Shown here piece by piece: positions 1 through 64,000 of a DNA stretch of 64,000 nucleotides (position 1 is the first letter of the stretch; the number at the start of each line of letters is the position of its first letter). The stretch is taken from contig NZ_JAOWKZ010000002.1 in the NCBI RefSeq assembly GCF_025751495.1, forward strand, positions 850,001 through 914,000, written 5' to 3'. The DNA comes from Albidovulum litorale (GTDB taxonomy: Bacteria > Pseudomonadota > Alphaproteobacteria > Rhodobacterales > Rhodobacteraceae). The translations under genes and the position numbers were made by a program. A model generated the notes under the pieces. It was not told where the DNA came from and ran no database searches. It worked only from the letters and a program-made list of their open reading frames with translations.

Positions 1-1826
<1,826 letters not shown>

Positions 1827-1892
1827 CAGCAGAAGCCAGACTTCTCTGATCGAACAGCGGACTTGGACGCTGATTGTTGTGCTTCTTTCTCG

Positions 1893-2010
1893 GTTTGGTG
1901 GTCATAGCACGAGCAAAACACCCGATCCCATCCCGAACTCGGCCGTTAAGTGCCGTTGCGCCAATGGTACTGCGTCTTAAGACGTGGGAGAGTAGGTCAC
2001 CGCCAAACCT
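1893..2010 (+). rRNA. rrf: 5S ribosomal RNA
   Basis: A 118-nt segment with complementary ends (gtttggtggt at the start, accgccaaac at the end) and the conserved internal stretches cccgatcccatcccgaactc and gtgggagagtaggtc. It lies about 65 nt after the 23S end, as expected for a bacterial rRNA operon. Confidence 0.96.
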
Positions 2011-2063
2011 AGTAAGAAGCACAAACGTATCTCTCTACGATGTATTTTCCAGACTGTTCGCCG

Positions 2064-2086
2064 CCGCCCGTTGGGCGGTTTTTTTG
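2064..2086 (+). terminator. Intrinsic terminator after 5S rRNA
   Basis: A GC stem (ccgccc / gggcgg) with a short gtt loop is followed at once by seven T residues, which is the classical rho-independent form. It would end the rRNA transcript before the transporter gene, so the tRNA-fMet further downstream probably needs read-through or its own promoter. Confidence 0.8.
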
Positions 2087-2190
2087 TTTCGGAAGCAAGA
2101 TTCCCGCTTGCGACGCTCCGGTGTCGTGGATCGCACAGACGTCACTGGCAATATCGCCAGCATGAGCCGAGTGGCTGTTAGGGATCGCGC

Positions 2191-3189
2191 GTGTCAGCAA
2201 TACCGGAACCAAAATCCGCCGAACCCGCGGCTTCGCTCGAACGTCCCCTTGCCGGTATTCTCTATCTGCTTGGTGCCACAACGATATTTCCGATCCAGGA
2301 CGTCATCATCAAGATGCTGAGCGGTGATTACGCCGTGCATCAGGTGGTGTTTCTGCGCAGCGCCTTCGCGCTGCCGATCGTGCTGATTATTTCAAGGTTT
2401 GAAGGACAGTTGTGGCCGCTCAAGATCGGGTCCTGGCGATTACAACTGTTGCGGGGACTCGCGGCCTTCGCGTCCTACATGGTCTACTACATGGCGCTGG
2501 CGACCATCGGTCTTGCTGAAACGGCAGCCATTACGTTCACGACACCAATTTTCGTGACGCTTCTGGCGGTTGTTTTCCTTGGCGAGCGTATCGGCCTATT
2601 CCGCTGGTTAGCCGTCATCATCGGCCTCATCGGCGTTGCCGTGATCGTCCAGCCGGGGCGCGGAGTATTCGAACCCGCCGCAGTCCTCGCGCTCCTTGCA
2701 GCTATTACATACGCGGCTTCGATTATTGCGACGCGAAAACTCGGGCACCGGACAAACGGCAGCACAATGACGGTCGTCACCTTGCTGATCTACCTCGCGG
2801 CGGGCAGCAGTCTGGGTGTCGTCTTTTCCCTCGTAGACATGCAATCGCCGCATCCAAGTTTCGCCTTTCTCTTTCGTGAGTGGAAATGGCCCGATCCCAG
2901 AGATTGGATGCTATTGCTGGCAATCGGCGTGACGTCAGCGCTTGGCTTCTTCGCCCTCTCGCAGGCATACCGTCTGGCCGAGGCAAGCGTGGTCACACCC
3001 TTCGAATATACTTACATGCTCTGGGCCGTATTGTGGGGCTGGGTCTTTTTCGGCGCCCTGCCGGCATTCACGACGTGGATCGGCCTTTCCATGATCGTTG
3101 GCGCAGGATTACTGATCGTATTCCGTGAAGTCGCCCGTGGACGCAGGATCGTCCGCCGCCGAGGTCTCGGCGTTCTGCGACAGCGCTGA
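2191..3189 (+). CDS. DMT-superfamily (EamA) transporter
   Basis: A 332-aa inner-membrane protein with about ten hydrophobic helices arranged as two EamA repeats (roughly residues 20-155 and 165-310). It is a probable drug/metabolite or amino-acid exporter; the substrate cannot be read from the sequence. The family signature is seen in helix-end motifs such as LGER at about residue 130 and PFEYTYMLWA at about 270. The start is a GTG; no in-frame ATG lies just upstream. The gene sits between 5S rRNA and tRNA-fMet, an unusual place because these two are normally adjacent in Rhodobacterales rRNA operons. Confidence 0.9.
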   Translation: MSAIPEPKSAEPAASLERPLAGILYLLGATTIFPIQDVIIKMLSGDYAVHQVVFLRSAFALPIVLIISRFEGQLWPLKIGSWRLQLLRGLAAFASYMVYYMALATIGLAETAAITFTTPIFVTLLAVVFLGERIGLFRWLAVIIGLIGVAVIVQPGRGVFEPAAVLALLAAITYAASIIATRKLGHRTNGSTMTVVTLLIYLAAGSSLGVVFSLVDMQSPHPSFAFLFREWKWPDPRDWMLLLAIGVTSALGFFALSQAYRLAEASVVTPFEYTYMLWAVLWGWVFFGALPAFTTWIGLSMIVGAGLLIVFREVARGRRIVRRRGLGVLRQR

Positions 3190-3280
3190 TCGTATCCCGG
3201 TCCCTCTGGGATAATTAAAAGAAATCATCATTTTGCCATTGCGCCCGCCGCCAAGCACAACTACATAGTCCCCGAATTGG

Positions 3281-3358
<78 letters not shown>

Positions 3359-3385
3359 GTTCCTACGCGGTATCAGACGCTTACG

Positions 3386-3405
3386 CGCCGCCCCACGGGG
3401 CGGCG
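3386..3405 (+). terminator. Strong hairpin after tRNA-fMet
   Basis: An eight-base-pair GC stem (cgccgccc / gggcggcg) around a cacg loop, 28 nt after the tRNA CCA. No T-run follows, so it may be a processing or weak termination signal. Confidence 0.4.
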
Positions 3406-3451
3406 TATGCATTTCCAACACCTGTGGAAGCACAGTGGTAGCAAGAGCGTC

Positions 3452-3598
3452 GTAAGCGTCCAGCGTGACCGCTACCCGTTTCAGCGCCACGGCAGCAGGT
3501 TGTCGACCTTTTTGATCTTGTAGTCTGTGATGTGGGCGAGGGTGTCGGCGGGCCGGACATGAGGATCGACGGCGTTGAGCTTCGCCGTTTCGATCAGG
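3452..3598 (-). mobile_element. IS66-family transposase 3' remnant with terminal inverted repeat
   Basis: Read on the minus strand, this encodes the last 39 residues of an IS66 TnpC transposase, including ETAKLNAVDPHVRPADTLAH and the family-typical ending KVDNLLPWR before a TGA at 3481-3483. Just past the stop, gtaagcgtccagcg at 3452 has the form of an IS66 terminal repeat. The coding part is cut off abruptly near 3598, where an IS6 fragment begins. It is a dead fragment. Confidence 0.75.
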
Positions 3599-3684
3599 AT
3601 AACCGCTTTATCAAGAAACGGACCCGGCCGATACTCGGCTTCAAGTCCTTTGTGTCAGTCGCCGCAATGCTCAAGGGCATCTAG
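3598..3684 (+). mobile_element. IS6-family transposase C-terminal remnant
   Basis: The plus-strand frame reads DNRFIKKRTRPILGFKSF followed by ten more residues and a TAG stop. This matches the C-terminal DRF-K-RTRPM-GFKSF segment of IS6/IS26-like transposases common in Rhodobacteraceae. Only the tail is left and it abuts the IS66 fragment, so two insertions, or a deletion between two insertion sequences, have occurred here. The rest of 3685-3837 shows nothing I can identify. Confidence 0.7.
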
Positions 3685-3837
3685 ATTGGGAACATGACAC
3701 GATAGGGCCTGATGACGCTGGATTCTGTCCGTTTGCGCAGTTTGCTGCATTGGCTGAGTAGACCATGCGAAGCTAGCACACCCCTGCATTCAGGCGACAA
3801 CTTCACGACAAAACCGGCCCGTCAATAGTGCTGCAGG

Positions 3838-4815
3838 TCATTTCTGCACCGACCGCGCACTTACTGGCAGCGAGTTGTGCTCAGCATTGATGGCATCGGC
3901 GATCATGGGCGCACAGGAGAGGATGCGAAGTCTGTCGCCAAAGCGGGTGGCCCACGCAGGATTGGGAGTGGTGCTGTCGGTCAGAGTGATCGTGTCAACC
4001 AAAGATGTTTCGGAGAGCGCGGCAACGGCATCTTCTGTCAGCAACCCGTGTGTTGCGAACGCGTGCACTTCAACCGCACCATGTGCGCGCACTGCACTTG
4101 CTGCTCGCAGGGTCGTGGAACCGCCGCAGATCATGTCATCGACGATGTGGACGACGCATCCGTCCACATTGCCCGCGAAATGGCTGCCAGAGACTACGCC
4201 AGCGCTCCGGCGTTTCTCCATAAAGCCGAACGGCACGTCTTTGCCTGTTGCCTCTTGAAGCGCCTCGCGCATTAGTTGTGCGCGCTTCACGCCGCCCGGG
4301 TCAGGTGAGACAACTGCCTGAGTCCGAGCCGTGGGACGTGCGGTGATCTCGCCAGCGAACATGCTCCCAGTCGAGAGATGCAGCACCCGGCAGCGATGAG
4401 CATTCTCGAACGCTGCCGGGTTGTGGACCTCCAGCGTCATAAGTGAATCAACACCGATTGCTTCGAAGAATTGCGCAACATAGCGGGACGTCACCGGATC
4501 CTGCGGCTTCGTCCGCCGGTCCTTTCGGGAATACGGAAGATAAGGGGTGATGGCGGTGACGCGCGCGGCGCCATGATCGCGGCACGCTGCGAGAAAGAAC
4601 AAAAGACGCAGTAACTTGTCGTTGGCCGATGCCCCGGTTTCTCCGTTCAATGTGTGCAATACGAAGACATCGTGGCCGTTTACCTCTGTGAGCGGACGCG
4701 CCTTGTGTTCGCCGCCGTCGAATTCCCGCTCTTCGTGCGGCGCGACATCAAAGCCACCCGCTTTGGCGATATTGTGGCCAAGTGCCTTCGATCTATCGAG
4801 CGCAAAAAACAGCAT
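3838..4815 (-). CDS. prs: Ribose-phosphate pyrophosphokinase (PRPP synthase), probable paralog
   Basis: A 325-aa protein converting ribose 5-phosphate and ATP to PRPP. Visible family elements are the ATP-loop segment PYLPYSRKDRRTKPQDPVTS near residue 90, the flexible loop VVSPDPGGVKRA near 160, and the PRPP-binding motif VHIVDDMICGGSTTL near 220. I placed the start at the internal ATG (MLFFALD) because family members begin there; an upstream ATG at 4902 would add 29 poorly conserved residues. It stands apart from the usual housekeeping context and beside stress-type genes, so it is probably an accessory copy. It lies divergent from the DUF2267 gene. Confidence 0.85.
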   Translation of the reverse strand: MLFFALDRSKALGHNIAKAGGFDVAPHEEREFDGGEHKARPLTEVNGHDVFVLHTLNGETGASANDKLLRLLFFLAACRDHGAARVTAITPYLPYSRKDRRTKPQDPVTSRYVAQFFEAIGVDSLMTLEVHNPAAFENAHRCRVLHLSTGSMFAGEITARPTARTQAVVSPDPGGVKRAQLMREALQEATGKDVPFGFMEKRRSAGVVSGSHFAGNVDGCVVHIVDDMICGGSTTLRAASAVRAHGAVEVHAFATHGLLTEDAVAALSETSLVDTITLTDSTTPNPAWATRFGDRLRILSCAPMIADAINAEHNSLPVSARSVQK

Positions 4816-4927
4816 CTCCCATCTATGTCGATTCTCAGGGCAAAGCGTGTTGACGACCGTCAATGCGTCCTTGCCCTGCTTGTGAAATAAGAAAGACAAC
4901 ACCTCGCTGCGCAGGAAAGGAATCCGA

Positions 4928-5149
4928 ATGGCTGTCGCAGGGATTCCGACGGTTGGTCATGTCCCTCAGGCGTTCGCTGAATGGCTGAATGACCTTTGTG
5001 ACGATCCCGGCTGTCAGAAAGCGCCGCTCGAAGATTCTGAACCTGCCGCTTCGGCAGTAATAGATCTGCTCCGCCGCCATGTCTCCTGGGGCGAGTTCCA
5101 GCACGTCAAGCGCGCCGTGCGAAAGCCAATTCAAGAACTCTGGGATTGA
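4928..5149 (+). CDS. Short DUF2267-like protein (internally shortened)
   Basis: A 73-aa protein with a good ribosome-binding site (aggaaagga at 4912-4920). Its N-terminus (AGIPTVGHVPQAFAEWLNDL) resembles the beginning of DUF2267 proteins and its C-terminus (VIDLLRRHVSWGEFQHVKRA, then IQELWD) resembles their end. The roughly 60-70 residues normally lying between seem to be missing, without any frame break. DUF2267 proteins have no established function and often sit among stress genes. The family call rests on remembered motif resemblance only. Confidence 0.5.
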   Translation: MAVAGIPTVGHVPQAFAEWLNDLCDDPGCQKAPLEDSEPAASAVIDLLRRHVSWGEFQHVKRAVRKPIQELWD

Positions 5150-5153
5150 GGCA

Positions 5154-6215
5154 GTGCGCGCGGTTTCGACGACCGTGAAAACCGCCAGAAGCGAGGCGGC
5201 ATCGCATGCGGACAAACTTGCCGAGTTGCGGGCCTTTCTGGAAAGTGGCAGGGCTTGGCCCGGCGAACCTCGACCGGAGTGCATCGAAACGCATGCCTCG
5301 CTGGTCTACTTGACGCGCAATTCTGCATGGAAGCTGAAAAAGCCGGTCCGCTTGGTTCATGTTGATCAACAATCCCTGAAAAACCGAACGCACCTTTGCC
5401 GCGAGGAATTGAGGCTGAACAGAGAACTCTCAGGCGATCTCTATCGTGGTTTGACGCCCATCGTCCGGAGGCCCGACGGGTCGTTGGTTCTTGGCGCGGA
5501 GGGGAGCATTGTCGACTGGCTGATCGAGTCGCGGCGGCTACCGGCATCCGAGATGCTGGACGTCCGCCTCGTCGACGGGCCCCCACCTCAGTGTAGCGAG
5601 GTCAAAGCATTCTGCGACGTGTTGGCTGAATTCTACCGGCGCCAACCGAAATCACCCGATGCTGGTGAAGTCTTCTATCGACGTTTGGTGTCAGACAGCG
5701 AGATCGCGGCGGCGCATTTGCGTGAAATGGCATCCAAAACGATGGTGCCGGTCCCCGAGCAGACCTTCGGTTTCGCGGCAAAGGCACTCGAGGCCTGTTG
5801 CAGTGAGATGATCGAGCGCGGCCGACAAGGGCTCATAGTCGAAGGACACGGCGATCTGCGAACCCAGCATGTCTGCCTGATCAGGCCGCCTGTTGTGTTT
5901 GATCGCTTGGAAATCGACCATGGAATACGCTTGCTTGATCCGTTTTACGAGATCAACGGACTTGGTCTTGAATGTAGCCTGATGGGATCAGGTTGGATCC
6001 GTTCGGTTCTACTCGCCGAGCTGTCCCAGACAATGATTCACCCGTCTCGCGAACTGCTGTTTGCCTATGGTGTCGTCGCCTTTTTGACGCGGGCACGCAT
6101 CGCCGCCGACCACTTCAGGGATGCCGAAGTCACAACCCCTGAGAAGTGGCGCGCGAAAACGAAACAAAATGTCGATGCGGCCGTACATTTGGTTGCACAA
6201 GCACGCTCCAACTGA
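5154..6215 (+). CDS. COG2187-type aminoglycoside-phosphotransferase-like protein
   Basis: A protein of about 353 aa with the kinase-fold motif VEGHGDLRTQHVCL near residue 245, corresponding to the HGDL catalytic loop of APH-like enzymes of the COG2187 type. A metal-binding aspartate follows in IDHGIRLLDPFYEING. The substrate is unknown; resistance activity should not be assumed. The start is uncertain: the open frame extends to an ATG at 5079, which would overlap the DUF2267 gene, so I prefer the GTG at 5154, five bases after that gene's stop; a GTG at 5175 is also possible. Confidence 0.7.
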   Translation: MRAVSTTVKTARSEAASHADKLAELRAFLESGRAWPGEPRPECIETHASLVYLTRNSAWKLKKPVRLVHVDQQSLKNRTHLCREELRLNRELSGDLYRGLTPIVRRPDGSLVLGAEGSIVDWLIESRRLPASEMLDVRLVDGPPPQCSEVKAFCDVLAEFYRRQPKSPDAGEVFYRRLVSDSEIAAAHLREMASKTMVPVPEQTFGFAAKALEACCSEMIERGRQGLIVEGHGDLRTQHVCLIRPPVVFDRLEIDHGIRLLDPFYEINGLGLECSLMGSGWIRSVLLAELSQTMIHPSRELLFAYGVVAFLTRARIAADHFRDAEVTTPEKWRAKTKQNVDAAVHLVAQARSN

Positions 6216-6459
6216 ACCGACATGCTTTGCATGCGGGTTGTGATCTCGTGTCGGCCTAGCGGTGGTGCAGCACGAACCGAGAACCGGGCAAAGCGGGAAT
6301 CGACGGATTGCGTTGACAATCGTCAATGCTGAACAGGGTCCGCCATCGTTGACTGGGGTTTGAGATTTCGCGGAACTTTGAATGGCCGGGGATCGGCATC
6401 CACTGCATCAGTTCACTTCGGTTCTTTTCTTCTCCCAACAATGATGAGCGGTCAGATAA

Positions 6460-8916
6460 TTGCAACGCAACGCCCCCATTGAACGGCTTGAGGGATTGTG
6501 GAGCCGGGACGTTGGTCTTTACGGGCCCGAGGTGGCTAAGCGGCTCGCCAAGTATGGACCGAACGCCATCCTTGCAGACAGCTCTTCAGGCTGGCTTGAG
6601 GTTCTTCGCAATACGATTAAAGACCCGATGATCTGGTTTCTCGTCGGGACCGCCACCCTGTTTATCGGTCTGGGTGATTATACAGAGGCGGCCGTTCTTG
6701 CCGCCGCGCTGATCCCGATTGCCGGGATGGACATCTACCTGCACCGGCGGACAGAGGCGTCGACGGAAGGTTTGCGGGCGCGGCTGGCGTCGCAAGCGCG
6801 GGTGATCAGGGATGGGTCAGAACGGGACTTGCCTGCGGTGGGCCTTGTGCCCGGCGATCTTGTGATCGTACCGGCTGGCGCTTACTTCCCGGCTGACGGC
6901 CTGCTCCTCTCCGGCACTGCTCTGCAGGTCGATGAGTCCACCCTGACCGGCGAGGCCATGCCGGTCCGCAAGGAATCGATCTCCCGGCCACCGCAAAATG
7001 CGGCGGGCGTGGGGATCGAGGCTACGCATTGGGGAATGGCCGGGACTCGTCTCCTGACCGGTGAAGCCCGGCTTCGTGTCGCATTGACCGGGAAGGAGAC
7101 GCTCTACGGTGAGATCGCACGTCTTTCGAGTTCGACACGAAACGAACTGACGCCCCTGCAGGACGCTATTGGGCATCTGGTGCGTATTCTCCTCGTGATC
7201 GCCCTTCTCCTTTGCACGGCACTTGCAGTCATCCGGTATGTCCAAGGCTACGGAATAGTGGACGCCCTGCTAAGCGCCATCACCCTGGCGATTGCGGCTC
7301 TGCCGGAGGAGTTTCCTGTTGTCTTCTCTTTCTTCCTCGGGCTGGGCGTTTTCCGCTTGGCCAACCAGCAGGCGTTGGTCCGTCGTGCGGTGGTCGTCGA
7401 AAACATCGGCCGCGTCACCTGCATTTGTACAGACAAGACAGGCACGCTGACCGAGGGGCGCCTGTCGCTTGATCATGTGGTCCCGGCTGCCGGCCTGTGT
7501 CGCGAGGACGTTCTCGCGATCGGTGCCACGGCATCCCGCGCGGAAACGTCAGATCCGCTGGATCAGATCCTCTTGAAGCATGCGTCCGCCTGGCATGTCG
7601 CGGTTGAAGCCGTCTTCCCCTTCACAGAGGACCGCCTGCGGGAGACAGCCATCGTACGGGTGGCAGATCAAGGCTGGCGCGCAGCCATGAAGGGTGCGCC
7701 CGAGACCGTTCTCGCCATGTGCGACCTGACGACCGAGGACCGCGAAACCTGGCTTCGACAAACACATGAGCTTGCGTCTTATGGGCACAAGGTGATCGCC
7801 GTCGCCACGAATTCGCTCAGCTCGTGGACCGACGAGGAGCCGCAAGCCGGCTTCGCCTTCGCAGGCATCCTCGCATTCTCCGATCCGGTGCGGCCCGGTG
7901 TCCGTGAGGCCGTGGGCGAGGCGCAGCGTGCCGGAATCCGCGTCATCATGATCACCGGCGATCATGCCCGAACCGCCAGGGCGATCGCGCGTGAGATCGG
8001 GATCGGCGGCCCTGAGCCTTTGGTCATCGACGGTGCCGGTCTGGAAGCGCAACGCAAGCAAACCCGAGGGCGGATTGACTTTGACGTCGTGGCGCGGTGC
8101 ACGCCCGCCGAAAAGCTGGCTCTGGTCAAGGCGTTGCAGGCGCGGGGCGAACTGGTCGCGGTCACCGGGGACGGCGTGAATGATGCACCGGCGCTTCGCG
8201 GCGCGGACGTGGGTATCGCGATGGGTGAACGCGGGACGCGATCGGCGCGCGAAGTGGCGCCAATCGTGTTGCTCGACGACAATTTCAAGACGATCGTCCG
8301 GGCAATCGCAGAGGGACGACAGCTCTTCGTCAATCTGCGGCTCAGCTTCGCGTATCTTCTGATGCTGCACGCACCCCTGGTCGCGACAGCCGCTTTGATC
8401 CCTCTTCTCGGCTATCCGCTGCTCTACCTGCCGATCCACATCGTTTGGATCGAGCTGATCATGCATCCGACGGCCATGCTTGTATTCCAGAACTTTCCAT
8501 CACGAGATGTACTGGGCCTCGCAGGCAAACGGCGACGGCTGCGCTTCTTTTCGCCGCCGGAATGGTTCAGGATCGTGCTTGTCGGGACGATGGCGACCGT
8601 GGTCATCCTCGGCGGCTACATATTCAATCTCGGCGCGGATCTAAACGTTCCTCACGCGCGGTCGATGGCGATCATGGTTCTCGTGATTGCAAGCGGTGCC
8701 ATAACTGCCGCCTTGACGCGCCTTCGTACTCGGCCCGCGGTGCTGGCCAGCCTGCTTCCTGTCGTATCTGGATTGTTGGCCACGCAGTTGCAGCCGGTTT
8801 CTGCTCTGCTCCATCTTTCTCCTCTACACTTGGCGGATTGGATCATCGCCGCAAGCGCCGCAGTCGCGATCTATGCGGTCGCCGCCTTTTTCGAGAGTGA
8901 GAACTGTCGGCAGTAG
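6460..8916 (+). CDS. P-type cation-translocating ATPase (P2/calcium-type)
   Basis: An 818-aa E1-E2 ATPase of the inner membrane. In order: a cation-ATPase N-terminal domain (GLYGPEVAKRLAKYGPN), two helices, the actuator domain with LTGEAMP near residue 162, the ion-site helix with PEEFP near 282 (PEGLP in textbook Ca2+ pumps), the phosphorylation motif CTDKTGTLT near 323, the hinge GDGVNDAP near 570, and a C-terminal helix bundle. It probably exports Ca2+ or another divalent or monovalent cation. The start is TTG at 6460; ATGs at 6441 and 6444 are out of frame. The 244-nt gap upstream shows nothing distinctive. Confidence 0.88.
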   Translation: MQRNAPIERLEGLWSRDVGLYGPEVAKRLAKYGPNAILADSSSGWLEVLRNTIKDPMIWFLVGTATLFIGLGDYTEAAVLAAALIPIAGMDIYLHRRTEASTEGLRARLASQARVIRDGSERDLPAVGLVPGDLVIVPAGAYFPADGLLLSGTALQVDESTLTGEAMPVRKESISRPPQNAAGVGIEATHWGMAGTRLLTGEARLRVALTGKETLYGEIARLSSSTRNELTPLQDAIGHLVRILLVIALLLCTALAVIRYVQGYGIVDALLSAITLAIAALPEEFPVVFSFFLGLGVFRLANQQALVRRAVVVENIGRVTCICTDKTGTLTEGRLSLDHVVPAAGLCREDVLAIGATASRAETSDPLDQILLKHASAWHVAVEAVFPFTEDRLRETAIVRVADQGWRAAMKGAPETVLAMCDLTTEDRETWLRQTHELASYGHKVIAVATNSLSSWTDEEPQAGFAFAGILAFSDPVRPGVREAVGEAQRAGIRVIMITGDHARTARAIAREIGIGGPEPLVIDGAGLEAQRKQTRGRIDFDVVARCTPAEKLALVKALQARGELVAVTGDGVNDAPALRGADVGIAMGERGTRSAREVAPIVLLDDNFKTIVRAIAEGRQLFVNLRLSFAYLLMLHAPLVATAALIPLLGYPLLYLPIHIVWIELIMHPTAMLVFQNFPSRDVLGLAGKRRRLRFFSPPEWFRIVLVGTMATVVILGGYIFNLGADLNVPHARSMAIMVLVIASGAITAALTRLRTRPAVLASLLPVVSGLLATQLQPVSALLHLSPLHLADWIIAASAAVAIYAVAAFFESENCRQ

Positions 8917-9012
8917 ATGAAACCGAAGGCAAGTTATTCCCGCCGGTATTCTCGTCGCGACCCGGCTTGCCGGACCAGAGAAAGACCCCGAAGCATCCGC
9001 CACTCAGACCTT

Positions 9013-9978
9013 TCATCGGTCAGCCGCGAGAATTGACTTTAGGTGCAGCTCATACAGCAGTTCGACACCGTCGCGGTTTAGGTGATCGGTGTCGAAATAC
9101 AGCGCCGGGTCGTCGAGTGTCGCACTCAGATCGTGAAGCGGCACGTCCAGCCCGGAGAGGCGTGCGCGAAGCTTGGCATCAAAAGCCGCTTCACCGGGCA
9201 GCGATTCACGGAAGGCCTCGGGAACCGGCGGCCTGACAATGGCAACCTCCATCCCGGCTACCCGGGCACGGGCGATCATGCCTTCTAGTGTGTCCAGGTA
9301 CCGGTCGAGTTTTGTGTCATCGACTGGTTCGGGGTAGAGGTAGTCGATTCTTGCCTTTGTCGCGTGACGCGATGGGCGAAAGACGCGGTCGAAGTGTTCA
9401 GCCCCGCGCCAGTCATCCTGTGGGAACCGGTCGGGCGGGTTCAGTTTCGAAAACACCGTAGCGTAGTCGAGAAGCGCGCTTGCGGGGACATCTTGGGAGA
9501 TGACCAGATTACTCATTGTCACCAGCGTGGACAGCCTGAGCGGCGTCTTGCGCAGAAGCTTCCTGTCGGCGATCCGTTCCTCGTTCCAACGCGATGAGTG
9601 GAAAGCGAAGGAATCCGCGATATAGAGCAACCGACGGGGTCGCAGGTCTTCGATCGCCTGCAGCAGAACGAAATCACTAAAGAGCGGCCCGGCCCCCACT
9701 TCGGCCAGTACGATCATGCGCTGCCCCGTCTCATCCTCCAGCCGTTTGGCAACATCGCCGAATGCGAGCGGCAGGGCATGAGACGCGCCAAGGACGATCC
9801 AGTCGAATTGCCCGTCTTTTACAGTAAGGATCTTTTGAAAAGCCGAACCTCCCGCCTCCCGTCCGACGCGGACTTCCGCGACGGAGGCAGCGGCAACATA
9901 AAGGGCGAAGAATAGCCCTAGAAATCCGGCAAGGCCGATCACAGGCAGTCTCGGCGGTTTGCGGCGAAAGCTGTTCAT
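9013..9978 (-). CDS. SGNH-hydrolase-like membrane-anchored protein (AlgJ/AlgX-like partner of MBOAT)
   Basis: A 321-aa protein with one N-terminal membrane helix (about residues 12-35) and a predicted periplasmic SGNH-type domain. A GASH segment puts a candidate nucleophile at Ser66, and DTDHLN near the C-terminus gives Asp296 and His299, completing the triad of SGNH acetyltransferases/esterases. Its start is 11 nt after the MBOAT stop, the usual pairing of a membrane acyl exporter with a periplasmic acyl-transfer enzyme. The longer open frame to 10293 is not used. It is the last gene of a seven-gene minus-strand operon. Confidence 0.75.
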   Translation of the reverse strand: MNSFRRKPPRLPVIGLAGFLGLFFALYVAAASVAEVRVGREAGGSAFQKILTVKDGQFDWIVLGASHALPLAFGDVAKRLEDETGQRMIVLAEVGAGPLFSDFVLLQAIEDLRPRRLLYIADSFAFHSSRWNEERIADRKLLRKTPLRLSTLVTMSNLVISQDVPASALLDYATVFSKLNPPDRFPQDDWRGAEHFDRVFRPSRHATKARIDYLYPEPVDDTKLDRYLDTLEGMIARARVAGMEVAIVRPPVPEAFRESLPGEAAFDAKLRARLSGLDVPLHDLSATLDDPALYFDTDHLNRDGVELLYELHLKSILAADR

Positions 9979-9989
9979 ACGGCGGCCTT

Positions 9990-11417
9990 TCAGAATTGCA
10001 TGTAGACGAAGGCTTCGCTCTGCCAGCGGCCAAGGAATATCAGTGCGAAGAGACAGGCATACCAGATGAGCCAGCGCAGGGCGCGCGGCGCGGCGGCGAA
10101 GCGGTCCTCGATGCCGTGGCGTTCCAGCACGGTCTCGACGGCAAGCAGAGCGGCGATGAGACTGCCGAGTAACACATGCTCGGAGGTGAAGGGATAGCGG
10201 GGCAGAAGCGAGGGCAGTTCTGGCAGATTTTGCCAGATGCGCGTCAGGATCATCGTGGCGTCGCCGAGGTTGCCCGCGCGGAAGAACACCCAACTGATCA
10301 AGATCAGATGAAACACCACTAAGACGGCAAGCGCCGTGTGTATCTTGGCCGCCCAGGTCTTGCCAAGCAGTTTCCGAAACCTCTTCCGCACAGGATTGAG
10401 CGCCCGTTCACCCCAAATATAAATTCCATTCAGGAGGCCCCAGACGATGAACCCCCAGCCAATGCCGTAGCCCAGCCCGGCATGCCAAATGCCGCTAAGC
10501 ATGAACACGATCATCAGCCCTGCATACATCCGCCAGGTTTTTCGGTCCGGTCCAGCGATGGGGTAATAGACGTAGTCGCGGAACCAGTCTGCGAGCGAGA
10601 CATGCCAGCGCCGCGACCAGAACTCTCCGATCGAATGCGCAAAATACGATCGGCGAAAGTTCTCGGACAGGTTGATCCCGAACAGCCTCGACGTTCCGCG
10701 TGCGATATCGGTATAGCCAGAGAAATCACAATAGATCTGGAAGGCGAAAAAGTAGCTCGCGATGATCAGTTCGAGCGGCACTGCATAGGCCGGGATGGCA
10801 TAGGTGCGATCGACAAAGGGCGCGAGGTTGTCGGCGATCACAACCTTCTTGACGAGACCCCAGAGAATGAGCTGGCATCCGGTCGCGAATTGCGGCCAGG
10901 TCAGCGGCGACGTGTCGGTCAACTCGTTCACGAACGGCCCGATCCGCTCAATCGGCCCGGCGAGGATCTTTGGGAACCAGGTCAGATAGAGCACGTCCTG
11001 CGCATCGTTCGGCTGTGCACCAGGGTCGCGATATCGGTCGATGATAAGCGCAATGGCAGTGAAGGCGTAGAAGGAGAAGCCGACAGGGGAGGTCAGGCCG
11101 AGCGCCGGCAAGGCCCCGGTGCCTGCGGCAAGCGGATCATAGTATTTCAAGAGACCCATCAGCGCGAGTATAGCGAGCGTCCCACTCCAAAGCGCCAAGC
11201 ACCGCACGACCGGTGACTCGGCCTTTAGCACGTGCCCGACGATCAGGACTATGATGACGATTGCGCTGAGATGGATGAGATTCTCCAACCCGAAACTGCC
11301 GTAGAAGACGATGCTGGCGAGAACCAGCCATGGCAGCCGAAATCGCACGGGCAAACGCCAGAAGATGACGACCGCGATCGGCAGGAACAACAGGAATTCG
11401 AGCGTGTTGAACAGCAT
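9990..11417 (-). CDS. MBOAT-family O-acyltransferase (AlgI-like)
   Basis: A 475-aa polytopic membrane protein starting MLFNTLEFLLFLP, as AlgI/DltB-type MBOAT proteins do. Family motifs include WFPKILAGPIERI near residue 150, FAFQIYCDFSGYTDIARG near 225 and the catalytic His312 in SGIWHAGLGYG. Known members move an acetyl group across the inner membrane to a periplasmic SGNH partner that modifies a polysaccharide. Here the partner gene follows directly and the upstream neighbour is a c-type cytochrome gene 36 nt away, so both appear to belong to the ThDP/cytochrome operon. Confidence 0.9.
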   Translation of the reverse strand: MLFNTLEFLLFLPIAVVIFWRLPVRFRLPWLVLASIVFYGSFGLENLIHLSAIVIIVLIVGHVLKAESPVVRCLALWSGTLAILALMGLLKYYDPLAAGTGALPALGLTSPVGFSFYAFTAIALIIDRYRDPGAQPNDAQDVLYLTWFPKILAGPIERIGPFVNELTDTSPLTWPQFATGCQLILWGLVKKVVIADNLAPFVDRTYAIPAYAVPLELIIASYFFAFQIYCDFSGYTDIARGTSRLFGINLSENFRRSYFAHSIGEFWSRRWHVSLADWFRDYVYYPIAGPDRKTWRMYAGLMIVFMLSGIWHAGLGYGIGWGFIVWGLLNGIYIWGERALNPVRKRFRKLLGKTWAAKIHTALAVLVVFHLILISWVFFRAGNLGDATMILTRIWQNLPELPSLLPRYPFTSEHVLLGSLIAALLAVETVLERHGIEDRFAAAPRALRWLIWYACLFALIFLGRWQSEAFVYMQF

Positions 11418-11453
11418 CGAGGAACGCCCTCCATCGCCCCATGGCCTTGCGCC

Positions 11454-12020
11454 TCAGTACGAAGCGCCGCCTGCGCGCAGTTCCGGCGGGATCTGGTCGA
11501 TCGGAATCCCGGCATTGATCACCAGGTAATCCGCCAGCGCCTCGCGCTCGGCGGGCGTTGTCGCGATCTCGACATGGCTGGGCGAGTTCATGGTACGAAG
11601 CCACGCCTCCTGCGTCCGGTCCTGGGTAACGACGACGGTGATGATATGGCAGGACTGGCAGAGCGCCAGTGCCATATCGCGCCCGTCGCGGGGCAGTTCG
11701 GCATCGGCCGCGAGGGGCGCATTCGCGGCGAGGTAATGCGCGAGAGTATCGGTCTGCCAGCTGTCTAGCGCCTCAATCGCAGGCACGTCGGCCTTTGCGG
11801 CCTCCAGACGTCCGCCCCAGGCATCGGCATCGCCGCTTTCCGAAGCGATCGCAGCCTCCAGCACCGCGGACAAGCCATCCGCGCGTGCGTTCTGAAGAAG
11901 TGTTCTGCCGCCCTCCGGGATGAAGTCGAAAACATCCTCCTGCGCCAGCGCGACGGTGGCCATGCCGACCCCGAGCACGACCGTCGCAAGAATTACGGGA
12001 CGGTGGGGAAGCAATCTCAT
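11454..12020 (-). CDS. Exported mono-heme c-type cytochrome, copy 1
   Basis: A 188-aa protein with a Sec-type signal peptide (MRLLPHRPVILATVVLGVGM, cleavage probably after ALA) and one haem-attachment motif CQSCH at residues 121-125. It is a paralog of the adjacent upstream gene: the mature N-terminus (DVFDFIPEGG against DDFAFMPAGG), the haem position and the C-terminal PPEL all match. It probably accepts electrons in the periplasm. It follows copy 2 by 23 nt in the operon with the exported E1 enzyme. Confidence 0.85.
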   Translation of the reverse strand: MRLLPHRPVILATVVLGVGMATVALAQEDVFDFIPEGGRTLLQNARADGLSAVLEAAIASESGDADAWGGRLEAAKADVPAIEALDSWQTDTLAHYLAANAPLAADAELPRDGRDMALALCQSCHIITVVVTQDRTQEAWLRTMNSPSHVEIATTPAEREALADYLVINAGIPIDQIPPELRAGGASY

Positions 12021-12043
12021 TGGCGCGGACTCCCGTCTAAGCG

Positions 12044-12598
12044 TCAGAATCTGAGTTCCGGCGGCACGTCATCGAATTTCAGCGGCATGTTGATGGCGGA
12101 ATAGTGGGCGAAGGTATCACGCTCCACCTCGCTCATCGGGATCTCGGCGTGGAACGGCGCCTTGAAGGTGCCGCGCCAGTTGGTTTCATCCCGGTCCTGC
12201 ATGAGATAGCCGGTGAACAGCGAGTGGCAGAACTGGCACTGGGCGATCGCCAGTTCCTTGCCGTCGGGCGGCAGGAGCCCGGGATCGCCGGTTTCCACGA
12301 GCGACTGCGCCGTTTCAGCGACGACGGGGAAATTCAGCGCGGCATAGCCCGCGAAGGTCTCGATAGCGGCATCCGTGAGGTGGGGATTGCGTTTGCGCGC
12401 CCAGGCGGCCCACTCCTCGGCGCTCGCCTCGCGGGCGGCGGCTTCGGCGAGGCCCGCCGGGTCGCCGGGCAGAAGCGACTCCGAAAGGATTGAACCGCCG
12501 CCGGCCGGCATGAAGGCGAAATCGTCGCCCTGGGCCAGCACAGTCGCGGCCGACAGACCGACCGCGACAACCGCAGACAAGAGCCGCTTAACGCTCAT
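12044..12598 (-). CDS. Exported mono-heme c-type cytochrome, copy 2
   Basis: A 184-aa protein starting MSVKRLL with a signal peptide ending near VLAQ and one haem motif CQFCH, also at residues 121-125. A methionine in INMPLKFDDVPPELR near the end could be the distal haem ligand. Start chosen at 12598 rather than 12613 because the signal peptide begins there. Its 5' end overlaps the YgiT-like gene by 11 nt, which supports one transcript. Confidence 0.85.
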   Translation of the reverse strand: MSVKRLLSAVVAVGLSAATVLAQGDDFAFMPAGGGSILSESLLPGDPAGLAEAAAREASAEEWAAWARKRNPHLTDAAIETFAGYAALNFPVVAETAQSLVETGDPGLLPPDGKELAIAQCQFCHSLFTGYLMQDRDETNWRGTFKAPFHAEIPMSEVERDTFAHYSAINMPLKFDDVPPELRF

Positions 12599-12956
12599 CG
12601 CTCCCGCCTCCATCCCCTCGCCTCGGCGTCTCGAAGATGAAGACCGGCACGATCAGCTCACGTGCCGCCTCAGCAGACGGAAAGCCGCCCCCCTTCAGCA
12701 TGTCTAGCCGCATCGCCGTCTCGTCCTCATAGAACTGCTCGCCGCACTGCCGGCAAACGAAGGCGGGCACGTCCTCGACCACGACAAGCCTGCCGCCGGA
12801 CCAGAGCGCGGTCTTGATCCGGTCACGCGCGAGACGACCGTTGCCGCAGGACTCGCAGCGTGGGGCGGCGGCGTCCACCGGGCCCACCGTCGCCCCCCTG
12901 CCGCGCTCCGCCTCAGCCGACGAGGGCACGGGCCGCTCCTGCGATTCCTTCGGCAT
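12588..12956 (-). CDS. YgiT-type zinc-finger protein
   Basis: A protein of about 122 aa with two CxxC knuckles (CESCGNGRL and CRQCGEQFYED) spaced as in YgiT-type zinc fingers, which occur in MqsA-like antitoxins and stand-alone proteins. No HTH domain and no toxin gene are visible, so an antitoxin role is unsupported. The start is uncertain: ATG at 12956 would overlap the E1 beta gene by 44 nt, and a GTG at 12929 is possible. Its place inside a tight operon suggests a regulatory or metal/assembly role. Confidence 0.65.
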   Translation of the reverse strand: MPKESQERPVPSSAEAERGRGATVGPVDAAAPRCESCGNGRLARDRIKTALWSGGRLVVVEDVPAFVCRQCGEQFYEDETAMRLDMLKGGGFPSAEAARELIVPVFIFETPRRGDGGGSDER

Positions 12957-13884
12957 TCGGACGCATCCAGAGGAACATCTCGGGCGATGCCGGCGGCGGC
13001 GCGTCCGGGAAGGCCACACGCTTGAACTTCGCGCCCTCGACGTTCTCGGCGCAGCGCGCGACGACCTCGGCTCCTGGCGCGAGCGTGTAGTAGGACTGGT
13101 CCACGGTCAGGAGCCGCTTGGTCTTGGCGACCGAGTTGACGAGCGTTTCGGTGTCCATCTCCTTCAGGACCCGCAGGTCGATGACCTCGACCCCCATGCC
13201 CTCGCCCTTGAGCACCTCCGCAGCCTCCAGCACGCCCGGCATGCCGCCGCCAGAGCTGACGATGGTGATGTCGCCCCCTTCCATTCGAACCGCCGCCTTG
13301 TCGAGCGGCACCTCGTAGGGCTCGTCGGGCACTTCCTCGGTCAGGGTGCGAAGGCCAGCCGGGTAGAGATAGACCACCGGATCGGGCGAGCGCAGCGCGG
13401 CGTGCATCATCCCCTTCGCGTCGTACGGCGTGGACGGGATGACCGTCCGCACACCTGGGATGTGCATGTAGAAGCTGTCCTCCTCATAGCAGGAATGCTG
13501 CCCCGCGAAGCCTGGTGTCTGGCCGGTCATCTCAATTACCCAGACGACCGGCATCGAAGCCTTTCCTCCGGTCATGTGGCGGAGCTTTCCTGCGACGTTC
13601 TGGATCACCTCCAGGGGCATCAGCGCGCCCTGATAGGGGATGTAGGTCGCCGAGCGCGAACCGGCGAGACCGGCACCGAGAACGGCCGAGGCCATCCAGT
13701 TTTCGTCGATGCCGGTATTGACCACGCGCTTGCGTCCAAACTCGGTTTCCAGGTTGATCACCGGCAGCCCGGGGTTGGAGGCCACAGGCGGCGTCAGCTC
13801 GAATATCCAGGTCATGGCAGGATCGTCCTGCATTTCCTTCTGCACGGCTTCGAGGACCGCGTACATCCAGCTTTTCTCAGTCAT
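12913..13884 (-). CDS. ThDP-dependent dehydrogenase E1 component, beta subunit
   Basis: A 323-aa transketolase-like protein with the E1 beta fold: pyrimidine-binding domain (ETEFGRKRVVNTGIDENW with the conserved glutamate, about residues 46-63) and the C-terminal transketolase domain (VEVIDLRVLKEMDTETL near 235). Relatives are the beta subunits of pyruvate, branched-chain and acetoin dehydrogenases. It has no signal peptide, so if its alpha partner is exported by Tat, it would have to be carried along in a folded complex. No E2 or E3 gene is nearby. It starts 34 nt after the alpha gene. Confidence 0.88.
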   Translation of the reverse strand: MTEKSWMYAVLEAVQKEMQDDPAMTWIFELTPPVASNPGLPVINLETEFGRKRVVNTGIDENWMASAVLGAGLAGSRSATYIPYQGALMPLEVIQNVAGKLRHMTGGKASMPVVWVIEMTGQTPGFAGQHSCYEEDSFYMHIPGVRTVIPSTPYDAKGMMHAALRSPDPVVYLYPAGLRTLTEEVPDEPYEVPLDKAAVRMEGGDITIVSSGGGMPGVLEAAEVLKGEGMGVEVIDLRVLKEMDTETLVNSVAKTKRLLTVDQSYYTLAPGAEVVARCAENVEGAKFKRVAFPDAPPPASPEMFLWMRPNAEGIAGAARALVG

Positions 13885-13918
13885 GGTCGTGTCCTTTCAG
13901 ATGCGGGGTCGCGGTGGC

Positions 13919-15142
13919 TCAGCCGAACTGGCGTATGGCGACCGTTCCCTCTGCGAAGACGTGCTTTAGGCCGTCCTCGGGCGTGCAAAGCGGCTGCGAG
14001 AGGCCCCATTCGAAGGCCTCCGCGATCTCGGCCTTGACCTCGTCCTCGATCTGGCCGGCGCGGACGTCGTCGAAGACGCCCCAATCGACGAGGATCTTGC
14101 GGGCTATGTCGACCGGATCGCGCTGCATCCAGGCGCGGACTTCGCGCTCAGGCCGGAACGAGGTGATGGCGAGCGGGTCGTAGCCGAAAGCGCCAAGCTC
14201 GCCCTCCTTCGCGCCGGGGGCGCCCCAGTGGTTATAGTAGCGATAGGTCTTCGCCTCGATGAAGGTCGGTCCGCCGCCAGCGCGGGCGCGGTCCACCGCC
14301 TCCTTGGCCACGTTGTAGACCTGCGTCACGTCCTGTCCGTCGACCGTGCGTGCCGGGATGCCGTAGGCGGCAGCGGCGTCGGCGATGTCAGTATGCGGGC
14401 AGGAATAGGAATAATGGGCGTACTGGTGATAGAGGTTGTTCTCGCACACATAGATCAGCGGTAGGTCCAGGATCTTCGCGTTGTTGAGCGTGGAGTGGAA
14501 ATGCGGCGCGGCGTAGTTGCCGTCGCCCGCGAACACCACCGCCACCTGGTCCGATCCCCGCGCCCGGAAGGCGAAGGCGGAACCCGAGGCGATGACGGGC
14601 GCGGGCCCGATCATCCCGTCCGCGCCGATGAAGCCCACCGACGGGTCGGAGATATGCATCTCGGCCGCGTAGCCGCCGTTCATGCCAGTTGCACGGAAGT
14701 CCATTTCGGCGACCATCGTGGGGATATCCACGCCCTTGGCGATGGCGTGACCCGAGGGCCGGTGCGACGAATAGACGAGGTCGATCTGCTCGAACGGCCC
14801 GTCGTTGCGCAGGGCGGCGCAGACGCCGGTCGCAACCGCCTCCTGCCCGGCATAGAAGTGGTTGTAGCCTCGGTAGTCGGGGTTCCCCAACATCTGGTCT
14901 GCCTGGGTGCGTTCATGCCAGCGGATCTTCAGGATGGTCCTGTACATGTCGATAAGCCTGTCGTCTGGCAGGTCCATCGCGTGATAGCCGATGTCGCCAT
15001 TTGCAAGCGCGCGCCGCGTCGAAACCGAAACAGCGGCGCCGGTCAGTGCGGCAAGCTTGAGAAAGCCGCGGCGGCTTTCCGATTCAGGCACGTGACCATC
15101 GTCTTGAGGGTAGGTCACCTCATGTCCGTCATGATCTTTCAT
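13919..15142 (-). CDS. Tat-exported ThDP-dependent dehydrogenase E1 component, alpha subunit
   Basis: A 407-aa protein with a clear twin-arginine signal: SRRGFLK at about residues 23-29, a hydrophobic stretch, then RRALANGD with likely cleavage after ALA near residue 47. The mature part is an E1 alpha subunit: HFYAGQEAVATGVCAALR, the SHRPSGHAIAKGV segment, and the ThDP/Mg motif GDGNYAAPHFHSTLNNAK ending before CENN. Known E1 enzymes are cytoplasmic and pass the acyl group to lipoyl E2; here there is no E2 and two exported cytochromes c follow. First gene of the operon; 212 nt separate it from atpG, presumably holding its promoter. Confidence 0.88.
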   Translation of the reverse strand: MKDHDGHEVTYPQDDGHVPESESRRGFLKLAALTGAAVSVSTRRALANGDIGYHAMDLPDDRLIDMYRTILKIRWHERTQADQMLGNPDYRGYNHFYAGQEAVATGVCAALRNDGPFEQIDLVYSSHRPSGHAIAKGVDIPTMVAEMDFRATGMNGGYAAEMHISDPSVGFIGADGMIGPAPVIASGSAFAFRARGSDQVAVVFAGDGNYAAPHFHSTLNNAKILDLPLIYVCENNLYHQYAHYSYSCPHTDIADAAAAYGIPARTVDGQDVTQVYNVAKEAVDRARAGGGPTFIEAKTYRYYNHWGAPGAKEGELGAFGYDPLAITSFRPEREVRAWMQRDPVDIARKILVDWGVFDDVRAGQIEDEVKAEIAEAFEWGLSQPLCTPEDGLKHVFAEGTVAIRQFG

Positions 15143-15354
15143 TTCGTCCTCCCAACAACAGAGTCAGCACCACCAAGCCAATGAGGCGCTGGGACTGTTT
15201 TTTAGGGTGAACCTTGGGACAAATGTTGTCATTGACGCGCGTCAGTCGACTGCCGAACTGGTCCGATTCGTGATCATCCGCGACCGCGCTCCGGCAGTTC
15301 AGCATGCGAAATGCCCCCAACCATAACAGGCGCTGGCGACCGCCTCTGGCTTCT

Positions 15355-16245
15355 TCACCCGCTCTCGGTTTTGCGCACGGATTCGAAACCAGCGAGAATG
15401 TCGATCAGTTCGCGCGTGATCGCCTCTTGCCGCTTTTGCCGGAACTCTCCCATCAGGCCTTCGCGATGCTCGCCGATATTGCGTTCGGCCCTTTGCATCG
15501 ACGCGAGGCGCGAAGCGTGTTCGCTCGCAAGGGACTCGGCCAGCGCACGGTAAAGCTGGACGAAGATCCGCTGGCCAACGAGCCAGGACAGGAGCTTGCC
15601 GCGTTCCATCCGGTAGATCGGCAGGCGACGCGATGGCCATGAGGCGCGGGCGAGGCCTTCGAGATAATCACACGGCACCGGCAGAAGCTGCCAGTCAGTC
15701 GGTGCACCGGGCCCCATGCCCTCGCGGCGATTGAAGAGTATCGAGACGGTGCCGACGTCGCCCGCTGTCCAGCGTTCGACCTCTACCGCGAGGGCATGGA
15801 CGGTGGACACCAGTCCGCCGACGGAACCAGGTAGGAGAAAAAGCGTGTCAGGGGCGCGGCCGGCCGCCTTGAGCCGCGCTGCGACCCGCTGGCCGACCAC
15901 GCAGAGATGCCGAGGGTTCCCACTGGCTTCGCCGGCCATCCGGTCCAGCGCGAACTGGCCGATCCGGTCGTTGAAGCGCCCGCAGAGGCCCCGGTCTGAA
16001 CCTATGACGATCAAAGCGCAGCCGCGCCGCGTATCGCCCGGCAGGTCCGGTCGGATGCGACCCCCTTCATCACCGAGGACGATCTGCAGCCCGAGCGAGA
16101 TGGTGCGCTCAAAATCCTCCATCGTTTCAACCGCGTGCTCATACTGACGAATGCTCGCGGATGAGAGCGACTTCATCGTACGGACAATGGAATGGATGTC
16201 GCCCGTCGTGCGAAGCCGTGCGGAAAGCGCCTCAAGCGACTGCAT
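15355..16245 (-). CDS. atpG: N-ATPase gamma subunit
   Basis: A 296-aa central-stalk subunit. The N-terminal helix (LRTTGDIHSIVRTMKSLSSA) and the C-terminal helix (MGEFRQKRQEAITRELIDIL) are the paired coiled coil that rotates in the alpha/beta hexamer; SDRGLCGRFN near residue 97 is a family signature. Start taken at 16245 (MQSLEAL) rather than 16278. Last gene of the operon, overlapping atpA by 14 nt. Confidence 0.93.
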   Translation of the reverse strand: MQSLEALSARLRTTGDIHSIVRTMKSLSSASIRQYEHAVETMEDFERTISLGLQIVLGDEGGRIRPDLPGDTRRGCALIVIGSDRGLCGRFNDRIGQFALDRMAGEASGNPRHLCVVGQRVAARLKAAGRAPDTLFLLPGSVGGLVSTVHALAVEVERWTAGDVGTVSILFNRREGMGPGAPTDWQLLPVPCDYLEGLARASWPSRRLPIYRMERGKLLSWLVGQRIFVQLYRALAESLASEHASRLASMQRAERNIGEHREGLMGEFRQKRQEAITRELIDILAGFESVRKTESG

Positions 16246-17791
16246 TGCCGCTCTCCGCTTCCGTGCGCAGGTCTGCAACGGCGGTATCCACCGCGGTCAT
16301 CAACGCGTCGCGGTCCGCGGAATCGAGCTCGGCGCCGCCTTCGATCCCGGCACAAAGATCGGGGCAGGCATCGCGCACCGCCTTTGCCGCGCGGCGGCCC
16401 GCCTCGGCCACACGGTCGGCTGGGATCGTGTCGAAGAGCCCTTCGGTCGCGGCCAGCAGGACGGCGATCTGCGCTGGCACGTCAAGCGGCACATGTTCTG
16501 GCTGTTTCAGAACTTCCCGTACCCGCCGCCCGCGGTTGAGCCGGTTGCGCGTCTCGGCGTCGATCTGTGTACCAAAGCGGGCGAAGGTTTCCAATTCTTC
16601 GAACTGAGCGTAATGAAGGCGAAGGTCGCCCGCCACGGCACGGAAGGCTGGAAGTTGCGCCTTGCCACCGACGCGGCTGACCGAGGTGCCGATGTCGATC
16701 GCGGGAAGCTGGCCCTTCTCGAAAAGCTCGGGTGAAAGATAGATTTGCCCGTCAGTGATCGAGATGAGGTTGGTCGGGATGAAGGCGGAGATGTTCTGAG
16801 CCTGGGTCTCGATCACCGGCAGCGCGGTCAGTGAGCCCCCGCCATGTTCCTCCCGAAGGCGCGTCGAACGTTCGAGAAGTCGGGAGTGAATGTAAAAGAT
16901 GTCGCCGGGATAGGCTTCGCGGCCCGGTGGCCGGCGCAAGAGAAGCGACAGTTCGCGATAGGCACGGGCATGCCGGGTCAGATCGTCGTAAACAATGAGA
17001 ACGTCGCGCCCTTCGTCCATGAAATGCTCGGCCATGGTTGTCGCCGCGTAGGGTGCGATGAACTGCAGCCCCGGTGCATCGTCGCCGCTAGCGACGACGA
17101 CAATACTGCGATCCAGCGCCCCAGCTCTGCGCAGCGTGTCGATCACCCGGGCCACGGCGGAGGCACGTTGACCGATGGCGCAGTAGACCGAGATCACGCC
17201 GCTCTGCTTCTGGTTCAGGATCGCATCGATCGCTATGGAGGTCTTGCCGGATTGCCTGTCGCCGATGATCAGTTCACGCTGGCCGCGGCCAATCGGGACT
17301 GCGGCGTCGATGGCCGTTATGCCGGTCTGGAGGGGCGCGCAGACAGGCGCGCGGCGCATAATCGGCGGCGCGGTGCGCTCCACCGGCGCCCGTTCGTGGC
17401 TGCGAACAGGCCCTCCTCCATCGAGCGGATGGCCTAGAGGATCGACCACACGGCCGAGAAGCGCCGCGCCAACCGGCGTGTCGACGATGCGCCGCATTCG
17501 GTGGACCTTATCGCCGGGCCGGATGCGTTCGGTGCCGCCGAGGACGATGACGCCGACCCGATCCGCTGCGAGGCTCGACGCGATGCCGATGCCGCCACCG
17601 GCGAAGGTCACAAGCTCATCGGCGCACAGGTCCGGGAAGCCGGCAATCCGGGCGATGCCATTGCCGACGCTGAGGACGCGCGCGATGTCGGCGATCTCGA
17701 TCGCAGGTTCGGCTTCCGCGAGCATCCGGTCCATCCGGTCGAATAGGCTCTCGGCGAGACGTTCGGCGATAGTGGGGTTCTCAAGCTGCAT
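16232..17791 (-). CDS. atpA: N-ATPase alpha subunit
   Basis: A 519-aa non-catalytic nucleotide-binding subunit with the P-loop GDRQSGKTS near residue 165 and the alpha-type segment SVSRVGGKAQLPAFRAVAG near 370. Start at 17791 (MQLENPTIAERL), overlapping the end of atpF by 11 nt. In N-type operons alpha precedes gamma and no delta subunit gene is present, as seen here. Confidence 0.94.
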   Translation of the reverse strand: MQLENPTIAERLAESLFDRMDRMLAEAEPAIEIADIARVLSVGNGIARIAGFPDLCADELVTFAGGGIGIASSLAADRVGVIVLGGTERIRPGDKVHRMRRIVDTPVGAALLGRVVDPLGHPLDGGGPVRSHERAPVERTAPPIMRRAPVCAPLQTGITAIDAAVPIGRGQRELIIGDRQSGKTSIAIDAILNQKQSGVISVYCAIGQRASAVARVIDTLRRAGALDRSIVVVASGDDAPGLQFIAPYAATTMAEHFMDEGRDVLIVYDDLTRHARAYRELSLLLRRPPGREAYPGDIFYIHSRLLERSTRLREEHGGGSLTALPVIETQAQNISAFIPTNLISITDGQIYLSPELFEKGQLPAIDIGTSVSRVGGKAQLPAFRAVAGDLRLHYAQFEELETFARFGTQIDAETRNRLNRGRRVREVLKQPEHVPLDVPAQIAVLLAATEGLFDTIPADRVAEAGRRAAKAVRDACPDLCAGIEGGAELDSADRDALMTAVDTAVADLRTEAESGNAVA

Positions 17792-18563
17792 CGGCCGCCT
17801 CGCTGGCCGCGCTGTCGAGGCTTTCGCCGACAAGAGTCTCGATCCGGTCAAGATAGCGGCTGGCGGACCATTCTAGGACCTGGTGGCCAAGTGTCAGGCG
17901 GATGCCGAGAAGTACATCCGCGTCGGTCCGGTATTCGACCTCGATCCCCTCCGCGATATGCTCGTGGACCGCGCGCGTGATGCGCCCGCGCGCGGTCGAG
18001 GCTAGCTCCATGCCGCTTTCGAGCAGAGCGGGTTCGTGCATCTTCACCGCCGCCAGTTCCAACCGCAGACGCTCCTCTTCCCCCAAAGACGCCAGCCGAA
18101 GAGAGAATTCTGTCGCAACCTGATCGGCAAGATCGGTATCGGCGAAGTCCGACAGAATGCGCCGCACGGAATCGCTGACATGGGCGGCCATGCGCTTTTG
18201 CATGTGAAGCGCGATCTCTGCCCGGTTCTCCTTGAGATGGTCGAGCCATGCGGCATGTTTCTGCTCGGCCTCGATGCGCAGTTCCTGTTCCAGACGTTTG
18301 CGCAATGCCTCAGCCTCTTCGTGCACCTTCGCCAATTCGCCCTCTCGGGCATCATCGAGGGTTCGCTGCTGTTGTCGCAGCGTTTCGGCCTCGGCTTCCG
18401 CGTCTTCCCGCGCGTGACGGGCGTCCAAGAGACGATCCGCGATTCGTCTTTCGCGCCGCGCCATCGCGCCGGTGATCGGACCGTAAAGGAAACGCTTTAA
18501 CAGCCAGATGAGGGCGAGGAAATTCACAAGCTGCGCCGCAACGGTCAGCCAATCGATCTGCAC
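17781..18563 (-). CDS. atpF: N-ATPase b subunit (extended)
   Basis: A 260-aa peripheral-stalk protein: one N-terminal helix (IDWLTVAAQLVNFLALIWLL) then a long charged coiled coil to about residue 150 and a C-terminal domain. It is about 100 residues longer than usual b subunits, as typical for N-ATPases, which lack delta. Start is a GTG at 18563, four nt after atpE; an upstream ATG at 18590 would overlap atpE. Confidence 0.9.
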   Translation of the reverse strand: MQIDWLTVAAQLVNFLALIWLLKRFLYGPITGAMARRERRIADRLLDARHAREDAEAEAETLRQQQRTLDDAREGELAKVHEEAEALRKRLEQELRIEAEQKHAAWLDHLKENRAEIALHMQKRMAAHVSDSVRRILSDFADTDLADQVATEFSLRLASLGEEERLRLELAAVKMHEPALLESGMELASTARGRITRAVHEHIAEGIEVEYRTDADVLLGIRLTLGHQVLEWSASRYLDRIETLVGESLDSAASEAADAA

Positions 18564-18567
18564 GATC

Positions 18568-18843
18568 CTATCCTCCGGCCGCCGCCGCAATCTCCACGAA
18601 CGGATTGGCGAACAAGAGGATCATCGCAACGACGAAGCAGTAGATGGCGGTGGATTCGATCATCGCGAGACTGACGAACAGCGTCCGGGTGATCGTGTTC
18701 GTTGCATCGGGCTGTTGGGCAATTGCCGTCAGCGCCTGCGCGGCGGCACGGCCTTCGGCGAGCGCGGGGGCGATGGCGCCGATGGTGATGGTCAGTCCCG
18801 CCGTCACGATGGAGACGATGGCGATCCAGATTGATGCGTCCAT
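18568..18843 (-). CDS. atpE: N-ATPase c subunit (rotor ring)
   Basis: A 91-aa two-helix hairpin. Helix 2 carries the ion-binding glutamate in IESTAIY, giving the ESTxxY pattern known from Na+-binding rings. Helix 1 has a second carboxylate (APALAEGRAAA) where the well-studied Na+ rings carry glutamine. Such two-carboxylate c subunits are characteristic of N-ATPases. Whether Na+ or H+ is carried cannot be decided from sequence. Confidence 0.93.
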   Translation of the reverse strand: MDASIWIAIVSIVTAGLTITIGAIAPALAEGRAAAQALTAIAQQPDATNTITRTLFVSLAMIESTAIYCFVVAMILLFANPFVEIAAAAGG

Positions 18844-18845
18844 GG

Positions 18846-19550
18846 TCAGGGTTCCTTTCGGGTTGCGTCATCTGGTGAGGGTAAAGGCTGTGTTCGCGCG
18901 GCCGAGGCGATATAGACCATCGCGAGGACAGCGAAGATGTAGGCCTGAATGAAGCCGGTCAGCAGTCCAAGCACCTGCATCATCACCGGAAAGAAGAACG
19001 GCGCCACGCTGATGATGATGCCGACGATGACCGTGCCGCTCATCACGTTGCCGTAAAGCCGGACGGCGAGCGCCACCGTCCGCGACACCTCGGCGACGAG
19101 GTTGAAGGGCAGCATGAAGGGTGTCGGACTCAGGTAGGTTCTCAGATATCCGACGATCCCCTGTCGCGCGATCGAGAAGGCAGGCACCGCGATCAGGACG
19201 GCGATCGCAAGCGCCGCCGTGGTGGAAAGCGACCCCGTCGGCGGTCGGTAGCCCGGAACCACCGACAGAAGATTCGAGGTGACGATGAACAGGAAGAGCG
19301 TGCCGATAAACGGCAGATAGCGGTCTCCCTCTTCGGCGCCGATCTCGGCGATCTGATCGCGGATGCCGGTGACGATGACCTCCAGCATGACCTGCCAGCG
19401 CGACACCGACTCACCCGTCGACAGCCGCGAGGTGATCAGCCAGGAGCCAAAGGTCAGGATGAGCATCACGAGCCATGTGAAGGCGATCGTGGCGTTGAGC
19501 CTGGTTCCCTGCCATTCGGCAAGTATCCATTGGTCCGGACTGATCTGCAT
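18846..19550 (-). CDS. atpB: N-ATPase a subunit
   Basis: A 234-aa membrane subunit forming the ion channel against the c ring. The essential arginine lies in RTVALAVRLYGNVMSG, followed by FIQAYIFAVLAMVYI, the usual C-terminal helices. Start at 19550 (MQISPDQW), 2 nt after atpR; the longer open frame to 19763 overlaps atpR and is rejected. Confidence 0.93.
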   Translation of the reverse strand: MQISPDQWILAEWQGTRLNATIAFTWLVMLILTFGSWLITSRLSTGESVSRWQVMLEVIVTGIRDQIAEIGAEEGDRYLPFIGTLFLFIVTSNLLSVVPGYRPPTGSLSTTAALAIAVLIAVPAFSIARQGIVGYLRTYLSPTPFMLPFNLVAEVSRTVALAVRLYGNVMSGTVIVGIIISVAPFFFPVMMQVLGLLTGFIQAYIFAVLAMVYIASAARTQPLPSPDDATRKEP

Positions 19551-19552
19551 GG

Positions 19553-19831
19553 TCAGCCCTCCCCCGGTTCGCGCGACAGGGCGCGGACGATTACCACACG
19601 CGCCGCGATGAAGCCGAGGGCCGCGCCTGCAAGCTCCGGCAAGCCGCCGCCTAGGGTGAGGACGAGCATGATCCCGGCGGGGATCAGCGCCAGCCGGGCT
19701 AGCGCCGCCAGCGTGAAGGCGCTGTAGCCGCCCGTTACTGTGAACGCGCGCGTCGCCCGCCACAGGAGACCGAAATAGAGCATGCCGATCGCCGTTCCCG
19801 CGACTGCGGCCATGATAAGTGTTGCCGTCAT
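19553..19831 (-). CDS. atpR: N-ATPase accessory subunit AtpR
   Basis: A 92-aa protein with three hydrophobic helices and a conserved arginine within the membrane part (ALARLALIPAGI). AtpR is found only in N-ATPase operons, between atpQ and atpB, and is thought to help c-ring assembly or ion binding. Start at 19831 (MTATLIMAAV). Confidence 0.85.
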   Translation of the reverse strand: MTATLIMAAVAGTAIGMLYFGLLWRATRAFTVTGGYSAFTLAALARLALIPAGIMLVLTLGGGLPELAGAALGFIAARVVIVRALSREPGEG

Positions 19832-19847
19832 CCCACCCACCTCCGGT

Positions 19848-20137
19848 TCAATCGTCGCGCCCTTCGCGCTGGACCCAGTACCAGGCGTTGAGGCAGCCGA
19901 GCGCCGCGCCGGCAATGAGCAGGACGAGGGTCCATGACGTCCCGGACGCCGTTCGCGCGTCGATCCAGAGACCGAGCGCGATCCCCGCTACCGTCGGCAC
20001 CGCCACCGCCCAGCCAACCAGCCCGAAAAGGCCGAGCCCATACCAGGCGTTCCGGCGCGGCCGGCGCTGTGCGTCCTGCTTTAGTCTGGCTTTGCGCACG
20101 ATCTCGTCGGCGTCACGCCTGCCGTTGCCGTTGCCGT

Positions 20138-20141
<4 letters not shown>
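19848..20141 (-). CDS. atpQ: N-ATPase accessory subunit AtpQ (AtpI-like)
   Basis: A 97-aa protein with a basic N-terminus (residues 1-32) and two membrane helices (about 33-55 and 67-88), matching the AtpQ/AtpI assembly-factor type. It overlaps atpC by 4 nt and precedes atpR by 16 nt, the position expected for AtpQ. Confidence 0.83.
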
Positions 20142-21980
<1,839 letters not shown>

Positions 21981-22106
21981 CTAGGTTTTCACGCGGGCGC
22001 GCGTCCTGATTTCAGTCAATCGCTCCGCCAGGCGGCCTGTCGGACACAGAACCGGGAGTGTCGGAGATCGCAGATGCAATACCCCCGACCGCAAGAACGC
22101 CGCCGT

Positions 22107-23873
22107 TCAGGGCCAGAAGACCGGCACCAGGATCAGCAGCAGCACCAAACTGATCAGCGTCAGAGGCGTGCCCGCGCGGACATAGTCCATGAACCGGTAG
22201 CGGCCGAGGTCATAGACCAGAAGGCAGGCCGGTTCGAGCGGCGAGATAAACGACAGCGAGGCCGAGAGCGTCACCAGAACGGCCAGCGTTCGCGGCTCCA
22301 GCCCGAGGCCTGGCGCGGCGGCGACCGCCACCGGCATGACCGTCAGCGCCGCGGCGGCGTTGGACATCGGCTGCGTCAGCACGATCGCCAGAAGGGCGAA
22401 GGCCGCCATGGCGGCCCGGGGGCCGAAGACGCTGCCGACCCCGACGATGTGATCGGCAAGGAACCGTGCAGCGCCGCTCGTCTCCATCGCTACTCCAAGG
22501 CTCGTCATGCCGCCGATCAGGATCAGAAGCCGCCAGTCGATGGAACGGTAGGCCTGCTCCATCGTGATGCCGCCCGACAGAACGACAGTAAGCACGGCGA
22601 TCAGGACCGCGACCGAGAAAGGGACCAGCCCCAAAGCGCCCGCGACGATGGCAGCGGTCAGGGCACCGAGCGTCAGCAGGCCCTCGCGGCGGGTCATGGC
22701 GGTCTCGTCCACCTCCACGAGGACGCGCAAATCCTTGCCGCCGCGAAGCTGGCCCAAAGCCTCTTCCGGCCCCTGCAGAAGCAGTACGTCGCCAGCCCGA
22801 AGCCGCATGTTCTCAATTCGGGCAGGTCGACTCAGATTGCGGCGGTAGATCGCCAGCACCACCCCCCGGAACTCGTCAAAGAAACCGAGCTGCTTCAGCG
22901 TTTGGCCCACAAGCCGCGACTGCGGTGCGATCAGCGCCTCGACCAGCGAGACATCGGCCTTCTGGTCATGGAAGCGTTCGGAAAAGTGCCGGTCAGGCTC
23001 AAGCGTAAAGTGCGGCGACTTCTTCAGCTTCACGAGCCCCTCGCGCGAGGCACGGACGATCAGCTCGTCTCCCGCCTGAAGCTTTCGCGAATGATGGGGT
23101 GCAAACCGTTCACCGTTCCTGACGACGGCAAGCAGGTCGGTTTCGAACTCCTCGAACTTGACCTCACGCACCGGGCGACCGATTGCGGATGAGCCATCCG
23201 GCAGGCATAGCGTGGTGAAGAAGCGACGCGGTTCCGGTCGGTCGTCGATCTCTGCGGCGGTCTGGACCGGCAGCACCCAGCGCGCACCGAAGACCAGCCA
23301 GAAGATGCCCACAGCGGCAACGATCAAGCCGATCCCGAGGAATTCGAACAGCGAAAACGGTTCCATCCCCAGCCGCTCGACCATCGCGCTGCCCGCGAGG
23401 TTGGTCGACGTGCCGATGATCGTGCAGGTGCCGCCAAGGATCGACGCATAGGCCACCGGCATCAGAACGCGGCCCGCACTCAGCCCGGCCTTGCGGGCGG
23501 CCCCGAGCGCGACCGGGGTCATAATCGCAGTGACGTTGGTGTTGCTGAGGAAGGCCGAACTGGCCGCGGAGGCCGACAGGAGCGCAAGCAGCGTCGGCGT
23601 CTTCCGCCCGCGCGCGAACGCATGAACGGTTTCGGCAAGCCGGTCCATCGCCCCGGCCTTCACGATTGCCCCCGCCAGCACCATGATCGAAGCGAGGATG
23701 ACGATGACCTCGCTTCCAAAACCGGCGAAAGCCTCGGCGGGGCTCAGAATCCCCGTGACTGTCAGCGCCGCAACGAGGCCAAGCGTGACGACGTCGACGG
23801 AAATCCATTCGGTCGCCAAAAGGAGGATTGCGACGACGAGAACGGAAAGCACGATGAGGATGTCGGCGGTCAT
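22107..23873 (-). CDS. SLC13/DASS-type permease with TrkA_C domains
   Basis: A 588-aa membrane protein. The N-terminal and C-terminal blocks are helix bundles with the SLC13-like signatures LSNTNVTAIMTPVALG (about residue 120) and LTQPMSNAAAALTVMPVA (about 520). Between them (about 205-370) lie two TrkA_C-like cytoplasmic regulatory domains. Family members are often Na+-coupled sulfate or dicarboxylate carriers; the substrate here is unknown. It lies 189 nt upstream of atpD on the same strand, so a link to the Na+/H+ pump is possible but not shown. Start at 23873 (MTADILIVL). Confidence 0.82.
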   Translation of the reverse strand: MTADILIVLSVLVVAILLLATEWISVDVVTLGLVAALTVTGILSPAEAFAGFGSEVIVILASIMVLAGAIVKAGAMDRLAETVHAFARGRKTPTLLALLSASAASSAFLSNTNVTAIMTPVALGAARKAGLSAGRVLMPVAYASILGGTCTIIGTSTNLAGSAMVERLGMEPFSLFEFLGIGLIVAAVGIFWLVFGARWVLPVQTAAEIDDRPEPRRFFTTLCLPDGSSAIGRPVREVKFEEFETDLLAVVRNGERFAPHHSRKLQAGDELIVRASREGLVKLKKSPHFTLEPDRHFSERFHDQKADVSLVEALIAPQSRLVGQTLKQLGFFDEFRGVVLAIYRRNLSRPARIENMRLRAGDVLLLQGPEEALGQLRGGKDLRVLVEVDETAMTRREGLLTLGALTAAIVAGALGLVPFSVAVLIAVLTVVLSGGITMEQAYRSIDWRLLILIGGMTSLGVAMETSGAARFLADHIVGVGSVFGPRAAMAAFALLAIVLTQPMSNAAAALTVMPVAVAAAPGLGLEPRTLAVLVTLSASLSFISPLEPACLLVYDLGRYRFMDYVRAGTPLTLISLVLLLILVPVFWP

Positions 23874-24505
23874 TGCGATGATCCAAAGGTCGTCTCGCCG
23901 GCGTTTGGCGCCAAAGACCTTGTACACGGCCCGTCCTGAGCGGCCAAGTGGCCGACACCCCTAGTTGAGTTTTCCCCTCCAATGCGATGCTCGTATGTAT
24001 TTCTGCCGGTAGGATCGGTGAGACGGCGGCAAAGCGGAACAACGCCGTGGATGCGAAGGTGTTCCGTGTTGAAGGTAAAGCCGATATTCAAACGCCGGAC
24101 TCATCGGTCGATGTGAATCTCATCCATGGCGTGGAAATCGGTCGTTTGCTGCGGCTGCGATCGCACTCGGCGGCGCTGGCTAATCGGAAATTCAAGGCAT
24201 GATGTAACCTACTGAGGAACCACTGTGACCCCACGACAGGTCAGCGCGCATGACTGCCAGATAGACTTTTTTCAAAAAAAGGCGCGCGCGTTTTCCGATG
24301 GCACTCAGGGTTGCGAGGCAGGCTACTGCACTGGGTAAGGGAATGCCTTGGCCGAACCTTTTTTAGTTCACCTCTAGACTTCGCCACTTTGCCAATCGCG
24401 AAACTCGTCCTCGATGCGGTCAAGAAGTATTTCAAACCTCGCTCGACAGCAAAGCCCGGACAGGATCGCCCGGGCTTTGCGTCGATACGGTGTCAGACGA
24501 CCAGT
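23874..24505. other. 632-nt gap without a supported gene
   Basis: Short open frames on both strands (for example 71 codons at 23987 plus) show no recognisable motif or ribosome-binding site. The only structured element I see is the hairpin at 24451-24478. The composition looks more AT-rich around 24260-24420 than the flanks. This may be decayed sequence. Confidence 0.4.
24451..24478 (-). terminator. Hairpin terminator of the 24506 gene
   Basis: Arms aaagcccg and cgggcttt form an eight-pair stem around an interior of 12 nt, 28 nt past the stop of the minus-strand gene. T-rich arm ends make it plausible as an intrinsic terminator, though a long T-run is missing. Confidence 0.5.
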
Positions 24506-24997
24506 TTACTTCAACTTCTGTACGACGTAGTCGGCGAAGGCAGCGATCATGCCGTCGTAGTATTCCTGGCTGTCGGTCGTGATCGCGGTCAGGTCAGTTC
24601 CCGGCAGGAAGAACGGGCCGGCCTGTTCGAAGGTAACAGTGAGCTTGTAAGCGTCGAATTTCGTGTTGTCGCTGTCATGAGTCACAGCGACGTCTCCGAC
24701 AAGACGGGAATCTGCAACGCCCATCGCGGACTGGAAGCTGTTTGCGAGTTCGACCTCATCGATATCGATCAGGACCTTTGCACCTTCCTCGCCGGTCATG
24801 CCAACGAGATTGGCAACAATTTCGTTTTCGAGGTCGTCGGCCAGATGGGTCCAGCGCTCTGCAGCCTCGGCGTTTTGCAGTGCATCCATGTCGGCTGTGA
24901 CTTCGACTTCGCGCACGATGGTTTCGGCCGCGACCGGCATGGCGGTGGCGGAGAGGATAAGGGCCGTGAGGATGCCTCGGGTCGTCTTGTTGAACAT
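24506..24997 (-). CDS. Exported protein of unknown function (stress-regulated)
   Basis: A 163-aa protein with a Sec signal peptide (MFNKTTRGILTALILSATAM, cleavage probably after VAA near residue 24). The mature part is acidic, apparently alpha/beta, with no cysteine and no motif I recognise. An EcfG-type promoter lies 52 nt upstream of the ATG, so it is probably a periplasmic protein of the general stress response. Confidence 0.75.
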   Translation of the reverse strand: MFNKTTRGILTALILSATAMPVAAETIVREVEVTADMDALQNAEAAERWTHLADDLENEIVANLVGMTGEEGAKVLIDIDEVELANSFQSAMGVADSRLVGDVAVTHDSDNTKFDAYKLTVTFEQAGPFFLPGTDLTAITTDSQEYYDGMIAAFADYVVQKLK

Positions 24998-25048
24998 GGT
25001 ATTGCTCCTAACTGTTTCTCGGCGGCGTCAGTGAGCCGTCGGGTGATA

Positions 25049-25074
25049 AACGTCACCGGATCACAGGTGGTTCC
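25049..25074 (-). promoter_or_regulatory. EcfG promoter for the 24506-24997 gene
   Basis: Minus-strand GGAAC (25070-25074) and CGTT (25049-25052) with a 17-nt spacer, a perfect match to the alphaproteobacterial general-stress sigma consensus. Confidence 0.8.
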
Positions 25075-25083
25075 GGTGTGACG

Positions 25084-26226
25084 CTACGTCCCTTCGCTGC
25101 GCAACGGGTCGTAACGGCCACGGATATCGGATGAGCTCAGGAAACTGCCGAGTACGGACAATGCGGGGACGTGATCGCAGATCACCTTTAGGCAGACGAG
25201 GAATGGAACAGCCGTCAAAGCACCTGCGAAACCCCAGATCCATGCCCAGAAAACCACCGTCGAAAATACCGACACCGCATTGAGCTCAAGTCTTCGGCCG
25301 AGGATGACCGGCGTCACAAACTGCCCTTCGAGCGAGGTCGCCAGCAGATAGAACGCCGGCGCAAGAAGGGCGTGGCCGAGCGTGTCGAAGCTGGCGAGCG
25401 CGACCGCGCCACAAAGCGAAACACCGGCCGCCGCACCGATATAGGGCAGAAAGTTCAGAAGGAAGGCGAGCGCGCCCCAGACCGGCGCCTGCGGCATCCC
25501 GATCAACCATAGCCCGGTACCGACGATGATCCCGAGCCCGGCGTTGATGAGTGTTATGGACAGCAGATATTTAGAGATGCTCTGCTCGATCCCGTAGGCA
25601 ATCTTCAGCGCGCGCTTCTTGTCGCCAAAGCGTGGAAACGCCTCGACAAGCTTCACATAGAACATGTCGCCCGAGGCCAGGAGGAACAACGCGAGGACCA
25701 GAGCGACAAGAGAAGTTGTCGCAAAAGATGCAATGTCCAGTACGGTCGTCGTCACGATGCCGGGCTGTTCGATGGCAACTTTGACGACATCCGGATCGGT
25801 TGCCGTTTTCGCAATCTCTTCAACCTGTTCGGATGCATCCTTGACCGAGCGGATTGATTCCGTGATTGAGCTGAGGCGGGTTTCGAGTTCGGACCGGATC
25901 CTTGGCGCATCCTCGACCCACTCAGAAACCGGCCCGCTCAGTATCAGCGCGCCGCTGGCAACCGCGATGGAAACGGCCGTGATAAGAACAAGCGCTGTTG
26001 CAACGGGCGGGATGCGATACTTGGCCAATGCGCGGGTCACCGGGCTCAACGTGAGTGCCAGGAGGATGGCAAGGATGAACGGCAGGACCATCTGTTTTGC
26101 AAAGTAAAGTGCCATGCCGGCGCTGACAAAACCGATTAAGGCGACATAGCGCCGGATCGCCGCAAGGTTCCTGCCAATTGCCTCCGATTGGACTTCGTTT
26201 TCCGCCTCGGCCCGTCGGCTCGTCAT
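25084..26226 (-). CDS. AI-2E family transporter, copy 1
   Basis: A 380-aa membrane protein with the AI-2E/UPF0118 layout: two or three N-terminal helices, a long extramembrane segment (about residues 100-185), then five helices with LINAGLGIIVGTGLWLIGMP and ALAFLLNFLPYIGAAAG. Family members are permeases with varied proposed roles (autoinducer export, Na+/H+ antiport); none can be assigned here. Start at 26226 (MTSRRAEAE); the frame upstream runs through the promoter. An EcfG promoter lies 33 nt upstream. Confidence 0.85.
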   Translation of the reverse strand: MTSRRAEAENEVQSEAIGRNLAAIRRYVALIGFVSAGMALYFAKQMVLPFILAILLALTLSPVTRALAKYRIPPVATALVLITAVSIAVASGALILSGPVSEWVEDAPRIRSELETRLSSITESIRSVKDASEQVEEIAKTATDPDVVKVAIEQPGIVTTTVLDIASFATTSLVALVLALFLLASGDMFYVKLVEAFPRFGDKKRALKIAYGIEQSISKYLLSITLINAGLGIIVGTGLWLIGMPQAPVWGALAFLLNFLPYIGAAAGVSLCGAVALASFDTLGHALLAPAFYLLATSLEGQFVTPVILGRRLELNAVSVFSTVVFWAWIWGFAGALTAVPFLVCLKVICDHVPALSVLGSFLSSSDIRGRYDPLRSEGT

Positions 26227-26258
26227 GGTGTCCCCCCAGCCAGACCGCAATGAAGGAC

Positions 26259-26283
26259 AACGCGCATCGATCATTCCGGTTCC
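26259..26283 (-). promoter_or_regulatory. EcfG promoter for AI-2E copy 1
   Basis: Minus-strand GGAAC (26279-26283) - 16 nt - CGTT (26259-26262), perfect consensus, just upstream of the start at 26226 and back-to-back with the plus-strand site at 26302. Confidence 0.8.
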
Positions 26284-26301
26284 GTCGCGCAATGGATTTC
26301 G

Positions 26302-26326
26302 GGAACCAAAAAAGACGCGCGGAGTT
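26302..26326 (+). promoter_or_regulatory. Probable EcfG promoter (variant -10) for DUF2254 gene
   Basis: GGAAC at 26302-26306, 16-nt spacer, then AGTT at 26323-26326 in place of CGTT. It lies 28 nt before the DUF2254 ATG. Confidence 0.5.
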
Positions 26327-26354
26327 GATACCGAAAAGGGGGCCAATATCTGCC

Positions 26355-27581
26355 ATGACCTGGCGCACACCTTTCACGGCGCTTCTGACAGTGCCAGCAA
26401 CCATTGCCATCGCGATTGGCCTGAGCGGTGCCGGGATTGTTGCAATCGAACACCGTTTCAATGCGCCGGATTGGCTGATCGCGCTGTCGCCAGATGTGGC
26501 GCGGGCCATCCTGTCATCGGTGGCGACGGCGGCGATGACCGCTTTGTCGCTGACCTATTCCCTGACGCTCGTCGTCTTTACGCTGGCCGCGTCAAGCATC
26601 GGTCCCCGGCTGCTGAAACGTTTCACCACAGAACGCGCGAACCAGATTACAGCCGGCCTTCTTGGCGGGACATTTCTTTACGCGCTGGTCGTCCTGGGAA
26701 CAACGGGTAACGAGCCCGCCCGGATCGCGACCTTCATCGCGGGACTTCTGGCCGCCGCCTCGGTTGTGCAGTTGATCTGGTTTGTCCGCACGGTCGCGCA
26801 GTCCGTGTCGATCGATGACGAACTGGCGAAGATTGCGGTGCGGCTCAGAGACGGGTTGGCACGCCTCAAACAAAACAGCGGCGACGATGATGATCTGCCG
26901 GACGACAACGCATTCTTGCCTGCGGTGACTGTAAAAGATACCGGCTATCTGGCACGGCTTGACCGATCCGCACTGCTCGCCTCCGCCATCACCGAAAACC
27001 TCGTATTGCGAGTGGAGCAGGGCGAGGGCGACTATCTGCTTCCGGATACGGTTGTTCTGAGTGTGAACCGTCCCCTTCGCGAGAGTGTGCATACCGCGTT
27101 GTGTAAGACGGTGCGCCAAGAGCCGGCGCGGTCAGATACCGGAACCGTGCATTTCTCGATCAATCTTATGGTCGAGATTGCGCTCCGGGCCCTGTCGCCA
27201 GGCGTGAACGACACTCTCACGGCGCTTGCGGTATCCGACATGCTTTCCGGCGCTTTGGCCGAAATCGCCGGTTCCGAGCCACGGCCGGAGGTGCTTCGCG
27301 ACCCGGAGGGGCGGGCGCGTGTGATCCTTCCGGGGGCGTCCTTTCCCTCACTTCTGGATACGGCTTACAATCCCTTGCGCCGGGCATCTGCGGACAACGT
27401 GCTGATGGCCGAAGGGTTGGCGCGCGGCCTGCGGCGGCTCCATGCTGTCGCTTCGGCCAATGCCCGAAGGGCCGTCGAGGAACATGCCGACCTTCTTCTC
27501 CGACAGATGGAACGTGCAGGGCACATGCCTGCGGACATTGCCGCGGTGCGCACGTTCCTGCCGGACGCGGTTCTGGAGTGA
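26355..27581 (+). CDS. DUF2254 family membrane protein
   Basis: A 408-aa protein starting MTWRTPFTALLTVPAT. Four N-terminal membrane helices (to about residue 145) are followed by a large soluble part. ALSLTYSLTLVVFTLAASSI and VEIALRALSPGVNDTLTA are typical of DUF2254. No biochemical function is established. Start at 26355 follows the probable EcfG promoter; the open frame continuing upstream to 26178 crosses the promoter region and is rejected. Confidence 0.82.
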   Translation: MTWRTPFTALLTVPATIAIAIGLSGAGIVAIEHRFNAPDWLIALSPDVARAILSSVATAAMTALSLTYSLTLVVFTLAASSIGPRLLKRFTTERANQITAGLLGGTFLYALVVLGTTGNEPARIATFIAGLLAAASVVQLIWFVRTVAQSVSIDDELAKIAVRLRDGLARLKQNSGDDDDLPDDNAFLPAVTVKDTGYLARLDRSALLASAITENLVLRVEQGEGDYLLPDTVVLSVNRPLRESVHTALCKTVRQEPARSDTGTVHFSINLMVEIALRALSPGVNDTLTALAVSDMLSGALAEIAGSEPRPEVLRDPEGRARVILPGASFPSLLDTAYNPLRRASADNVLMAEGLARGLRRLHAVASANARRAVEEHADLLLRQMERAGHMPADIAAVRTFLPDAVLE

Positions 27582-27589
27582 CTTTTTTC

Positions 27590-27614
27590 GGAACCACATC
27601 CTGCCTTGGACGTT
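27590..27614 (+). promoter_or_regulatory. EcfG promoter for the PRC-barrel gene
   Basis: GGAAC (27590-27594) - 16 nt - CGTT (27611-27614), perfect consensus, nine nt after the DUF2254 stop and 55 nt before the GTG start. Confidence 0.82.
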
Positions 27615-27669
27615 GGCACTTCAAGCGCTGAGGCGCTGGTTAACTACACAGAAATTGGAGAGTATCCCC

Positions 27670-28560
27670 GTGAAAAAGCTTATGATTTCTGCCGCTTTCG
27701 CGGCACTTGCGACGTCGTCCGCAGTGGCTCAGGATGCGACGTTTCGCACCGAAGCCGACCCGATGGAAATTGTCGCCTCCGACTTTATCGGCAAGCGCGT
27801 CTATGCAAGCGAAGCCGCTGTCGAGGGTGACGCGTTCGACGGCCTTCAGGACGGTTGGGAGGATATCGGCGAGATCAACGACGTGATCTTTTCGCGCGGC
27901 GGTTCGGTCGACGCCGTGCTTGTCGATATCGGTGGATTCCTTGGGATCGGTGAACGCAAGGTCGCCGTTGACATGGACGCGCTTCGCTTCGCTTCCGACA
28001 GTTCGACCGCAGATGATGAAGCGGATTACTTTCTCGTCATGAATGCCGGCCGCGCCGCTTTCGAGGAAGCGCCCGAGTACCACTGGGGCCATGCCGCGAT
28101 GGAGAATACCGAGAATGCCGTTGAAAGTGCAGCGGCCGCGACGGCCGAGGCAGTTGATAACGCCGCCGAGGCTACAGCCGAAGCCGTTGACAGCGCCGCC
28201 GAGGCCACGGCCGAGGTCGCAAGCGAAGCTGCCGACGCCGTCACCCGCGAACCGATTATGCGTGACGGCTACGATGCGGCAGCCGAAGAGGACCTGACCA
28301 CGGAAATGCTGACCGGTGCGACGGCCTACGACGCCAATGACGAGTGGATCGGCGAAGTGTCGCGACTGATCATCAACGAAAACGGCAAGATCACGCACGG
28401 CATCGTCGACGTGGGCGGGTTCCTCGGCATCGGCGAGAAGCCGGTGGAACTCGCAATGGCCGACATCGACATCCTCCGCGAAAAGGCTGGCGATGACCTG
28501 CGCGTCTACATTCCGATGACCAAGGAAGAGCTTGAGGCGCTACCGACCTACGACAAATGA
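27670..28560 (+). CDS. Exported protein with two PRC-barrel domains joined by an 11-residue repeat
   Basis: A 296-aa protein, GTG start with ttggagag 9-16 nt upstream. Signal peptide VKKLMISAAFAALATSSAVAQ. The first PRC-barrel (about residues 35-125) contains DVIFSRGGSVDAVLVDIGGF, then FLGIGERKVAVDM. The second (about 210-295) contains INENGKITHGIVDVGGF, then FLGIGEKPVELAM. Between them (about 150-195) lies an alanine-rich stretch of tandem 11-mers (ATAEAVDNAAE, ATAEAVDSAAE, ATAEVASEAAD) likely to form a long helix, as in LEA-like stress proteins. A perfect EcfG promoter precedes it. Probably an envelope stress protein. Confidence 0.85.
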   Translation: MKKLMISAAFAALATSSAVAQDATFRTEADPMEIVASDFIGKRVYASEAAVEGDAFDGLQDGWEDIGEINDVIFSRGGSVDAVLVDIGGFLGIGERKVAVDMDALRFASDSSTADDEADYFLVMNAGRAAFEEAPEYHWGHAAMENTENAVESAAAATAEAVDNAAEATAEAVDSAAEATAEVASEAADAVTREPIMRDGYDAAAEEDLTTEMLTGATAYDANDEWIGEVSRLIINENGKITHGIVDVGGFLGIGEKPVELAMADIDILREKAGDDLRVYIPMTKEELEALPTYDK

Positions 28561-28622
28561 TCGAAGCTTCGATACGTAACGAGTAGTATTCGGCAGCTGA
28601 TGCCGAACCGTTGAGTAACGGC

Positions 28623-28644
28623 GGCCCGCCCATAGTGGCGGGCC
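28623..28644 (+). terminator. Hairpin after the PRC-barrel gene
   Basis: Arms ggcccgcc and ggcgggcc pair over eight bases around a catagt loop, 62 nt past the stop. The following T content is low, so termination strength is uncertain. Confidence 0.4.
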
Positions 28645-28919
28645 GTCGCCATTCTGACGGAGCGCGCGCCACTTCCATGCGTAGCGACGGGATGTTGCCA
28701 GGGCGGCCGCAAAGACGGTCTTTGTCCGGGTGCTTTTCCCGCTCGGCAGGCTGTTATCGTTACGGTATGGCGTCCATACAACCAGACGGCAAACGCGAGC
28801 GTCTGGACGCAGCCGAATGGGGTTGGTTGGGCGCAACGAAGCCATGACTGTCGTTTGCACCTAACGGCTTTGTCTATGAGTTGCCGCGCGCCCCTGCCAA
28901 TCGAAAGGCATAGGACGGC

Positions 28920-28950
28920 AAAAAACCGGAGCAGGATACCCTGCTCCGGT
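28920..28950 (-). terminator. Intrinsic terminator of the DUF1328 gene
   Basis: On the minus strand, an 11-pair stem (accggagcagg / cctgctccggt) with a four-base loop is followed by six T residues. It lies 48 nt past the DUF1328 stop. Confidence 0.75.
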
Positions 28951-28997
28951 TATGTACCGCTGTGAGGATGCGGCGTTACGTTGTCGCTGCGCTGGTC

Positions 28998-29171
28998 TTA
29001 AACCGGCGGTTTACCCTTGGCGGCGCGGGCAATCATTGCGACGACGAAGAGGATGAGGAAGACAACGAAGAGGATCTTGGCGATCCCGGCCGAAGCGCCG
29101 GCAATGCCACCAAAACCAAGGGCGGCCGCGATCAAGGCGATGACGAGGAAGGTAAGGGCCCAACCGAGCAT
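28998..29171 (-). CDS. DUF1328/YtjA-type small membrane protein
   Basis: A 57-aa protein with two hydrophobic helices. The N-terminus [20 protein letters not shown] and the core [20 protein letters not shown] are the signature of DUF1328 (YtjA-like) proteins, small inner-membrane proteins of unknown function often induced by stress. An EcfG promoter lies 45 nt upstream of its ATG. Confidence 0.88.
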
Positions 29172-29216
29172 GTCTGTAACTCCTTTGTTTCACTCAATGG
29201 GTGAGTATGCGGACAG

Positions 29217-29242
29217 AACGCATGAGCGCCGTGCCGGGTTCC
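29217..29242 (-). promoter_or_regulatory. EcfG promoter for the DUF1328 gene
   Basis: Minus-strand GGAAC (29238-29242) - 17 nt - CGTT (29217-29220), perfect consensus. Confidence 0.8.
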
Positions 29243-29257
29243 CTGTCATGCGGAATG

Positions 29258-29282
29258 GGAACCAGAATGCGGTTGGCGGGTT
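29258..29282 (+). promoter_or_regulatory. Probable EcfG promoter (variant -10) for the PLDc_N gene
   Basis: GGAAC (29258-29262) - 16 nt - GGTT (29279-29282), one mismatch to CGTT, 30 nt before the ATG at 29313 and divergent from the DUF1328 promoter. Confidence 0.5.
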
Positions 29283-29312
29283 GTTCCCATGACAACGCGA
29301 AAGGAACTCGCC

Positions 29313-29516
29313 ATGGAAATGAACATGCTTTCTCTCTCGGGCTTTGGTGGCCTCATCATCCTGGCGCTCGATGTTTGGGCGCTCGTCTCCATCCTCGGTT
29401 CAACCGCGGCTAATGGACGTAAGGCGCTCTGGGTGCTGCTTGTGTTTTTCCTGCCGCTCATCGGCTTCCTGATCTGGTTGATCGCCGGCCCGCGGTCGTC
29501 CGCTCGGCACGTTTAA
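29313..29516 (+). CDS. PLDc_N-domain small membrane protein
   Basis: A 67-aa protein (MEMNMLSLSGFGGLIILALD) with two helices. The pattern DVWALVSILGS then WVLLVFFLPLIGFLIWLIAG followed by PR is the PLDc_N module, the membrane anchor found at the start of cardiolipin synthases but here standing alone. Start at 29313 has aaagga upstream; a second ATG at 29289 would add eight residues. Confidence 0.8.
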   Translation: MEMNMLSLSGFGGLIILALDVWALVSILGSTAANGRKALWVLLVFFLPLIGFLIWLIAGPRSSARHV

Positions 29517-29638
29517 CCACGACTGAAACCCTGCGGCACGGCCCGCACGTTTTCCCACAAAGCGGGATCAGCGCCGGGACCCTTCGGAGGGTTCGGCGCA
29601 GGCCATTCACCTGTCACATCTTCGGAAAGAGGCGACTC

Positions 29639-30199
29639 ATGACACGCGAAACATTGAAACAGACCGTCAAGGACGCAGCGCGAACCACCCGCGCGGCCGG
29701 TGCCGATGCGCTGAAGGCTGCAAAGGACGAGGCGACCAAAACGGCATCGTCCGCCGCGAAGACTCTGCGTGCCGAGGCGGTCGAGCGCGCCGAACACGGC
29801 AAAGCCCAGCTTTCAAACCAAGGCATGAGGCTTAACGACGCGCTCCTTCATCGCGCTGACAATGCCGACTATGAAATCGAGCGGCGCGTCCTCAACGTCG
29901 TTGCCGGCAGTGTCGCAGAGCTATCGGAAGATCTGCGCAGCCGAAGCGTATCCTCGATCATCGATGAGACGGAACGCTTTGCGCGTACACATCCGGGGGC
30001 CTTCGTCGCGGGTGCAGCTATCGCGGGTTTTGCGCTCGCAAGGTTCGCGCGGGCCAGCGGCCGCCAGTACAACAATCCGGCGACCGAATACCCCGTACCG
30101 GTGCCTGTTTCGACGTCAGGCGAACCCGCGGTTCCGGTGGTATCAGGGGCTCAGAACTCCGGTGGGCAATACGGCGCTCCTGAAACCGAAACACGGTAG
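29639..30199 (+). CDS. Alanine/lysine-rich helical protein with C-terminal membrane segment (stress-associated)
   Basis: A 186-aa protein. Residues 1-60 are a charged, alanine-rich helix (KDAARTTRAAGADALKAAKD); one hydrophobic stretch (AFVAGAAIAGFALARFAR) lies near 120; the tail is rich in proline and valine. It resembles proteins annotated as nutrient-deprivation-induced and DUF883/YtxH-type, which commonly precede holin-like and DUF3618 genes, as it does here. The function is unknown. A strong hairpin around 29569-29598 lies upstream. Confidence 0.65.
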   Translation: MTRETLKQTVKDAARTTRAAGADALKAAKDEATKTASSAAKTLRAEAVERAEHGKAQLSNQGMRLNDALLHRADNADYEIERRVLNVVAGSVAELSEDLRSRSVSSIIDETERFARTHPGAFVAGAAIAGFALARFARASGRQYNNPATEYPVPVPVSTSGEPAVPVVSGAQNSGGQYGAPETETR

Positions 30200-30204
30200 C
30201 CGTT

Positions 30205-30609
30205 ATGGACGCCAAGGTCAGATCTACACCCAGCCTTCTTTCCGACGCCTTCCACGGGATCACGCAGCTTCTGCGCGGCGAACTCGCTTTGGCGCGGGCG
30301 GAGGCTGAAGAAAAGGTCCGAAGGATCGCCTCGGGTGCAATCCTTCTTCTGGTTGCCGCAGCAGTGTTTTTCGTCGGCCTGAATGTTTTGGCCGGAGCAG
30401 CTGTTGTCGCATTGGCGGAACAAGGCATCGCGCCCGGCTGGGCCGCCCTGATCGTCGCTGCGGGCCTATTCGTTATCGCCGGTCTTCTGATGATCATCGG
30501 CCGCCATGCGTTTTCATCCACCAATCTCATGCCGCGCCGCACGGTCACGAACATCCGTCGCGATGCGCAAACCTTCAAGGAGGCACTCAATCATGACACA
30601 TCACTCTGA
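30205..30609 (+). CDS. Holin-superfamily-III/DUF1469-like membrane protein
   Basis: A 134-aa protein: an N-terminal amphipathic segment (LLRGELALARAEAEEKVRRI), two membrane helices (about 43-65 and 75-98) and a charged tail. This is the layout of the phage-holin-family (DUF1469) proteins that occur in stress gene clusters and are not phage genes. It follows the previous gene by 5 nt and overlaps the next by 17 nt. Confidence 0.75.
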   Translation: MDAKVRSTPSLLSDAFHGITQLLRGELALARAEAEEKVRRIASGAILLLVAAAVFFVGLNVLAGAAVVALAEQGIAPGWAALIVAAGLFVIAGLLMIIGRHAFSSTNLMPRRTVTNIRRDAQTFKEALNHDTSL

Positions 30610-31549
30610 CAGCCGAACAATCGAAACGGAACTTGAGCGTAATCGCGCCCGTCTCTCCGAGACATTGGAAGAGTTGCAAGACCGTGTTTCTGTCGACCAT
30701 CTCGCCAAAGAGGCACTCGGCCTCATCAAGACGAACGCCGTTGCCTATACCAGTTCTATTGACAGGGCCGTGCGGTCGAACCCGCTCGCGTTGACGGTGA
30801 CGGGGATCGGTCTGGCCTGGCTTATCTTCGGAGGCCGGAAAGAATCGCCGGAACCGTCGGCAGCCGTCATGAACCGCTGGGAGGACGAGGGCGGCAGCCC
30901 GATGCCTGCCCATGGTGCCGCGGCCGGTCATGCATCTGACGGTGACACCGAATGGTTCGACAAGCTCGATGCCCTGCGCACCACCGCGTCGCAGGCGCTT
31001 CGCCGCCTCGAAAGCGATGCGCGGTCCTACAGCGGCAATGCCAGCGATTTCGCAGCCGATCGCGCGAAGATTATTGCTTCGTTCACCGATGACTTGCGCG
31101 CCAACCTGCGCCAGGGTTTGGACACCCTGTCGGAGGCCGCTCGTGAACGAGTGATTGAGGCTCGCGAAGCCGCCTACAGCGCACATCTTCGTGCAGCGCA
31201 GACGGCACGGAAAGGCGGCCGCGAAGCTGAGCGGCTGATCAACGAGCATCCGATGATCGCGGGCGCAGTGGCGATGGCGCTTGGCGCCGCATTCGCTGCC
31301 GCGCTGCCACGTACGCGAATCGAAGATCGCGCCTTCGGCGAAGATCGCGATCGTTTGATGGAACGCGCGGCGGCCTTACTGAAGGAGGAGCGAGGTCGCA
31401 TGACACGGGTCGCCGAAGGTGTGGCGGAGGAGTTGAAAACCTCGGCCGAGGATGCGGTGCGTAGTGCGCCGGCAGCGGCGTCTGAGATAGGTGACAACCT
31501 GCGTGATCGTGCGATCGCCGAAGCAGGCAGGACGCCCTCTAAAAGCTAG
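30593..31549 (+). CDS. DUF3618 family protein
   Basis: A 318-aa protein starting at 30593 with aaggaggc upstream. The N-terminus (IETELERNRARLSETLEELQ) is the DUF3618 signature. One membrane helix follows (NPLALTVTGIGLAWLIFGG, about 65-83), then a long helical region and a second hydrophobic stretch (MIAGAVAMALGAAFAAALP, about 222-240). Third gene of an apparent stress-envelope operon with the two preceding genes. Function unknown. Confidence 0.75.
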   Translation: MTHHSDSRTIETELERNRARLSETLEELQDRVSVDHLAKEALGLIKTNAVAYTSSIDRAVRSNPLALTVTGIGLAWLIFGGRKESPEPSAAVMNRWEDEGGSPMPAHGAAAGHASDGDTEWFDKLDALRTTASQALRRLESDARSYSGNASDFAADRAKIIASFTDDLRANLRQGLDTLSEAARERVIEAREAAYSAHLRAAQTARKGGREAERLINEHPMIAGAVAMALGAAFAAALPRTRIEDRAFGEDRDRLMERAAALLKEERGRMTRVAEGVAEELKTSAEDAVRSAPAAASEIGDNLRDRAIAEAGRTPSKS

Positions 31550-31615
31550 GTCGACCTCAAATCAATTGGCTGCCCGCTTGCCGGGTCGTCCCCTATCCGG
31601 CAAGCCTCAGGGCGG

Positions 31616-31650
31616 ACCGGCGGTTGTGGAGCGCAACCGCCGGTTTCGCA
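31616..31650 (+). terminator. Intrinsic terminator after the DUF3618 operon
   Basis: An 11-pair stem (accggcggttg / caaccgccggt) with a seven-base loop followed by ttcgcatttt. Confidence 0.65.
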
Positions 31651-31689
31651 TTTTGATGGCGACTGTTTTCTTAAGGGTGATCGAGATAG

Positions 31690-31716
31690 AAAAACGCCGC
31701 CACAGGGGCGGCGTTC
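31690..31716 (-). terminator. Intrinsic terminator of the csbD gene
   Basis: On the minus strand, a nine-pair stem (aacgccgcc / ggcggcgtt) with a five-base loop and a run of T residues, 31 nt past the CsbD stop. Confidence 0.75.
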
Positions 31717-31746
31717 TCACTTTCCGGATTTACGCTATGCCGGGTG

Positions 31747-31944
31747 TCAGATGCCGCGCATCCACTCGTCGACCTCACGTTCGGCTGTTTCCTTGGCATG
31801 GCCGTACTTTTCCTGCACAAGACCGACGAGCTGTTCCCGGCGTCCTTCGGCACTGTGCCATTCGTCGTCGGTGATGTCGCCCCATTTGGCCTGGGCCTTG
31901 CCTTTGAGCTGCTTCCAGTTGCCTTCGATCTGGTCCCAATTCAT
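31747..31944 (-). CDS. CsbD family stress protein
   Basis: A 65-aa acidic protein beginning [20 protein letters not shown] and continuing WGDITDDEW, the CsbD consensus. Members are among the commonest targets of general stress sigma factors; the molecular role is unknown. A perfect EcfG promoter lies 43 nt upstream, with aaggagg at the ribosome-binding position. Confidence 0.92.
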
Positions 31945-31987
31945 GAGAACCTCCTTCGATTTGATCTACACGGGAGTGTGCCAGATC

Positions 31988-32012
31988 AACGTTTTTGCCG
32001 GGCCGAAGTTCC
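31988..32012 (-). promoter_or_regulatory. EcfG promoter for csbD
   Basis: Minus-strand GGAAC (32008-32012) - 16 nt - CGTT (31988-31991), perfect consensus. Confidence 0.82.
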
Positions 32013-32057
32013 ACGGATGCATGGCTGGCTCCTGTCGGCGTGCGGATTTTCGCTGAG

Positions 32058-32083
32058 GGAACCGAATGGCAGCGAGGGGCGTT
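32058..32083 (+). promoter_or_regulatory. EcfG promoter for AI-2E copy 2
   Basis: GGAAC (32058-32062) - 17 nt - CGTT (32080-32083), perfect consensus, 30 nt before the TTG start at 32114. Confidence 0.82.
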
Positions 32084-32113
32084 TAATCCCTGACATATCG
32101 GGGGCGACTTTTC

Positions 32114-33175
32114 TTGGACAGAACCGCGCGACTTTCTCAATTATCAATGATCTTCCTCGGGGCGATTGCAATGATCGCTGCCATGGATTTCGGCGAGGGC
32201 ATACTCGCACCGCTTACACTTGCGCTGGTCACAGGCGTTGTACTGTCCCCGCTGGCCGAGTTTTGGGAGCAGCGCGGTTATTCCGCGGTCTGGGGCGCCC
32301 TGATCGGTCTTGCCGCAACCCTGGCGCTGATTGGTGCGTTTGTCCTGGCCTTTCACCCGATCATCGCCCAACTGGTCTCGCAGGCGCCAAAGGTATGGGC
32401 GGATATGAAAGAGGTCGTGGCGGGGTTCAGGGGGCTGCTTCGCGGACTTTCCGAGGTCACGGACAGTGTCGCCGCCGCCGTTGCGCCGGAGGCGAATGCC
32501 GCGCCGGCCGCACCGGCCACCGAAGACGGCTTGGCATTTCCGACGGTCACGGACGCGCTGATGATCGCGCCAGCCATCCTCTCGCAGGTCCTTATCTTCT
32601 CCGGCGCGCTCTTTTTCTTTCTGCTCACACGAAGCGAGATCTACGACTGGGTGTCGCTGCGCCTGTCGGGACGCGGCGGGCGGGCGGAACTGGCCCATCG
32701 GCTGCGCCGCGCCGATCGCAACGTGTCGCGCTACTTCTCGACGATCACGCTTATCAATGCCGGGCTCGGGGCGATCACTGCGGGCGTTCTGCAGGCAATC
32801 GGCGTACAAGACGCCATGATCTGGGGCGTCGTCGCCTTCATCGTCAACTTTGTCGTCTATCTCGGGCCGGCGGTCTTCGTCGTCACCCTGATTTTCGTAG
32901 GGGTTGCCCAGTTCGATGGGGCGATGTCGCTCGCCCCTGCGGCATCCTTCCTTTTGCTTAACACGATCGAGGGTCAATTCGTGACGCCGGCGCTTGTGGG
33001 GCGGCACATGGCCGTCAACCCGCTTCTGGTATTTCTGTCGCTGATCTTCGGCCTCTGGCTCTGGGGACCGATCGGCGGCATCGTCGCGATCCCGCTGCTG
33101 CTGTGGGTTCTGGTGCTAAACGACGCGATTTCCGAGAGCGCGGTGCCGGTCATGACCCCAGACGAAACGGCTTAA
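32114..33175 (+). CDS. AI-2E family transporter, copy 2
   Basis: A 353-aa permease with the same layout as copy 1: N-terminal helices with ILAPLTLALVTGVVLSPLAE, a middle extramembrane stretch rich in alanine (about 110-145), then TLINAGLGAITAGVLQAIGV and FLLLNTIEGQFVTPALVGRH. Start TTG at 32114 fits the EcfG promoter distance. It ends 1 nt before the convergent PLD gene's stop. Two family members under the same sigma factor suggest a shared envelope role, unproven. Confidence 0.85.
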   Translation: MDRTARLSQLSMIFLGAIAMIAAMDFGEGILAPLTLALVTGVVLSPLAEFWEQRGYSAVWGALIGLAATLALIGAFVLAFHPIIAQLVSQAPKVWADMKEVVAGFRGLLRGLSEVTDSVAAAVAPEANAAPAAPATEDGLAFPTVTDALMIAPAILSQVLIFSGALFFFLLTRSEIYDWVSLRLSGRGGRAELAHRLRRADRNVSRYFSTITLINAGLGAITAGVLQAIGVQDAMIWGVVAFIVNFVVYLGPAVFVVTLIFVGVAQFDGAMSLAPAASFLLLNTIEGQFVTPALVGRHMAVNPLLVFLSLIFGLWLWGPIGGIVAIPLLLWVLVLNDAISESAVPVMTPDETA

Positions 33176-33176
33176 G

Positions 33177-34742
33177 TCAGACCATTTCCGCCGGAACAAC
33201 CGGAACTTCGGTGGCGTCCCGCTCCGCTGCCTTTATATCGTAGGGAAGTACAAAGCCTTCTCTTTGTTCAGGGTTTTTGCGCGCATTCGCAAGGGCCAAG
33301 GCGCGCCATGTCGAAACCGCACGGCTGGGATCGAAATAGCCGTGATGTGCATTCTCTGGCAGCCAGTGACCCATCACCTTGCTACGCAATAGCTGTACGT
33401 GGCTGCGATCGGTCAGTAACAAACCTGCCTCGGTATCCCAGCGCAGGCTGCGGCCGTTGAGGTTGGCCGACGATATAATCGCGGCGGATTCGTCAAAGAT
33501 AGAGACCTTGGAGTGGATATAGACGATCGGTGCACCGTGAAGCAGCGCACGGCCGTTTTCGTTACCGCCGTTCTTGCGTCTTGGCTGCGCCATTCCCGCG
33601 ACAAACAACCGTTTCCCGAAGGCCTTGACCAGTATACGCAGCGCCCGTGCCTGCAGAAACTCTCCGAACCTCGCATCAAGGCCGATCCGGCGCTCGAAGG
33701 CAATTTCCTCCGGCGCGCCGGGAAGGACCAGAATCAATGACAGCCCGGGGTTCTCGGAAGTGCGCCGCGCCAGGTAGCGGGCAAAGTGGAGATCTCGGAA
33801 GTACTGAGTTTCCAGATAAATGAGCCGACGTGCACGTTTGCCATAGTGCTCATGCGCTACCGCGATCTCCTCGACGACCGGCTCTGGCCCGAAATGTATC
33901 AGGTTGTTCTTGCGGGGCCTCGACATGGTTCTCAGGAACCGCCGTTGACGCTCGGGTTGCCTCCGGCCCGCTGTGACATCGAGAAAGGACTCGAGATGGG
34001 ACTGAGCCTCGGAGACGGCAGGTCCGGACAGATTCAGTTGCGCGTCGTGCCAGGTTTCGTCGGCATTGCGGTCATGAGCAGTGGTATCGAAGCGTCGTTC
34101 GTCAAGATCGAGGCCGCCCAGATAAAGCCTCTTGCGGTCGAATACGGCCATCTTCTGGTGATGGGTCGCTGGGTGGAGAGTCGGGATCGGCCAGAGCTTG
34201 GGGCGGACCCGGCCGTCGGTTAAAGCGATGAGATGCTTTGCCAGACCGGGCATCTCCCGGATAGCGGCCAGACGCTCGGGCAGCGACCGCCGGTTCAGCC
34301 AGCGCGCAGCCTTGAACTGGCGGTGCAAGATAACTGGCCAGAAAAGAATGCGGGGCAGAAGTCCCGTCCGCGCCGGATGCATGGCGGCCGTCACCCGCAG
34401 ACGGTCGCTTGCGCCTGCCAGTTCGGCAGCCGCAATCAGGCGTCGCACAGACCGCCAGGTGCCACGATGCAGCGAAGGCCGAGCGACGGGATCGAAATCC
34501 GAAATGACGATGTTGATGGTTACCCCGCGCGACAACGTGTGAATTATGAGGTCGAACCAGGTTTCAGCGACACGCTTTCCGGCGGACGATCTGATCAGGG
34601 TAGCCAGATCGAATACACGAAAGCCCGCCCAGATCTCCGACCGTGCATTCAGAAACTCCCGTTCCAGCACGGGGTAGGCCTGATCGGCGGTCAGCAGCAC
34701 ATCGAAACTCGGGGCCGCTTGGTATTTAAAGCTTTTTAGCAT
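33177..34742 (-). CDS. Phospholipase D-superfamily protein
   Basis: A 521-aa protein with both HKD motifs: HHQKMAVFDRKRLYLGGLD (about residues 195-213) and IHSKVSIFDESAAIISSANL (about 405-424). This is the two-motif layout of PLD/cardiolipin-synthase-like enzymes; there is no obvious signal peptide or membrane anchor. It probably remodels phospholipids during stress. Start at 34742 (MLKSFKYQ) because the EcfG promoter sits at 34776-34801; the longer frame to 34841 overlaps the kinase gene and that promoter. Confidence 0.85.
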   Translation of the reverse strand: MLKSFKYQAAPSFDVLLTADQAYPVLEREFLNARSEIWAGFRVFDLATLIRSSAGKRVAETWFDLIIHTLSRGVTINIVISDFDPVARPSLHRGTWRSVRRLIAAAELAGASDRLRVTAAMHPARTGLLPRILFWPVILHRQFKAARWLNRRSLPERLAAIREMPGLAKHLIALTDGRVRPKLWPIPTLHPATHHQKMAVFDRKRLYLGGLDLDERRFDTTAHDRNADETWHDAQLNLSGPAVSEAQSHLESFLDVTAGRRQPERQRRFLRTMSRPRKNNLIHFGPEPVVEEIAVAHEHYGKRARRLIYLETQYFRDLHFARYLARRTSENPGLSLILVLPGAPEEIAFERRIGLDARFGEFLQARALRILVKAFGKRLFVAGMAQPRRKNGGNENGRALLHGAPIVYIHSKVSIFDESAAIISSANLNGRSLRWDTEAGLLLTDRSHVQLLRSKVMGHWLPENAHHGYFDPSRAVSTWRALALANARKNPEQREGFVLPYDIKAAERDATEVPVVPAEMV

Positions 34743-34775
34743 TGCAAGTCGTACTGGTGGGGTCCACACCAAGAC

Positions 34776-34801
34776 AACGCTTCGTTCAGCTTGCCGGTTC
34801 C
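34776..34801 (-). promoter_or_regulatory. EcfG promoter for the phospholipase D gene, inside the end of the kinase gene
   Basis: Minus-strand GGAAC (34797-34801) - 17 nt - CGTT (34776-34779), perfect consensus. The -35 element overlaps the last codons of the upstream kinase gene, so PLD can be expressed apart from it. Confidence 0.78.
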
Positions 34802-36585
34802 ATGGACGCAGTGTCGGCTGGCGCGTGACGTTGTTCTGCATCGGCCAGCGGGCGGATATCGAATTCGACCGTCAGATCGTGGAACCCGCCTGCGTGAACC
34901 CGGTTAGCAGAACCGCCGAGCTGCATGGCAAAAGCTGAAACGAGCTGCGTTCCGAGGCCCGTACGGGCCATGCCCCCTCCGGCATCCAGTTCTTCTTCGG
35001 GCGACGTGGCTTCATTGTCGTCGACGGAGTTGCGCACCCGGACAACGGCCCGCGTGTCGGAAAGGCGGGTGAGGCTTACCGAGAGCTGAGCGGGCTTGCC
35101 ATCGGATCCGGCGGCGTATTTGATCGCGTTGGTCACCGACTCCGCGACCAGAAGCGCGAGCGGCACAGCCTGATCCGGTGTCATGCGTATGTCGGCAAAT
35201 TCAGCGTCAACAGCAAACTTGCGGTCTGGCCGGTCGGTCATGTTGGTGATCTGGCGGACGATGGTCGACAGAAGCTCGTCGGAGTGAATGTCCGAGAGTC
35301 CGGCGGTCTGGTAGAGTTCCCGGTGGATTGTCGCAAGACTCATGACCCGGTCCTGCAGGCCTTTCAGAGTCCGCTTCGCCTCGTCCGACCTAGTTCTGCG
35401 CATCTGCATGTTCATGATGGACGCGATGAGTTGAAGATTGTTTTTCACGCGGTGGTGCACTTCACGCAGCAGGACCTCTTTCTGGTGCACCATGTCCTCA
35501 AGCTCGGCCTCATCATGCAGGATCGTTTCGGTCATGCTTTCGTAGGCTTCGCCGATTTCGCGTATCTCGATGGCGGCACCCGACACGTTGACATCACCAA
35601 CGATCCGGTTGCCGCCCGCAAAGGAAATGAGAGAATGTCGGAGCTTGCGGATGTGACGAATGACAAGGCGTTCGACGGCCAGCCATGCCACGATCAGACT
35701 TGCAAGCCACATGAGAACGGGAAGAAGGAAAGGCGCTGACGACAATGAATTGCCGACGCTGCTGATTCCGTCGTACGGCCACGTTCCCAAGGCGTAGAGT
35801 TCCCCCGGAACGAGAGGCACGACCGAAAAGACCCGCTCCATGCCGCCCACGGATTTATCGGTGAAGGCGACGGGTTTTTCACCAGCCAATGCCTTAAGTG
35901 ATCGGTCCACGGGCAACGCTTCGTCGTAACCACTTACCCAACCCGACGCGGTCAAAACCTCGCCCTCCGCATCGAAGGTCACGATTTCAAGCGGGCGTTC
36001 CGAAAGGCTGTCCGCAGTTTCCGGTACATTCAGTGCCTCGTGGGGAACCGAAACACTCGCGGTTCCCAGGCGTTCACCGTCCTCGCCGAACACAGGATGC
36101 GCAATTCCCAGAATGGACGTGCCTGACACGGGTCCCCGACGATTAACCACGATCGTCGGTCCAGGTGATTCATCGATCTGCTGCCAAAGGGCGCTGTCAG
36201 AGAAGTCATGCGTCTTGCCACTGGATGAACACCGCATGATGCCGTCGGATGGTATGAACGCCACCAGCGAATAGCGTGCTGATTCCGTCGCGATCTCGCG
36301 CATGATTGCGGAACATGCCTCGACGTCGTCAACAAAAGTGGGAATTGCGCCTGCAAGCGCGGCAACAGTTCCGCGGGCCTCCTGAATGAACTGCAGTTCC
36401 CGTGCAGCCGCATGCATGGTTTCACCCACGAGCGCTGCCTCGGATCGGGCCTGCGCTTCTGCGACCAACGCAGATGACCGCACTACCGATATTGCCGTCA
36501 GCGGCAGCAGGACCACAGCCAGAAGAAATGCGATTTGGAATCCTAGTCGTTGCGTTATCCGACTGGTCGCAACGGTGTCAGTCAT
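34786..36585 (-). CDS. HisKA_2-type sensor histidine kinase (PhyR-pathway candidate)
   Basis: A 599-aa membrane kinase. Helix 1 at about residues 13-33, a periplasmic sensor region of about 245 residues, helix 2 near 280-305, a HAMP-like linker, then the dimerisation/phosphoacceptor segment EVHHRVKNNLQL (His377/His378) typical of HisKA_2/HWE kinases, and an ATPase domain with LLVAESVTNAIKYA (N box). Its ATG overlaps the ecfG stop by 4 nt, so it is translationally coupled to the anti-sigma/sigma genes. It is the obvious candidate to phosphorylate PhyR. Confidence 0.88.
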   Translation of the reverse strand: MTDTVATSRITQRLGFQIAFLLAVVLLPLTAISVVRSSALVAEAQARSEAALVGETMHAAARELQFIQEARGTVAALAGAIPTFVDDVEACSAIMREIATESARYSLVAFIPSDGIMRCSSSGKTHDFSDSALWQQIDESPGPTIVVNRRGPVSGTSILGIAHPVFGEDGERLGTASVSVPHEALNVPETADSLSERPLEIVTFDAEGEVLTASGWVSGYDEALPVDRSLKALAGEKPVAFTDKSVGGMERVFSVVPLVPGELYALGTWPYDGISSVGNSLSSAPFLLPVLMWLASLIVAWLAVERLVIRHIRKLRHSLISFAGGNRIVGDVNVSGAAIEIREIGEAYESMTETILHDEAELEDMVHQKEVLLREVHHRVKNNLQLIASIMNMQMRRTRSDEAKRTLKGLQDRVMSLATIHRELYQTAGLSDIHSDELLSTIVRQITNMTDRPDRKFAVDAEFADIRMTPDQAVPLALLVAESVTNAIKYAAGSDGKPAQLSVSLTRLSDTRAVVRVRNSVDDNEATSPEEELDAGGGMARTGLGTQLVSAFAMQLGGSANRVHAGGFHDLTVEFDIRPLADAEQRHAPADTASMEPAS

Positions 36586-37145
36586 GCCGCCCGGACTCCG
36601 GACGCGCCAACTACCGCGATGGTCGCAGCATCTGCGCCCGATATTGGGTCTTCCCCATCGGCCAGACCGAGAAGATCGCAAAGACGCGCCCGTGCCCGGT
36701 TCACGCGGCTTTTTACCGTGCCGACCGCCACGCCAGTCATCTCGGCAACATCTTCATAGGAAAAACCAGAAGCCCCTGCGAGGATGAGAACCTCGCGATG
36801 CTCGGCAGACAGCTGATCGAACGCACGGCGGAAATCGTTGAAGGCAAGCCGACCATCATGCGCCGGTTTCTCGCAAAGACGGCCGGCGTGAACGCCGTCA
36901 GAATCCGCCACCTCGCGCTTACGCTTGCGCCGGATCGAAAAGAACGTGTTGCGAAGTATGGTGAAAAGCCACGCCCGCATGTTCGTCCCAACTGCGAACT
37001 TCTCAATATTGGTCCATGCCTTCACGATGGTATCCTGGACGAGATCATCCGCGGTGGACACGTCTCCGCAAAGGCTGATCGCGAAGGCACGCAGTGCCGG
37101 GAGATGTTCGGGAAGCTCGTCCCTGGGGTCGGGAGCCGAACTCAT
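36582..37145 (-). CDS. ecfG: EcfG-type general stress sigma factor
   Basis: A 187-aa ECF sigma factor. Region 2 includes CGDVSTADDLVQDTIVKAW and NMRAWLFTILRNTFFSIRRK; region 4 includes LSAEHREVLILAGASGFSYE and GVAVGTVKSRVNRARARL. Placement directly after nepR with a 4-nt overlap and opposite phyR identifies the EcfG branch. It should recognise GGAAC-N16/17-CGTT, which is found in front of its own operon and many neighbours. Confidence 0.93.
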   Translation of the reverse strand: MSSAPDPRDELPEHLPALRAFAISLCGDVSTADDLVQDTIVKAWTNIEKFAVGTNMRAWLFTILRNTFFSIRRKRKREVADSDGVHAGRLCEKPAHDGRLAFNDFRRAFDQLSAEHREVLILAGASGFSYEDVAEMTGVAVGTVKSRVNRARARLCDLLGLADGEDPISGADAATIAVVGASGVRAA

Positions 37146-37288
37146 TTCTTGGCTTCCTTCTGCCGCAACTGATCCAAGAGATCCTTGAAGCGATCCGGAA
37201 TGCTCTCTTCGAGCGCCTCCTGGTAGACGCGTTTCAGGTTCTCATCGATCTGCGCTTGCAGCTTTGACGTTTGATTGCTTTGCTTCAT
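37142..37288 (-). CDS. nepR: NepR anti-sigma factor
   Basis: A 48-aa protein, MKQSNQTSKLQAQIDENLKR followed by VYQEALEESIPDRFKDLLDQ. The LKRVYQEAL and IPDRFKDLLDQL helices are the two NepR helices that bind EcfG and, under stress, phosphorylated PhyR. It is unannotated in many genomes because it is so short. It overlaps ecfG by 4 nt and is preceded on its strand by an EcfG promoter. Confidence 0.93.
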   Translation of the reverse strand: MKQSNQTSKLQAQIDENLKRVYQEALEESIPDRFKDLLDQLRQKEAKK

Positions 37289-37328
37289 GTGCCTGCACTC
37301 GTCTGGCCAGAATTTTTCACGATCGTAT

Positions 37329-37354
37329 GGAACCTAACGCACATGAACGGCGTT
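37329..37354 (+). promoter_or_regulatory. EcfG promoter for phyR
   Basis: GGAAC (37329-37333) - 17 nt - CGTT (37351-37354), perfect consensus, 32 nt upstream of the phyR ATG. It almost completely overlaps the divergent nepR promoter. Confidence 0.85.
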
Positions 37355-37360
37355 GGTTCC
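37336..37360 (-). promoter_or_regulatory. EcfG promoter for nepR-ecfG-kinase
   Basis: Minus-strand GGAAC (37356-37360) - 16 nt - CGTT (37336-37339), perfect consensus, about 47 nt upstream of the nepR ATG. Together with the phyR promoter it forms an inverted repeat. Confidence 0.85.
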
Positions 37361-37386
37361 CAAGAAAATCGCGATGGGAGAAAAAA

Positions 37387-38196
37387 ATGTCGTCGAACGA
37401 AACCTCTGACTTTGCCACATCGGTTGCGGCGAACGTGCCCTTTCTGCGGCGCTATGCGCGGGCGCTTACGGGAAGTCAGGAAAGCGGCGATCGGTTTGCT
37501 GCTGCCACTCTGGAGGCAATCCTGCTTGACGACACTCCCGCAAAGGGCAGGCAGAATGCCAAGATCGGCCTCTTCCGTGCCTTCCATCTTGTCTGGTCAA
37601 GCGCAGGGGCACCGGTGGGCGAGGCAGATACGCGTTTATCGGCCCGCGCGCAGGACCATATGGCGGGACTGACCGAGAATACGCGCGAGGCATTGCTGTT
37701 GCACGCTATCGAAGGTTTCACTACCGGTGAAATCGGCCAGATCATGGACATCAGTTCTGATGAGGCCGCCGAGCTGATTGATATCGCGCGCCGCGAAATG
37801 GAAAGCGCCATTGCCGGCAAGGTCATGGTGATCGAGGATGAAGCCATCATCGCCATGGACATCGTATCGATCGTGCAGGATGTCGGTCATTCTGTCACCG
37901 GGATTGCGCGGACCCGTACCGAAGCGGTGAAACTTGCGTCGTCGAACCGGCCGGATCTCATCCTTGCCGATATCCAGCTTGCAGACAACTCGTCGGGCAT
38001 CGACGCGGTCAATGACATCCTCGCGCAGTTCGACGATATCCCGGTGATCTTCATTACGGCCTTCCCGGAACGGCTGCTGACCGGTGCCCGTCCTGAACCG
38101 GCATTCCTGATCACCAAGCCTTTTTCGGAAGAGCAGGTACGTTCGGCCGTCAGCCAGGCTATGTTCTTTTCTTCCACGGAAACGCTCGCGGCGTGA
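37387..38196 (+). CDS. phyR: PhyR response regulator (sigma-mimic anti-anti-sigma factor)
   Basis: A 269-aa protein: a sigma-like domain without DNA-binding capacity (residues 1-130, with TENTREALLLHAIEGFTTGE) and a receiver domain (about 143-262) with phospho-acceptor Asp195 in LILADIQLAD and the conserved lysine in ITKPFSEEQV. Phosphorylated PhyR captures NepR and frees EcfG. Start at 37387 has gggagaaaa upstream; the longer open frame crosses the promoter. Confidence 0.95.
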   Translation: MSSNETSDFATSVAANVPFLRRYARALTGSQESGDRFAAATLEAILLDDTPAKGRQNAKIGLFRAFHLVWSSAGAPVGEADTRLSARAQDHMAGLTENTREALLLHAIEGFTTGEIGQIMDISSDEAAELIDIARREMESAIAGKVMVIEDEAIIAMDIVSIVQDVGHSVTGIARTRTEAVKLASSNRPDLILADIQLADNSSGIDAVNDILAQFDDIPVIFITAFPERLLTGARPEPAFLITKPFSEEQVRSAVSQAMFFSSTETLAA

Positions 38197-38215
38197 GAGA
38201 CGGGGCATAATACAA

Positions 38216-38245
38216 GCGACCGGGATTGCCCGGCCGCTTTTTGCT
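38216..38245 (+). terminator. Terminator between phyR and dps
   Basis: A stem of gcgaccggg and cccggccgc (one A/C mismatch) with an attg loop, followed by five T residues. It ends phyR and may also serve the convergent dps gene. Confidence 0.7.
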
Positions 38246-38251
38246 TCTTGC

Positions 38252-38746
38252 CTATTTCGAAGTCGCCCGCAGCATCCAGGCGGCTTGTTCATGGAAGGCC
38301 GACCGCGCTGTGATCAGATCGGCCGTGACCGGATCTTCATGCTCGTCGGCGAGTTTGATAACGCTGTGCATCCGCTTCGCGACCTTTTCGTGATCGGCCG
38401 CAAGGTCCTCAATCATCGCCAGCGCCGATGGCATCCGGTCAGCATCCTTAACGACTGAGGCTTCGATCACGTCGCTCAGACGCGCCGGTGCGAGCTGCCC
38501 CAACGCGCGTATGCGTTCGGCAATCTCGTCTGCGGCAGCAAACATGTTTTCGTATTGCGCCTCAGTAGGCTTGTGGATCGGATAGAATAGCGGCCCCTCG
38601 ACATTCCAGTGATAGGCATGGGTCTTGAAGACCAGCCGGTAGGTGTCGGCAAGTTTTTCGGCCAGCGCCTTGGCGACCGGTTTGACTTTCTGCACACCGG
38701 TTTTGACGGCTTCAGGGGCAGGCACAACATTCAGCGCGTCAGTCAT
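38252..38746 (-). CDS. dps: Dps family DNA-protecting ferritin-like protein
   Basis: A 164-aa protein. YRLVFKTHAYHWNVEGPLFY (about 36-55) holds the ferroxidase histidine/tryptophan segment, and YENMFAAADEIAERIRALG carries the partner acidic residues at the dimer interface. The protein stores iron, detoxifies peroxide and binds DNA in starved or stressed cells. Start at 38746 (MTDALNVV). A perfect EcfG promoter lies 86 nt upstream; an alternative ATG at 38773 is possible. Confidence 0.9.
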   Translation of the reverse strand: MTDALNVVPAPEAVKTGVQKVKPVAKALAEKLADTYRLVFKTHAYHWNVEGPLFYPIHKPTEAQYENMFAAADEIAERIRALGQLAPARLSDVIEASVVKDADRMPSALAMIEDLAADHEKVAKRMHSVIKLADEHEDPVTADLITARSAFHEQAAWMLRATSK

Positions 38747-38831
38747 AGGACTTCCTTTCGTCTGGGCGCCCATCGGGCGCGCGGTTTCATGAAATCGTCA
38801 GATGCCAATCACGCATCCGCATCCTGGACAG

Positions 38832-38856
38832 AACGTCCCATCGCCAGCAGAGTTCC
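38832..38856 (-). promoter_or_regulatory. EcfG promoter for dps
   Basis: Minus-strand GGAAC (38852-38856) - 16 nt - CGTT (38832-38835), perfect consensus. It lies just past the stop of the preceding minus-strand gene. Confidence 0.8.
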
Positions 38857-39237
38857 CTAGCCGCGGCCGGCAATGATCAGCGAAAGTACGCTTTGCGATG
38901 AGAATGGCCGTTGCAATGTCGGCCATCGCCGTGCGGATCGCTCGTCGTCCCATTCATCTTCCGCATCATCCCCGAACAATACCAGGCGCCCTCCCCGAGA
39001 CTGTACTAGGTGATCCATCCGCTCCGCCGCGACATAGCCAGGCCCAGCCTCCAGGAACACGGCGGCGAGACGGTCCTGGGCCCGTATCTTCACGATGGCC
39101 GCATCACAGCATGTCGCGGTTAGGACGAGCGCTGACGGATCGAAATCCCGCACCGTATCTTCAAGGTCCTTCAGAACGACAAAATCGCGCACCGCGATCA
39201 CATAGACATCGGTGCGACCGGAGTTTTGGTTTTGCAT
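38857..39237 (-). CDS. Receiver-like protein lacking the phosphorylation site
   Basis: A 126-aa single-domain protein with an alternating alpha/beta pattern like a response-regulator receiver. At the position of the acceptor aspartate the strand reads AAVFLEAGPG (glutamate instead of aspartate), and where receivers have KPF it reads QRPFSS (arginine instead of lysine). It would therefore not be phosphorylated normally. It lies upstream of dps on the same strand and divergent from a Crp/Fnr regulator. Start at 39237 (MQNQNSGRTD). The receiver assignment is by pattern only. Confidence 0.55.
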   Translation of the reverse strand: MQNQNSGRTDVYVIAVRDFVVLKDLEDTVRDFDPSALVLTATCCDAAIVKIRAQDRLAAVFLEAGPGYVAAERMDHLVQSRGGRLVLFGDDAEDEWDDERSARRWPTLQRPFSSQSVLSLIIAGRG

Positions 39238-39318
39238 CGGCACCCCCCGAAGGGGCAAAGATGGAACCATTTCCCGGCTGCCGCATTTAACTGTGACATA
39301 TCACCAGAGGTTTTCTTC

Positions 39319-40050
39319 ATGCCCGGCACCGCCTGCAAGAACTGCCCATTGCGCAAACGCAACCTGTTTACCCCGTTTACCGACGAAGAATTGGCCTTCA
39401 TGCATTCGTTCAAGACAGGGGAGCTTAACGTCGATCCCGGCACGACGATCCTGATGGAAGGATCCAACAGCCCGCAGCTTTACACCGTGCTTGAAGGAAT
39501 GGGCACCCGGTACAAAACACTGGAGAACGGCAAGAGGCAGGTGATCAATTTCCTTTTCCCAGGGGATTTCACCGGCCTTCAGGCCGGCATCATGGGGGAA
39601 ATGCAACATTCGGTCGAGGCAACGACTCATATGACGCTCTGCGCCTTTCGCCGGAACGACCTCTGGCAACTCTTTCGCCAGCATCCTGAACGGGCCTATG
39701 ACCTGACGTGGATTGCCGCGGTGGAAGAGCACTTCCTGGGCGAAACCATCGCCTCGCTTGGCCAGCGGGACGCAACCCAGCGGATCGCCTGGGCGCTTGT
39801 GCGCATCTTTGAACGGCTAAGGGCTGCAGGATTGGGAAGGGATGGGGATGTTCCGTTGCCGTTCCGACAGCAGGACCTCGCGGATGCACTGGGCTTATCT
39901 CTTGTTCACACGAATAAAACTCTCAAGGCGCTTCGATCCATGGGGCTCGCACATTGGAACGACGGCAGCTTGAAACTTAAGAAAATCAGCGCGTTGGCGG
40001 ACCTCGCGATGATCGACCTTGAACGCCCGCAGCAACGGCCCTTGATGTGA
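39319..40050 (+). CDS. Crp/Fnr family transcriptional regulator
   Basis: A 243-aa regulator: a cyclic-nucleotide-binding-like domain (about 20-140, VDPGTTILMEGSNSPQLYTV, FLFPGDFTGLQAGI) and a C-terminal winged HTH (about 165-235, QQDLADALGLSLVHTNKTLK). The N-terminal CKNCPLR has only two cysteines, so an FNR-type Fe-S cluster is not complete. A symmetric TGTGA-N4-TCAC element at 39294-39306 lies just upstream and could be its operator. It is transcribed away from the receiver-like gene. Confidence 0.85.
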   Translation: MPGTACKNCPLRKRNLFTPFTDEELAFMHSFKTGELNVDPGTTILMEGSNSPQLYTVLEGMGTRYKTLENGKRQVINFLFPGDFTGLQAGIMGEMQHSVEATTHMTLCAFRRNDLWQLFRQHPERAYDLTWIAAVEEHFLGETIASLGQRDATQRIAWALVRIFERLRAAGLGRDGDVPLPFRQQDLADALGLSLVHTNKTLKALRSMGLAHWNDGSLKLKKISALADLAMIDLERPQQRPLM

Positions 40051-40249
40051 AATCATCAGCCGACAAAAGAACGACGTGAGCCGTGCAAGTGGAGCAGTCG
40101 TACATTCAGCGGACGCCAAAGCCTCTTATTCGCCCGTTTAATTGTGGTCACCTGGGCCGTAATGGTCCGGACGCGGCAAATGACTGGTTCAGGGAAGCTG
40201 CAATGCGGCGCGCGACGGCATGATGAAGGACTGGTGCAAGAGCGCGCAA

Positions 40250-40391
40250 AGGCCCATACGGGAGGTGATGCTGACGGAGAACCCCTTGTCCTGCGCGTCC
40301 CAGACGCACTGGTCCTTCAGGCCGGTTTTAGGCGGTCAATGGCACCCTTCGTGAGTTTCATGGGCCGGTGCAGGTGGGTCGGTGTAGGCAT
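40250..40391 (-). pseudogene. Broken tyrosine integrase start (DUF4102-type N-terminus)
   Basis: On the minus strand, an ATG at 40391 (or 40361) opens into MKLTKGAIDRLKPA, then hits a TGA. Shifting frame continues with LKDQCVWDAQDKGFSVSIT and SRMG. These two pieces match, in order, the arm-type DNA-binding N-terminus of P4-like integrases (K-T-x-x-x-I-D-x-L-x-P, then D-x-x-L-x-G-F-x-V-x-V-T-x-x-G). The catalytic part is gone. It lies about 150 nt from a tRNA-Pro 3' half. Confidence 0.65.
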
Positions 40392-40544
40392 ATCATTTGG
40401 CCCTTCAGTAAGCAGATAAATCGCCGGTACCGTAAAGCGCTGCCAAATCACGCATGGCACTATCAGTAAGGCAAACAACTGATTTCTATTGATAATACAG
40501 AAATTTCAAGCACAAGTAAGGACTGCAAAGCAGGCAGGCCTTGC

Positions 40545-40589
40545 TTCGGGACCAGGGGGGCGGAGGTTCGAATCCTCTCGCTCCGGCCA
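40545..40589 (+). other. 3' half of tRNA-Pro(CGG): attachment-site scar
   Basis: The 45 nt run from the anticodon loop (TTCGGGA, anticodon CGG) through ccagg, the T arm ggaggttcgaatcctct and the acceptor 3' strand cgctccg to an encoded CCA. No D arm or 5' acceptor strand exists upstream, so this is not a full tRNA gene. Integrases commonly recombine between the anticodon loop and the 3' end of tRNA genes, leaving such a duplicate at one end of the element. The rest of 40051-40704 contains only the integrase remnant. Confidence 0.72.
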
Positions 40590-40704
40590 ATTTCCCGCAA
40601 TAGCGATATTCACGACGACGGAGCGGCCCTTGCCGCCGTTCAGGCTCCGGCCTTGCCACCCTGCCCGCCTTGCTGTCACATAGGTTGAAACGGCGGGAGG
40701 GTGT

Positions 40705-42039
40705 ATGGACGGCGAACTTGACACGATCGTCACCGGGCTCGACGAGCTCTGGACCGCGGTCAAGCTGAACCTGCGGCTGATGTCGCTGCCGAACCAGCTT
40801 GGCCAACTGGCCGCCATACTGGTGTGTTTCCTTCTTGCATGGCTTCTGGCCCGCCGCTTCGGGCCGAAATTCGACGACTGGATCCGGGGGCTGGAGGGGC
40901 GGCCGAAATGGCAGTTGCGTTGGCTGATCGCTCTGCGCAACCGCACGCAGCTTGCCTTCTTCGCGATCCTCGCTTGGCTCGCCTCCAGCGGATTTGCCTA
41001 TGTCTACAACTTCCCGTCGCGCCGGTATCTGGTGACGCTCGCGGCTACGATCGCAACCGCCTGGTTCTTCATCCGCATCGCCGCGCAGGTGGTTAAGAAC
41101 AGGTTCCTGAGACGCATCGTGATCTGGGGCCTGACGGTCTATGCCACGCTCTACTATGTCGGCCTTCTGGACGAGGCGACGCGCTTTCTTGATGGGTTGG
41201 CGATCGAGTTCGGTGACTTCCGCCTGACACTGCTGGCGATACTCAAGGCGGTGCTCGTTACCGGGCTTCTGTTCTTCGGGGCGCGGCTGATCGCCGGCAC
41301 CGCCGCAAAGCGGATCAGCAGGAACGAAGATATCAGCCCCTCGATGCGGGTCCTGACGGTGAAGTTCCTTCAGGTCGCGCTGTATTCGGCGGCCTTCTTC
41401 ATCGGCCTGAAAGCGGTTGGTTTCGATCTGACCGGCCTTGCAGTCCTCTCGGGTGCCATCGGTGTCGGCCTTGGCTTCGGCCTGCAGAAGGTGGTCTCCA
41501 ACCTTGTCTCGGGCGTCATTATCCTTCTCGATAAGTCGGTGAAACCCGGCGATGTGATCTCGCTCGGCGATACGTTCGGCTGGATCGAGTCGCTCGGCGC
41601 GCGCTATGTCAGCGTCGTCACGCGGGACGGCAAGGAATACCTGATCCCGAACGAAGACCTGATCACCGGGCAGGTGGTGAACTGGTCGCATTCCAACCAG
41701 TTCGTTCGGCTCGACATCTTCTTCGGCACCGCCTATTCCGACGATCCGCACAAGGTCCGCAAGATCGCCATCGAAGCGGCGCAGAGCGTGCAGCGGGTTC
41801 TGAGTTTCAAGCCGCCGGTCTGCCACATCACTGGGTTCGGTGACAGTTCGGTCGACTATATCCTGCGCTTCTGGATCACCGATCCGACCGACGGGCTGAC
41901 CAATATCCGTGGCAATGTCTACCTTGCGCTCTGGGACGCGTTTCAGGAACACGGCATCTCGATCCCGTTCCCGCAGCGCGAAGTCAAGGTGCTGGGCGGC
42001 ACGATGCCATCGCCGGCAACCGGGGCTGGCAAGGACTGA
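40705..42039 (+). CDS. MscS-family mechanosensitive channel
   Basis: A 444-aa membrane protein with several N-terminal helices and the MscS core: the pore-lining helix region LSGAIGVGLGFGLQKVVSNL (about 250-270) followed by SGVIILLDKSVKPGDVISLG and the beta domain (GARYVSVVTRDGKEYLIPNE). It should release solutes on hypo-osmotic shock. It is the first intact gene right of the tRNA-Pro scar. Start ATG at 40705. Confidence 0.9.
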   Translation: MDGELDTIVTGLDELWTAVKLNLRLMSLPNQLGQLAAILVCFLLAWLLARRFGPKFDDWIRGLEGRPKWQLRWLIALRNRTQLAFFAILAWLASSGFAYVYNFPSRRYLVTLAATIATAWFFIRIAAQVVKNRFLRRIVIWGLTVYATLYYVGLLDEATRFLDGLAIEFGDFRLTLLAILKAVLVTGLLFFGARLIAGTAAKRISRNEDISPSMRVLTVKFLQVALYSAAFFIGLKAVGFDLTGLAVLSGAIGVGLGFGLQKVVSNLVSGVIILLDKSVKPGDVISLGDTFGWIESLGARYVSVVTRDGKEYLIPNEDLITGQVVNWSHSNQFVRLDIFFGTAYSDDPHKVRKIAIEAAQSVQRVLSFKPPVCHITGFGDSSVDYILRFWITDPTDGLTNIRGNVYLALWDAFQEHGISIPFPQREVKVLGGTMPSPATGAGKD

Positions 42040-42142
42040 CCGCCGCCTGAAACCCGCCACATTGAGATTTTACAATTGCGGTGTTACTTTAGATCCATGC
42101 CCTGCGCCGGGGCCCGGGATCGGCGCGCAACCCAGGAGGACA

Positions 42143-42202
42143 ATGTCCTGTTTCAGACTGCAAAGGCGGCGCGTTCCAATGCCGCAGGGCCGGTGCCGAT
42201 GA
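42143..42202 (+). CDS. Possible 19-codon upstream ORF coupled to rsfS
   Basis: A strong Shine-Dalgarno (aggagga at 42134-42140) is followed by ATG at 42143 and a 19-residue arginine-rich reading frame whose TGA (42200-42202) overlaps the proposed rsfS ATG (42199-42201) as ATGA. It may be a leader peptide for translational coupling; alternatively this Shine-Dalgarno serves a non-ATG start of rsfS. Confidence 0.3.
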   Translation: MSCFRLQRRRVPMPQGRCR

Positions 42203-42567
42203 CGGCGACGCCCGTTGAGGTCCAGAGCGACGAATTGCTCGCTCGGATTCTTTCTTCTCTCGACGACGACAAGGCCGAGGACGTGGTGGTCATTGACCTT
42301 CGCGGCCGCTCTTCCGTTGCCGATCACATGGTCATCTGTTCGGGCCGCTCCTCGCGTCAGGTTGGCGCCATCGCTGAAAAGCTGGTGGACCGGCTGAAGC
42401 AGGAATACGGACGGACCTGCAAGATCGAAGGCAAGGAGCAGGGCGACTGGGTTCTGATCGACGCGACCGACGTTGTCGTCCACGTCTTCCGCCCCGAAGT
42501 GCGCGAGTTCTACCAGCTTGAAAAGATGTGGATGCCCGCCAGCGGGGCCGAAGCCCGCAAGGTCTGA
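42199..42567 (+). CDS. rsfS: Ribosomal silencing factor RsfS
   Basis: A 122-aa protein that binds uL14 on the large subunit and blocks subunit joining when nutrients are low. KAEDVVVIDLRGRSSVADHM, SGRSSRQVGAIAEKLVDRLK and DWVLIDATDVVVHVF are the family core. Start chosen at 42199 (MTATPVEV) from the usual family length; the frame is open upstream to ATGs at 42097 and 42076. Its stop overlaps rlmH (TGATG). Confidence 0.9.
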   Translation: MTATPVEVQSDELLARILSSLDDDKAEDVVVIDLRGRSSVADHMVICSGRSSRQVGAIAEKLVDRLKQEYGRTCKIEGKEQGDWVLIDATDVVVHVFRPEVREFYQLEKMWMPASGAEARKV

Positions 42568-43037
42568 TGCGGGTCCATATCTGTGCGGTGGGCCGGCTCA
42601 GGGCCGGGCCCGAGCGCGCGCTGATCGACGATTACCTGACACGGTTTGACCGGACGGGCCGGGCCCTTGGCCTCGGCCCGGTTTCCGTTCATGAGGTCGA
42701 GGACAAGAAGGGCGGCGGGATGGAGGCCGAGGCGCCGCTCCTGATGCGCGCGGCCCCTTCGGGTGCGCTTCTCGTCGCGATGGACGAGCGCGGGAAGATG
42801 CTTTCCTCACCCGACTTCGCCGCGATGCTCGCCCGCTGGCGCGATGCGGGTCGTCAGGATGTGGCCTTTGTCATCGGCGGGGCAGACGGGATCGCGCCGG
42901 GACTGCGCGCCGAGGCAGAGCAGGCGATATCCTTCGGTCCGATGGTCTGGCCGCATATGCTGGTGCGCGTGATGCTTTCAGAACAGCTCTACAGGGCCGC
43001 ATCGATCCTTGCCGGGGCACCCTATCATCGAGTGTGA
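42567..43037 (+). CDS. rlmH: 23S rRNA pseudouridine(1915) N3-methyltransferase RlmH
   Basis: A 156-aa SPOUT methyltransferase. LLVAMDERGKMLSSPDFAAM and the knot region FVIGGADGIAPGLRAEAEQA with MVWPHMLVRVMLSEQLYRA at the end are diagnostic. It starts in overlap with the rsfS stop, the conserved alphaproteobacterial pair. A second, diverged copy of its last ~28 codons lies at 43738-43822. Confidence 0.95.
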   Translation: MRVHICAVGRLRAGPERALIDDYLTRFDRTGRALGLGPVSVHEVEDKKGGGMEAEAPLLMRAAPSGALLVAMDERGKMLSSPDFAAMLARWRDAGRQDVAFVIGGADGIAPGLRAEAEQAISFGPMVWPHMLVRVMLSEQLYRAASILAGAPYHRV

Positions 43038-43107
43038 TACAAGGCCCGGAATATTGCAGAGCGTCAGATTGGCCCGCACGCGCACCGGCCAAGGGAGATC
43101 ATGAGCC

Positions 43108-43707
43108 ATGAAAACCGCCGAGTTCTGGGTTTCCATCGGGAGCACCTACAGCTTCCTTACCGTGTCGCGCCTGCCTGAAATCGAGAGAAGGACGGGGCTG
43201 TCTTTCGATTGGCGCCCCTTCAGCGTTCGGGCGATCATGATCGAAATGGACAACATTCCCTTCGCAAACAAACCGGTCAAGGCGCGCTATATGTGGCGCG
43301 ACATCGAGAGACGGGCCGGGAAATACGGCCTCGCGCCACGTCTGCCCGCGCCGTATCCGCTGAAAGAATTCGACCTCGCCAACCGAATCGCAGTCCTGGC
43401 GCGGCAGGAGGGTTGGTGCCGCGATTATATATGCGCAACCTACGACCGTTGGTTCAACGAAGGCGAAGCGGCTGGCAGCGAACCCAATCTAGCGGCGTCG
43501 CTGGCGTCCATCGGACAGGATATGGAACGGGTCGTCGCGCTCGCGCAGTCGGATGAGATCGGTGCCGCTTACCTTGCCGCCACTGACGATGCGCGCGCAC
43601 GCGGCGTTTTCGGTGCGCCGAGTTTCGTCGTCGATGGCGAACTTTTCTGGGGCGATGACCGGCTGGAGGATGCGATTAGCTGGGTCAAGGCAGGGCGTGT
43701 TGCATGA
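43108..43707 (+). CDS. DsbA-like 2-hydroxychromene-2-carboxylate isomerase family protein
   Basis: A 199-aa thioredoxin-fold protein of the HCCA isomerase/GST-kappa type: EFWVSIGSTYSFLTVSRLPE at the start, where a serine takes the place of the DsbA CxxC cysteine, an all-helical insert (about 60-150), and GVFGAPSFVVDGELFWGDDR near the end. Family members are glutathione-dependent isomerases of aromatic degradation; the actual substrate is unknown. It is inserted between rlmH and a partial repeat of rlmH, so it was probably acquired at this site. Confidence 0.8.
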   Translation: MKTAEFWVSIGSTYSFLTVSRLPEIERRTGLSFDWRPFSVRAIMIEMDNIPFANKPVKARYMWRDIERRAGKYGLAPRLPAPYPLKEFDLANRIAVLARQEGWCRDYICATYDRWFNEGEAAGSEPNLAASLASIGQDMERVVALAQSDEIGAAYLAATDDARARGVFGAPSFVVDGELFWGDDRLEDAISWVKAGRVA

Positions 43708-43737
43708 TCCAACGGCTATGAACGCTTCCAACGACTT

Positions 43738-43822
43738 GCCGCATATGCTTTGGGTAATGCTTTCAGAACAGCTCTACCGCGCCACGTCGATCCTTGCCGG
43801 GGCAGAGTATCGCCGGGTCTGA
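43738..43822 (+). pseudogene. Duplicated 3' end of rlmH
   Basis: The sequence encodes PHMLWVMLSEQLYRATSILA then GAEYRRV and a stop, against PHMLVRVMLSEQLYRAASIL and GAPYHRV at the end of rlmH (42952-43037). It is one codon shorter and differs by scattered substitutions, so it is not a recent tandem copy from the same gene. It has no start of its own. Confidence 0.8.
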
Positions 43823-43823
43823 A

Positions 43824-44435
43824 TTATCGCGTCGCAATCGCCGTCGCCGCACCTGCCATGACGCTCGCACTGACGCGGTTGGCAAGCCGAACCGCAGGCG
43901 GGCTTTTCAGAAGGAGTCGCGCGCGTGCCGCCAGCAGCACCCAAGCGAGGTCGACCGCGATCAGGACGGCGAACATCGTCGCGGTCAGTTCCGCCCAGCC
44001 GATCACCGACACCGCCTTCAGATCGACGATGGCCGGCAGCAGGGCAAGGTAGAACACCATGATCTTCGGATTGCCGAGCGTCACCGCTAGGCCTGCAGCG
44101 AACATCTTGGCGCCTGACCCGCGTGGCGGAAGCGCATCGGCGGCCAAGGCGACCGGGGCATGCCACATCTTCCACGCGAGGAAGAGCAGATATCCCACGC
44201 CCACCCATTTCAGCACGATGAAGGCCGCGTGGAAGGTCAGCGCAAGCGAGGCCAGACCCCAGACCGCGAGCGACAGCCAGACCGCCTCGCCCAGCCACAT
44301 CGCCGCGAGGAAGGGCAGGACATCGCGCGGCCCGCGCGCGATCACCCGGGCGACAAGCGCCGCGATGCTCGGGCCGGGGGAGCCGGCCGCAACGATGAGC
44401 GCGCCGGCAAAGATGGCAAGGGCCGTGATATCCAT
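43824..44435 (-). CDS. LysE family amino-acid exporter
   Basis: A 203-aa protein with about six membrane helices. The N-terminal SPGPSIAALVARVIARGPRD is the LysE/RhtB signature (S-P-G-P) and GLAVTLGNPKIMVFYLALLP the second conserved loop. It probably exports an amino acid or a similar compound. Start at 44435 (MDITALAIF). It converges on the rlmH fragment with a 1-nt gap. Confidence 0.87.
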   Translation of the reverse strand: MDITALAIFAGALIVAAGSPGPSIAALVARVIARGPRDVLPFLAAMWLGEAVWLSLAVWGLASLALTFHAAFIVLKWVGVGYLLFLAWKMWHAPVALAADALPPRGSGAKMFAAGLAVTLGNPKIMVFYLALLPAIVDLKAVSVIGWAELTATMFAVLIAVDLAWVLLAARARLLLKSPPAVRLANRVSASVMAGAATAIATR

Positions 44436-44569
44436 GTGATCCTCGGGGCAGCTATGGCCGCGCATCGTCGCTCATCTCACCCGGCAAGGCAATGCCGCCG
44501 CGGCGGGAGCCGGTTGCTCCTTTCGGGCCATCAGCGTAGAACCGCGCTGAACCGAACTGGGGCCGTGCC

Positions 44570-46093
44570 ATGACCGCAAAGAAACCCGTCGTCCTCTGTA
44601 TCCTCGACGGCTGGGGTTTGCGTGCCGAGACCGCCGGAAATGCCGTCGCTCTGGCCGACACGCCCGCCTTTGACCGGATCATGTCAACCTGCCCCCACGC
44701 GCAGCTCGTGACCCACGGGCCCGATGTCGGCCTGCCCTCGGGCCAGATGGGCAATTCCGAAGTCGGCCACACCAATATCGGCGCCGGCCGGGTCGTCGCC
44801 ATGGATCTCGGCCAGATCGACCTCGCGATCGAGGACCGGTCGTTCTTTTCGAACGCGACCATCTCTGCCTTCATCCAAAGCCTCAAGGCCGATGGCGGAA
44901 CAGCGCATCTGATGGGCGTGATTTCGGACGGCGGCGTGCATGGCCATATCGACCATGTTATCGCGGCCTGCGAGATGATCGCGGGCGCTGGTGTGCCCGT
45001 GGCGCTCCATGCCGTCACCGATGGCCGCGACGTGGCGCCGAAATCGGCGGATGGGTTCGCCGCCGATCTGCAAGGGCGTCTGCCCAAGGGTGCACGGGTC
45101 GCGACCCTGACCGGGCGCTATTTCGCGATGGACCGCGACAACCGCTGGGAAAGGGTCGAACGCGCCTATGCGGCGATGGTTCGGGGCAAGGGACTGACTG
45201 CCGGTTCGGCCACGGACGCGGTCGCAGCCGCCTACGGGCGTGGCGAGACAGACGAGTTCATCCAACCCAATGTCATCGGCGACTATCGGGGCGCGAAGGA
45301 CGGTGACGGGTTTTTCTGCCTCAACTTCCGCGCCGACCGGGCGCGCGAGATCCTGTTGGCTGTGGGTGAGGACGACTTTACCGGCTTCGATAGGGGCGAC
45401 CGCCCACATTGGGCGGCCCTTCTCGGCATGGTCGACTATTCGAAAACCCACGACGCCTTCATGGCTGCCGCCTACCCGAAACGCCCTGTCGTCAACACGC
45501 TCGGCGCCTGGGTCGCGAGCCACGGTCTGAAACAGTTCCGCCTCGCCGAGACTGAGAAATACCCCCATGTCACCTTCTTCCTGAACGGCGGCAGGGAAGT
45601 GCCGGAAGAGGGCGAGGACCGCTTCATGGCCCCCTCGCCGAAGGTCGCGACCTATGACCTGCAGCCGGAAATGTCGGCGCCGGAGGTCAGCGACAAGTTC
45701 GTCGAGGCCATCGGCAAAGGTTATGACCTTATCGTCGTGAACTATGCCAATCCCGACATGGTCGGTCATACCGGCGATCTGCAGGCAGCAATCCGGGCCG
45801 TCGAAGAGGTCGACCGGGGCCTTGGCCGCGTCGTCGAAGCGCTCGGCAAGGCCGGGGGCGCGATGATCGTCACCGCCGATCACGGCAATTGCGAGATGAT
45901 GATCGACCCCGAAACCGGCGGTCCCCATACCGCGCATACCACAAATCCGGTTCCCGTCGCGCTGGTCGGCGGTCCCACTGACGCCACGCTTCGCAACGGC
46001 CGCCTCGCCGACCTTGCGCCGACGCTGCTTGACCTCATGGGTCTGCCACTGCCGCCCGAGATGACCGGCGGGACCCTGATCGGACGGGCATGA
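44570..46093 (+). CDS. gpmI: 2,3-bisphosphoglycerate-independent phosphoglycerate mutase
   Basis: A 507-aa glycolytic enzyme (3-phosphoglycerate to 2-phosphoglycerate). CILDGWGLR at the start carries the first metal aspartate; MGNSEVGHTNIGAGRVV contains the phosphoserine-forming serine; VTDGRDVAPKSA and ADHGNCEMM are the other metal-site motifs. Its stop overlaps the envC-like start (ATGA at 46090). Confidence 0.96.
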   Translation: MTAKKPVVLCILDGWGLRAETAGNAVALADTPAFDRIMSTCPHAQLVTHGPDVGLPSGQMGNSEVGHTNIGAGRVVAMDLGQIDLAIEDRSFFSNATISAFIQSLKADGGTAHLMGVISDGGVHGHIDHVIAACEMIAGAGVPVALHAVTDGRDVAPKSADGFAADLQGRLPKGARVATLTGRYFAMDRDNRWERVERAYAAMVRGKGLTAGSATDAVAAAYGRGETDEFIQPNVIGDYRGAKDGDGFFCLNFRADRAREILLAVGEDDFTGFDRGDRPHWAALLGMVDYSKTHDAFMAAAYPKRPVVNTLGAWVASHGLKQFRLAETEKYPHVTFFLNGGREVPEEGEDRFMAPSPKVATYDLQPEMSAPEVSDKFVEAIGKGYDLIVVNYANPDMVGHTGDLQAAIRAVEEVDRGLGRVVEALGKAGGAMIVTADHGNCEMMIDPETGGPHTAHTTNPVPVALVGGPTDATLRNGRLADLAPTLLDLMGLPLPPEMTGGTLIGRA

Positions 46094-47223
46094 TACTGCG
46101 CCCCGCCCTCGTCGCGCTGTGTCTTGGCCTTGCCCCGGCATGGGCGGCCGAGGACCCCGCCATTGCTGATGCCGGGCAGGCGGCGGCAGCCCTTCGCGAT
46201 GCCATCGCCACGCTCGATACGGCCGGGGGCGGGCGCGACCGCGTTGCCGCACTGACCCGCACGATCCGCGCCTATGAGACAGGGCTCGCAGGCCTTCGCG
46301 ACGCTGACCGCCGGACCCGGGCCCGCGAAGAGGAGATTCTGGCCGACATGGCGGCGAACCGGACCCGCATCGGCGGGCTTCTGGCCGCGCTGGCCGAGAT
46401 TGAGCGGGCGAAGGAACCGCTCCTGCTCGTGCATCCCGACGGCCCGGTGGCAACCGCGCGCGCGGCGATGGTCCTGTCGTCCGTCACCCCCGCGCTTGAG
46501 GCCGAGGCAGAGGCGCTCGGCACCCGGCTGGAAGAGCTGCAGCACCTGCGCGCGCTAGAGGCCAGGACGGCGTCGGTCCTGAAGGAAGGTCTGACGGCGG
46601 CGCAAGAGGCGCGCGCCGCCCTGTCGAAGGCCATACAGGACCGCACCGACCTGCCGCAGCGTTTTCTGGAAGACCCCGAAGAACTGACGCTTCTGGTCGC
46701 CAGCGCCGAAAGCCTTGATGTCTTCGCCGCCAGTCTGTCGCAGATGGAGACCGATATCGGCGCGCCGATGGAGGATTTTGCGGGTGCGATGGGCACCCTG
46801 CCGCTGCCGGTGCAGGGCTGGGTCCTGCGCCGCCCGGGTGAAGCCGACGCAGCGGGCATCATCCGCCCGGGGCTGGTCATCGCGACCGATCCCGGCGCGC
46901 TCGTGACCCTGCCCTGGCCGGCGACGATCCGCTACCGGGGGCCGCTTCTCGACTACGGAAATGTGATGATCGTGGAGCCCGCTTCCGGGTATCTTCTGAT
47001 CCTTGCCGGGCTCGGCACCGTCTTCGGCGAAACCGGGGATGTGCTGGAGGCCGGTGCCCCGGTCGGGTTCATGGGCGACAGGTCGACCGGTGCAGCGGCA
47101 AATCTTGCCCAAGACCAAGAAGGCGGTGGCGCAGCGCGCGCGGAAACGCTTTATATAGAGTTGAGACAGGGCAAGGAGCCCGTGGACCCGGCCCCGTGGT
47201 TCATCGAGACAAGGGAAGACTGA
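46090..47223 (+). CDS. EnvC-like murein hydrolase activator (degenerate M23 domain)
   Basis: A 377-aa exported protein: signal peptide (MILRPALVALCLGLAPAWA), a coiled-coil region (about 25-215), then a LytM/M23-type domain (about 255-365, DYGNVMIVEPASGYLLILAG). The zinc-binding HxxxD and HxH residues of active M23 peptidases are not evident, as in EnvC activators of amidases. It lies between gpmI and ctpA, the conserved order in Rhodobacteraceae. Confidence 0.85.
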   Translation: MILRPALVALCLGLAPAWAAEDPAIADAGQAAAALRDAIATLDTAGGGRDRVAALTRTIRAYETGLAGLRDADRRTRAREEEILADMAANRTRIGGLLAALAEIERAKEPLLLVHPDGPVATARAAMVLSSVTPALEAEAEALGTRLEELQHLRALEARTASVLKEGLTAAQEARAALSKAIQDRTDLPQRFLEDPEELTLLVASAESLDVFAASLSQMETDIGAPMEDFAGAMGTLPLPVQGWVLRRPGEADAAGIIRPGLVIATDPGALVTLPWPATIRYRGPLLDYGNVMIVEPASGYLLILAGLGTVFGETGDVLEAGAPVGFMGDRSTGAAANLAQDQEGGGAARAETLYIELRQGKEPVDPAPWFIETRED

Positions 47224-47226
47224 CCG

Positions 47227-48567
47227 ATGAAGAAATTCGTGATGGCCGCCGTCGGTGGCACCCTCGCCGGCATTCTGCTGACGACACAGGTGGCCGGCCC
47301 GCTGGTTGCGCAAGAGGCGCAGAAGCCCACCGTCTATGAACAGCTCGACCTCTTCGGCGACATCTTCGAACGCATTCGCGGCCAGTACGTGGAAGAGGTC
47401 GACGAGGGCAAACTGATCGAAGCGGCGATTAACGGCATGCTGACCTCGCTCGACCCGCATTCCAGCTATCTGCCCCCGGACCAGTTCGACGACATGCGGG
47501 TGCAGACCCGTGGCGAATTTGGCGGGCTTGGCATCGAGGTCACGCAGGAAGAGGGCTTCATCAAGGTCGTCTCGCCGATCGACGGCACTCCGGCCTATGA
47601 TGCGGGCATTCAGGCGGGCGATTTCATCACCCATGTCGATGGCGAAAGCGTGCTTGGCCTGACGCTTGACGAGGCGGTCGACAAGATGCGCGGGCCGGTC
47701 GGGTCCGAGATCATCATCACCGTCGCCCGTCAGGGCACGGACGAACCGTTCGACGTGTCGATCATCCGCGACACGATCAAGCTGACGGCGGCCCGTGTGC
47801 GGACCGAAGGCGACACCGTCGTGCTGCGCGTCACCACCTTCAACGACCAGACCTATGACAATATGGCCGACGGGCTGAAGAAGGCGGTCGAAGAGGCCGG
47901 CGGCATCGACAAGGTCAATGGCTTCGTCCTCGACCTGCGCAACAATCCCGGCGGGCTTCTGACGCAGGCGATTCAGGTTTCCGACGCCTTCCTCGACAAG
48001 GGAGAGATCGTCTCCACCCGCGGTCGCAATCCCGAGGACAGCGAAAGGTTCAATGCCGAACCCGGCGACCTGACCGAAGGCAAGCCGATGGTCGTCCTGA
48101 TCAATGGCGGTTCGGCCTCGGCTTCCGAGATCGTGACCGGCGCGCTGCAGGATCACCGCCGCGCCATCGTCGTCGGCACCAAGAGCTTCGGCAAGGGTTC
48201 GGTCCAGACGGTGATCCCGCTCCGGGGCGAAGGCGCAATGCGACTGACGACGGCGCGCTACTACACGCCGTCGGGCCGATCGATACAGGCGCTGGGCATC
48301 TCGCCCGACATCGTCGTCGAGCAGCCGCAGCCGGCACCCGCCGATGCGACGCAAGAGGAAGAAAGCTCCGCCGCAAGCCGCAGCCGGTCCGAGGCCGATC
48401 TGCGCGGCGCGATCACCAACGACTCGATGACCGAGGATGAGAAGCGGGTACTCGAAGAGGAACAGCTCAAGGCCGAAGAGGCCGCCAAGCTGCGTCAGGA
48501 GGATTACCAGCTCGCCTACGCCATCGACATCCTGAAAGGCCTGTCGGCCATCGCTGCGGCAGAATGA
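47227..48567 (+). CDS. ctpA: C-terminal processing peptidase (S41)
   Basis: A 446-aa exported serine protease: signal/anchor at residues 1-28, PDZ domain (about 85-165, [20 protein letters not shown]), and the S41 catalytic part with [17 protein letters not shown] (serine near 296-300) and [10 protein letters not shown] (lysine 323). It trims periplasmic proteins. It follows the EnvC-like gene by 3 nt and overlaps rppH by 4 nt. Confidence 0.95.
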
Positions 48568-49049
48568 CCCCGGACGAGGCCGCGCGCCTGCCCTATAGAC
48601 CTTGTGTCGGCGTCATGCTGATCAATGACGCCGGCCTGATCTTTGCCGGTCAGCGCAAGGACAGCGAGGTCGCGGCCTGGCAGATGCCGCAGGGCGGGAT
48701 CGACGACGGTGAAAAACCCCGCAAGGCCGCGCTCCGAGAGTTGTGGGAGGAAACCGGCGTAACCGGCGATCTTGTGGAGTTCATCGCCAAGTCCCCCGAC
48801 TGGGTGACCTACGACCTGCCATCGGAACTTGTCGGCAGGATTTGGGGCGGCCGCTATCGCGGCCAGAAACAGCGCTGGTTCCTGTTCCGCTTCACTGGGC
48901 GTGACGAGCAGATCGACATCGCGACCGAACACCCCGAATTTTCTGAATGGAAATGGGTGACGGCGGACGAGATGATCGGCGCCATCGTCCCCTTCAAACG
49001 CGCGGTCTATGAAGAGGTCATCGCTGCCTTTCGCAGTCATCTCGCCTGA
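48564..49049 (+). CDS. rppH: RNA pyrophosphohydrolase (Nudix)
   Basis: A 161-aa enzyme removing pyrophosphate from mRNA 5' ends. The Nudix box runs from [20 protein letters not shown] to [23 protein letters not shown] at the start and [17 protein letters not shown] are typical RppH segments. ATGA overlap with ctpA. Confidence 0.94.
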
Positions 49050-49055
49050 CCCGCA

Positions 49056-49940
49056 TCAGATCTGGGATATCCTCTGCGCCTCGCGCAAAAGGGCTGCAAG
49101 GACCGGCGTATGCGGTTCGCGGTACGGCGCGATCAGGCCGACGGCGTGGCGCGTCTTTCCACTCTTCAGCGGGACGATCCGCACCTCTTTCCCGGCGGCA
49201 AGGAACTCGGCCATCTGCACCGGCAGGATCGTCACCCATCGTCCTGTCACGACATGCGACATCAGGACCACGGTGGAGTTAGACTCGACCGCCCCGGTGA
49301 CGCTGCGCCCGGCCTCCTGAAAATGCTGGTTGATGATGCGCCGGTTCTGCATGTCCGGTGTCAGAAGGCACAGGGGTTCGTCCGCAATCTCGTCCCAGCC
49401 GACTTCCGACCGCCCCGCCAGAGGAGAATCCGCCCCGCAGACGAACATGTAACTTTCCCGGTAGAGCGGCACCGTGGTGACCCGGCCCAGCGGTTCGTTG
49501 TCGAGGTAGGAGATCCCCGCATCCACTTCGAGGTTCTCGATCATGGCGAGGATCTCGGCCGAGGTCCGCGAAAGGATGGTGAAGCGCACATTCGGATGGG
49601 CGCGACCGAACTGGCCGGTCAGATCGGCGACCGTGGTCAGCGCCGTCGGGATCACCGCCAGCCGCAGATTGCCCGCAAGCCCCTGCCGGACCGCGCGCAT
49701 CTCTTCGCGCATGGTGCGGGTATCGGCGACGATCTGGCGCGCCCAGACGAGCACGCGCTGGCCTTCGGGCGTCAGCCCGCCGTAGCGCGACCCCCGCCAG
49801 ACAAGCTGTACGCCAAGCTGCGCCTCAAGCGCCTTGATCCCGGCCGAAAGTGTCGGCTGGGTCAGCCCGAGGCTTTCGGCCGCGCGCCCGAAATGCCCCT
49901 CGCGCGCGAGGGCAATGAACATTTCCAGCTTGTCGATCAT
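49056..49940 (-). CDS. LysR family transcriptional regulator
   Basis: A 294-aa protein: N-terminal winged HTH (MFIALAREGHFGRAAESLGL then TQPTLSAGIKALEAQLG) and a substrate-binding domain (about 90-294). Effector unknown. It lies 62 nt downstream of the dimethylargininase-like gene on the same strand and converges on rppH. Confidence 0.88.
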   Translation of the reverse strand: MIDKLEMFIALAREGHFGRAAESLGLTQPTLSAGIKALEAQLGVQLVWRGSRYGGLTPEGQRVLVWARQIVADTRTMREEMRAVRQGLAGNLRLAVIPTALTTVADLTGQFGRAHPNVRFTILSRTSAEILAMIENLEVDAGISYLDNEPLGRVTTVPLYRESYMFVCGADSPLAGRSEVGWDEIADEPLCLLTPDMQNRRIINQHFQEAGRSVTGAVESNSTVVLMSHVVTGRWVTILPVQMAEFLAAGKEVRIVPLKSGKTRHAVGLIAPYREPHTPVLAALLREAQRISQI

Positions 49941-50002
49941 GCGCGGCCCGCCTCTGTCCCGGTCCCGAACCTATCCCGGGGCCGGGCCGGGCCACAACCG
50001 GT

Positions 50003-50932
50003 TTACGCCGCCCGGCGCAAAGCCTGCGCCATGCAGTGGATGCCACCGCCGGTCTTGGAAATCTCGGCGGTATCGACAGCCGCCACCTCGAACCCGCGCG
50101 CCTTCAACTGGCCGATCAGCGCCTGGGACGATGTCGGCGCGATCACCTTGTCATTGCCCAAGGCCATGAAATTGCAGCCAAGCGCCATCGTATCGGCGAA
50201 GGGCACGTCGATGATCTCATGCCCCTTAGCCTTCAGCCAGTCGACGATCTTCGGGTCCGTGCAGGTCAGGCAGACGGCGGTCAGCTTTTCAGCGATTGGC
50301 ACCACCATCAGGTCGATATGGACGTAGTATTCGTCGATGAAGGCGATGCGGGTTTCCCAGCCTTCCTTCTCGAACCACGACGCCACCTGACGCGCGCCTT
50401 CCTCCTGCGTGCGGGCCCCGCCGCAGCCGATCAGAACGCAACCTTCCTCGATCACGTTGAAATCGCCGCCCTCGAACGTGCCTGCCGTCACCATGTCATA
50501 GATCGGGATGCCCATCGCCTCATAGGCGCGGAGCGCGGCATAATTCTCGCCCCGCCGCCACCAGTTGGCCATCGCGGTGATGACGGCGCCGTAGGGCGTC
50601 ATGAAACTGGAATCGCGGGAATAGACCTGCATGGTCAGTTCGGGCTCCGCCGGCAGCATATGCACTTTCACACCGAAATGCTCATAGGCCGAGACAAGCT
50701 CCGCATGCTGGGCCTGCGCCACCTGAATGTTGCAGGGCGCCTCGCGCAGATGCTTGCGCGACAAGCTGGAGGTCGCGCGGTGGAAAAGATGCGCGGGCGA
50801 GCCCAGAAGCACATCGGTCAGCGGATCGGTTTCGTTCTGAAGGCCCCAATAGGCCATCGGTTTCGTGCCGCCCTTGGGATTGCGGCGCTGCAGGGTAAAG
50901 CCTTCGGCATGGGGCAGGCGGTCAAGGGCCAT
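50003..50932 (-). CDS. Dimethylargininase/amidinotransferase-family hydrolase
   Basis: A 309-aa pentein-fold enzyme. Motifs: RDSSFMTPYGAVI (about 105), EGGDFNV (about 155), the catalytic histidine in YYVHIDLMV (about 203) and the nucleophile Cys300 in KTGGGIHCMAQAL. The pattern fits N-omega,N-omega-dimethylarginine dimethylaminohydrolases and relatives, giving citrulline from (methyl)arginine; the exact substrate is not determined. Divergent from a GcvA-like LysR gene that may control it. Confidence 0.82.
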   Translation of the reverse strand: MALDRLPHAEGFTLQRRNPKGGTKPMAYWGLQNETDPLTDVLLGSPAHLFHRATSSLSRKHLREAPCNIQVAQAQHAELVSAYEHFGVKVHMLPAEPELTMQVYSRDSSFMTPYGAVITAMANWWRRGENYAALRAYEAMGIPIYDMVTAGTFEGGDFNVIEEGCVLIGCGGARTQEEGARQVASWFEKEGWETRIAFIDEYYVHIDLMVVPIAEKLTAVCLTCTDPKIVDWLKAKGHEIIDVPFADTMALGCNFMALGNDKVIAPTSSQALIGQLKARGFEVAAVDTAEISKTGGGIHCMAQALRRAA

Positions 50933-51175
50933 GGATTGCTCCTTCAGGGTTCAGACGCCGGGCGGATACGGGCCTCGGTTGATTGCAGATGTGTGAACGG
51001 CGCGGTTGCCATACGTTTTGCCGACAGAACGCCGACGTTTTGCAGACCGGATCATAGGCCCTTTTCAGCCGGGAGGGTGTGAAACCTTTTCTTGGCTTTG
51101 ACAAATTTCATTCACCTTTTCTCTGGTAAGCTGCCAGCACCACGATAGACTTTCTGGTCGGAACCGGAGTGAGAA

Positions 51176-52066
51176 ATGGCCCGTATCCCCTCGACCCAGG
51201 CGCTGCGCGCGCTGGAAAGTTTCGCCCGCCACGGCACTGTCTGGCAGGCGGCGGATGAGCTGAACCTGACCCGCAGCGCGGTCAGTCATCAGTTGCGCCT
51301 TCTGGAGCGTGAGATGGGGTTCCGCATGTTCGACCGGGTCGGCACAAGGATCGAACTGACGCCGCAGGGCATGGCCTATGCCTCAGATATCCGCCGGGCG
51401 CTCTCGGCCATTGCCGGATCTGCGGCCCGGAATGCGGGGCGCGGGGTCACCGGTGCCCTTACGGTAAGCTGCACCCCGGGCTTCGCCGCGACCTGGCTTT
51501 GCCCCAAGATCGGCCGCTTTCGCGAAGGCTTCCCCGATGTCTCGCTATCGATCGTAACACCCCGGCGGCTGGACGACGTGTCGAACCCGGATGTTGATCT
51601 TTTCCTGACATTCGGTACTGGAAACCAGCCCGGCATGCAGGTGGAACTCCTGAAAGAGGTGGAGTTTACGCCGCTCTGCAGCCCCGCGCTCATCAATCGT
51701 CTCGGCGGTCTGAACGGCCCGCGCGACGTCTTGCGGGCTGGCCTTTTGCATCTGCATGAACGCGAGGACTGGCGGAACTGGTTCCGCCTTGCCGGGGTCG
51801 GGGAAGAGGCCGCGCAGGAGGGCATTGTTTTTGCCGACATGAATCTTGTCTATGCCGCCGCGATGAACGCGCAAGGCATCGCCATGGGGGACGAGTTCAT
51901 CTGCCACGAGGCGATGGAGGCCGGAACACTCGTCAGGCCCTTCGACCTCGCGATCCGTTCGCCGCGATCCTATTTCCTCGTGGTGCCGACCGACAAGGCG
52001 GACAATCCCGCCGTGGGGGCGTTCCGGTCGTGGCTGCGCGAGGAACTGCCGGACATGCACGACTGA
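51176..52066 (+). CDS. LysR (GcvA-like) transcriptional regulator
   Basis: A 296-aa regulator with the GcvA-type start (STQALRALESFARHGTVWQA then ADELNLTRSAVSHQLR) and an effector domain. It is divergent from the dimethylargininase-like gene across a 243-nt intergenic region, so it probably regulates that gene. Start at 51176 with gtgagaa upstream. Confidence 0.88.
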   Translation: MARIPSTQALRALESFARHGTVWQAADELNLTRSAVSHQLRLLEREMGFRMFDRVGTRIELTPQGMAYASDIRRALSAIAGSAARNAGRGVTGALTVSCTPGFAATWLCPKIGRFREGFPDVSLSIVTPRRLDDVSNPDVDLFLTFGTGNQPGMQVELLKEVEFTPLCSPALINRLGGLNGPRDVLRAGLLHLHEREDWRNWFRLAGVGEEAAQEGIVFADMNLVYAAAMNAQGIAMGDEFICHEAMEAGTLVRPFDLAIRSPRSYFLVVPTDKADNPAVGAFRSWLREELPDMHD

Positions 52067-52201
52067 CGGTCTTGTGCAAATCCATTTGTCGTCATCGGTT
52101 CGGCTCGCTGGTTCAGGGATTGGTTAACACGATGCTGATACCGTCGCCGTTACCCGATACAACTTCCGTCTTCGGCACGAAAATATTTCGGGAAGTTTTT
52201 C

Positions 52202-53050
52202 TCAGAGAAGGACGCGGTGTTCGGCCTGTCCGGGCGTGTCCACCCTGACGCGGAAGGTCGCCCCGGCGGGTGGCGTGTCGATCCCGGTTGCTGCCGTGGT
52301 GATGTAGAGGGTCTTCATATCCGCGCCGCCGAACGCCGGGCAGGAGATCTGCGGGGTGGGCACCTCGACCACCGACAAGAGTGTCCCATCCGGCGCATAG
52401 CGCGCGACGCGGCCCGCCCCCCATTGCGCGTTCCAAAGGCACCCTGCACTGTCCACCACCGATCCGTCGGCCTCAATCGCTGTACCTCTCAAATCGGCAA
52501 AAAAGTCCGGCTCTCCCACAGGCCATCCGTCCTGCGGGCTCAGCTTCTGCCGCATGATCCGCCCGGCCCGCGTATCGGTGTAGTAGGCCCAGACGCGGTC
52601 AGGGGAAAAGGCGATGGAGTTGGAGATCGTGACATCCCCCACCAGCCGCCGCACCTCGCCCCGGTAATATCGGTAGATGGCTCCAAGGCCCGGTTCAGCC
52701 TTCTTTCCCATCGTGCCGATCCAGAACCCGCCCCATGGATCGGCGCGCCCGTCATTGGAACGGGTCAAAGGTTGGTCCGCTTCGATCTCGGCCAATCGGG
52801 ACTGCGCGCCACTTTCGATATCGAAGCGGAACAGGCCCGTCTCATCGGCGATAACCAGTGTGTCGCGGTCGACCCAACCGGCTGCCGAGACATGGGCGTC
52901 GAACTGCCAATGCCGCTCATCCCCCGCCTCTGTCCGGGTCAGGAGCTTCTTGCCGAGGATATCGAACCAGAAAAGCTGCCCCCTGAGCGGATGCCAGAGC
53001 GGCCCCTCGCCAAGTGCGCAGACTGTCGGACTGAAGACGGTGACGGTCAC
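52202..53050 (-). CDS. SMP-30/gluconolactonase-family lactonase
   Basis: A 282-aa beta-propeller protein: LGEGPLWHPLRGQLFWFDIL (metal glutamate), LTRSNDGRADPWGGFWIGTM and SNSIAFSPDRVWAYYTDT are the SMP-30 signatures. In this operon it most likely opens galactono- (or arabino-) lactone. Last of five genes; its start overlaps the aldolase stop (ATGA). Confidence 0.87.
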   Translation of the reverse strand: MTVTVFSPTVCALGEGPLWHPLRGQLFWFDILGKKLLTRTEAGDERHWQFDAHVSAAGWVDRDTLVIADETGLFRFDIESGAQSRLAEIEADQPLTRSNDGRADPWGGFWIGTMGKKAEPGLGAIYRYYRGEVRRLVGDVTISNSIAFSPDRVWAYYTDTRAGRIMRQKLSPQDGWPVGEPDFFADLRGTAIEADGSVVDSAGCLWNAQWGAGRVARYAPDGTLLSVVEVPTPQISCPAFGGADMKTLYITTAATGIDTPPAGATFRVRVDTPGQAEHRVLL

Positions 53051-53655
53051 TTGACCCAGGCCCGGTCATAGGCCGAGACGATCCCGGCCGCACGCCGCGC
53101 GACCTCATCGGGCAGCAGGCCCGGACGGTACAGCGCGGTTCCAAGGCCGAAGCCCGCGATCCCGGCCTGCCGCCATTCAGCGAAGTCCCCGGCACCGACA
53201 CCGCCCACGGCAAATGTCCGGGTTCCGGCGGGCAGGACCGCGTTGATTGCGGCGAAGCCCTGAACGCCGATCAGGTTCGCCGGAAACAGCTTCAGCCCAT
53301 CGGCCCCCGCACGCAGGGCTGTGAAACATTCCGTGGCGGTAAAGACACCGGGATAGGATTGCATCCCCATCCGTTTCGTCGCCGCGATGACCTCGGGATT
53401 GCAGTCGGGCGAAACGATCATCCGGGCACCGATACCGGCCAGCCGTTCGACTGACGGCACATTCAGAACCGTTCCGGCCCCGATCTCCGCTCGCCCATCC
53501 GCCGCCATGATCATGCGGGCGATACTGTCATAGGGATCGGGTGAGTTCAGAGGCACCTCGATCCGGGTGATCCCCGCGCCGACCAGTGCCTCGGTCACCG
53601 CGACCGCCTCATCGGGCGTGATGCCCCGCAGGATGGCGATGATGGCCCGGCTCAT
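53047..53655 (-). CDS. dgoA: 2-dehydro-3-deoxy-6-phosphogalactonate aldolase
   Basis: A 202-aa class I KDPG/KDPGal-type aldolase: IAILRGITPDEAVAVTEALV at the start, EIGAGTVLNV, and the Schiff-base lysine in GADGLKLFPANLIG (about residue 125). It splits KDPGal to pyruvate and glyceraldehyde 3-phosphate. Overlaps both neighbours by 4 nt. Confidence 0.92.
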   Translation of the reverse strand: MSRAIIAILRGITPDEAVAVTEALVGAGITRIEVPLNSPDPYDSIARMIMAADGRAEIGAGTVLNVPSVERLAGIGARMIVSPDCNPEVIAATKRMGMQSYPGVFTATECFTALRAGADGLKLFPANLIGVQGFAAINAVLPAGTRTFAVGGVGAGDFAEWRQAGIAGFGLGTALYRPGLLPDEVARRAAGIVSAYDRAWVK

Positions 53656-54566
53656 GCCCGCCTCCCCGCGAGTTCAGAGGCAGCCGCTGTGAGTCCCGCA
53701 AAGACCGCATCGCGGCCCGCGACGACCTCGGCTGCAAGCCCCTGAGCGGCCAGCGCCGTGTGGTAAGCCGACGCGACGGTTTCGGCCCCGAGGATCGCCA
53801 CCTGCCGTCCCAGCCAGTAAGGCTTCGCGGCGGCAAGTTCCGCCCCGATCAGAAGACCCGATAGACGCGCCCGCGCGGCGTGTCCGTCGAGCCCTTCCAG
53901 AATCCCCGCCGCCCGCAGACGGAAGAGATGGGTGGCCAGCCGTTCCGGCCGCGCCAGCGCATCGTCGAGGCCCTCGGCAAAAGCCGCCTCGTCCCAGCCG
54001 TCCGTGGCGACGGTGTGGCGCAGAACGGACTGACCGCCGATCAGGGCGAAGAGCTCGCCCGTCATGAAGGTCTGGAACGACACCACCTCGCCCGCGCTCA
54101 CCTCCACCCATTTGCTGTGTGTGCCGGGCAGGCACAGGATACCGTCCCAGCCGGGATGGGTTGCAAGGAAGCCTGCGATCTGTGTCTCCTCGCCCCGCAT
54201 CACATCCGGCGGGTTGGACTGGCTCAGGCCCGGAAGGATTTTCAGGCTCAGGCGTGGGTCGTTCACCGGTACGGTGGCGGCCGCGGCGGCGTCGAGCGGC
54301 GCGCAGGGCACCGGGCGATAGGGGGCCTCGCGCCAGCCGATGCTGCTGCCGACCATGCCGCAGGCGATCATGGTCACGCTGCCGGAGGGCGGAAGGTAGG
54401 GTCCGATCAGTGCCAGAAGCGCAGGCTCGAATCCGTCGGGGCCAAGGGTTGCGACACCGTCGGCAGAGGCGAGTTCATGCAGGACCTCTCCCGGCTTGCC
54501 GACCAGCATGGCCCTCAGATGCGTCGTGCCCCAGTCAAGGCCGATCCATGCGATATCCCCGCTCAT
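53652..54566 (-). CDS. dgoK: 2-dehydro-3-deoxygalactonokinase
   Basis: A 304-aa kinase of the DgoK family: IGLDWGTTHLRAMLV (phosphate loop), MIACGMVGSSIGWREAPYRP and CLPGTHSKWVEVSAGEV are diagnostic. It phosphorylates 2-keto-3-deoxygalactonate. Coupled by 4-nt overlaps to the dehydrogenase and aldolase genes. Confidence 0.93.
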   Translation of the reverse strand: MSGDIAWIGLDWGTTHLRAMLVGKPGEVLHELASADGVATLGPDGFEPALLALIGPYLPPSGSVTMIACGMVGSSIGWREAPYRPVPCAPLDAAAAATVPVNDPRLSLKILPGLSQSNPPDVMRGEETQIAGFLATHPGWDGILCLPGTHSKWVEVSAGEVVSFQTFMTGELFALIGGQSVLRHTVATDGWDEAAFAEGLDDALARPERLATHLFRLRAAGILEGLDGHAARARLSGLLIGAELAAAKPYWLGRQVAILGAETVASAYHTALAAQGLAAEVVAGRDAVFAGLTAAASELAGRRA

Positions 54567-55333
54567 CCCGTCACCACCACGCCGCCGTCAATCACCAACG
54601 CCTGCCCGGTCATCATCCGCGATGCCGATGACGCCAGAAACAGCGTGCCACCAACGATGTCCTCGGGCGCGAGCGTCTCTTTCAGGCATTGCCGGTCGAG
54701 ATGGGTGGCGAGCCCCTCGGGTGTCACCCACATCGCTTTCTGCTTGTCCGTCATCACCCAACCCGGCGCGAGCGCATTGACCCGGATGCCGTCGGGCCCG
54801 AATTCCCGGGCAAGGGAGCGCGTGAGGCCGTTCAGGCCGGAATTCGCAGTCGTGTAGATCGGGTAGCCCGCATTGCCCATCATGTAGCTGATCGAGGTCA
54901 TGTTGATGATTGCCCCACCACCCGCCGCGCGCATACCCGGCAGGACCGTCTGTGCGGCAAAGAAACAGGCCTTGAGATTGATGGCGATGGCGCGGTCCCA
55001 GTAATCCTCGCTGACATCCTCGGTCGCGTGGCGCTGGTCGTTGGCGGCGTTGTTGACCAGAACCGTCACCGGCCCATGCGCCTCACTCGCCGCGGCGACG
55101 GCCGCTTTCAACGCCCCGGTATCGGTAATGTCGCACGGGATGAAAAGCGGCCGGATGCCGGTTTCGGCCTCCATCTGCCCGGCAAAACCCGCACCGTCCG
55201 ACCGCTGGACAAAGGCCACCCGCGCGCCCTGCCGCAGAAAGCCCTCTGTCAGGGCCGCGCCGATCCCCGATCCGCCGCCGGTGATGAAGACCGATGCATC
55301 TTTCAGATCAGGATAGATCGCCGAAGGTTTCAT
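54563..55333 (-). CDS. Short-chain dehydrogenase/reductase (sugar dehydrogenase)
   Basis: A 256-aa SDR: nucleotide motif TGGGSGIGAAL (about 18-28), NNAA near 95, catalytic Ser-Tyr-Lys region (NMTSISYMMGNAGYPIYTTA; here YPIYTTANS has no lysine at the usual YxxxK place, reading YTTAN), and PGWVMT. In this operon it is expected to oxidise D-galactose (or a related aldose) to the lactone. The apparent absence of the YxxxK lysine deserves attention. Confidence 0.8.
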   Translation of the reverse strand: MKPSAIYPDLKDASVFITGGGSGIGAALTEGFLRQGARVAFVQRSDGAGFAGQMEAETGIRPLFIPCDITDTGALKAAVAAASEAHGPVTVLVNNAANDQRHATEDVSEDYWDRAIAINLKACFFAAQTVLPGMRAAGGGAIINMTSISYMMGNAGYPIYTTANSGLNGLTRSLAREFGPDGIRVNALAPGWVMTDKQKAMWVTPEGLATHLDRQCLKETLAPEDIVGGTLFLASSASRMMTGQALVIDGGVVVTG

Positions 55334-55379
55334 GCGTCACTTCCGTCCGCTGTCGAGAGCTTTTGCGCCGTATCCCACA

Positions 55380-57089
55380 TCAGTGGCTTTCCCTCGTGAC
55401 CGGTCTTGTATCCTTGCCGACGAGGAAGTCGAGATCGGCACCCTCATGGGCCTGCATGACGCTGTCGGTGTAAAGCTTTGCGTAACCGCGCGTGTAATGC
55501 GGGGGCGCGGGGGACCATGCCGCCTGCCGCCGCTTCAGCTCGTCTTCTTCCACCAGATGCGTCAGCTCCCCCCGGCTGGCCGAGATGCGGATCCGGTCAC
55601 CGGTTTTCACCTGCGCGAGCGGCCCGCCCGCCTGAGTCTCGGGGCTGACATGCAGGATCACGGTACCAAAGGCGGTGCCGGACATGCGCGCATCCGATAT
55701 CCGCACCATGTCGCGCACGCCTTGTTTTACAAGCGCAGCGGGGATCGGCATGTTGCCGACCTCGGGCATGCCGGGATAACCCTTCGGGCCGCAGCCCTTC
55801 AGCACGAGGATCGTATCGGCCGTCACAGGCAGGTCGTCGCGGTCGATATTGGCTTTCATCTCCTCGATCGATTCAAAGACATGGGCGGGCCCTTCGTGTT
55901 CCAGCAGCGCAGGCGTCGCGGCAGAGGGTTTCACGATGGCGCCCTTCGGGGCGAGATTGCCGCGCAGAACCCGAATTCCCGCCGCAGGCTTCACAGGGTC
56001 GGCGAAGCTCCGGATCACGTCGCGGTTCCAGCACTCCGCCCCTTCGGCATAGGCCGAGATATCGCCGCCCAGAACGGTCTTGGCGGGGCGCAGTTTTGCG
56101 CCGAGTTCACGCAGCACCACCGGCATCCCGCCTGCGTAGCAGAAATCCTCCATCAGGTATTTGCCCGACGGCATGCAGTTGACCAAAAGCGGGATGTCGG
56201 AGCCGACTTCGAAATCGTCGAGCACCAGCGGCACGCCGACCCGTCCGGCCAGCGCCAAGAGGTGAATGACCGCATTGGTGGACCCACCCACGGCGGCGTT
56301 GGCGAGGATTGCATTCTCGAAGCTTTCGCGGGTCAGGACCTTTGACAGGACCAGATCCTCCTCGACCATTCCGACGATCCGCCGTCCGGTCATATGGGCG
56401 AGCGCCATGCGCCGCGCATCCACCGCCGGAAGGGCGGCATTCGTCGGCAGGCTCATCCCCATCGCCTCGACGAGCGACGCCATGGTGGAGGCCGTGCCCA
56501 TCGTCATGCAGACGCCCTTCGACCGGCTCATGCCCGACTCGGCGGCCATGAAGTCCTTAAGCGTCATCTCGCCCGCGCGCACCGCCTCGGAAAACTTCCA
56601 CACATCGGTGCCCGAACCGATGTCCTGCCCCTGCCACTTGCCGTTCAGCATCGGGCCGGACGACACCACGATCGTCGGCAGATCGACCGAGGCCGCCCCC
56701 ATGAGCTGCCCCGGCGTGGTCTTGTCGCAGCCGCCCAGAAGGACGACGCCGTCCATGCCATAGGCGCGGATCGATTCCTCCACATCCATCGACAGAAGGT
56801 TGCGGAAGAGCATTGCTGTGGGCTTCATCTGGGTCTCACCCAGTGACATGACCGGGAATTCGACCGGAAAGCCGCCGGCCTCCCACACGCCGCGCTTCAC
56901 GCCTTCGGCAAGCTCGCGAAGGCCGGAATTGCAGGGGGTCAGTTCCGACCATGTGTTGCAGATGCCGATGACCGGTCGGCCGTCGAAGACATGGTCGGGA
57001 AAGCCCTGGTTCTTCATCCACGACCGGTGGATGAACCCATCCTTGTCGTGCTTGCCATACCAGGCCCGGTTGCGGCGGTCTTTGGTCAT
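55380..57089 (-). CDS. IlvD/Edd-family sugar-acid dehydratase
   Basis: A 569-aa Fe-S dehydratase. Cluster cysteines are visible in NTWSELTPCNSGL (about 45-57), GGCDKTTPGQLMG (about 115) and SKGVCMTMGTASTM (about 185). It resembles L-arabinonate/galactonate dehydratases rather than dihydroxyacid dehydratase of valine synthesis. It would convert galactonate (or arabinonate/fuconate) to its 2-keto-3-deoxy acid, feeding DgoK. First gene of the operon, 46 nt before the SDR. Start at 57089 (MTKDRRNRAW). Confidence 0.87.
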   Translation of the reverse strand: MTKDRRNRAWYGKHDKDGFIHRSWMKNQGFPDHVFDGRPVIGICNTWSELTPCNSGLRELAEGVKRGVWEAGGFPVEFPVMSLGETQMKPTAMLFRNLLSMDVEESIRAYGMDGVVLLGGCDKTTPGQLMGAASVDLPTIVVSSGPMLNGKWQGQDIGSGTDVWKFSEAVRAGEMTLKDFMAAESGMSRSKGVCMTMGTASTMASLVEAMGMSLPTNAALPAVDARRMALAHMTGRRIVGMVEEDLVLSKVLTRESFENAILANAAVGGSTNAVIHLLALAGRVGVPLVLDDFEVGSDIPLLVNCMPSGKYLMEDFCYAGGMPVVLRELGAKLRPAKTVLGGDISAYAEGAECWNRDVIRSFADPVKPAAGIRVLRGNLAPKGAIVKPSAATPALLEHEGPAHVFESIEEMKANIDRDDLPVTADTILVLKGCGPKGYPGMPEVGNMPIPAALVKQGVRDMVRISDARMSGTAFGTVILHVSPETQAGGPLAQVKTGDRIRISASRGELTHLVEEDELKRRQAAWSPAPPHYTRGYAKLYTDSVMQAHEGADLDFLVGKDTRPVTRESH

Positions 57090-57187
57090 GATGCCTGCCT
57101 CGGTTGCGCGAACGGGAAAGCCCTTGGCAGCAGTATTTGGGTCACGGCGAAAGGGCAAGGCTCCCGCCGCTTTGATCGACTGTCGGG

Positions 57188-58441
57188 CTATGACCGGGCG
57201 AAGGGATCTTTCAGCGCGGGCAGGAGCTGACCTTCGCAGCGGCCGAAACCGATGCGGTAGCCGTCGCCCTGCGCGTGACCGGTCAGGGTCAGCGTATCGC
57301 CGTCTTCGATGAAGCTGCGGGTGCCGCCGGTTTCGAGTGAAACCGGCTCTTTCCCGCCCCAACTCAGCTCCAGCAGGCTGCCGCGGCTTTCTTTCGTTGG
57401 GCCCGAAATGGTGCCGGAGCCCAACAGGTCGCCGGTGTTCATCGGGCAACCCGATGTGGTGTGATGCGCCAGTTGTTGGGCGGCGGAATAGTACATCTCG
57501 CGGTAATTGGTCCGCGCGATCGTGGTGGGCGTCTTGCCCTCGGGGGCCAGTGTCACGGCAAGGTCGATGTCATAAAGCATTGGCCCGGGCTCTGTCAGGT
57601 AGGGCAGAAGCGGGCGGGTGCGGTCCGGGGTCGTCACACGGAACGGTTCCAGCGCGGCGCGGGTGACGATCCACGCGGATATCGTCGTGGCCGTCGCCTT
57701 GGCCTGAAACGGGCCGAGTGGCTGGTACTCCCAGGCCTGAATGTCGCGGGCCGACCAGTCGTTCAGAAGGACATAGCCAAAGATCATCCGGTCGGCCTCA
57801 GCCACTGTCACCGGCCCTTCAGAGGGCAGTCCCACGACTGCGCCCAATTCCAGTTCGATATCGAAGCGGGCCGAGGGCGCGAAGCGGGGCAGGTCGTCAT
57901 CCGGGCCTTTCACCTGCCCCCAAGGCCGCCGGACCGGCGTGCCCGAGACGACGACGGAAGAAGCGCGGCCATTATAGCCGATGGGGATCGACAGCCAGTT
58001 CGGCGGCAGCGCGTTTTCCTTGCCCCGGAACATGGTGCCGACATTCTCGGCATGATGCCGCCCGGCATAGAAATCGGTGTATTCCGAGACGAGGAAGGGC
58101 AGGTGCATCTGCGCCTCTGCGATCGGCACAAGATAGGGTTCCGCCACCCGGTCGGTGCCGTCGGCCAGCAGCGTCTGCAATTTCGCCCGGTAGGCGTCCC
58201 AGACCTCCGGCCCCAGCTCCATGAAGTCGTTCCAGAAGGGCACGTCCAGCACCGGGTCATCGGTCGCTGTCAGGATGCCCTCTTCCTCCAAAGCGGTGAG
58301 ATCGACGATCATGTCGCCGATAGCGCCGCCACAGCGGGGCTCGGTTCCTTCCGTTGAAAACACGCCATAGGGCAGATTGTTCAGCGGAAACTCTCCGTCG
58401 GGGGCGTTGGCGCTTTCGATCCAGGATTTCATCAGTGTCAT
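57188..58441 (-). CDS. fahA: Fumarylacetoacetase
   Basis: A 417-aa hydrolase, last step of homogentisate breakdown (fumarate plus acetoacetate). YTDFYAGRHHAENVGTMFRG (metal/catalytic region, about 120-140), FDIELELGAVVG and LNDWSARDIQAWEYQPLGPF are signatures. Start at 58441, 8 nt after the maiA stop; a longer frame overlaps maiA. Confidence 0.95.
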   Translation of the reverse strand: MTLMKSWIESANAPDGEFPLNNLPYGVFSTEGTEPRCGGAIGDMIVDLTALEEEGILTATDDPVLDVPFWNDFMELGPEVWDAYRAKLQTLLADGTDRVAEPYLVPIAEAQMHLPFLVSEYTDFYAGRHHAENVGTMFRGKENALPPNWLSIPIGYNGRASSVVVSGTPVRRPWGQVKGPDDDLPRFAPSARFDIELELGAVVGLPSEGPVTVAEADRMIFGYVLLNDWSARDIQAWEYQPLGPFQAKATATTISAWIVTRAALEPFRVTTPDRTRPLLPYLTEPGPMLYDIDLAVTLAPEGKTPTTIARTNYREMYYSAAQQLAHHTTSGCPMNTGDLLGSGTISGPTKESRGSLLELSWGGKEPVSLETGGTRSFIEDGDTLTLTGHAQGDGYRIGFGRCEGQLLPALKDPFARS

Positions 58442-58449
58442 GTCGGTCC

Positions 58450-59088
58450 TCAGGTCTGGATGGCGTCGGGCTGCGCCTCGGGCGCGGCCTTGGCGAAGGC
58501 GGGCAGGGCGCTTGCCATCGCGTCGATCTCGGTCAGGTGCGGCCATGGGGCAAGGTTCAACCCCCAGCGCCGCGCATTGTAAATCTGCGCGACAAGGCAA
58601 ATATCGGCGAGCGTTGGGGCATCAGTGAAGGCGAAGGGCGTTGCCGGATCGACCATACGTTCCAGCGCGTCAAAACCAAGCGCCATCCAGTGGCACATCC
58701 ATGCGGCCTTGTCCTCGGGTGTTGCATCGAAGGTTGCGCCCAGATGCTGGACGACACGCAGGTTGTTGACCGGATGGATATCCATCGCGATCAGATGCGC
58801 CGCCGCCATCACCCGCGCCCGCAAAATGGGATCGGCGGGCAGGAGGGGCGGTTCGGGGCACGTCGTCTCCAGCCAGTCAATGATCGCCAGCGACTGGGTC
58901 AGGACAGTACCGTCCGCCAGTTCCAGCGCGGGGACCAGCCCGGCGGGGTTCCGTGCGGTATGGTCCGCGCTGCGTTGTTCCCCGGCGACGAGGTTCACTG
59001 GAACGGTGTCGAAAGCCACGCCCTTGAGGTTCAGGGCGATCCGCACGCGGTAGGACGCGGTTGATCGCCAGTAGGAATAGAGCCTCAT
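58450..59088 (-). CDS. maiA: Maleylacetoacetate isomerase
   Basis: A 212-aa zeta-class GST: the active-site signature [20 protein letters not shown] (SSCS-type motif, here [12 protein letters not shown]) at the start, then [20 protein letters not shown]. It isomerises maleylacetoacetate to fumarylacetoacetate. Overlaps hmgA by 4 nt. Confidence 0.94.
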
Positions 59089-60443
59089 TTCCGGCCCGGC
59101 GTGCCGTCGAACTTCTTTTCAAGCGAGGTCCAGCAGTCGATGTAGTCGTCCTGCAGCGGCGCTTCTTTCGCGGCGAATTCGGTCAGGTGCTGGGGAAAGC
59201 GTGTCTCAAACATGAAGGACATGGTGTTGTCGAGCTTGTCCGGCCCAAGGTTCGCGTTCGACGCCTTCTCGAACGCCTCGCGGTCGGGCCCGTGCGGCAG
59301 CATCATGTTGTGCAAGGACATTCCGCCCGGAACGAAACCCTGCGGCTTGGCGTCGTACTGGCCGTAGATGTTGCCCATCAGTTCCGACATCACGTTCTTG
59401 TGGTACCAGGGCGGGCGGAACGTATCCTCCATCACCATCCAGCGTTCGCGGAACAGGACGAAGTCGATATTCGCGGTGCCGGGCACGCCCGAGGGTGCGG
59501 TGAGTACAGTGAAGATCGACGGATCGGGGTGGTCAAAAAGGATCGAACCTACCGGGCAATAGGTCCGAAGGTCGTATTTCACCGGGGCGTAGTTGCCGTG
59601 CCATGCCACGACATCGAGCGGCGAATGCCCGATCTTGGTTTCATGAAACTGGCCGCACCACTTTATCGTGACGGTCGAGGGCACCTCACGGTCCTCGAAG
59701 GCCGCGACGGGCGTTTTGAAGTCACGCCGGTTGGCCATGCAGTTCGCGCCGATGGGGCCACGGCCGGGCAGTTCGAACTTCTGGCCATAATTCTCGCAGA
59801 CAAAGCCGCGCGCGGGACCGTCGATCAGTTCCACGCGATAAAGCAATCCGCGCGGCAGGATGGCGATCTCTTTCGGCTCCAGATCGATGATGCCGAGTTC
59901 CGTGCAGAACCTGAGCCGCCCCTCCTGCGGCACGACCAGAAGCTCGCTGTCGGCGGAGTAGAAATAGGCGTCCTCCATCGAGGCGGTCACCAGATAGATA
60001 TGGCTGGCCATGCCGACCTGCGTGTTCACATCGCCCGCCGTCGTCATCGTTCGCATCCCCGTCAGCCATGTCAAAGGCTGGTCCGAATGCGCGACAGGGT
60101 CCCAGCGGTACTGGCCGAGCGAGATCACATCCTCCACGACATGCGGCGCGGTCTTCCAATAGGGAAGCGCGATCTTCTCGTACCGCGCAGAATGCTTGAC
60201 CGAGGGGCGGATGCGGTAGCACCAGGTCCGCTCGTTCTGATGCGAAGGCGCGGTAAAAGCGGTGCCGGAAAGCTGTTCGCCATAAAGCCCGTAATTGCAT
60301 TTTTGGGGGCTGTTCATGCCCTGCGGCAAGGCACCGGGCAGCGCCTCCGTCTCGAAATCATTGCCAAAGCCCGGCATGTAGCCTTCGGTCGTACCGCAAG
60401 GCGTCGCGGCTTGGTGGAACCCGGCTTGGGTATGGTCGGTCAT
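59085..60443 (-). CDS. hmgA: Homogentisate 1,2-dioxygenase
   Basis: A 452-aa iron dioxygenase opening homogentisate. [20 protein letters not shown] at the start, and the metal-site stretch [20 protein letters not shown] with [12 protein letters not shown], are diagnostic. First gene of the hmgA-maiA-fahA operon, divergent from a MarR regulator. Confidence 0.96.
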
Positions 60444-60513
60444 GGCAAGGCCCTCCAGATAATGGTTGCATTCGTAATAGTTGATTTTGTAACTAACAAC
60501 AGGAGATTTGCCG
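60444..60513. promoter_or_regulatory. Shared control region of hmgA and the MarR gene
   Basis: A 70-nt divergent region, too short for anything but overlapping promoters. It contains the inverted repeat agtt-gattttgt-aact (60479-60494 approximately) and another near-symmetric ttgtaactaacaa, candidates for the regulator's operator. Confidence 0.4.
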
Positions 60514-60948
60514 ATGACCCCAGATACCGAATTCGACCTGCACAGCTTCCTGCCTTACCTTCTGAACCGCGCCGCGGAAGAGACGGGCTTGAAATTCCAG
60601 AAGATCTACAAGGACCGCTACGGCATGCTGCGGACTGAATGGCGGGTGCTGGCGCATCTCGGCCGCTTCGGCACGATGACGGCGACCGAGATCGGCGCGC
60701 GGGCTGGGGTGCACAAGACCAAGATTTCCCGCGCCGTGGTGCGTCTGGAACAGCTCGGATTTCTCGTCCGTACCGGCAACGAAGCCGACCGGCGGCAGGA
60801 GTTTCTTGGGCTGACGAAGAAGGGACAGGCGGCCTATGCCGATCTTTCCCGGTCGGCGCAAAGGTTCAACGCCGAATTGACGCGCACTCTTTCCGAACAG
60901 GATCAGGCGGTTCTAATCCGCTGTCTGAAACATCTCGCGGCCGTCTGA
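60514..60948 (+). CDS. MarR family regulator of the homogentisate operon
   Basis: A 144-aa winged-HTH protein: [40 protein letters not shown] (recognition helix) and [19 protein letters not shown] (wing). Start at ATG 60514 behind aggaga; the TTG at 60508 is also in frame. Its place suggests an HmgR-like repressor relieved by a pathway intermediate, by analogy. Confidence 0.85.
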
Positions 60949-60990
60949 TGGGCTTTTTTGGTCATCACAATCCAGCTTAGGGGCACGGCC

Positions 60991-61785
60991 TCAATCTTGA
61001 CCCGAAGCCAGGATCGTCATCGCCCGCCGGTCAAGCTGGGCAGAGCCGATGTCATATCGCCCGACTTTTTTCATTGCTGCCCGCAGGTCGATATTCGTGC
61101 CGAGATAGCGCCAGATGATGGGGGCGGTGAAGGGGGTGCGGTGCCTGCTTGTGATACCAAATGTCGTGCCGCGCAGATAGGACAGCTGGCCGCGCCCGAT
61201 CGGATGCAGCACTGTCTCCACCAGAGCATCGCGGGCGAGTTCCTGGAACTCCATCACGAAGATGCGGTTGCCCAGAAGCGCGACCCGGCCATCATATTTC
61301 GACAGGTAAAGTGTCCCGTCCTTGTCATCGACGGACCTCTCCAGCGATTTGCAATGCACGATGCCGTCTTTCACGCTCAGCCGGACAAGCGCGCAAATGA
61401 CCGAGTTGGCCCAGCTCTCGGTTTCGAAATAGCTGAGGTAGTAGCCAAGATATCGGCGCAGTCCCAGTGTTTGCCCGGCAAAGGCACTGTCGAAGCCGCG
61501 CAATTGGGTATCCATCGGTGCGGTTTTCAGCCGCGGCTGGACAAGTGGATGCACCTCGAACTCATCCGGCGGCAACAGCAGTTCAGCCGGGCGGACACCA
61601 AAGTAGGTCGAAATGCGCCGGAGATTGGCTGCCGAGGGTTGCGATGAACCGTTCAGGTACTTGTTGAACTGCTGCCGGTTGATGCCAATGCGACGACAGG
61701 TCTCGGATATCGACGATTCGGTCGAACACAGCAGGCGCAGATTGGATGCCAGCACGGATTCCGTCATCACACTCCCCGTCAACAT
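60991..61785 (-). CDS. Helix-turn-helix (XRE-type) regulator
   Basis: A 264-aa protein with an N-terminal HTH (SISETCRRIGINRQQFNKYL then NGSSQPSAANLRRISTYFGV, about 25-65) and a ~200-residue C-terminal domain without a motif I recognise. It is divergent from the peptide-type ABC substrate-binding gene and may regulate it. Start at 61785 (MLTGSVMTESV) or 61767 (MTESV). Confidence 0.8.
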   Translation of the reverse strand: MLTGSVMTESVLASNLRLLCSTESSISETCRRIGINRQQFNKYLNGSSQPSAANLRRISTYFGVRPAELLLPPDEFEVHPLVQPRLKTAPMDTQLRGFDSAFAGQTLGLRRYLGYYLSYFETESWANSVICALVRLSVKDGIVHCKSLERSVDDKDGTLYLSKYDGRVALLGNRIFVMEFQELARDALVETVLHPIGRGQLSYLRGTTFGITSRHRTPFTAPIIWRYLGTNIDLRAAMKKVGRYDIGSAQLDRRAMTILASGQD

Positions 61786-61944
61786 GACATGGCCAGTTTA
61801 GTTCGCGACTTTAAGCTATAAAAGCTTAAAATCGCGTCATATCGCGTAGTGGCGCGAAATTGTTCCGGACGTCCTTCCGGGATTTAGAATCGAGGAGAAA
61901 GTTGGTGCGCTGAGTGACCGCCAACTTAACTCAGGGAGGACGAC

Positions 61945-63513
61945 ATGACGAAACAGAATATCTCCTGGAGCCGCGTGGGCCTGCCCCGCCGCGCGTTCCT
62001 GAAAGGCGCGACCGCGCTTGGCGCGATGGCCGCCACCGGGCTTGCCCTGCCGCGTCCGGCATTCGCCGCCGGCGGCACGCTGAAGACCCGCACCTATGCC
62101 GACATCCGCTCCATGGACCCGGCCTTCAGCCAGGGTGTGGTGGATGAAGAGATTCACGCCGCGATCTACAACAAGCTGATCCAGTACAAGCCGGGCCGCG
62201 AATGGGGATGGCAGCTTGACGCCGCCACGATGGTCGAACAGGTGGACGACACCCATATCAACTTCGCGCTGCGGGACGATATCGGGTTTACGAACGGCTT
62301 TGGCGCAATGACCGCCGAAGACGTGAAATTCTCGTTCGAGCGCATCATCGACGACGCGCTGGAATCCACCAACAAGCCCGACTGGGGCCCCTTGGACCAC
62401 GTTGAAGTTACGGGCGAACGCACCGGCACCATCGTGCTGAAGAACGCGTTCCAGCCGCTCTGGTCGATCACGCTGCCCTATATCGCGGGCAATATCGTGT
62501 CGAAGGCCGCTTTCGAAAGCGTCGGCGGCAAGATCGACACCCAGCCGGTCGCGACCTCGGGTCCCTACCTGCATGCCGGCTGGGAGCCGAAGCAGAAGAC
62601 CACGCTGAAGCGCAACCCGGACTGGAAGGGCGAAGCGCCCGTCTATGACGAGATTCAGATCTACCACATTGACGATGAAAAGGCCGCCGAGATCGCGTTC
62701 GAGGCCGGTGAGATCGACTTCACGCGCGTCAGCCTCGACTCCGTCGAACGCCTGAAATCCTCGCCCATCGACGGCGCGACGCTCGATGAATACCCGTCGC
62801 TCTACTATGTCTGGGTCGGCATGAACCTCGACAACCCGAAGATGGCGAACCTGAAACTCCGTCAGGCGATCCAGTATGCCATCGACGTGCCCTCGATCAT
62901 GGCGGGCGCCTATTTCGGCGCGGCCGAGCCGTCGACCGGCATCATCGCGCCGGGTCTGCCGGGCCACCGCGAAGCCTCGCTGACGGGTACCGCTGCTGAT
63001 CTGGAGAAGGCGCAGGCTCTGATGGCGGAATCGGGCGAAACCAACGTCTCGCTGACCATCAGCGTCCTGAACAAATCCGCGAACGTCACGGCGGCGCAGA
63101 TCATTCAGGCCAACCTCGCCGCTATCGGCATCACCCTGGACATCAGCCTGCACGAAGGCGCGACGTTCTGGGAACTGGGCAACGACGAGAACGTCGAACT
63201 GGTGCTGAACCGCTATTCGATGACGCCGGACCCGTACTACGCGACCTCGTGGTTCATCACTGAACAGGCAGGCATCTGGAACTGGGAGCGGTTCAAGAAC
63301 GAAGAGTTCGACGAACTGCACCTTGCCGCCCAGTCGGAAGGCGATCAGGCCAAGCGCGCGGCGATGTATGCCCGCGCCCAGGACCTGATGGAAGAAAGCG
63401 GCGCCTACAAGTTCATCACTCATGAATCGACGCCGGTCATCTATCGCAACGGCGTCGTCCCGGCGCTGCGGCCGGATGGATTGCCGCTCTACCGCTACTT
63501 CGGCGCGGTATAA
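61945..63513 (+). CDS. Peptide/opine-type ABC transporter substrate-binding protein
   Basis: A 522-aa SBP family 5 protein. The N-terminus has a twin-arginine signal (LPRRAFLKGATALGAMAATG, cleavage likely after AFA). The mature part has typical DppA/OppA segments: RSMDPAFSQGVVDEEIHAAI, TAEDVKFSFERI, TSGPYLHAGWEPKQKTTLKR, NLKLRQAIQYAIDVPSIMAG. Ligand is a di-/oligopeptide or similar. gggaggacgac precedes the ATG. Confidence 0.93.
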   Translation: MTKQNISWSRVGLPRRAFLKGATALGAMAATGLALPRPAFAAGGTLKTRTYADIRSMDPAFSQGVVDEEIHAAIYNKLIQYKPGREWGWQLDAATMVEQVDDTHINFALRDDIGFTNGFGAMTAEDVKFSFERIIDDALESTNKPDWGPLDHVEVTGERTGTIVLKNAFQPLWSITLPYIAGNIVSKAAFESVGGKIDTQPVATSGPYLHAGWEPKQKTTLKRNPDWKGEAPVYDEIQIYHIDDEKAAEIAFEAGEIDFTRVSLDSVERLKSSPIDGATLDEYPSLYYVWVGMNLDNPKMANLKLRQAIQYAIDVPSIMAGAYFGAAEPSTGIIAPGLPGHREASLTGTAADLEKAQALMAESGETNVSLTISVLNKSANVTAAQIIQANLAAIGITLDISLHEGATFWELGNDENVELVLNRYSMTPDPYYATSWFITEQAGIWNWERFKNEEFDELHLAAQSEGDQAKRAAMYARAQDLMEESGAYKFITHESTPVIYRNGVVPALRPDGLPLYRYFGAV

Positions 63514-63530
63514 CACCTCCCTGCGGACGG

Positions 63531-63558
63531 AGGGGGCGTGGGTTCGCCCGCGCCCCTT
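63531..63558 (+). terminator. Intercistronic hairpin between binding-protein and permease genes
   Basis: A ten-pair stem (ggggcgtggg / cccgcgcccc, one G:T pair) with a ttcg loop, 18 nt after the SBP stop. No T-run. Such hairpins often stabilise the upstream mRNA so the binding protein is made in excess over the permease. Confidence 0.5.
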
Positions 63559-63597
63559 CCACCCTTCAGGAATCGGCTGTCTCGCGGGGAGGAGATC

Positions 63598-64000
63598 ATG
63601 CTGAACTACATTATCAGGCGCCTCGGATTGGCGGCGGTGATCACCGTGCTGGCCGTGACGCTTCTGTTTCTGATCATCCACATGATCCCGGGCGATCCGG
63701 TTTCGACCATGCTCGGTCCCAAGGCCACGCCCGAGATGCGGGCGGCGCTTGAGAGCCGGATGGGGCTCGACAAACCGTTGCCTGTCCAGATCGGTCTTTT
63801 CTTTCTGAACATGCTGCGCGGCGATCTGGGGATGGATGTGTTTTCGAACCGTCCGGTGACGACAATCGTATTCGGCCAGATTCCTTACACGCTGACGCTG
63901 ATCTTCGTTTCGATCCTCTGGTCGGCGGTGCTGGGCATCGCGCTCGGCTGCTACTCGGCGGTCAACCGCAATTCGCTGGGCGACCGGCTGACCGGCGTCC
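63598..64000 (+). CDS. Peptide-type ABC transporter permease (DppB family), partial
   Basis: The first 134 codons of a permease, cut by the window end. MLNYIIRRLGLAAVITVLAV, LFLIIHMIPGDPVSTMLGPK and LDKPLPVQIGLFFLNMLRGD are the standard DppB/OppB N-terminus. ggggaggagatc precedes the ATG. It is the second gene of the transporter operon. Confidence 0.93.
   Translation, partial: MLNYIIRRLGLAAVITVLAVTLLFLIIHMIPGDPVSTMLGPKATPEMRAALESRMGLDKPLPVQIGLFFLNMLRGDLGMDVFSNRPVTTIVFGQIPYTLTLIFVSILWSAVLGIALGCYSAVNRNSLGDRLTGV

Follow-up and report, generated by a model that had tools for sequence, protein, structure and literature searches.

Textbook accounts place the ThDP-dependent oxidation of 2-oxoacids by E1 enzymes in the cytoplasm or the mitochondrion. 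A locus of Albidovulum litorale raises the question of whether an E1 can act outside the cytoplasm and, if so, where its electrons and its acyl group would go. The window (the whole stretch of 64 000 nucleotides analysed here) carries a seven-gene operon, entirely on the minus strand, that encodes in order E1 alpha, E1 beta, a zinc-finger protein, two cytochromes (CytA and CytB), an MBOAT and an SGNH protein (Table 1). The original prediction had described an operon of four genes, with E1 beta next to E1 alpha and two mono-haem cytochromes following; these four were confirmed, and the unit proved larger, the zinc finger, the MBOAT, the SGNH and an FNR/FixK-like box having been missed. We found no description of the operon, of an exported E1 or of an E1 with an MBOAT in the titles and abstract openings of the open-access PMC literature, a body of text that leaves out most subscription papers and all preprints.

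Table 1. Features of the operon and its upstream region, with positions in the window.
Feature	Position	Strand	Remarks
FNR/FixK-like box	15232..15245	-	CTGACGCGCGTCAA, one mismatch to TTGAYNNNNRTCAA; starts 103 bp upstream of the alpha start codon
E1 alpha with Tat signal, ThDP dehydrogenase	13919..15142	-	PF00676; 407 aa
Putative Tat signal peptide, ~residues 1–47	15002..15142	-	SRRGFLK, hydrophobic stretch, ALA cleavage-like site
Active-site-loop insertion, 14–16 residues	~14177..14227	-	YRYYNHWGAPGAKxGxLGAFGYDP; after the conserved loop His
E1 beta	12913..13884	-	323 aa; no signal peptide seen
YgiT-type zinc-finger protein	12588..~12956	-	TIGR03831, 49.1 bits; start codon inferred; overlaps the end of beta
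CytA, mono-haem cytochrome c	12044..12613	-	CQFCH; Sec-like signal
CytB, mono-haem cytochrome c	11454..12020	-	CQSCH; Sec-like signal; CytA paralog
MBOAT acyltransferase	9990..11417	-	C-terminal FVYMQF = FxYxxF acyl-shuttle motif
SGNH acyltransferase-like protein, N-terminal helix	9013..9978	-	GASH and DTDH blocks; start codon inferred

Conservation and distribution of the operon

The complete set of the six operon genes detectable by BLAST was found in 45 of 54 relatives, with identical order and strand in all 45, and the genes absent from the nine incomplete loci fall at contig ends. A copy of only ~40% identity (G802) retains the same seven genes in the same order, and the operon occurs, with its order maintained, in several bacterial groups; some carriers are named marine and soil isolates, in which direct testing is possible. 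The scan of genome contigs that detected these carriers used patterns derived from a single alpha protein and is thus biased towards close relatives. Profile searches for E1 alpha at E 1e-75, a threshold that more divergent copies would escape, identified one of 398 genomes in a phylum sample and nine of 248 in a family sample (own genome counted in both, as in all samples below). An SGNH profile detected eight of 248 genomes in the family sample, two of 308 in a class sample (one of them a fragment) and one of 319 in a phylum sample, while a CytB profile detected three of 385 genomes in a class sample, one of which was unrelated. All eight SGNH-bearing genomes of the family sample also carry E1 alpha; in the ninth alpha-positive genome (G997) the SGNH match spans 58 residues only, close to a contig end. 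In G089 (locus L109) the SGNH is a C-terminal piece only. A cytochrome-profile match in G342 (locus L070) adjoins a gene read as sulfite-dehydrogenase-like and does not belong to the operon.

On plasmids, the window alpha matched 304 records, none with at least 60% identity, and the alpha of the divergent locus L103 matched 311, all below 60%. Three of the 25 plasmid matches listed for the window alpha, chosen for an alignment extending into the alpha N-terminus, were inspected and rejected as ordinary E1s with an E2 neighbour. Several genes recur in the flanks (ATPase genes, a phosphoribosyltransferase, a universal stress protein, an AMP-ligase and a carrier protein), and were excluded from the system because their positions vary and they occur at a minority of loci.

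An E1 with a Tat signal

E1 alpha had been predicted to carry a Tat signal in front of a ThDP domain with a GDG...NN motif, and both features hold across the family. The window protein scored 17.6 bits against the NCBIfam TAT_signal_seq model (cut-off 16.7) and 174.8 bits against E1_dh (Pfam). Three of the 54 alpha homologs are truncated at the N-terminus; in all 51 that could be read, a twin arginine and a hydrophobic stretch lie at the expected spacing to the core, followed by AxA in 48. Homologs without the Tat region had been named beforehand as evidence against export, and there were none among these 51. R24 and R25 do not vary in any of the 28 aligned rows, the motif is retained in the ~40% identity copy, and the N-terminal extension is absent from three aligned E1 alpha paralogs of the same genome. 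E1 alpha thus has the twin arginine, hydrophobic stretch and AxA-like site of a Tat substrate, and judged on its sequence this motif is not due to chance. An E1 that stays in the cytoplasm, its Tat-like region not functioning as a signal, would fit a NCBIfam score barely over the cut-off and an E1 beta that has no signal; against the counts just given, including the paralogs without the extension, we consider it very improbable.

The GDG and ENN motifs are invariant (28/28 aligned rows), as are the residues of alpha and beta which we take to be catalytic, in alignments with solved E1 structures, so that the alpha and beta domains, ThDP motif and catalytic residues of a PDH-type complex are all present. 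Against TIGR03182, the equivalog model for PDH E1 alpha, the protein reached 217.7 bits, below the curated cut-off of 393.85. The active-site-loop insertion is absent from the three own-genome paralogs and ~6 residues shorter in the divergent L103, which a split with support values of 100/98 groups with the Tat family, subject to a long-branch warning. Only E1_dh, TPP_enzyme_C and transketolase domains were found in the E1 subunits with Pfam, with no FAD or Fe-S domain among them.

Absence of E2 and E3 at the locus

The lack of a lipoyl E2 or an E3 was also part of the original prediction, and in the own genome nothing near the operon matched E2 or the E3 family, or strongly matched a lipoyl domain. 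An E2 encoded elsewhere might still have been the partner; the genome has four E2 genes (PF00198), none of them on the operon contig (C7), and each lies within ~5 kb of another E1. A weak lipoyl match on C7 (21.7 bits, or 22.8 with its neighbours) is more than 500 kb from the operon. The genome has five PF02852 matches, none on C7, and an E3 encoded at a distance could still serve the enzyme.

Two cytochromes and a zinc-finger protein

Both cytochromes, whose Sec signals were judged by eye, are present at 51 of the 54 loci, the three exceptions lying at contig ends, and the expected co-occurrence in other genomes is thereby borne out. Among 27 CytA homologs, 13 matched PF13442 weakly. CytB gave weak profile matches to cytochrome c chains in the PDB (1jmx, E 0.0086; SorB, E 0.48), and the CytB of L048 matched NCBIfam models at E 0.014 and 0.02, far under the curated cut-offs. 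By sequence, the PDB entry that CytB matched best was a designed trimer of c555 (E 6.2e-5, with no single stretch passing), and a whole-fold search returned no CytB match with E < 0.001. Between E1 beta and cytA lies the zinc-finger gene, and a paired CxxC was found in this position at 51 of 51 loci checked.

Taking the Tat signal, the co-occurrence of the cytochromes and the E2 results together, we infer with good support that the dehydrogenase is exported and functions jointly with the two cytochromes. This much of the original prediction stands. It left out the zinc finger and the MBOAT–SGNH relay, both part of every complete copy, and thereby misses a possible destination of the acyl group. 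The presence of two cytochromes in every copy with sufficient contig argues for oxidation, and against a non-oxidative extracytoplasmic ThDP enzyme that would form acyloins or cleave hydroxyketones, the cytochromes serving some other purpose; acyloins are possible substrates of E1-like alpha–beta enzymes (AcoAB), yet we regard such an activity as improbable here.

The MBOAT–SGNH pair and the acyl group

Known MBOAT–SGNH systems transfer acyl groups by way of an ester on Ser and the FxYxxF tyrosine. The C-terminal FxYxxF is present in 44 of 46 MBOAT copies (the other two being AIYMQF and a broken frame) and H312 is invariant (25/25). In the SGNH protein, S66, D296 and H299 are shared by all 25 aligned rows, and a strict pattern found the Ser and Asp–His blocks in 38 of 45 copies; four of the remaining seven have a variant spelling, two (L020 and L026) have broken frames and one (L047) stops at a contig end. 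In a PDB fold search with the SGNH model, DltD ranked first by E-value (3.5e-6) and PatB lower; given a TM-score of only 0.48 for DltD and similar scores for general GDSL hydrolases, the match indicates the SGNH fold rather than DltD alone. The operon pair therefore has the sequence characters of an MBOAT–SGNH acyl relay. An acyl-Tyr mechanism for MBOATs is described in PMC12148441.

Two rival readings concern this pair. Acylating an outside acceptor is the usual role of the SGNH partners of MBOATs, according to PMC12148441, and the E1 with its cytochromes and the MBOAT might both supply acyl groups that SGNH places on a polymer, lipid or protein of the envelope; two components reminiscent of the Dlt pathway do lie near the operon, an AMP-binding ligase at nine of the 54 loci and an acyl carrier protein at eight. 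Supplying the same acyl group twice would, however, be redundant, and nothing within the operon was recognised as an acceptor or as a gene for polymer synthesis, so that we hold outward acylation to be quite unlikely. Alternatively, the exported E1 could be solely a respiratory dehydrogenase that releases a free carboxylate and passes electrons to the cytochromes, the MBOAT and SGNH forming a separate pair for envelope O-acylation that sits in the operon only because both parts are induced at low oxygen. Pyruvate oxidases show that hydrolysis of a ThDP acyl intermediate can yield the acid, and the motifs of the pair are the known ones of ordinary envelope acylation. Such a division of labour is nevertheless somewhat unlikely in our judgement, given a seven-gene order that is constant down to ~40% identity, the presence of E1 alpha in all eight SGNH-bearing genomes of the family sample and the lack of any polysaccharide synthesis gene among the 10 flanking clusters scanned of the 16 recurrent ones listed.

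A candidate low-oxygen regulatory site

A box of the FNR/FixK/DNR type (TTGAY-N4-RTCAA) is enriched upstream of the operon family, being exact in 22 of 51 upstream regions and present with at most one mismatch in 39, compared with 1.6 and 3.8, respectively, in random 350-bp stretches and 0.04 and 1.15 under first-order resampling. A redundancy filter removed none of the 51 regions, and close relatives are consequently counted separately in these figures. Within one mismatch, the box is absent from 12 of the 51 regions and from the divergent L103. By its sequence, this box points to low oxygen as a condition of interest for the operon.

Proposed mechanism

The reading that we tentatively favour, at somewhat less than even odds, is an extracytoplasmic ThDP dehydrogenase, used at low oxygen, from which the cytochromes would receive the electrons and the SGNH/MBOAT relay the acyl group. 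Tat would export folded E1 alpha and carry E1 beta along, and the zinc-finger protein might assist assembly or export. ThDP in E1 would decarboxylate a 2-oxoacid, for which pyruvate is the default guess; the two electrons would be taken singly by the two cytochromes, replacing lipoamide, E3 and NAD, and delivered to the respiratory chain. The acyl group would go to the SGNH/MBOAT pair of the operon, whose motifs are those of such a relay, rather than to a lipoyl E2, and low oxygen or NO would induce the operon through an FNR/FixK-type regulator acting at the observed sites.

As for the direction of acyl flow, we guess that it runs inward and ends at CoA. The unit would then be a trans-membrane pyruvate dehydrogenase, with the Tat-exported E1 outside, two cytochromes c substituting for lipoate, E3 and NAD, and an inward SGNH–MBOAT relay that replaces E2 by delivering the acyl group to cytoplasmic CoA; in this full form the proposal is unlikely. 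We know of no precedent for acyl transfer from ThDP to an SGNH serine, and in the MBOAT–SGNH pairs known to us acyl groups flow outward; both count against the favoured mechanism. Passing electrons to cytochromes at this potential also wastes energy relative to NAD. The lack of a signal of its own on E1 beta was likewise counted against the mechanism, as were the missing fold match of CytB, the upstream regions that lack a box and the shorter loop insertion of L103. If true, an E1 working outside together with cytochromes c and an acyl relay would amount to a new type of entry into the respiratory chain, and might also provide a new route for acyl groups across the membrane.

Comparison with known systems

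The operon E1 has its alpha and beta domains, and its catalytic residues, in common with those of the PDH and branched-chain 2-oxoacid dehydrogenase complexes, and differs from them in its Tat signal, its extra loop insertion, its association with cytochromes and an MBOAT–SGNH pair, and the absence of E2 or a strong lipoyl match at the locus. The acetoin dehydrogenase AcoAB is likewise an alpha–beta E1-type enzyme; two of the three inspected plasmid matches (< 40% identity) adjoin an E2 gene that is annotated for acetoin dehydrogenase, and such plasmid E1s have an E2 partner whereas the operon E1 has none. PoxB and pyruvate:ferredoxin oxidoreductase carry out ThDP-dependent oxidative decarboxylation without lipoate, which is the chemistry proposed here, but no FAD or Fe-S domain was found in the operon E1, which has a Tat signal and adjacent cytochrome c genes. 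CytB shows a weak profile likeness to the haem subunits of the sulfite dehydrogenase SorB and of quinohemoprotein amine dehydrogenase, from which the operon cytochromes differ in being longer, paired and beside a ThDP enzyme. Finally, the operon shares an invariant-His MBOAT, an FxYxxF C-terminus and an SGNH partner with acylation systems of the PatAB, DltB/DltX/DltD and AlgI type; unlike these, its pair is linked to an E1 that bears a Tat signal and to cytochromes rather than to recognised genes for an acceptor polymer.

The seven-gene operon and its conservation

The operon, a run of seven genes on the minus strand of the window, most likely encodes an extracytoplasmic ThDP-dependent 2-oxoacid dehydrogenase that serves at low oxygen, in which two cytochromes c would stand in for lipoate, E3 and NAD, and an SGNH-MBOAT relay for E2. 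Sequence establishes the genes, their order, their motifs and the sites upstream; from these we infer export, substrate, electron transfer, acyl transfer with its direction, and regulation. The positions of the four genes first recognized (E1 alpha, E1 beta and the two cytochromes) were confirmed, as was the Tat signal of E1 alpha (NCBIfam Tat signal model, 17.6 bits, slightly over the 16.7 cut-off), which predicts export. E1 alpha matched E1_dh (174.8 bits, Pfam) and E1 beta both transketolase domains (Pfam). A YgiT-type zinc-finger gene (49.1 bits, NCBIfam) lies between E1 beta and the cytochromes, and downstream of these follow an MBOAT gene (69.5 bits, Pfam) and then an SGNH-like gene.

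Scanning GTDB species genomes returned 54 loci with 68-91% identity to E1 alpha, in Alpha- and Betaproteobacteria and subgroups. The cytochrome genes cytA (CQFCH in the window) and cytB (CQSCH) were found in 51 loci each, MBOAT in 49 and SGNH in 45, every absent gene falling where the contig runs out, no more than 295 bases being left. Gene order and strand were the same in all 45 loci holding the six BLAST-detected genes, and a paired-CxxC zinc finger sits between beta and cytA in 51/51 loci checked. The Tat motif is present in each of the 51 readable N-termini, spaced from the core as expected, with AxA behind it in 48; both the signal and the company of the cytochromes, proposed from one sequence, hold across the homologues. 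The frames of MBOAT and SGNH are broken in locus L020, where cytA also lacks the first haem Cys, and that of SGNH in L026; both loci come from metagenome assemblies, where decay cannot be distinguished from sequencing error.

Genome G802, from the same family, carries a divergent copy with the same seven genes and a Tat-like signal (identities: alpha 40%, beta 43%, MBOAT 41%, SGNH 36%), its cytochromes (CTSCH and CTVCH) being too divergent for BLAST alignment at E 0.001. In a phylogeny of 18 E1 alpha sequences, this copy groups with the Tat family (100/98 support, with a long-branch warning from the tool).

Distribution and genomic neighbourhood

The unit is patchy, occurring in 5/61 near relatives, 9/248 genomes of the family and 1/398 of the phylum (strict threshold, own genome of 4.05 Mb included in each). 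The nearest named carriers of a Tat-type E1 alpha are Rhodobacteraceae/Paracoccaceae, and all eight SGNH-bearing genomes of the family sample also have this E1 alpha. Of the copies in the genus, three are 86-91% identical and one is 72% identical, which suggests transfer between lineages. Genes of the F1Fo ATPase cluster listed in the table were present in only 4/54 relatives' loci (L019, L020, L026 and L050), while the PRPP-synthetase-like gene with its neighbour and the P-type cation ATPase recur near the operon in several relatives at varying distances.

Coordinates of genes observed around the operon and in related loci
Sequence	Position	Strand	Feature
Window	3838-6215		PRPP-synthetase-like gene and neighbour
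Window	6460-8916		P-type cation ATPase
Window	15355-21935		Second F1Fo ATPase gene cluster, N-type as read, directly upstream of operon
L015	5796-7817	as operon	Ligase/carrier directly upstream of operon
L050	5780-7866	as operon	Ligase/carrier directly upstream of operon
L103 (divergent copy, G802)	1-1380	minus	Gene reading like TRAP-type large permease, ending ~2.7 kb upstream of operon
L107 (genome G016)	15619-16980		Additional E1 alpha/beta pair of ordinary appearance (32% and 30% identity), ~3 kb downstream of operon
L109 (genome G089)	4769-5065		SGNH present only as C-terminal piece, perhaps relic of lost operon

E1 chemistry and lipoyl partners

Alpha keeps GDG, ENN and the His of its active-site loop unchanged in 28/28 rows. 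Likewise invariant in the aligned rows are the beta Glu and His whose counterparts in E1 crystal or other solved structures are catalytic. Past the loop His, the Tat family has a 14-16-residue insertion (YRYYNHWGAPGAKxGxLGAFGYDP) absent from three aligned own-genome paralogues; the G802 alpha retains YRYYxHxGxxG...GxxGAFG in an insertion about 6 residues shorter. The active-site loop of canonical E1 is close to where the lipoyl domain docks; here the loop may serve some other partner.

The original prediction saw no lipoyl E2 or E3 with the operon, and the genome bears this out. It has eight E1_dh matches, and each of its four E2 genes lies within ~5 kb of an E1 other than this one. The contig that carries the operon has a single lipoyl-type match, a weak one (21.7 bits; 22.8 with neighbours) >500 kb away, and all five E3-family matches lie on other contigs.

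Candidate electron acceptors and putative regulation

Each window cytochrome has a single CxxCH and a Sec-signal-like N-terminus, and matched no Pfam family at E 0.001 and no NCBIfam family at E 0.01. Against solved structures, the cytB profile gave weak matches to a designed cytochrome c555 trimer (E 6.2e-5, without any single passing stretch), quinohemoprotein amine dehydrogenase (E 0.0086) and SorB (E 0.48); one cytB homologue weakly matched SorB and amine dehydrogenase in NCBIfam. A fold search with the cytB model (mean pLDDT 84) returned nothing at E <0.001. It is therefore the haem motif and the fixed gene company that point to electron transfer to these proteins.

Upstream of alpha, TTGAY-N4-RTCAA is exact in 22/51 regions and within one mismatch in 39/51 (one mismatch in the window), compared with means of 1.6 and 3.8 for random stretches of the same loci and 0.04 and 1.15 for resampled sequences; it ranked best among 60 half-site arrangements, its own counted. 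The remaining 12/51 regions and G802 lack a site within one mismatch. The motif matches the FNR/FixK/DNR target described in PMC2908626, and the operon may be regulated accordingly. CRP/FNR-type regulator genes were found near the operon in 12/54 loci, the query being another copy in L024, the sole one checked with Pfam. In L022, L024, L026, L028, L031, L035, L043 and L061 such matches run in the operon direction and end no more than ~0.9 kb ahead of alpha, on its upstream side.

Putative acyl relay and comparison with known systems

The MBOAT profile matches DltB chains (E ~1e-31), and His 312 is invariant in 25/25. FxYxxF stands at the C-terminal end in 44/46 full copies, the others being one AIYMQF and one frame-broken. 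In PatA, according to PMC12148441, the Tyr of FxYxxF is acetylated, and an acetylated peptide bearing it acts as donor for PatB, the SGNH partner. The operon's SGNH protein has an N-terminal helix, S66, D296 and H299 invariant in 25/25, and both SGNH blocks in 42/45 copies, variant spellings included. Its confident model (pLDDT 93.6) has DltD as top PDB match by E-value (3.5e-6, TM-score 0.48), followed by PatB and general GDSL hydrolases. The two proteins supply the components that a functional acyl relay would need, in fixed company with an acyl-group-making type of enzyme; acyl transfer and its direction are both putative. The main rival explanation takes them for an ordinary envelope acylation pair sharing its operon with a plain respiratory dehydrogenase. 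We favour the 2-oxoacid dehydrogenase with the relay in place of E2.

To our knowledge no system with an exported E1 has been described, and searches of the open PMC library listed none; since subscription papers are mostly missing from that library and preprints entirely, novelty is likely rather than proven. All parts but the cytochromes are members of known families. An AMP-binding ligase occurs near the operon in 9/54 loci and an acyl carrier protein in 8/54; where these accompany MBOAT and SGNH, as in L015, L050 and others, the combination resembles the Dlt gene set.
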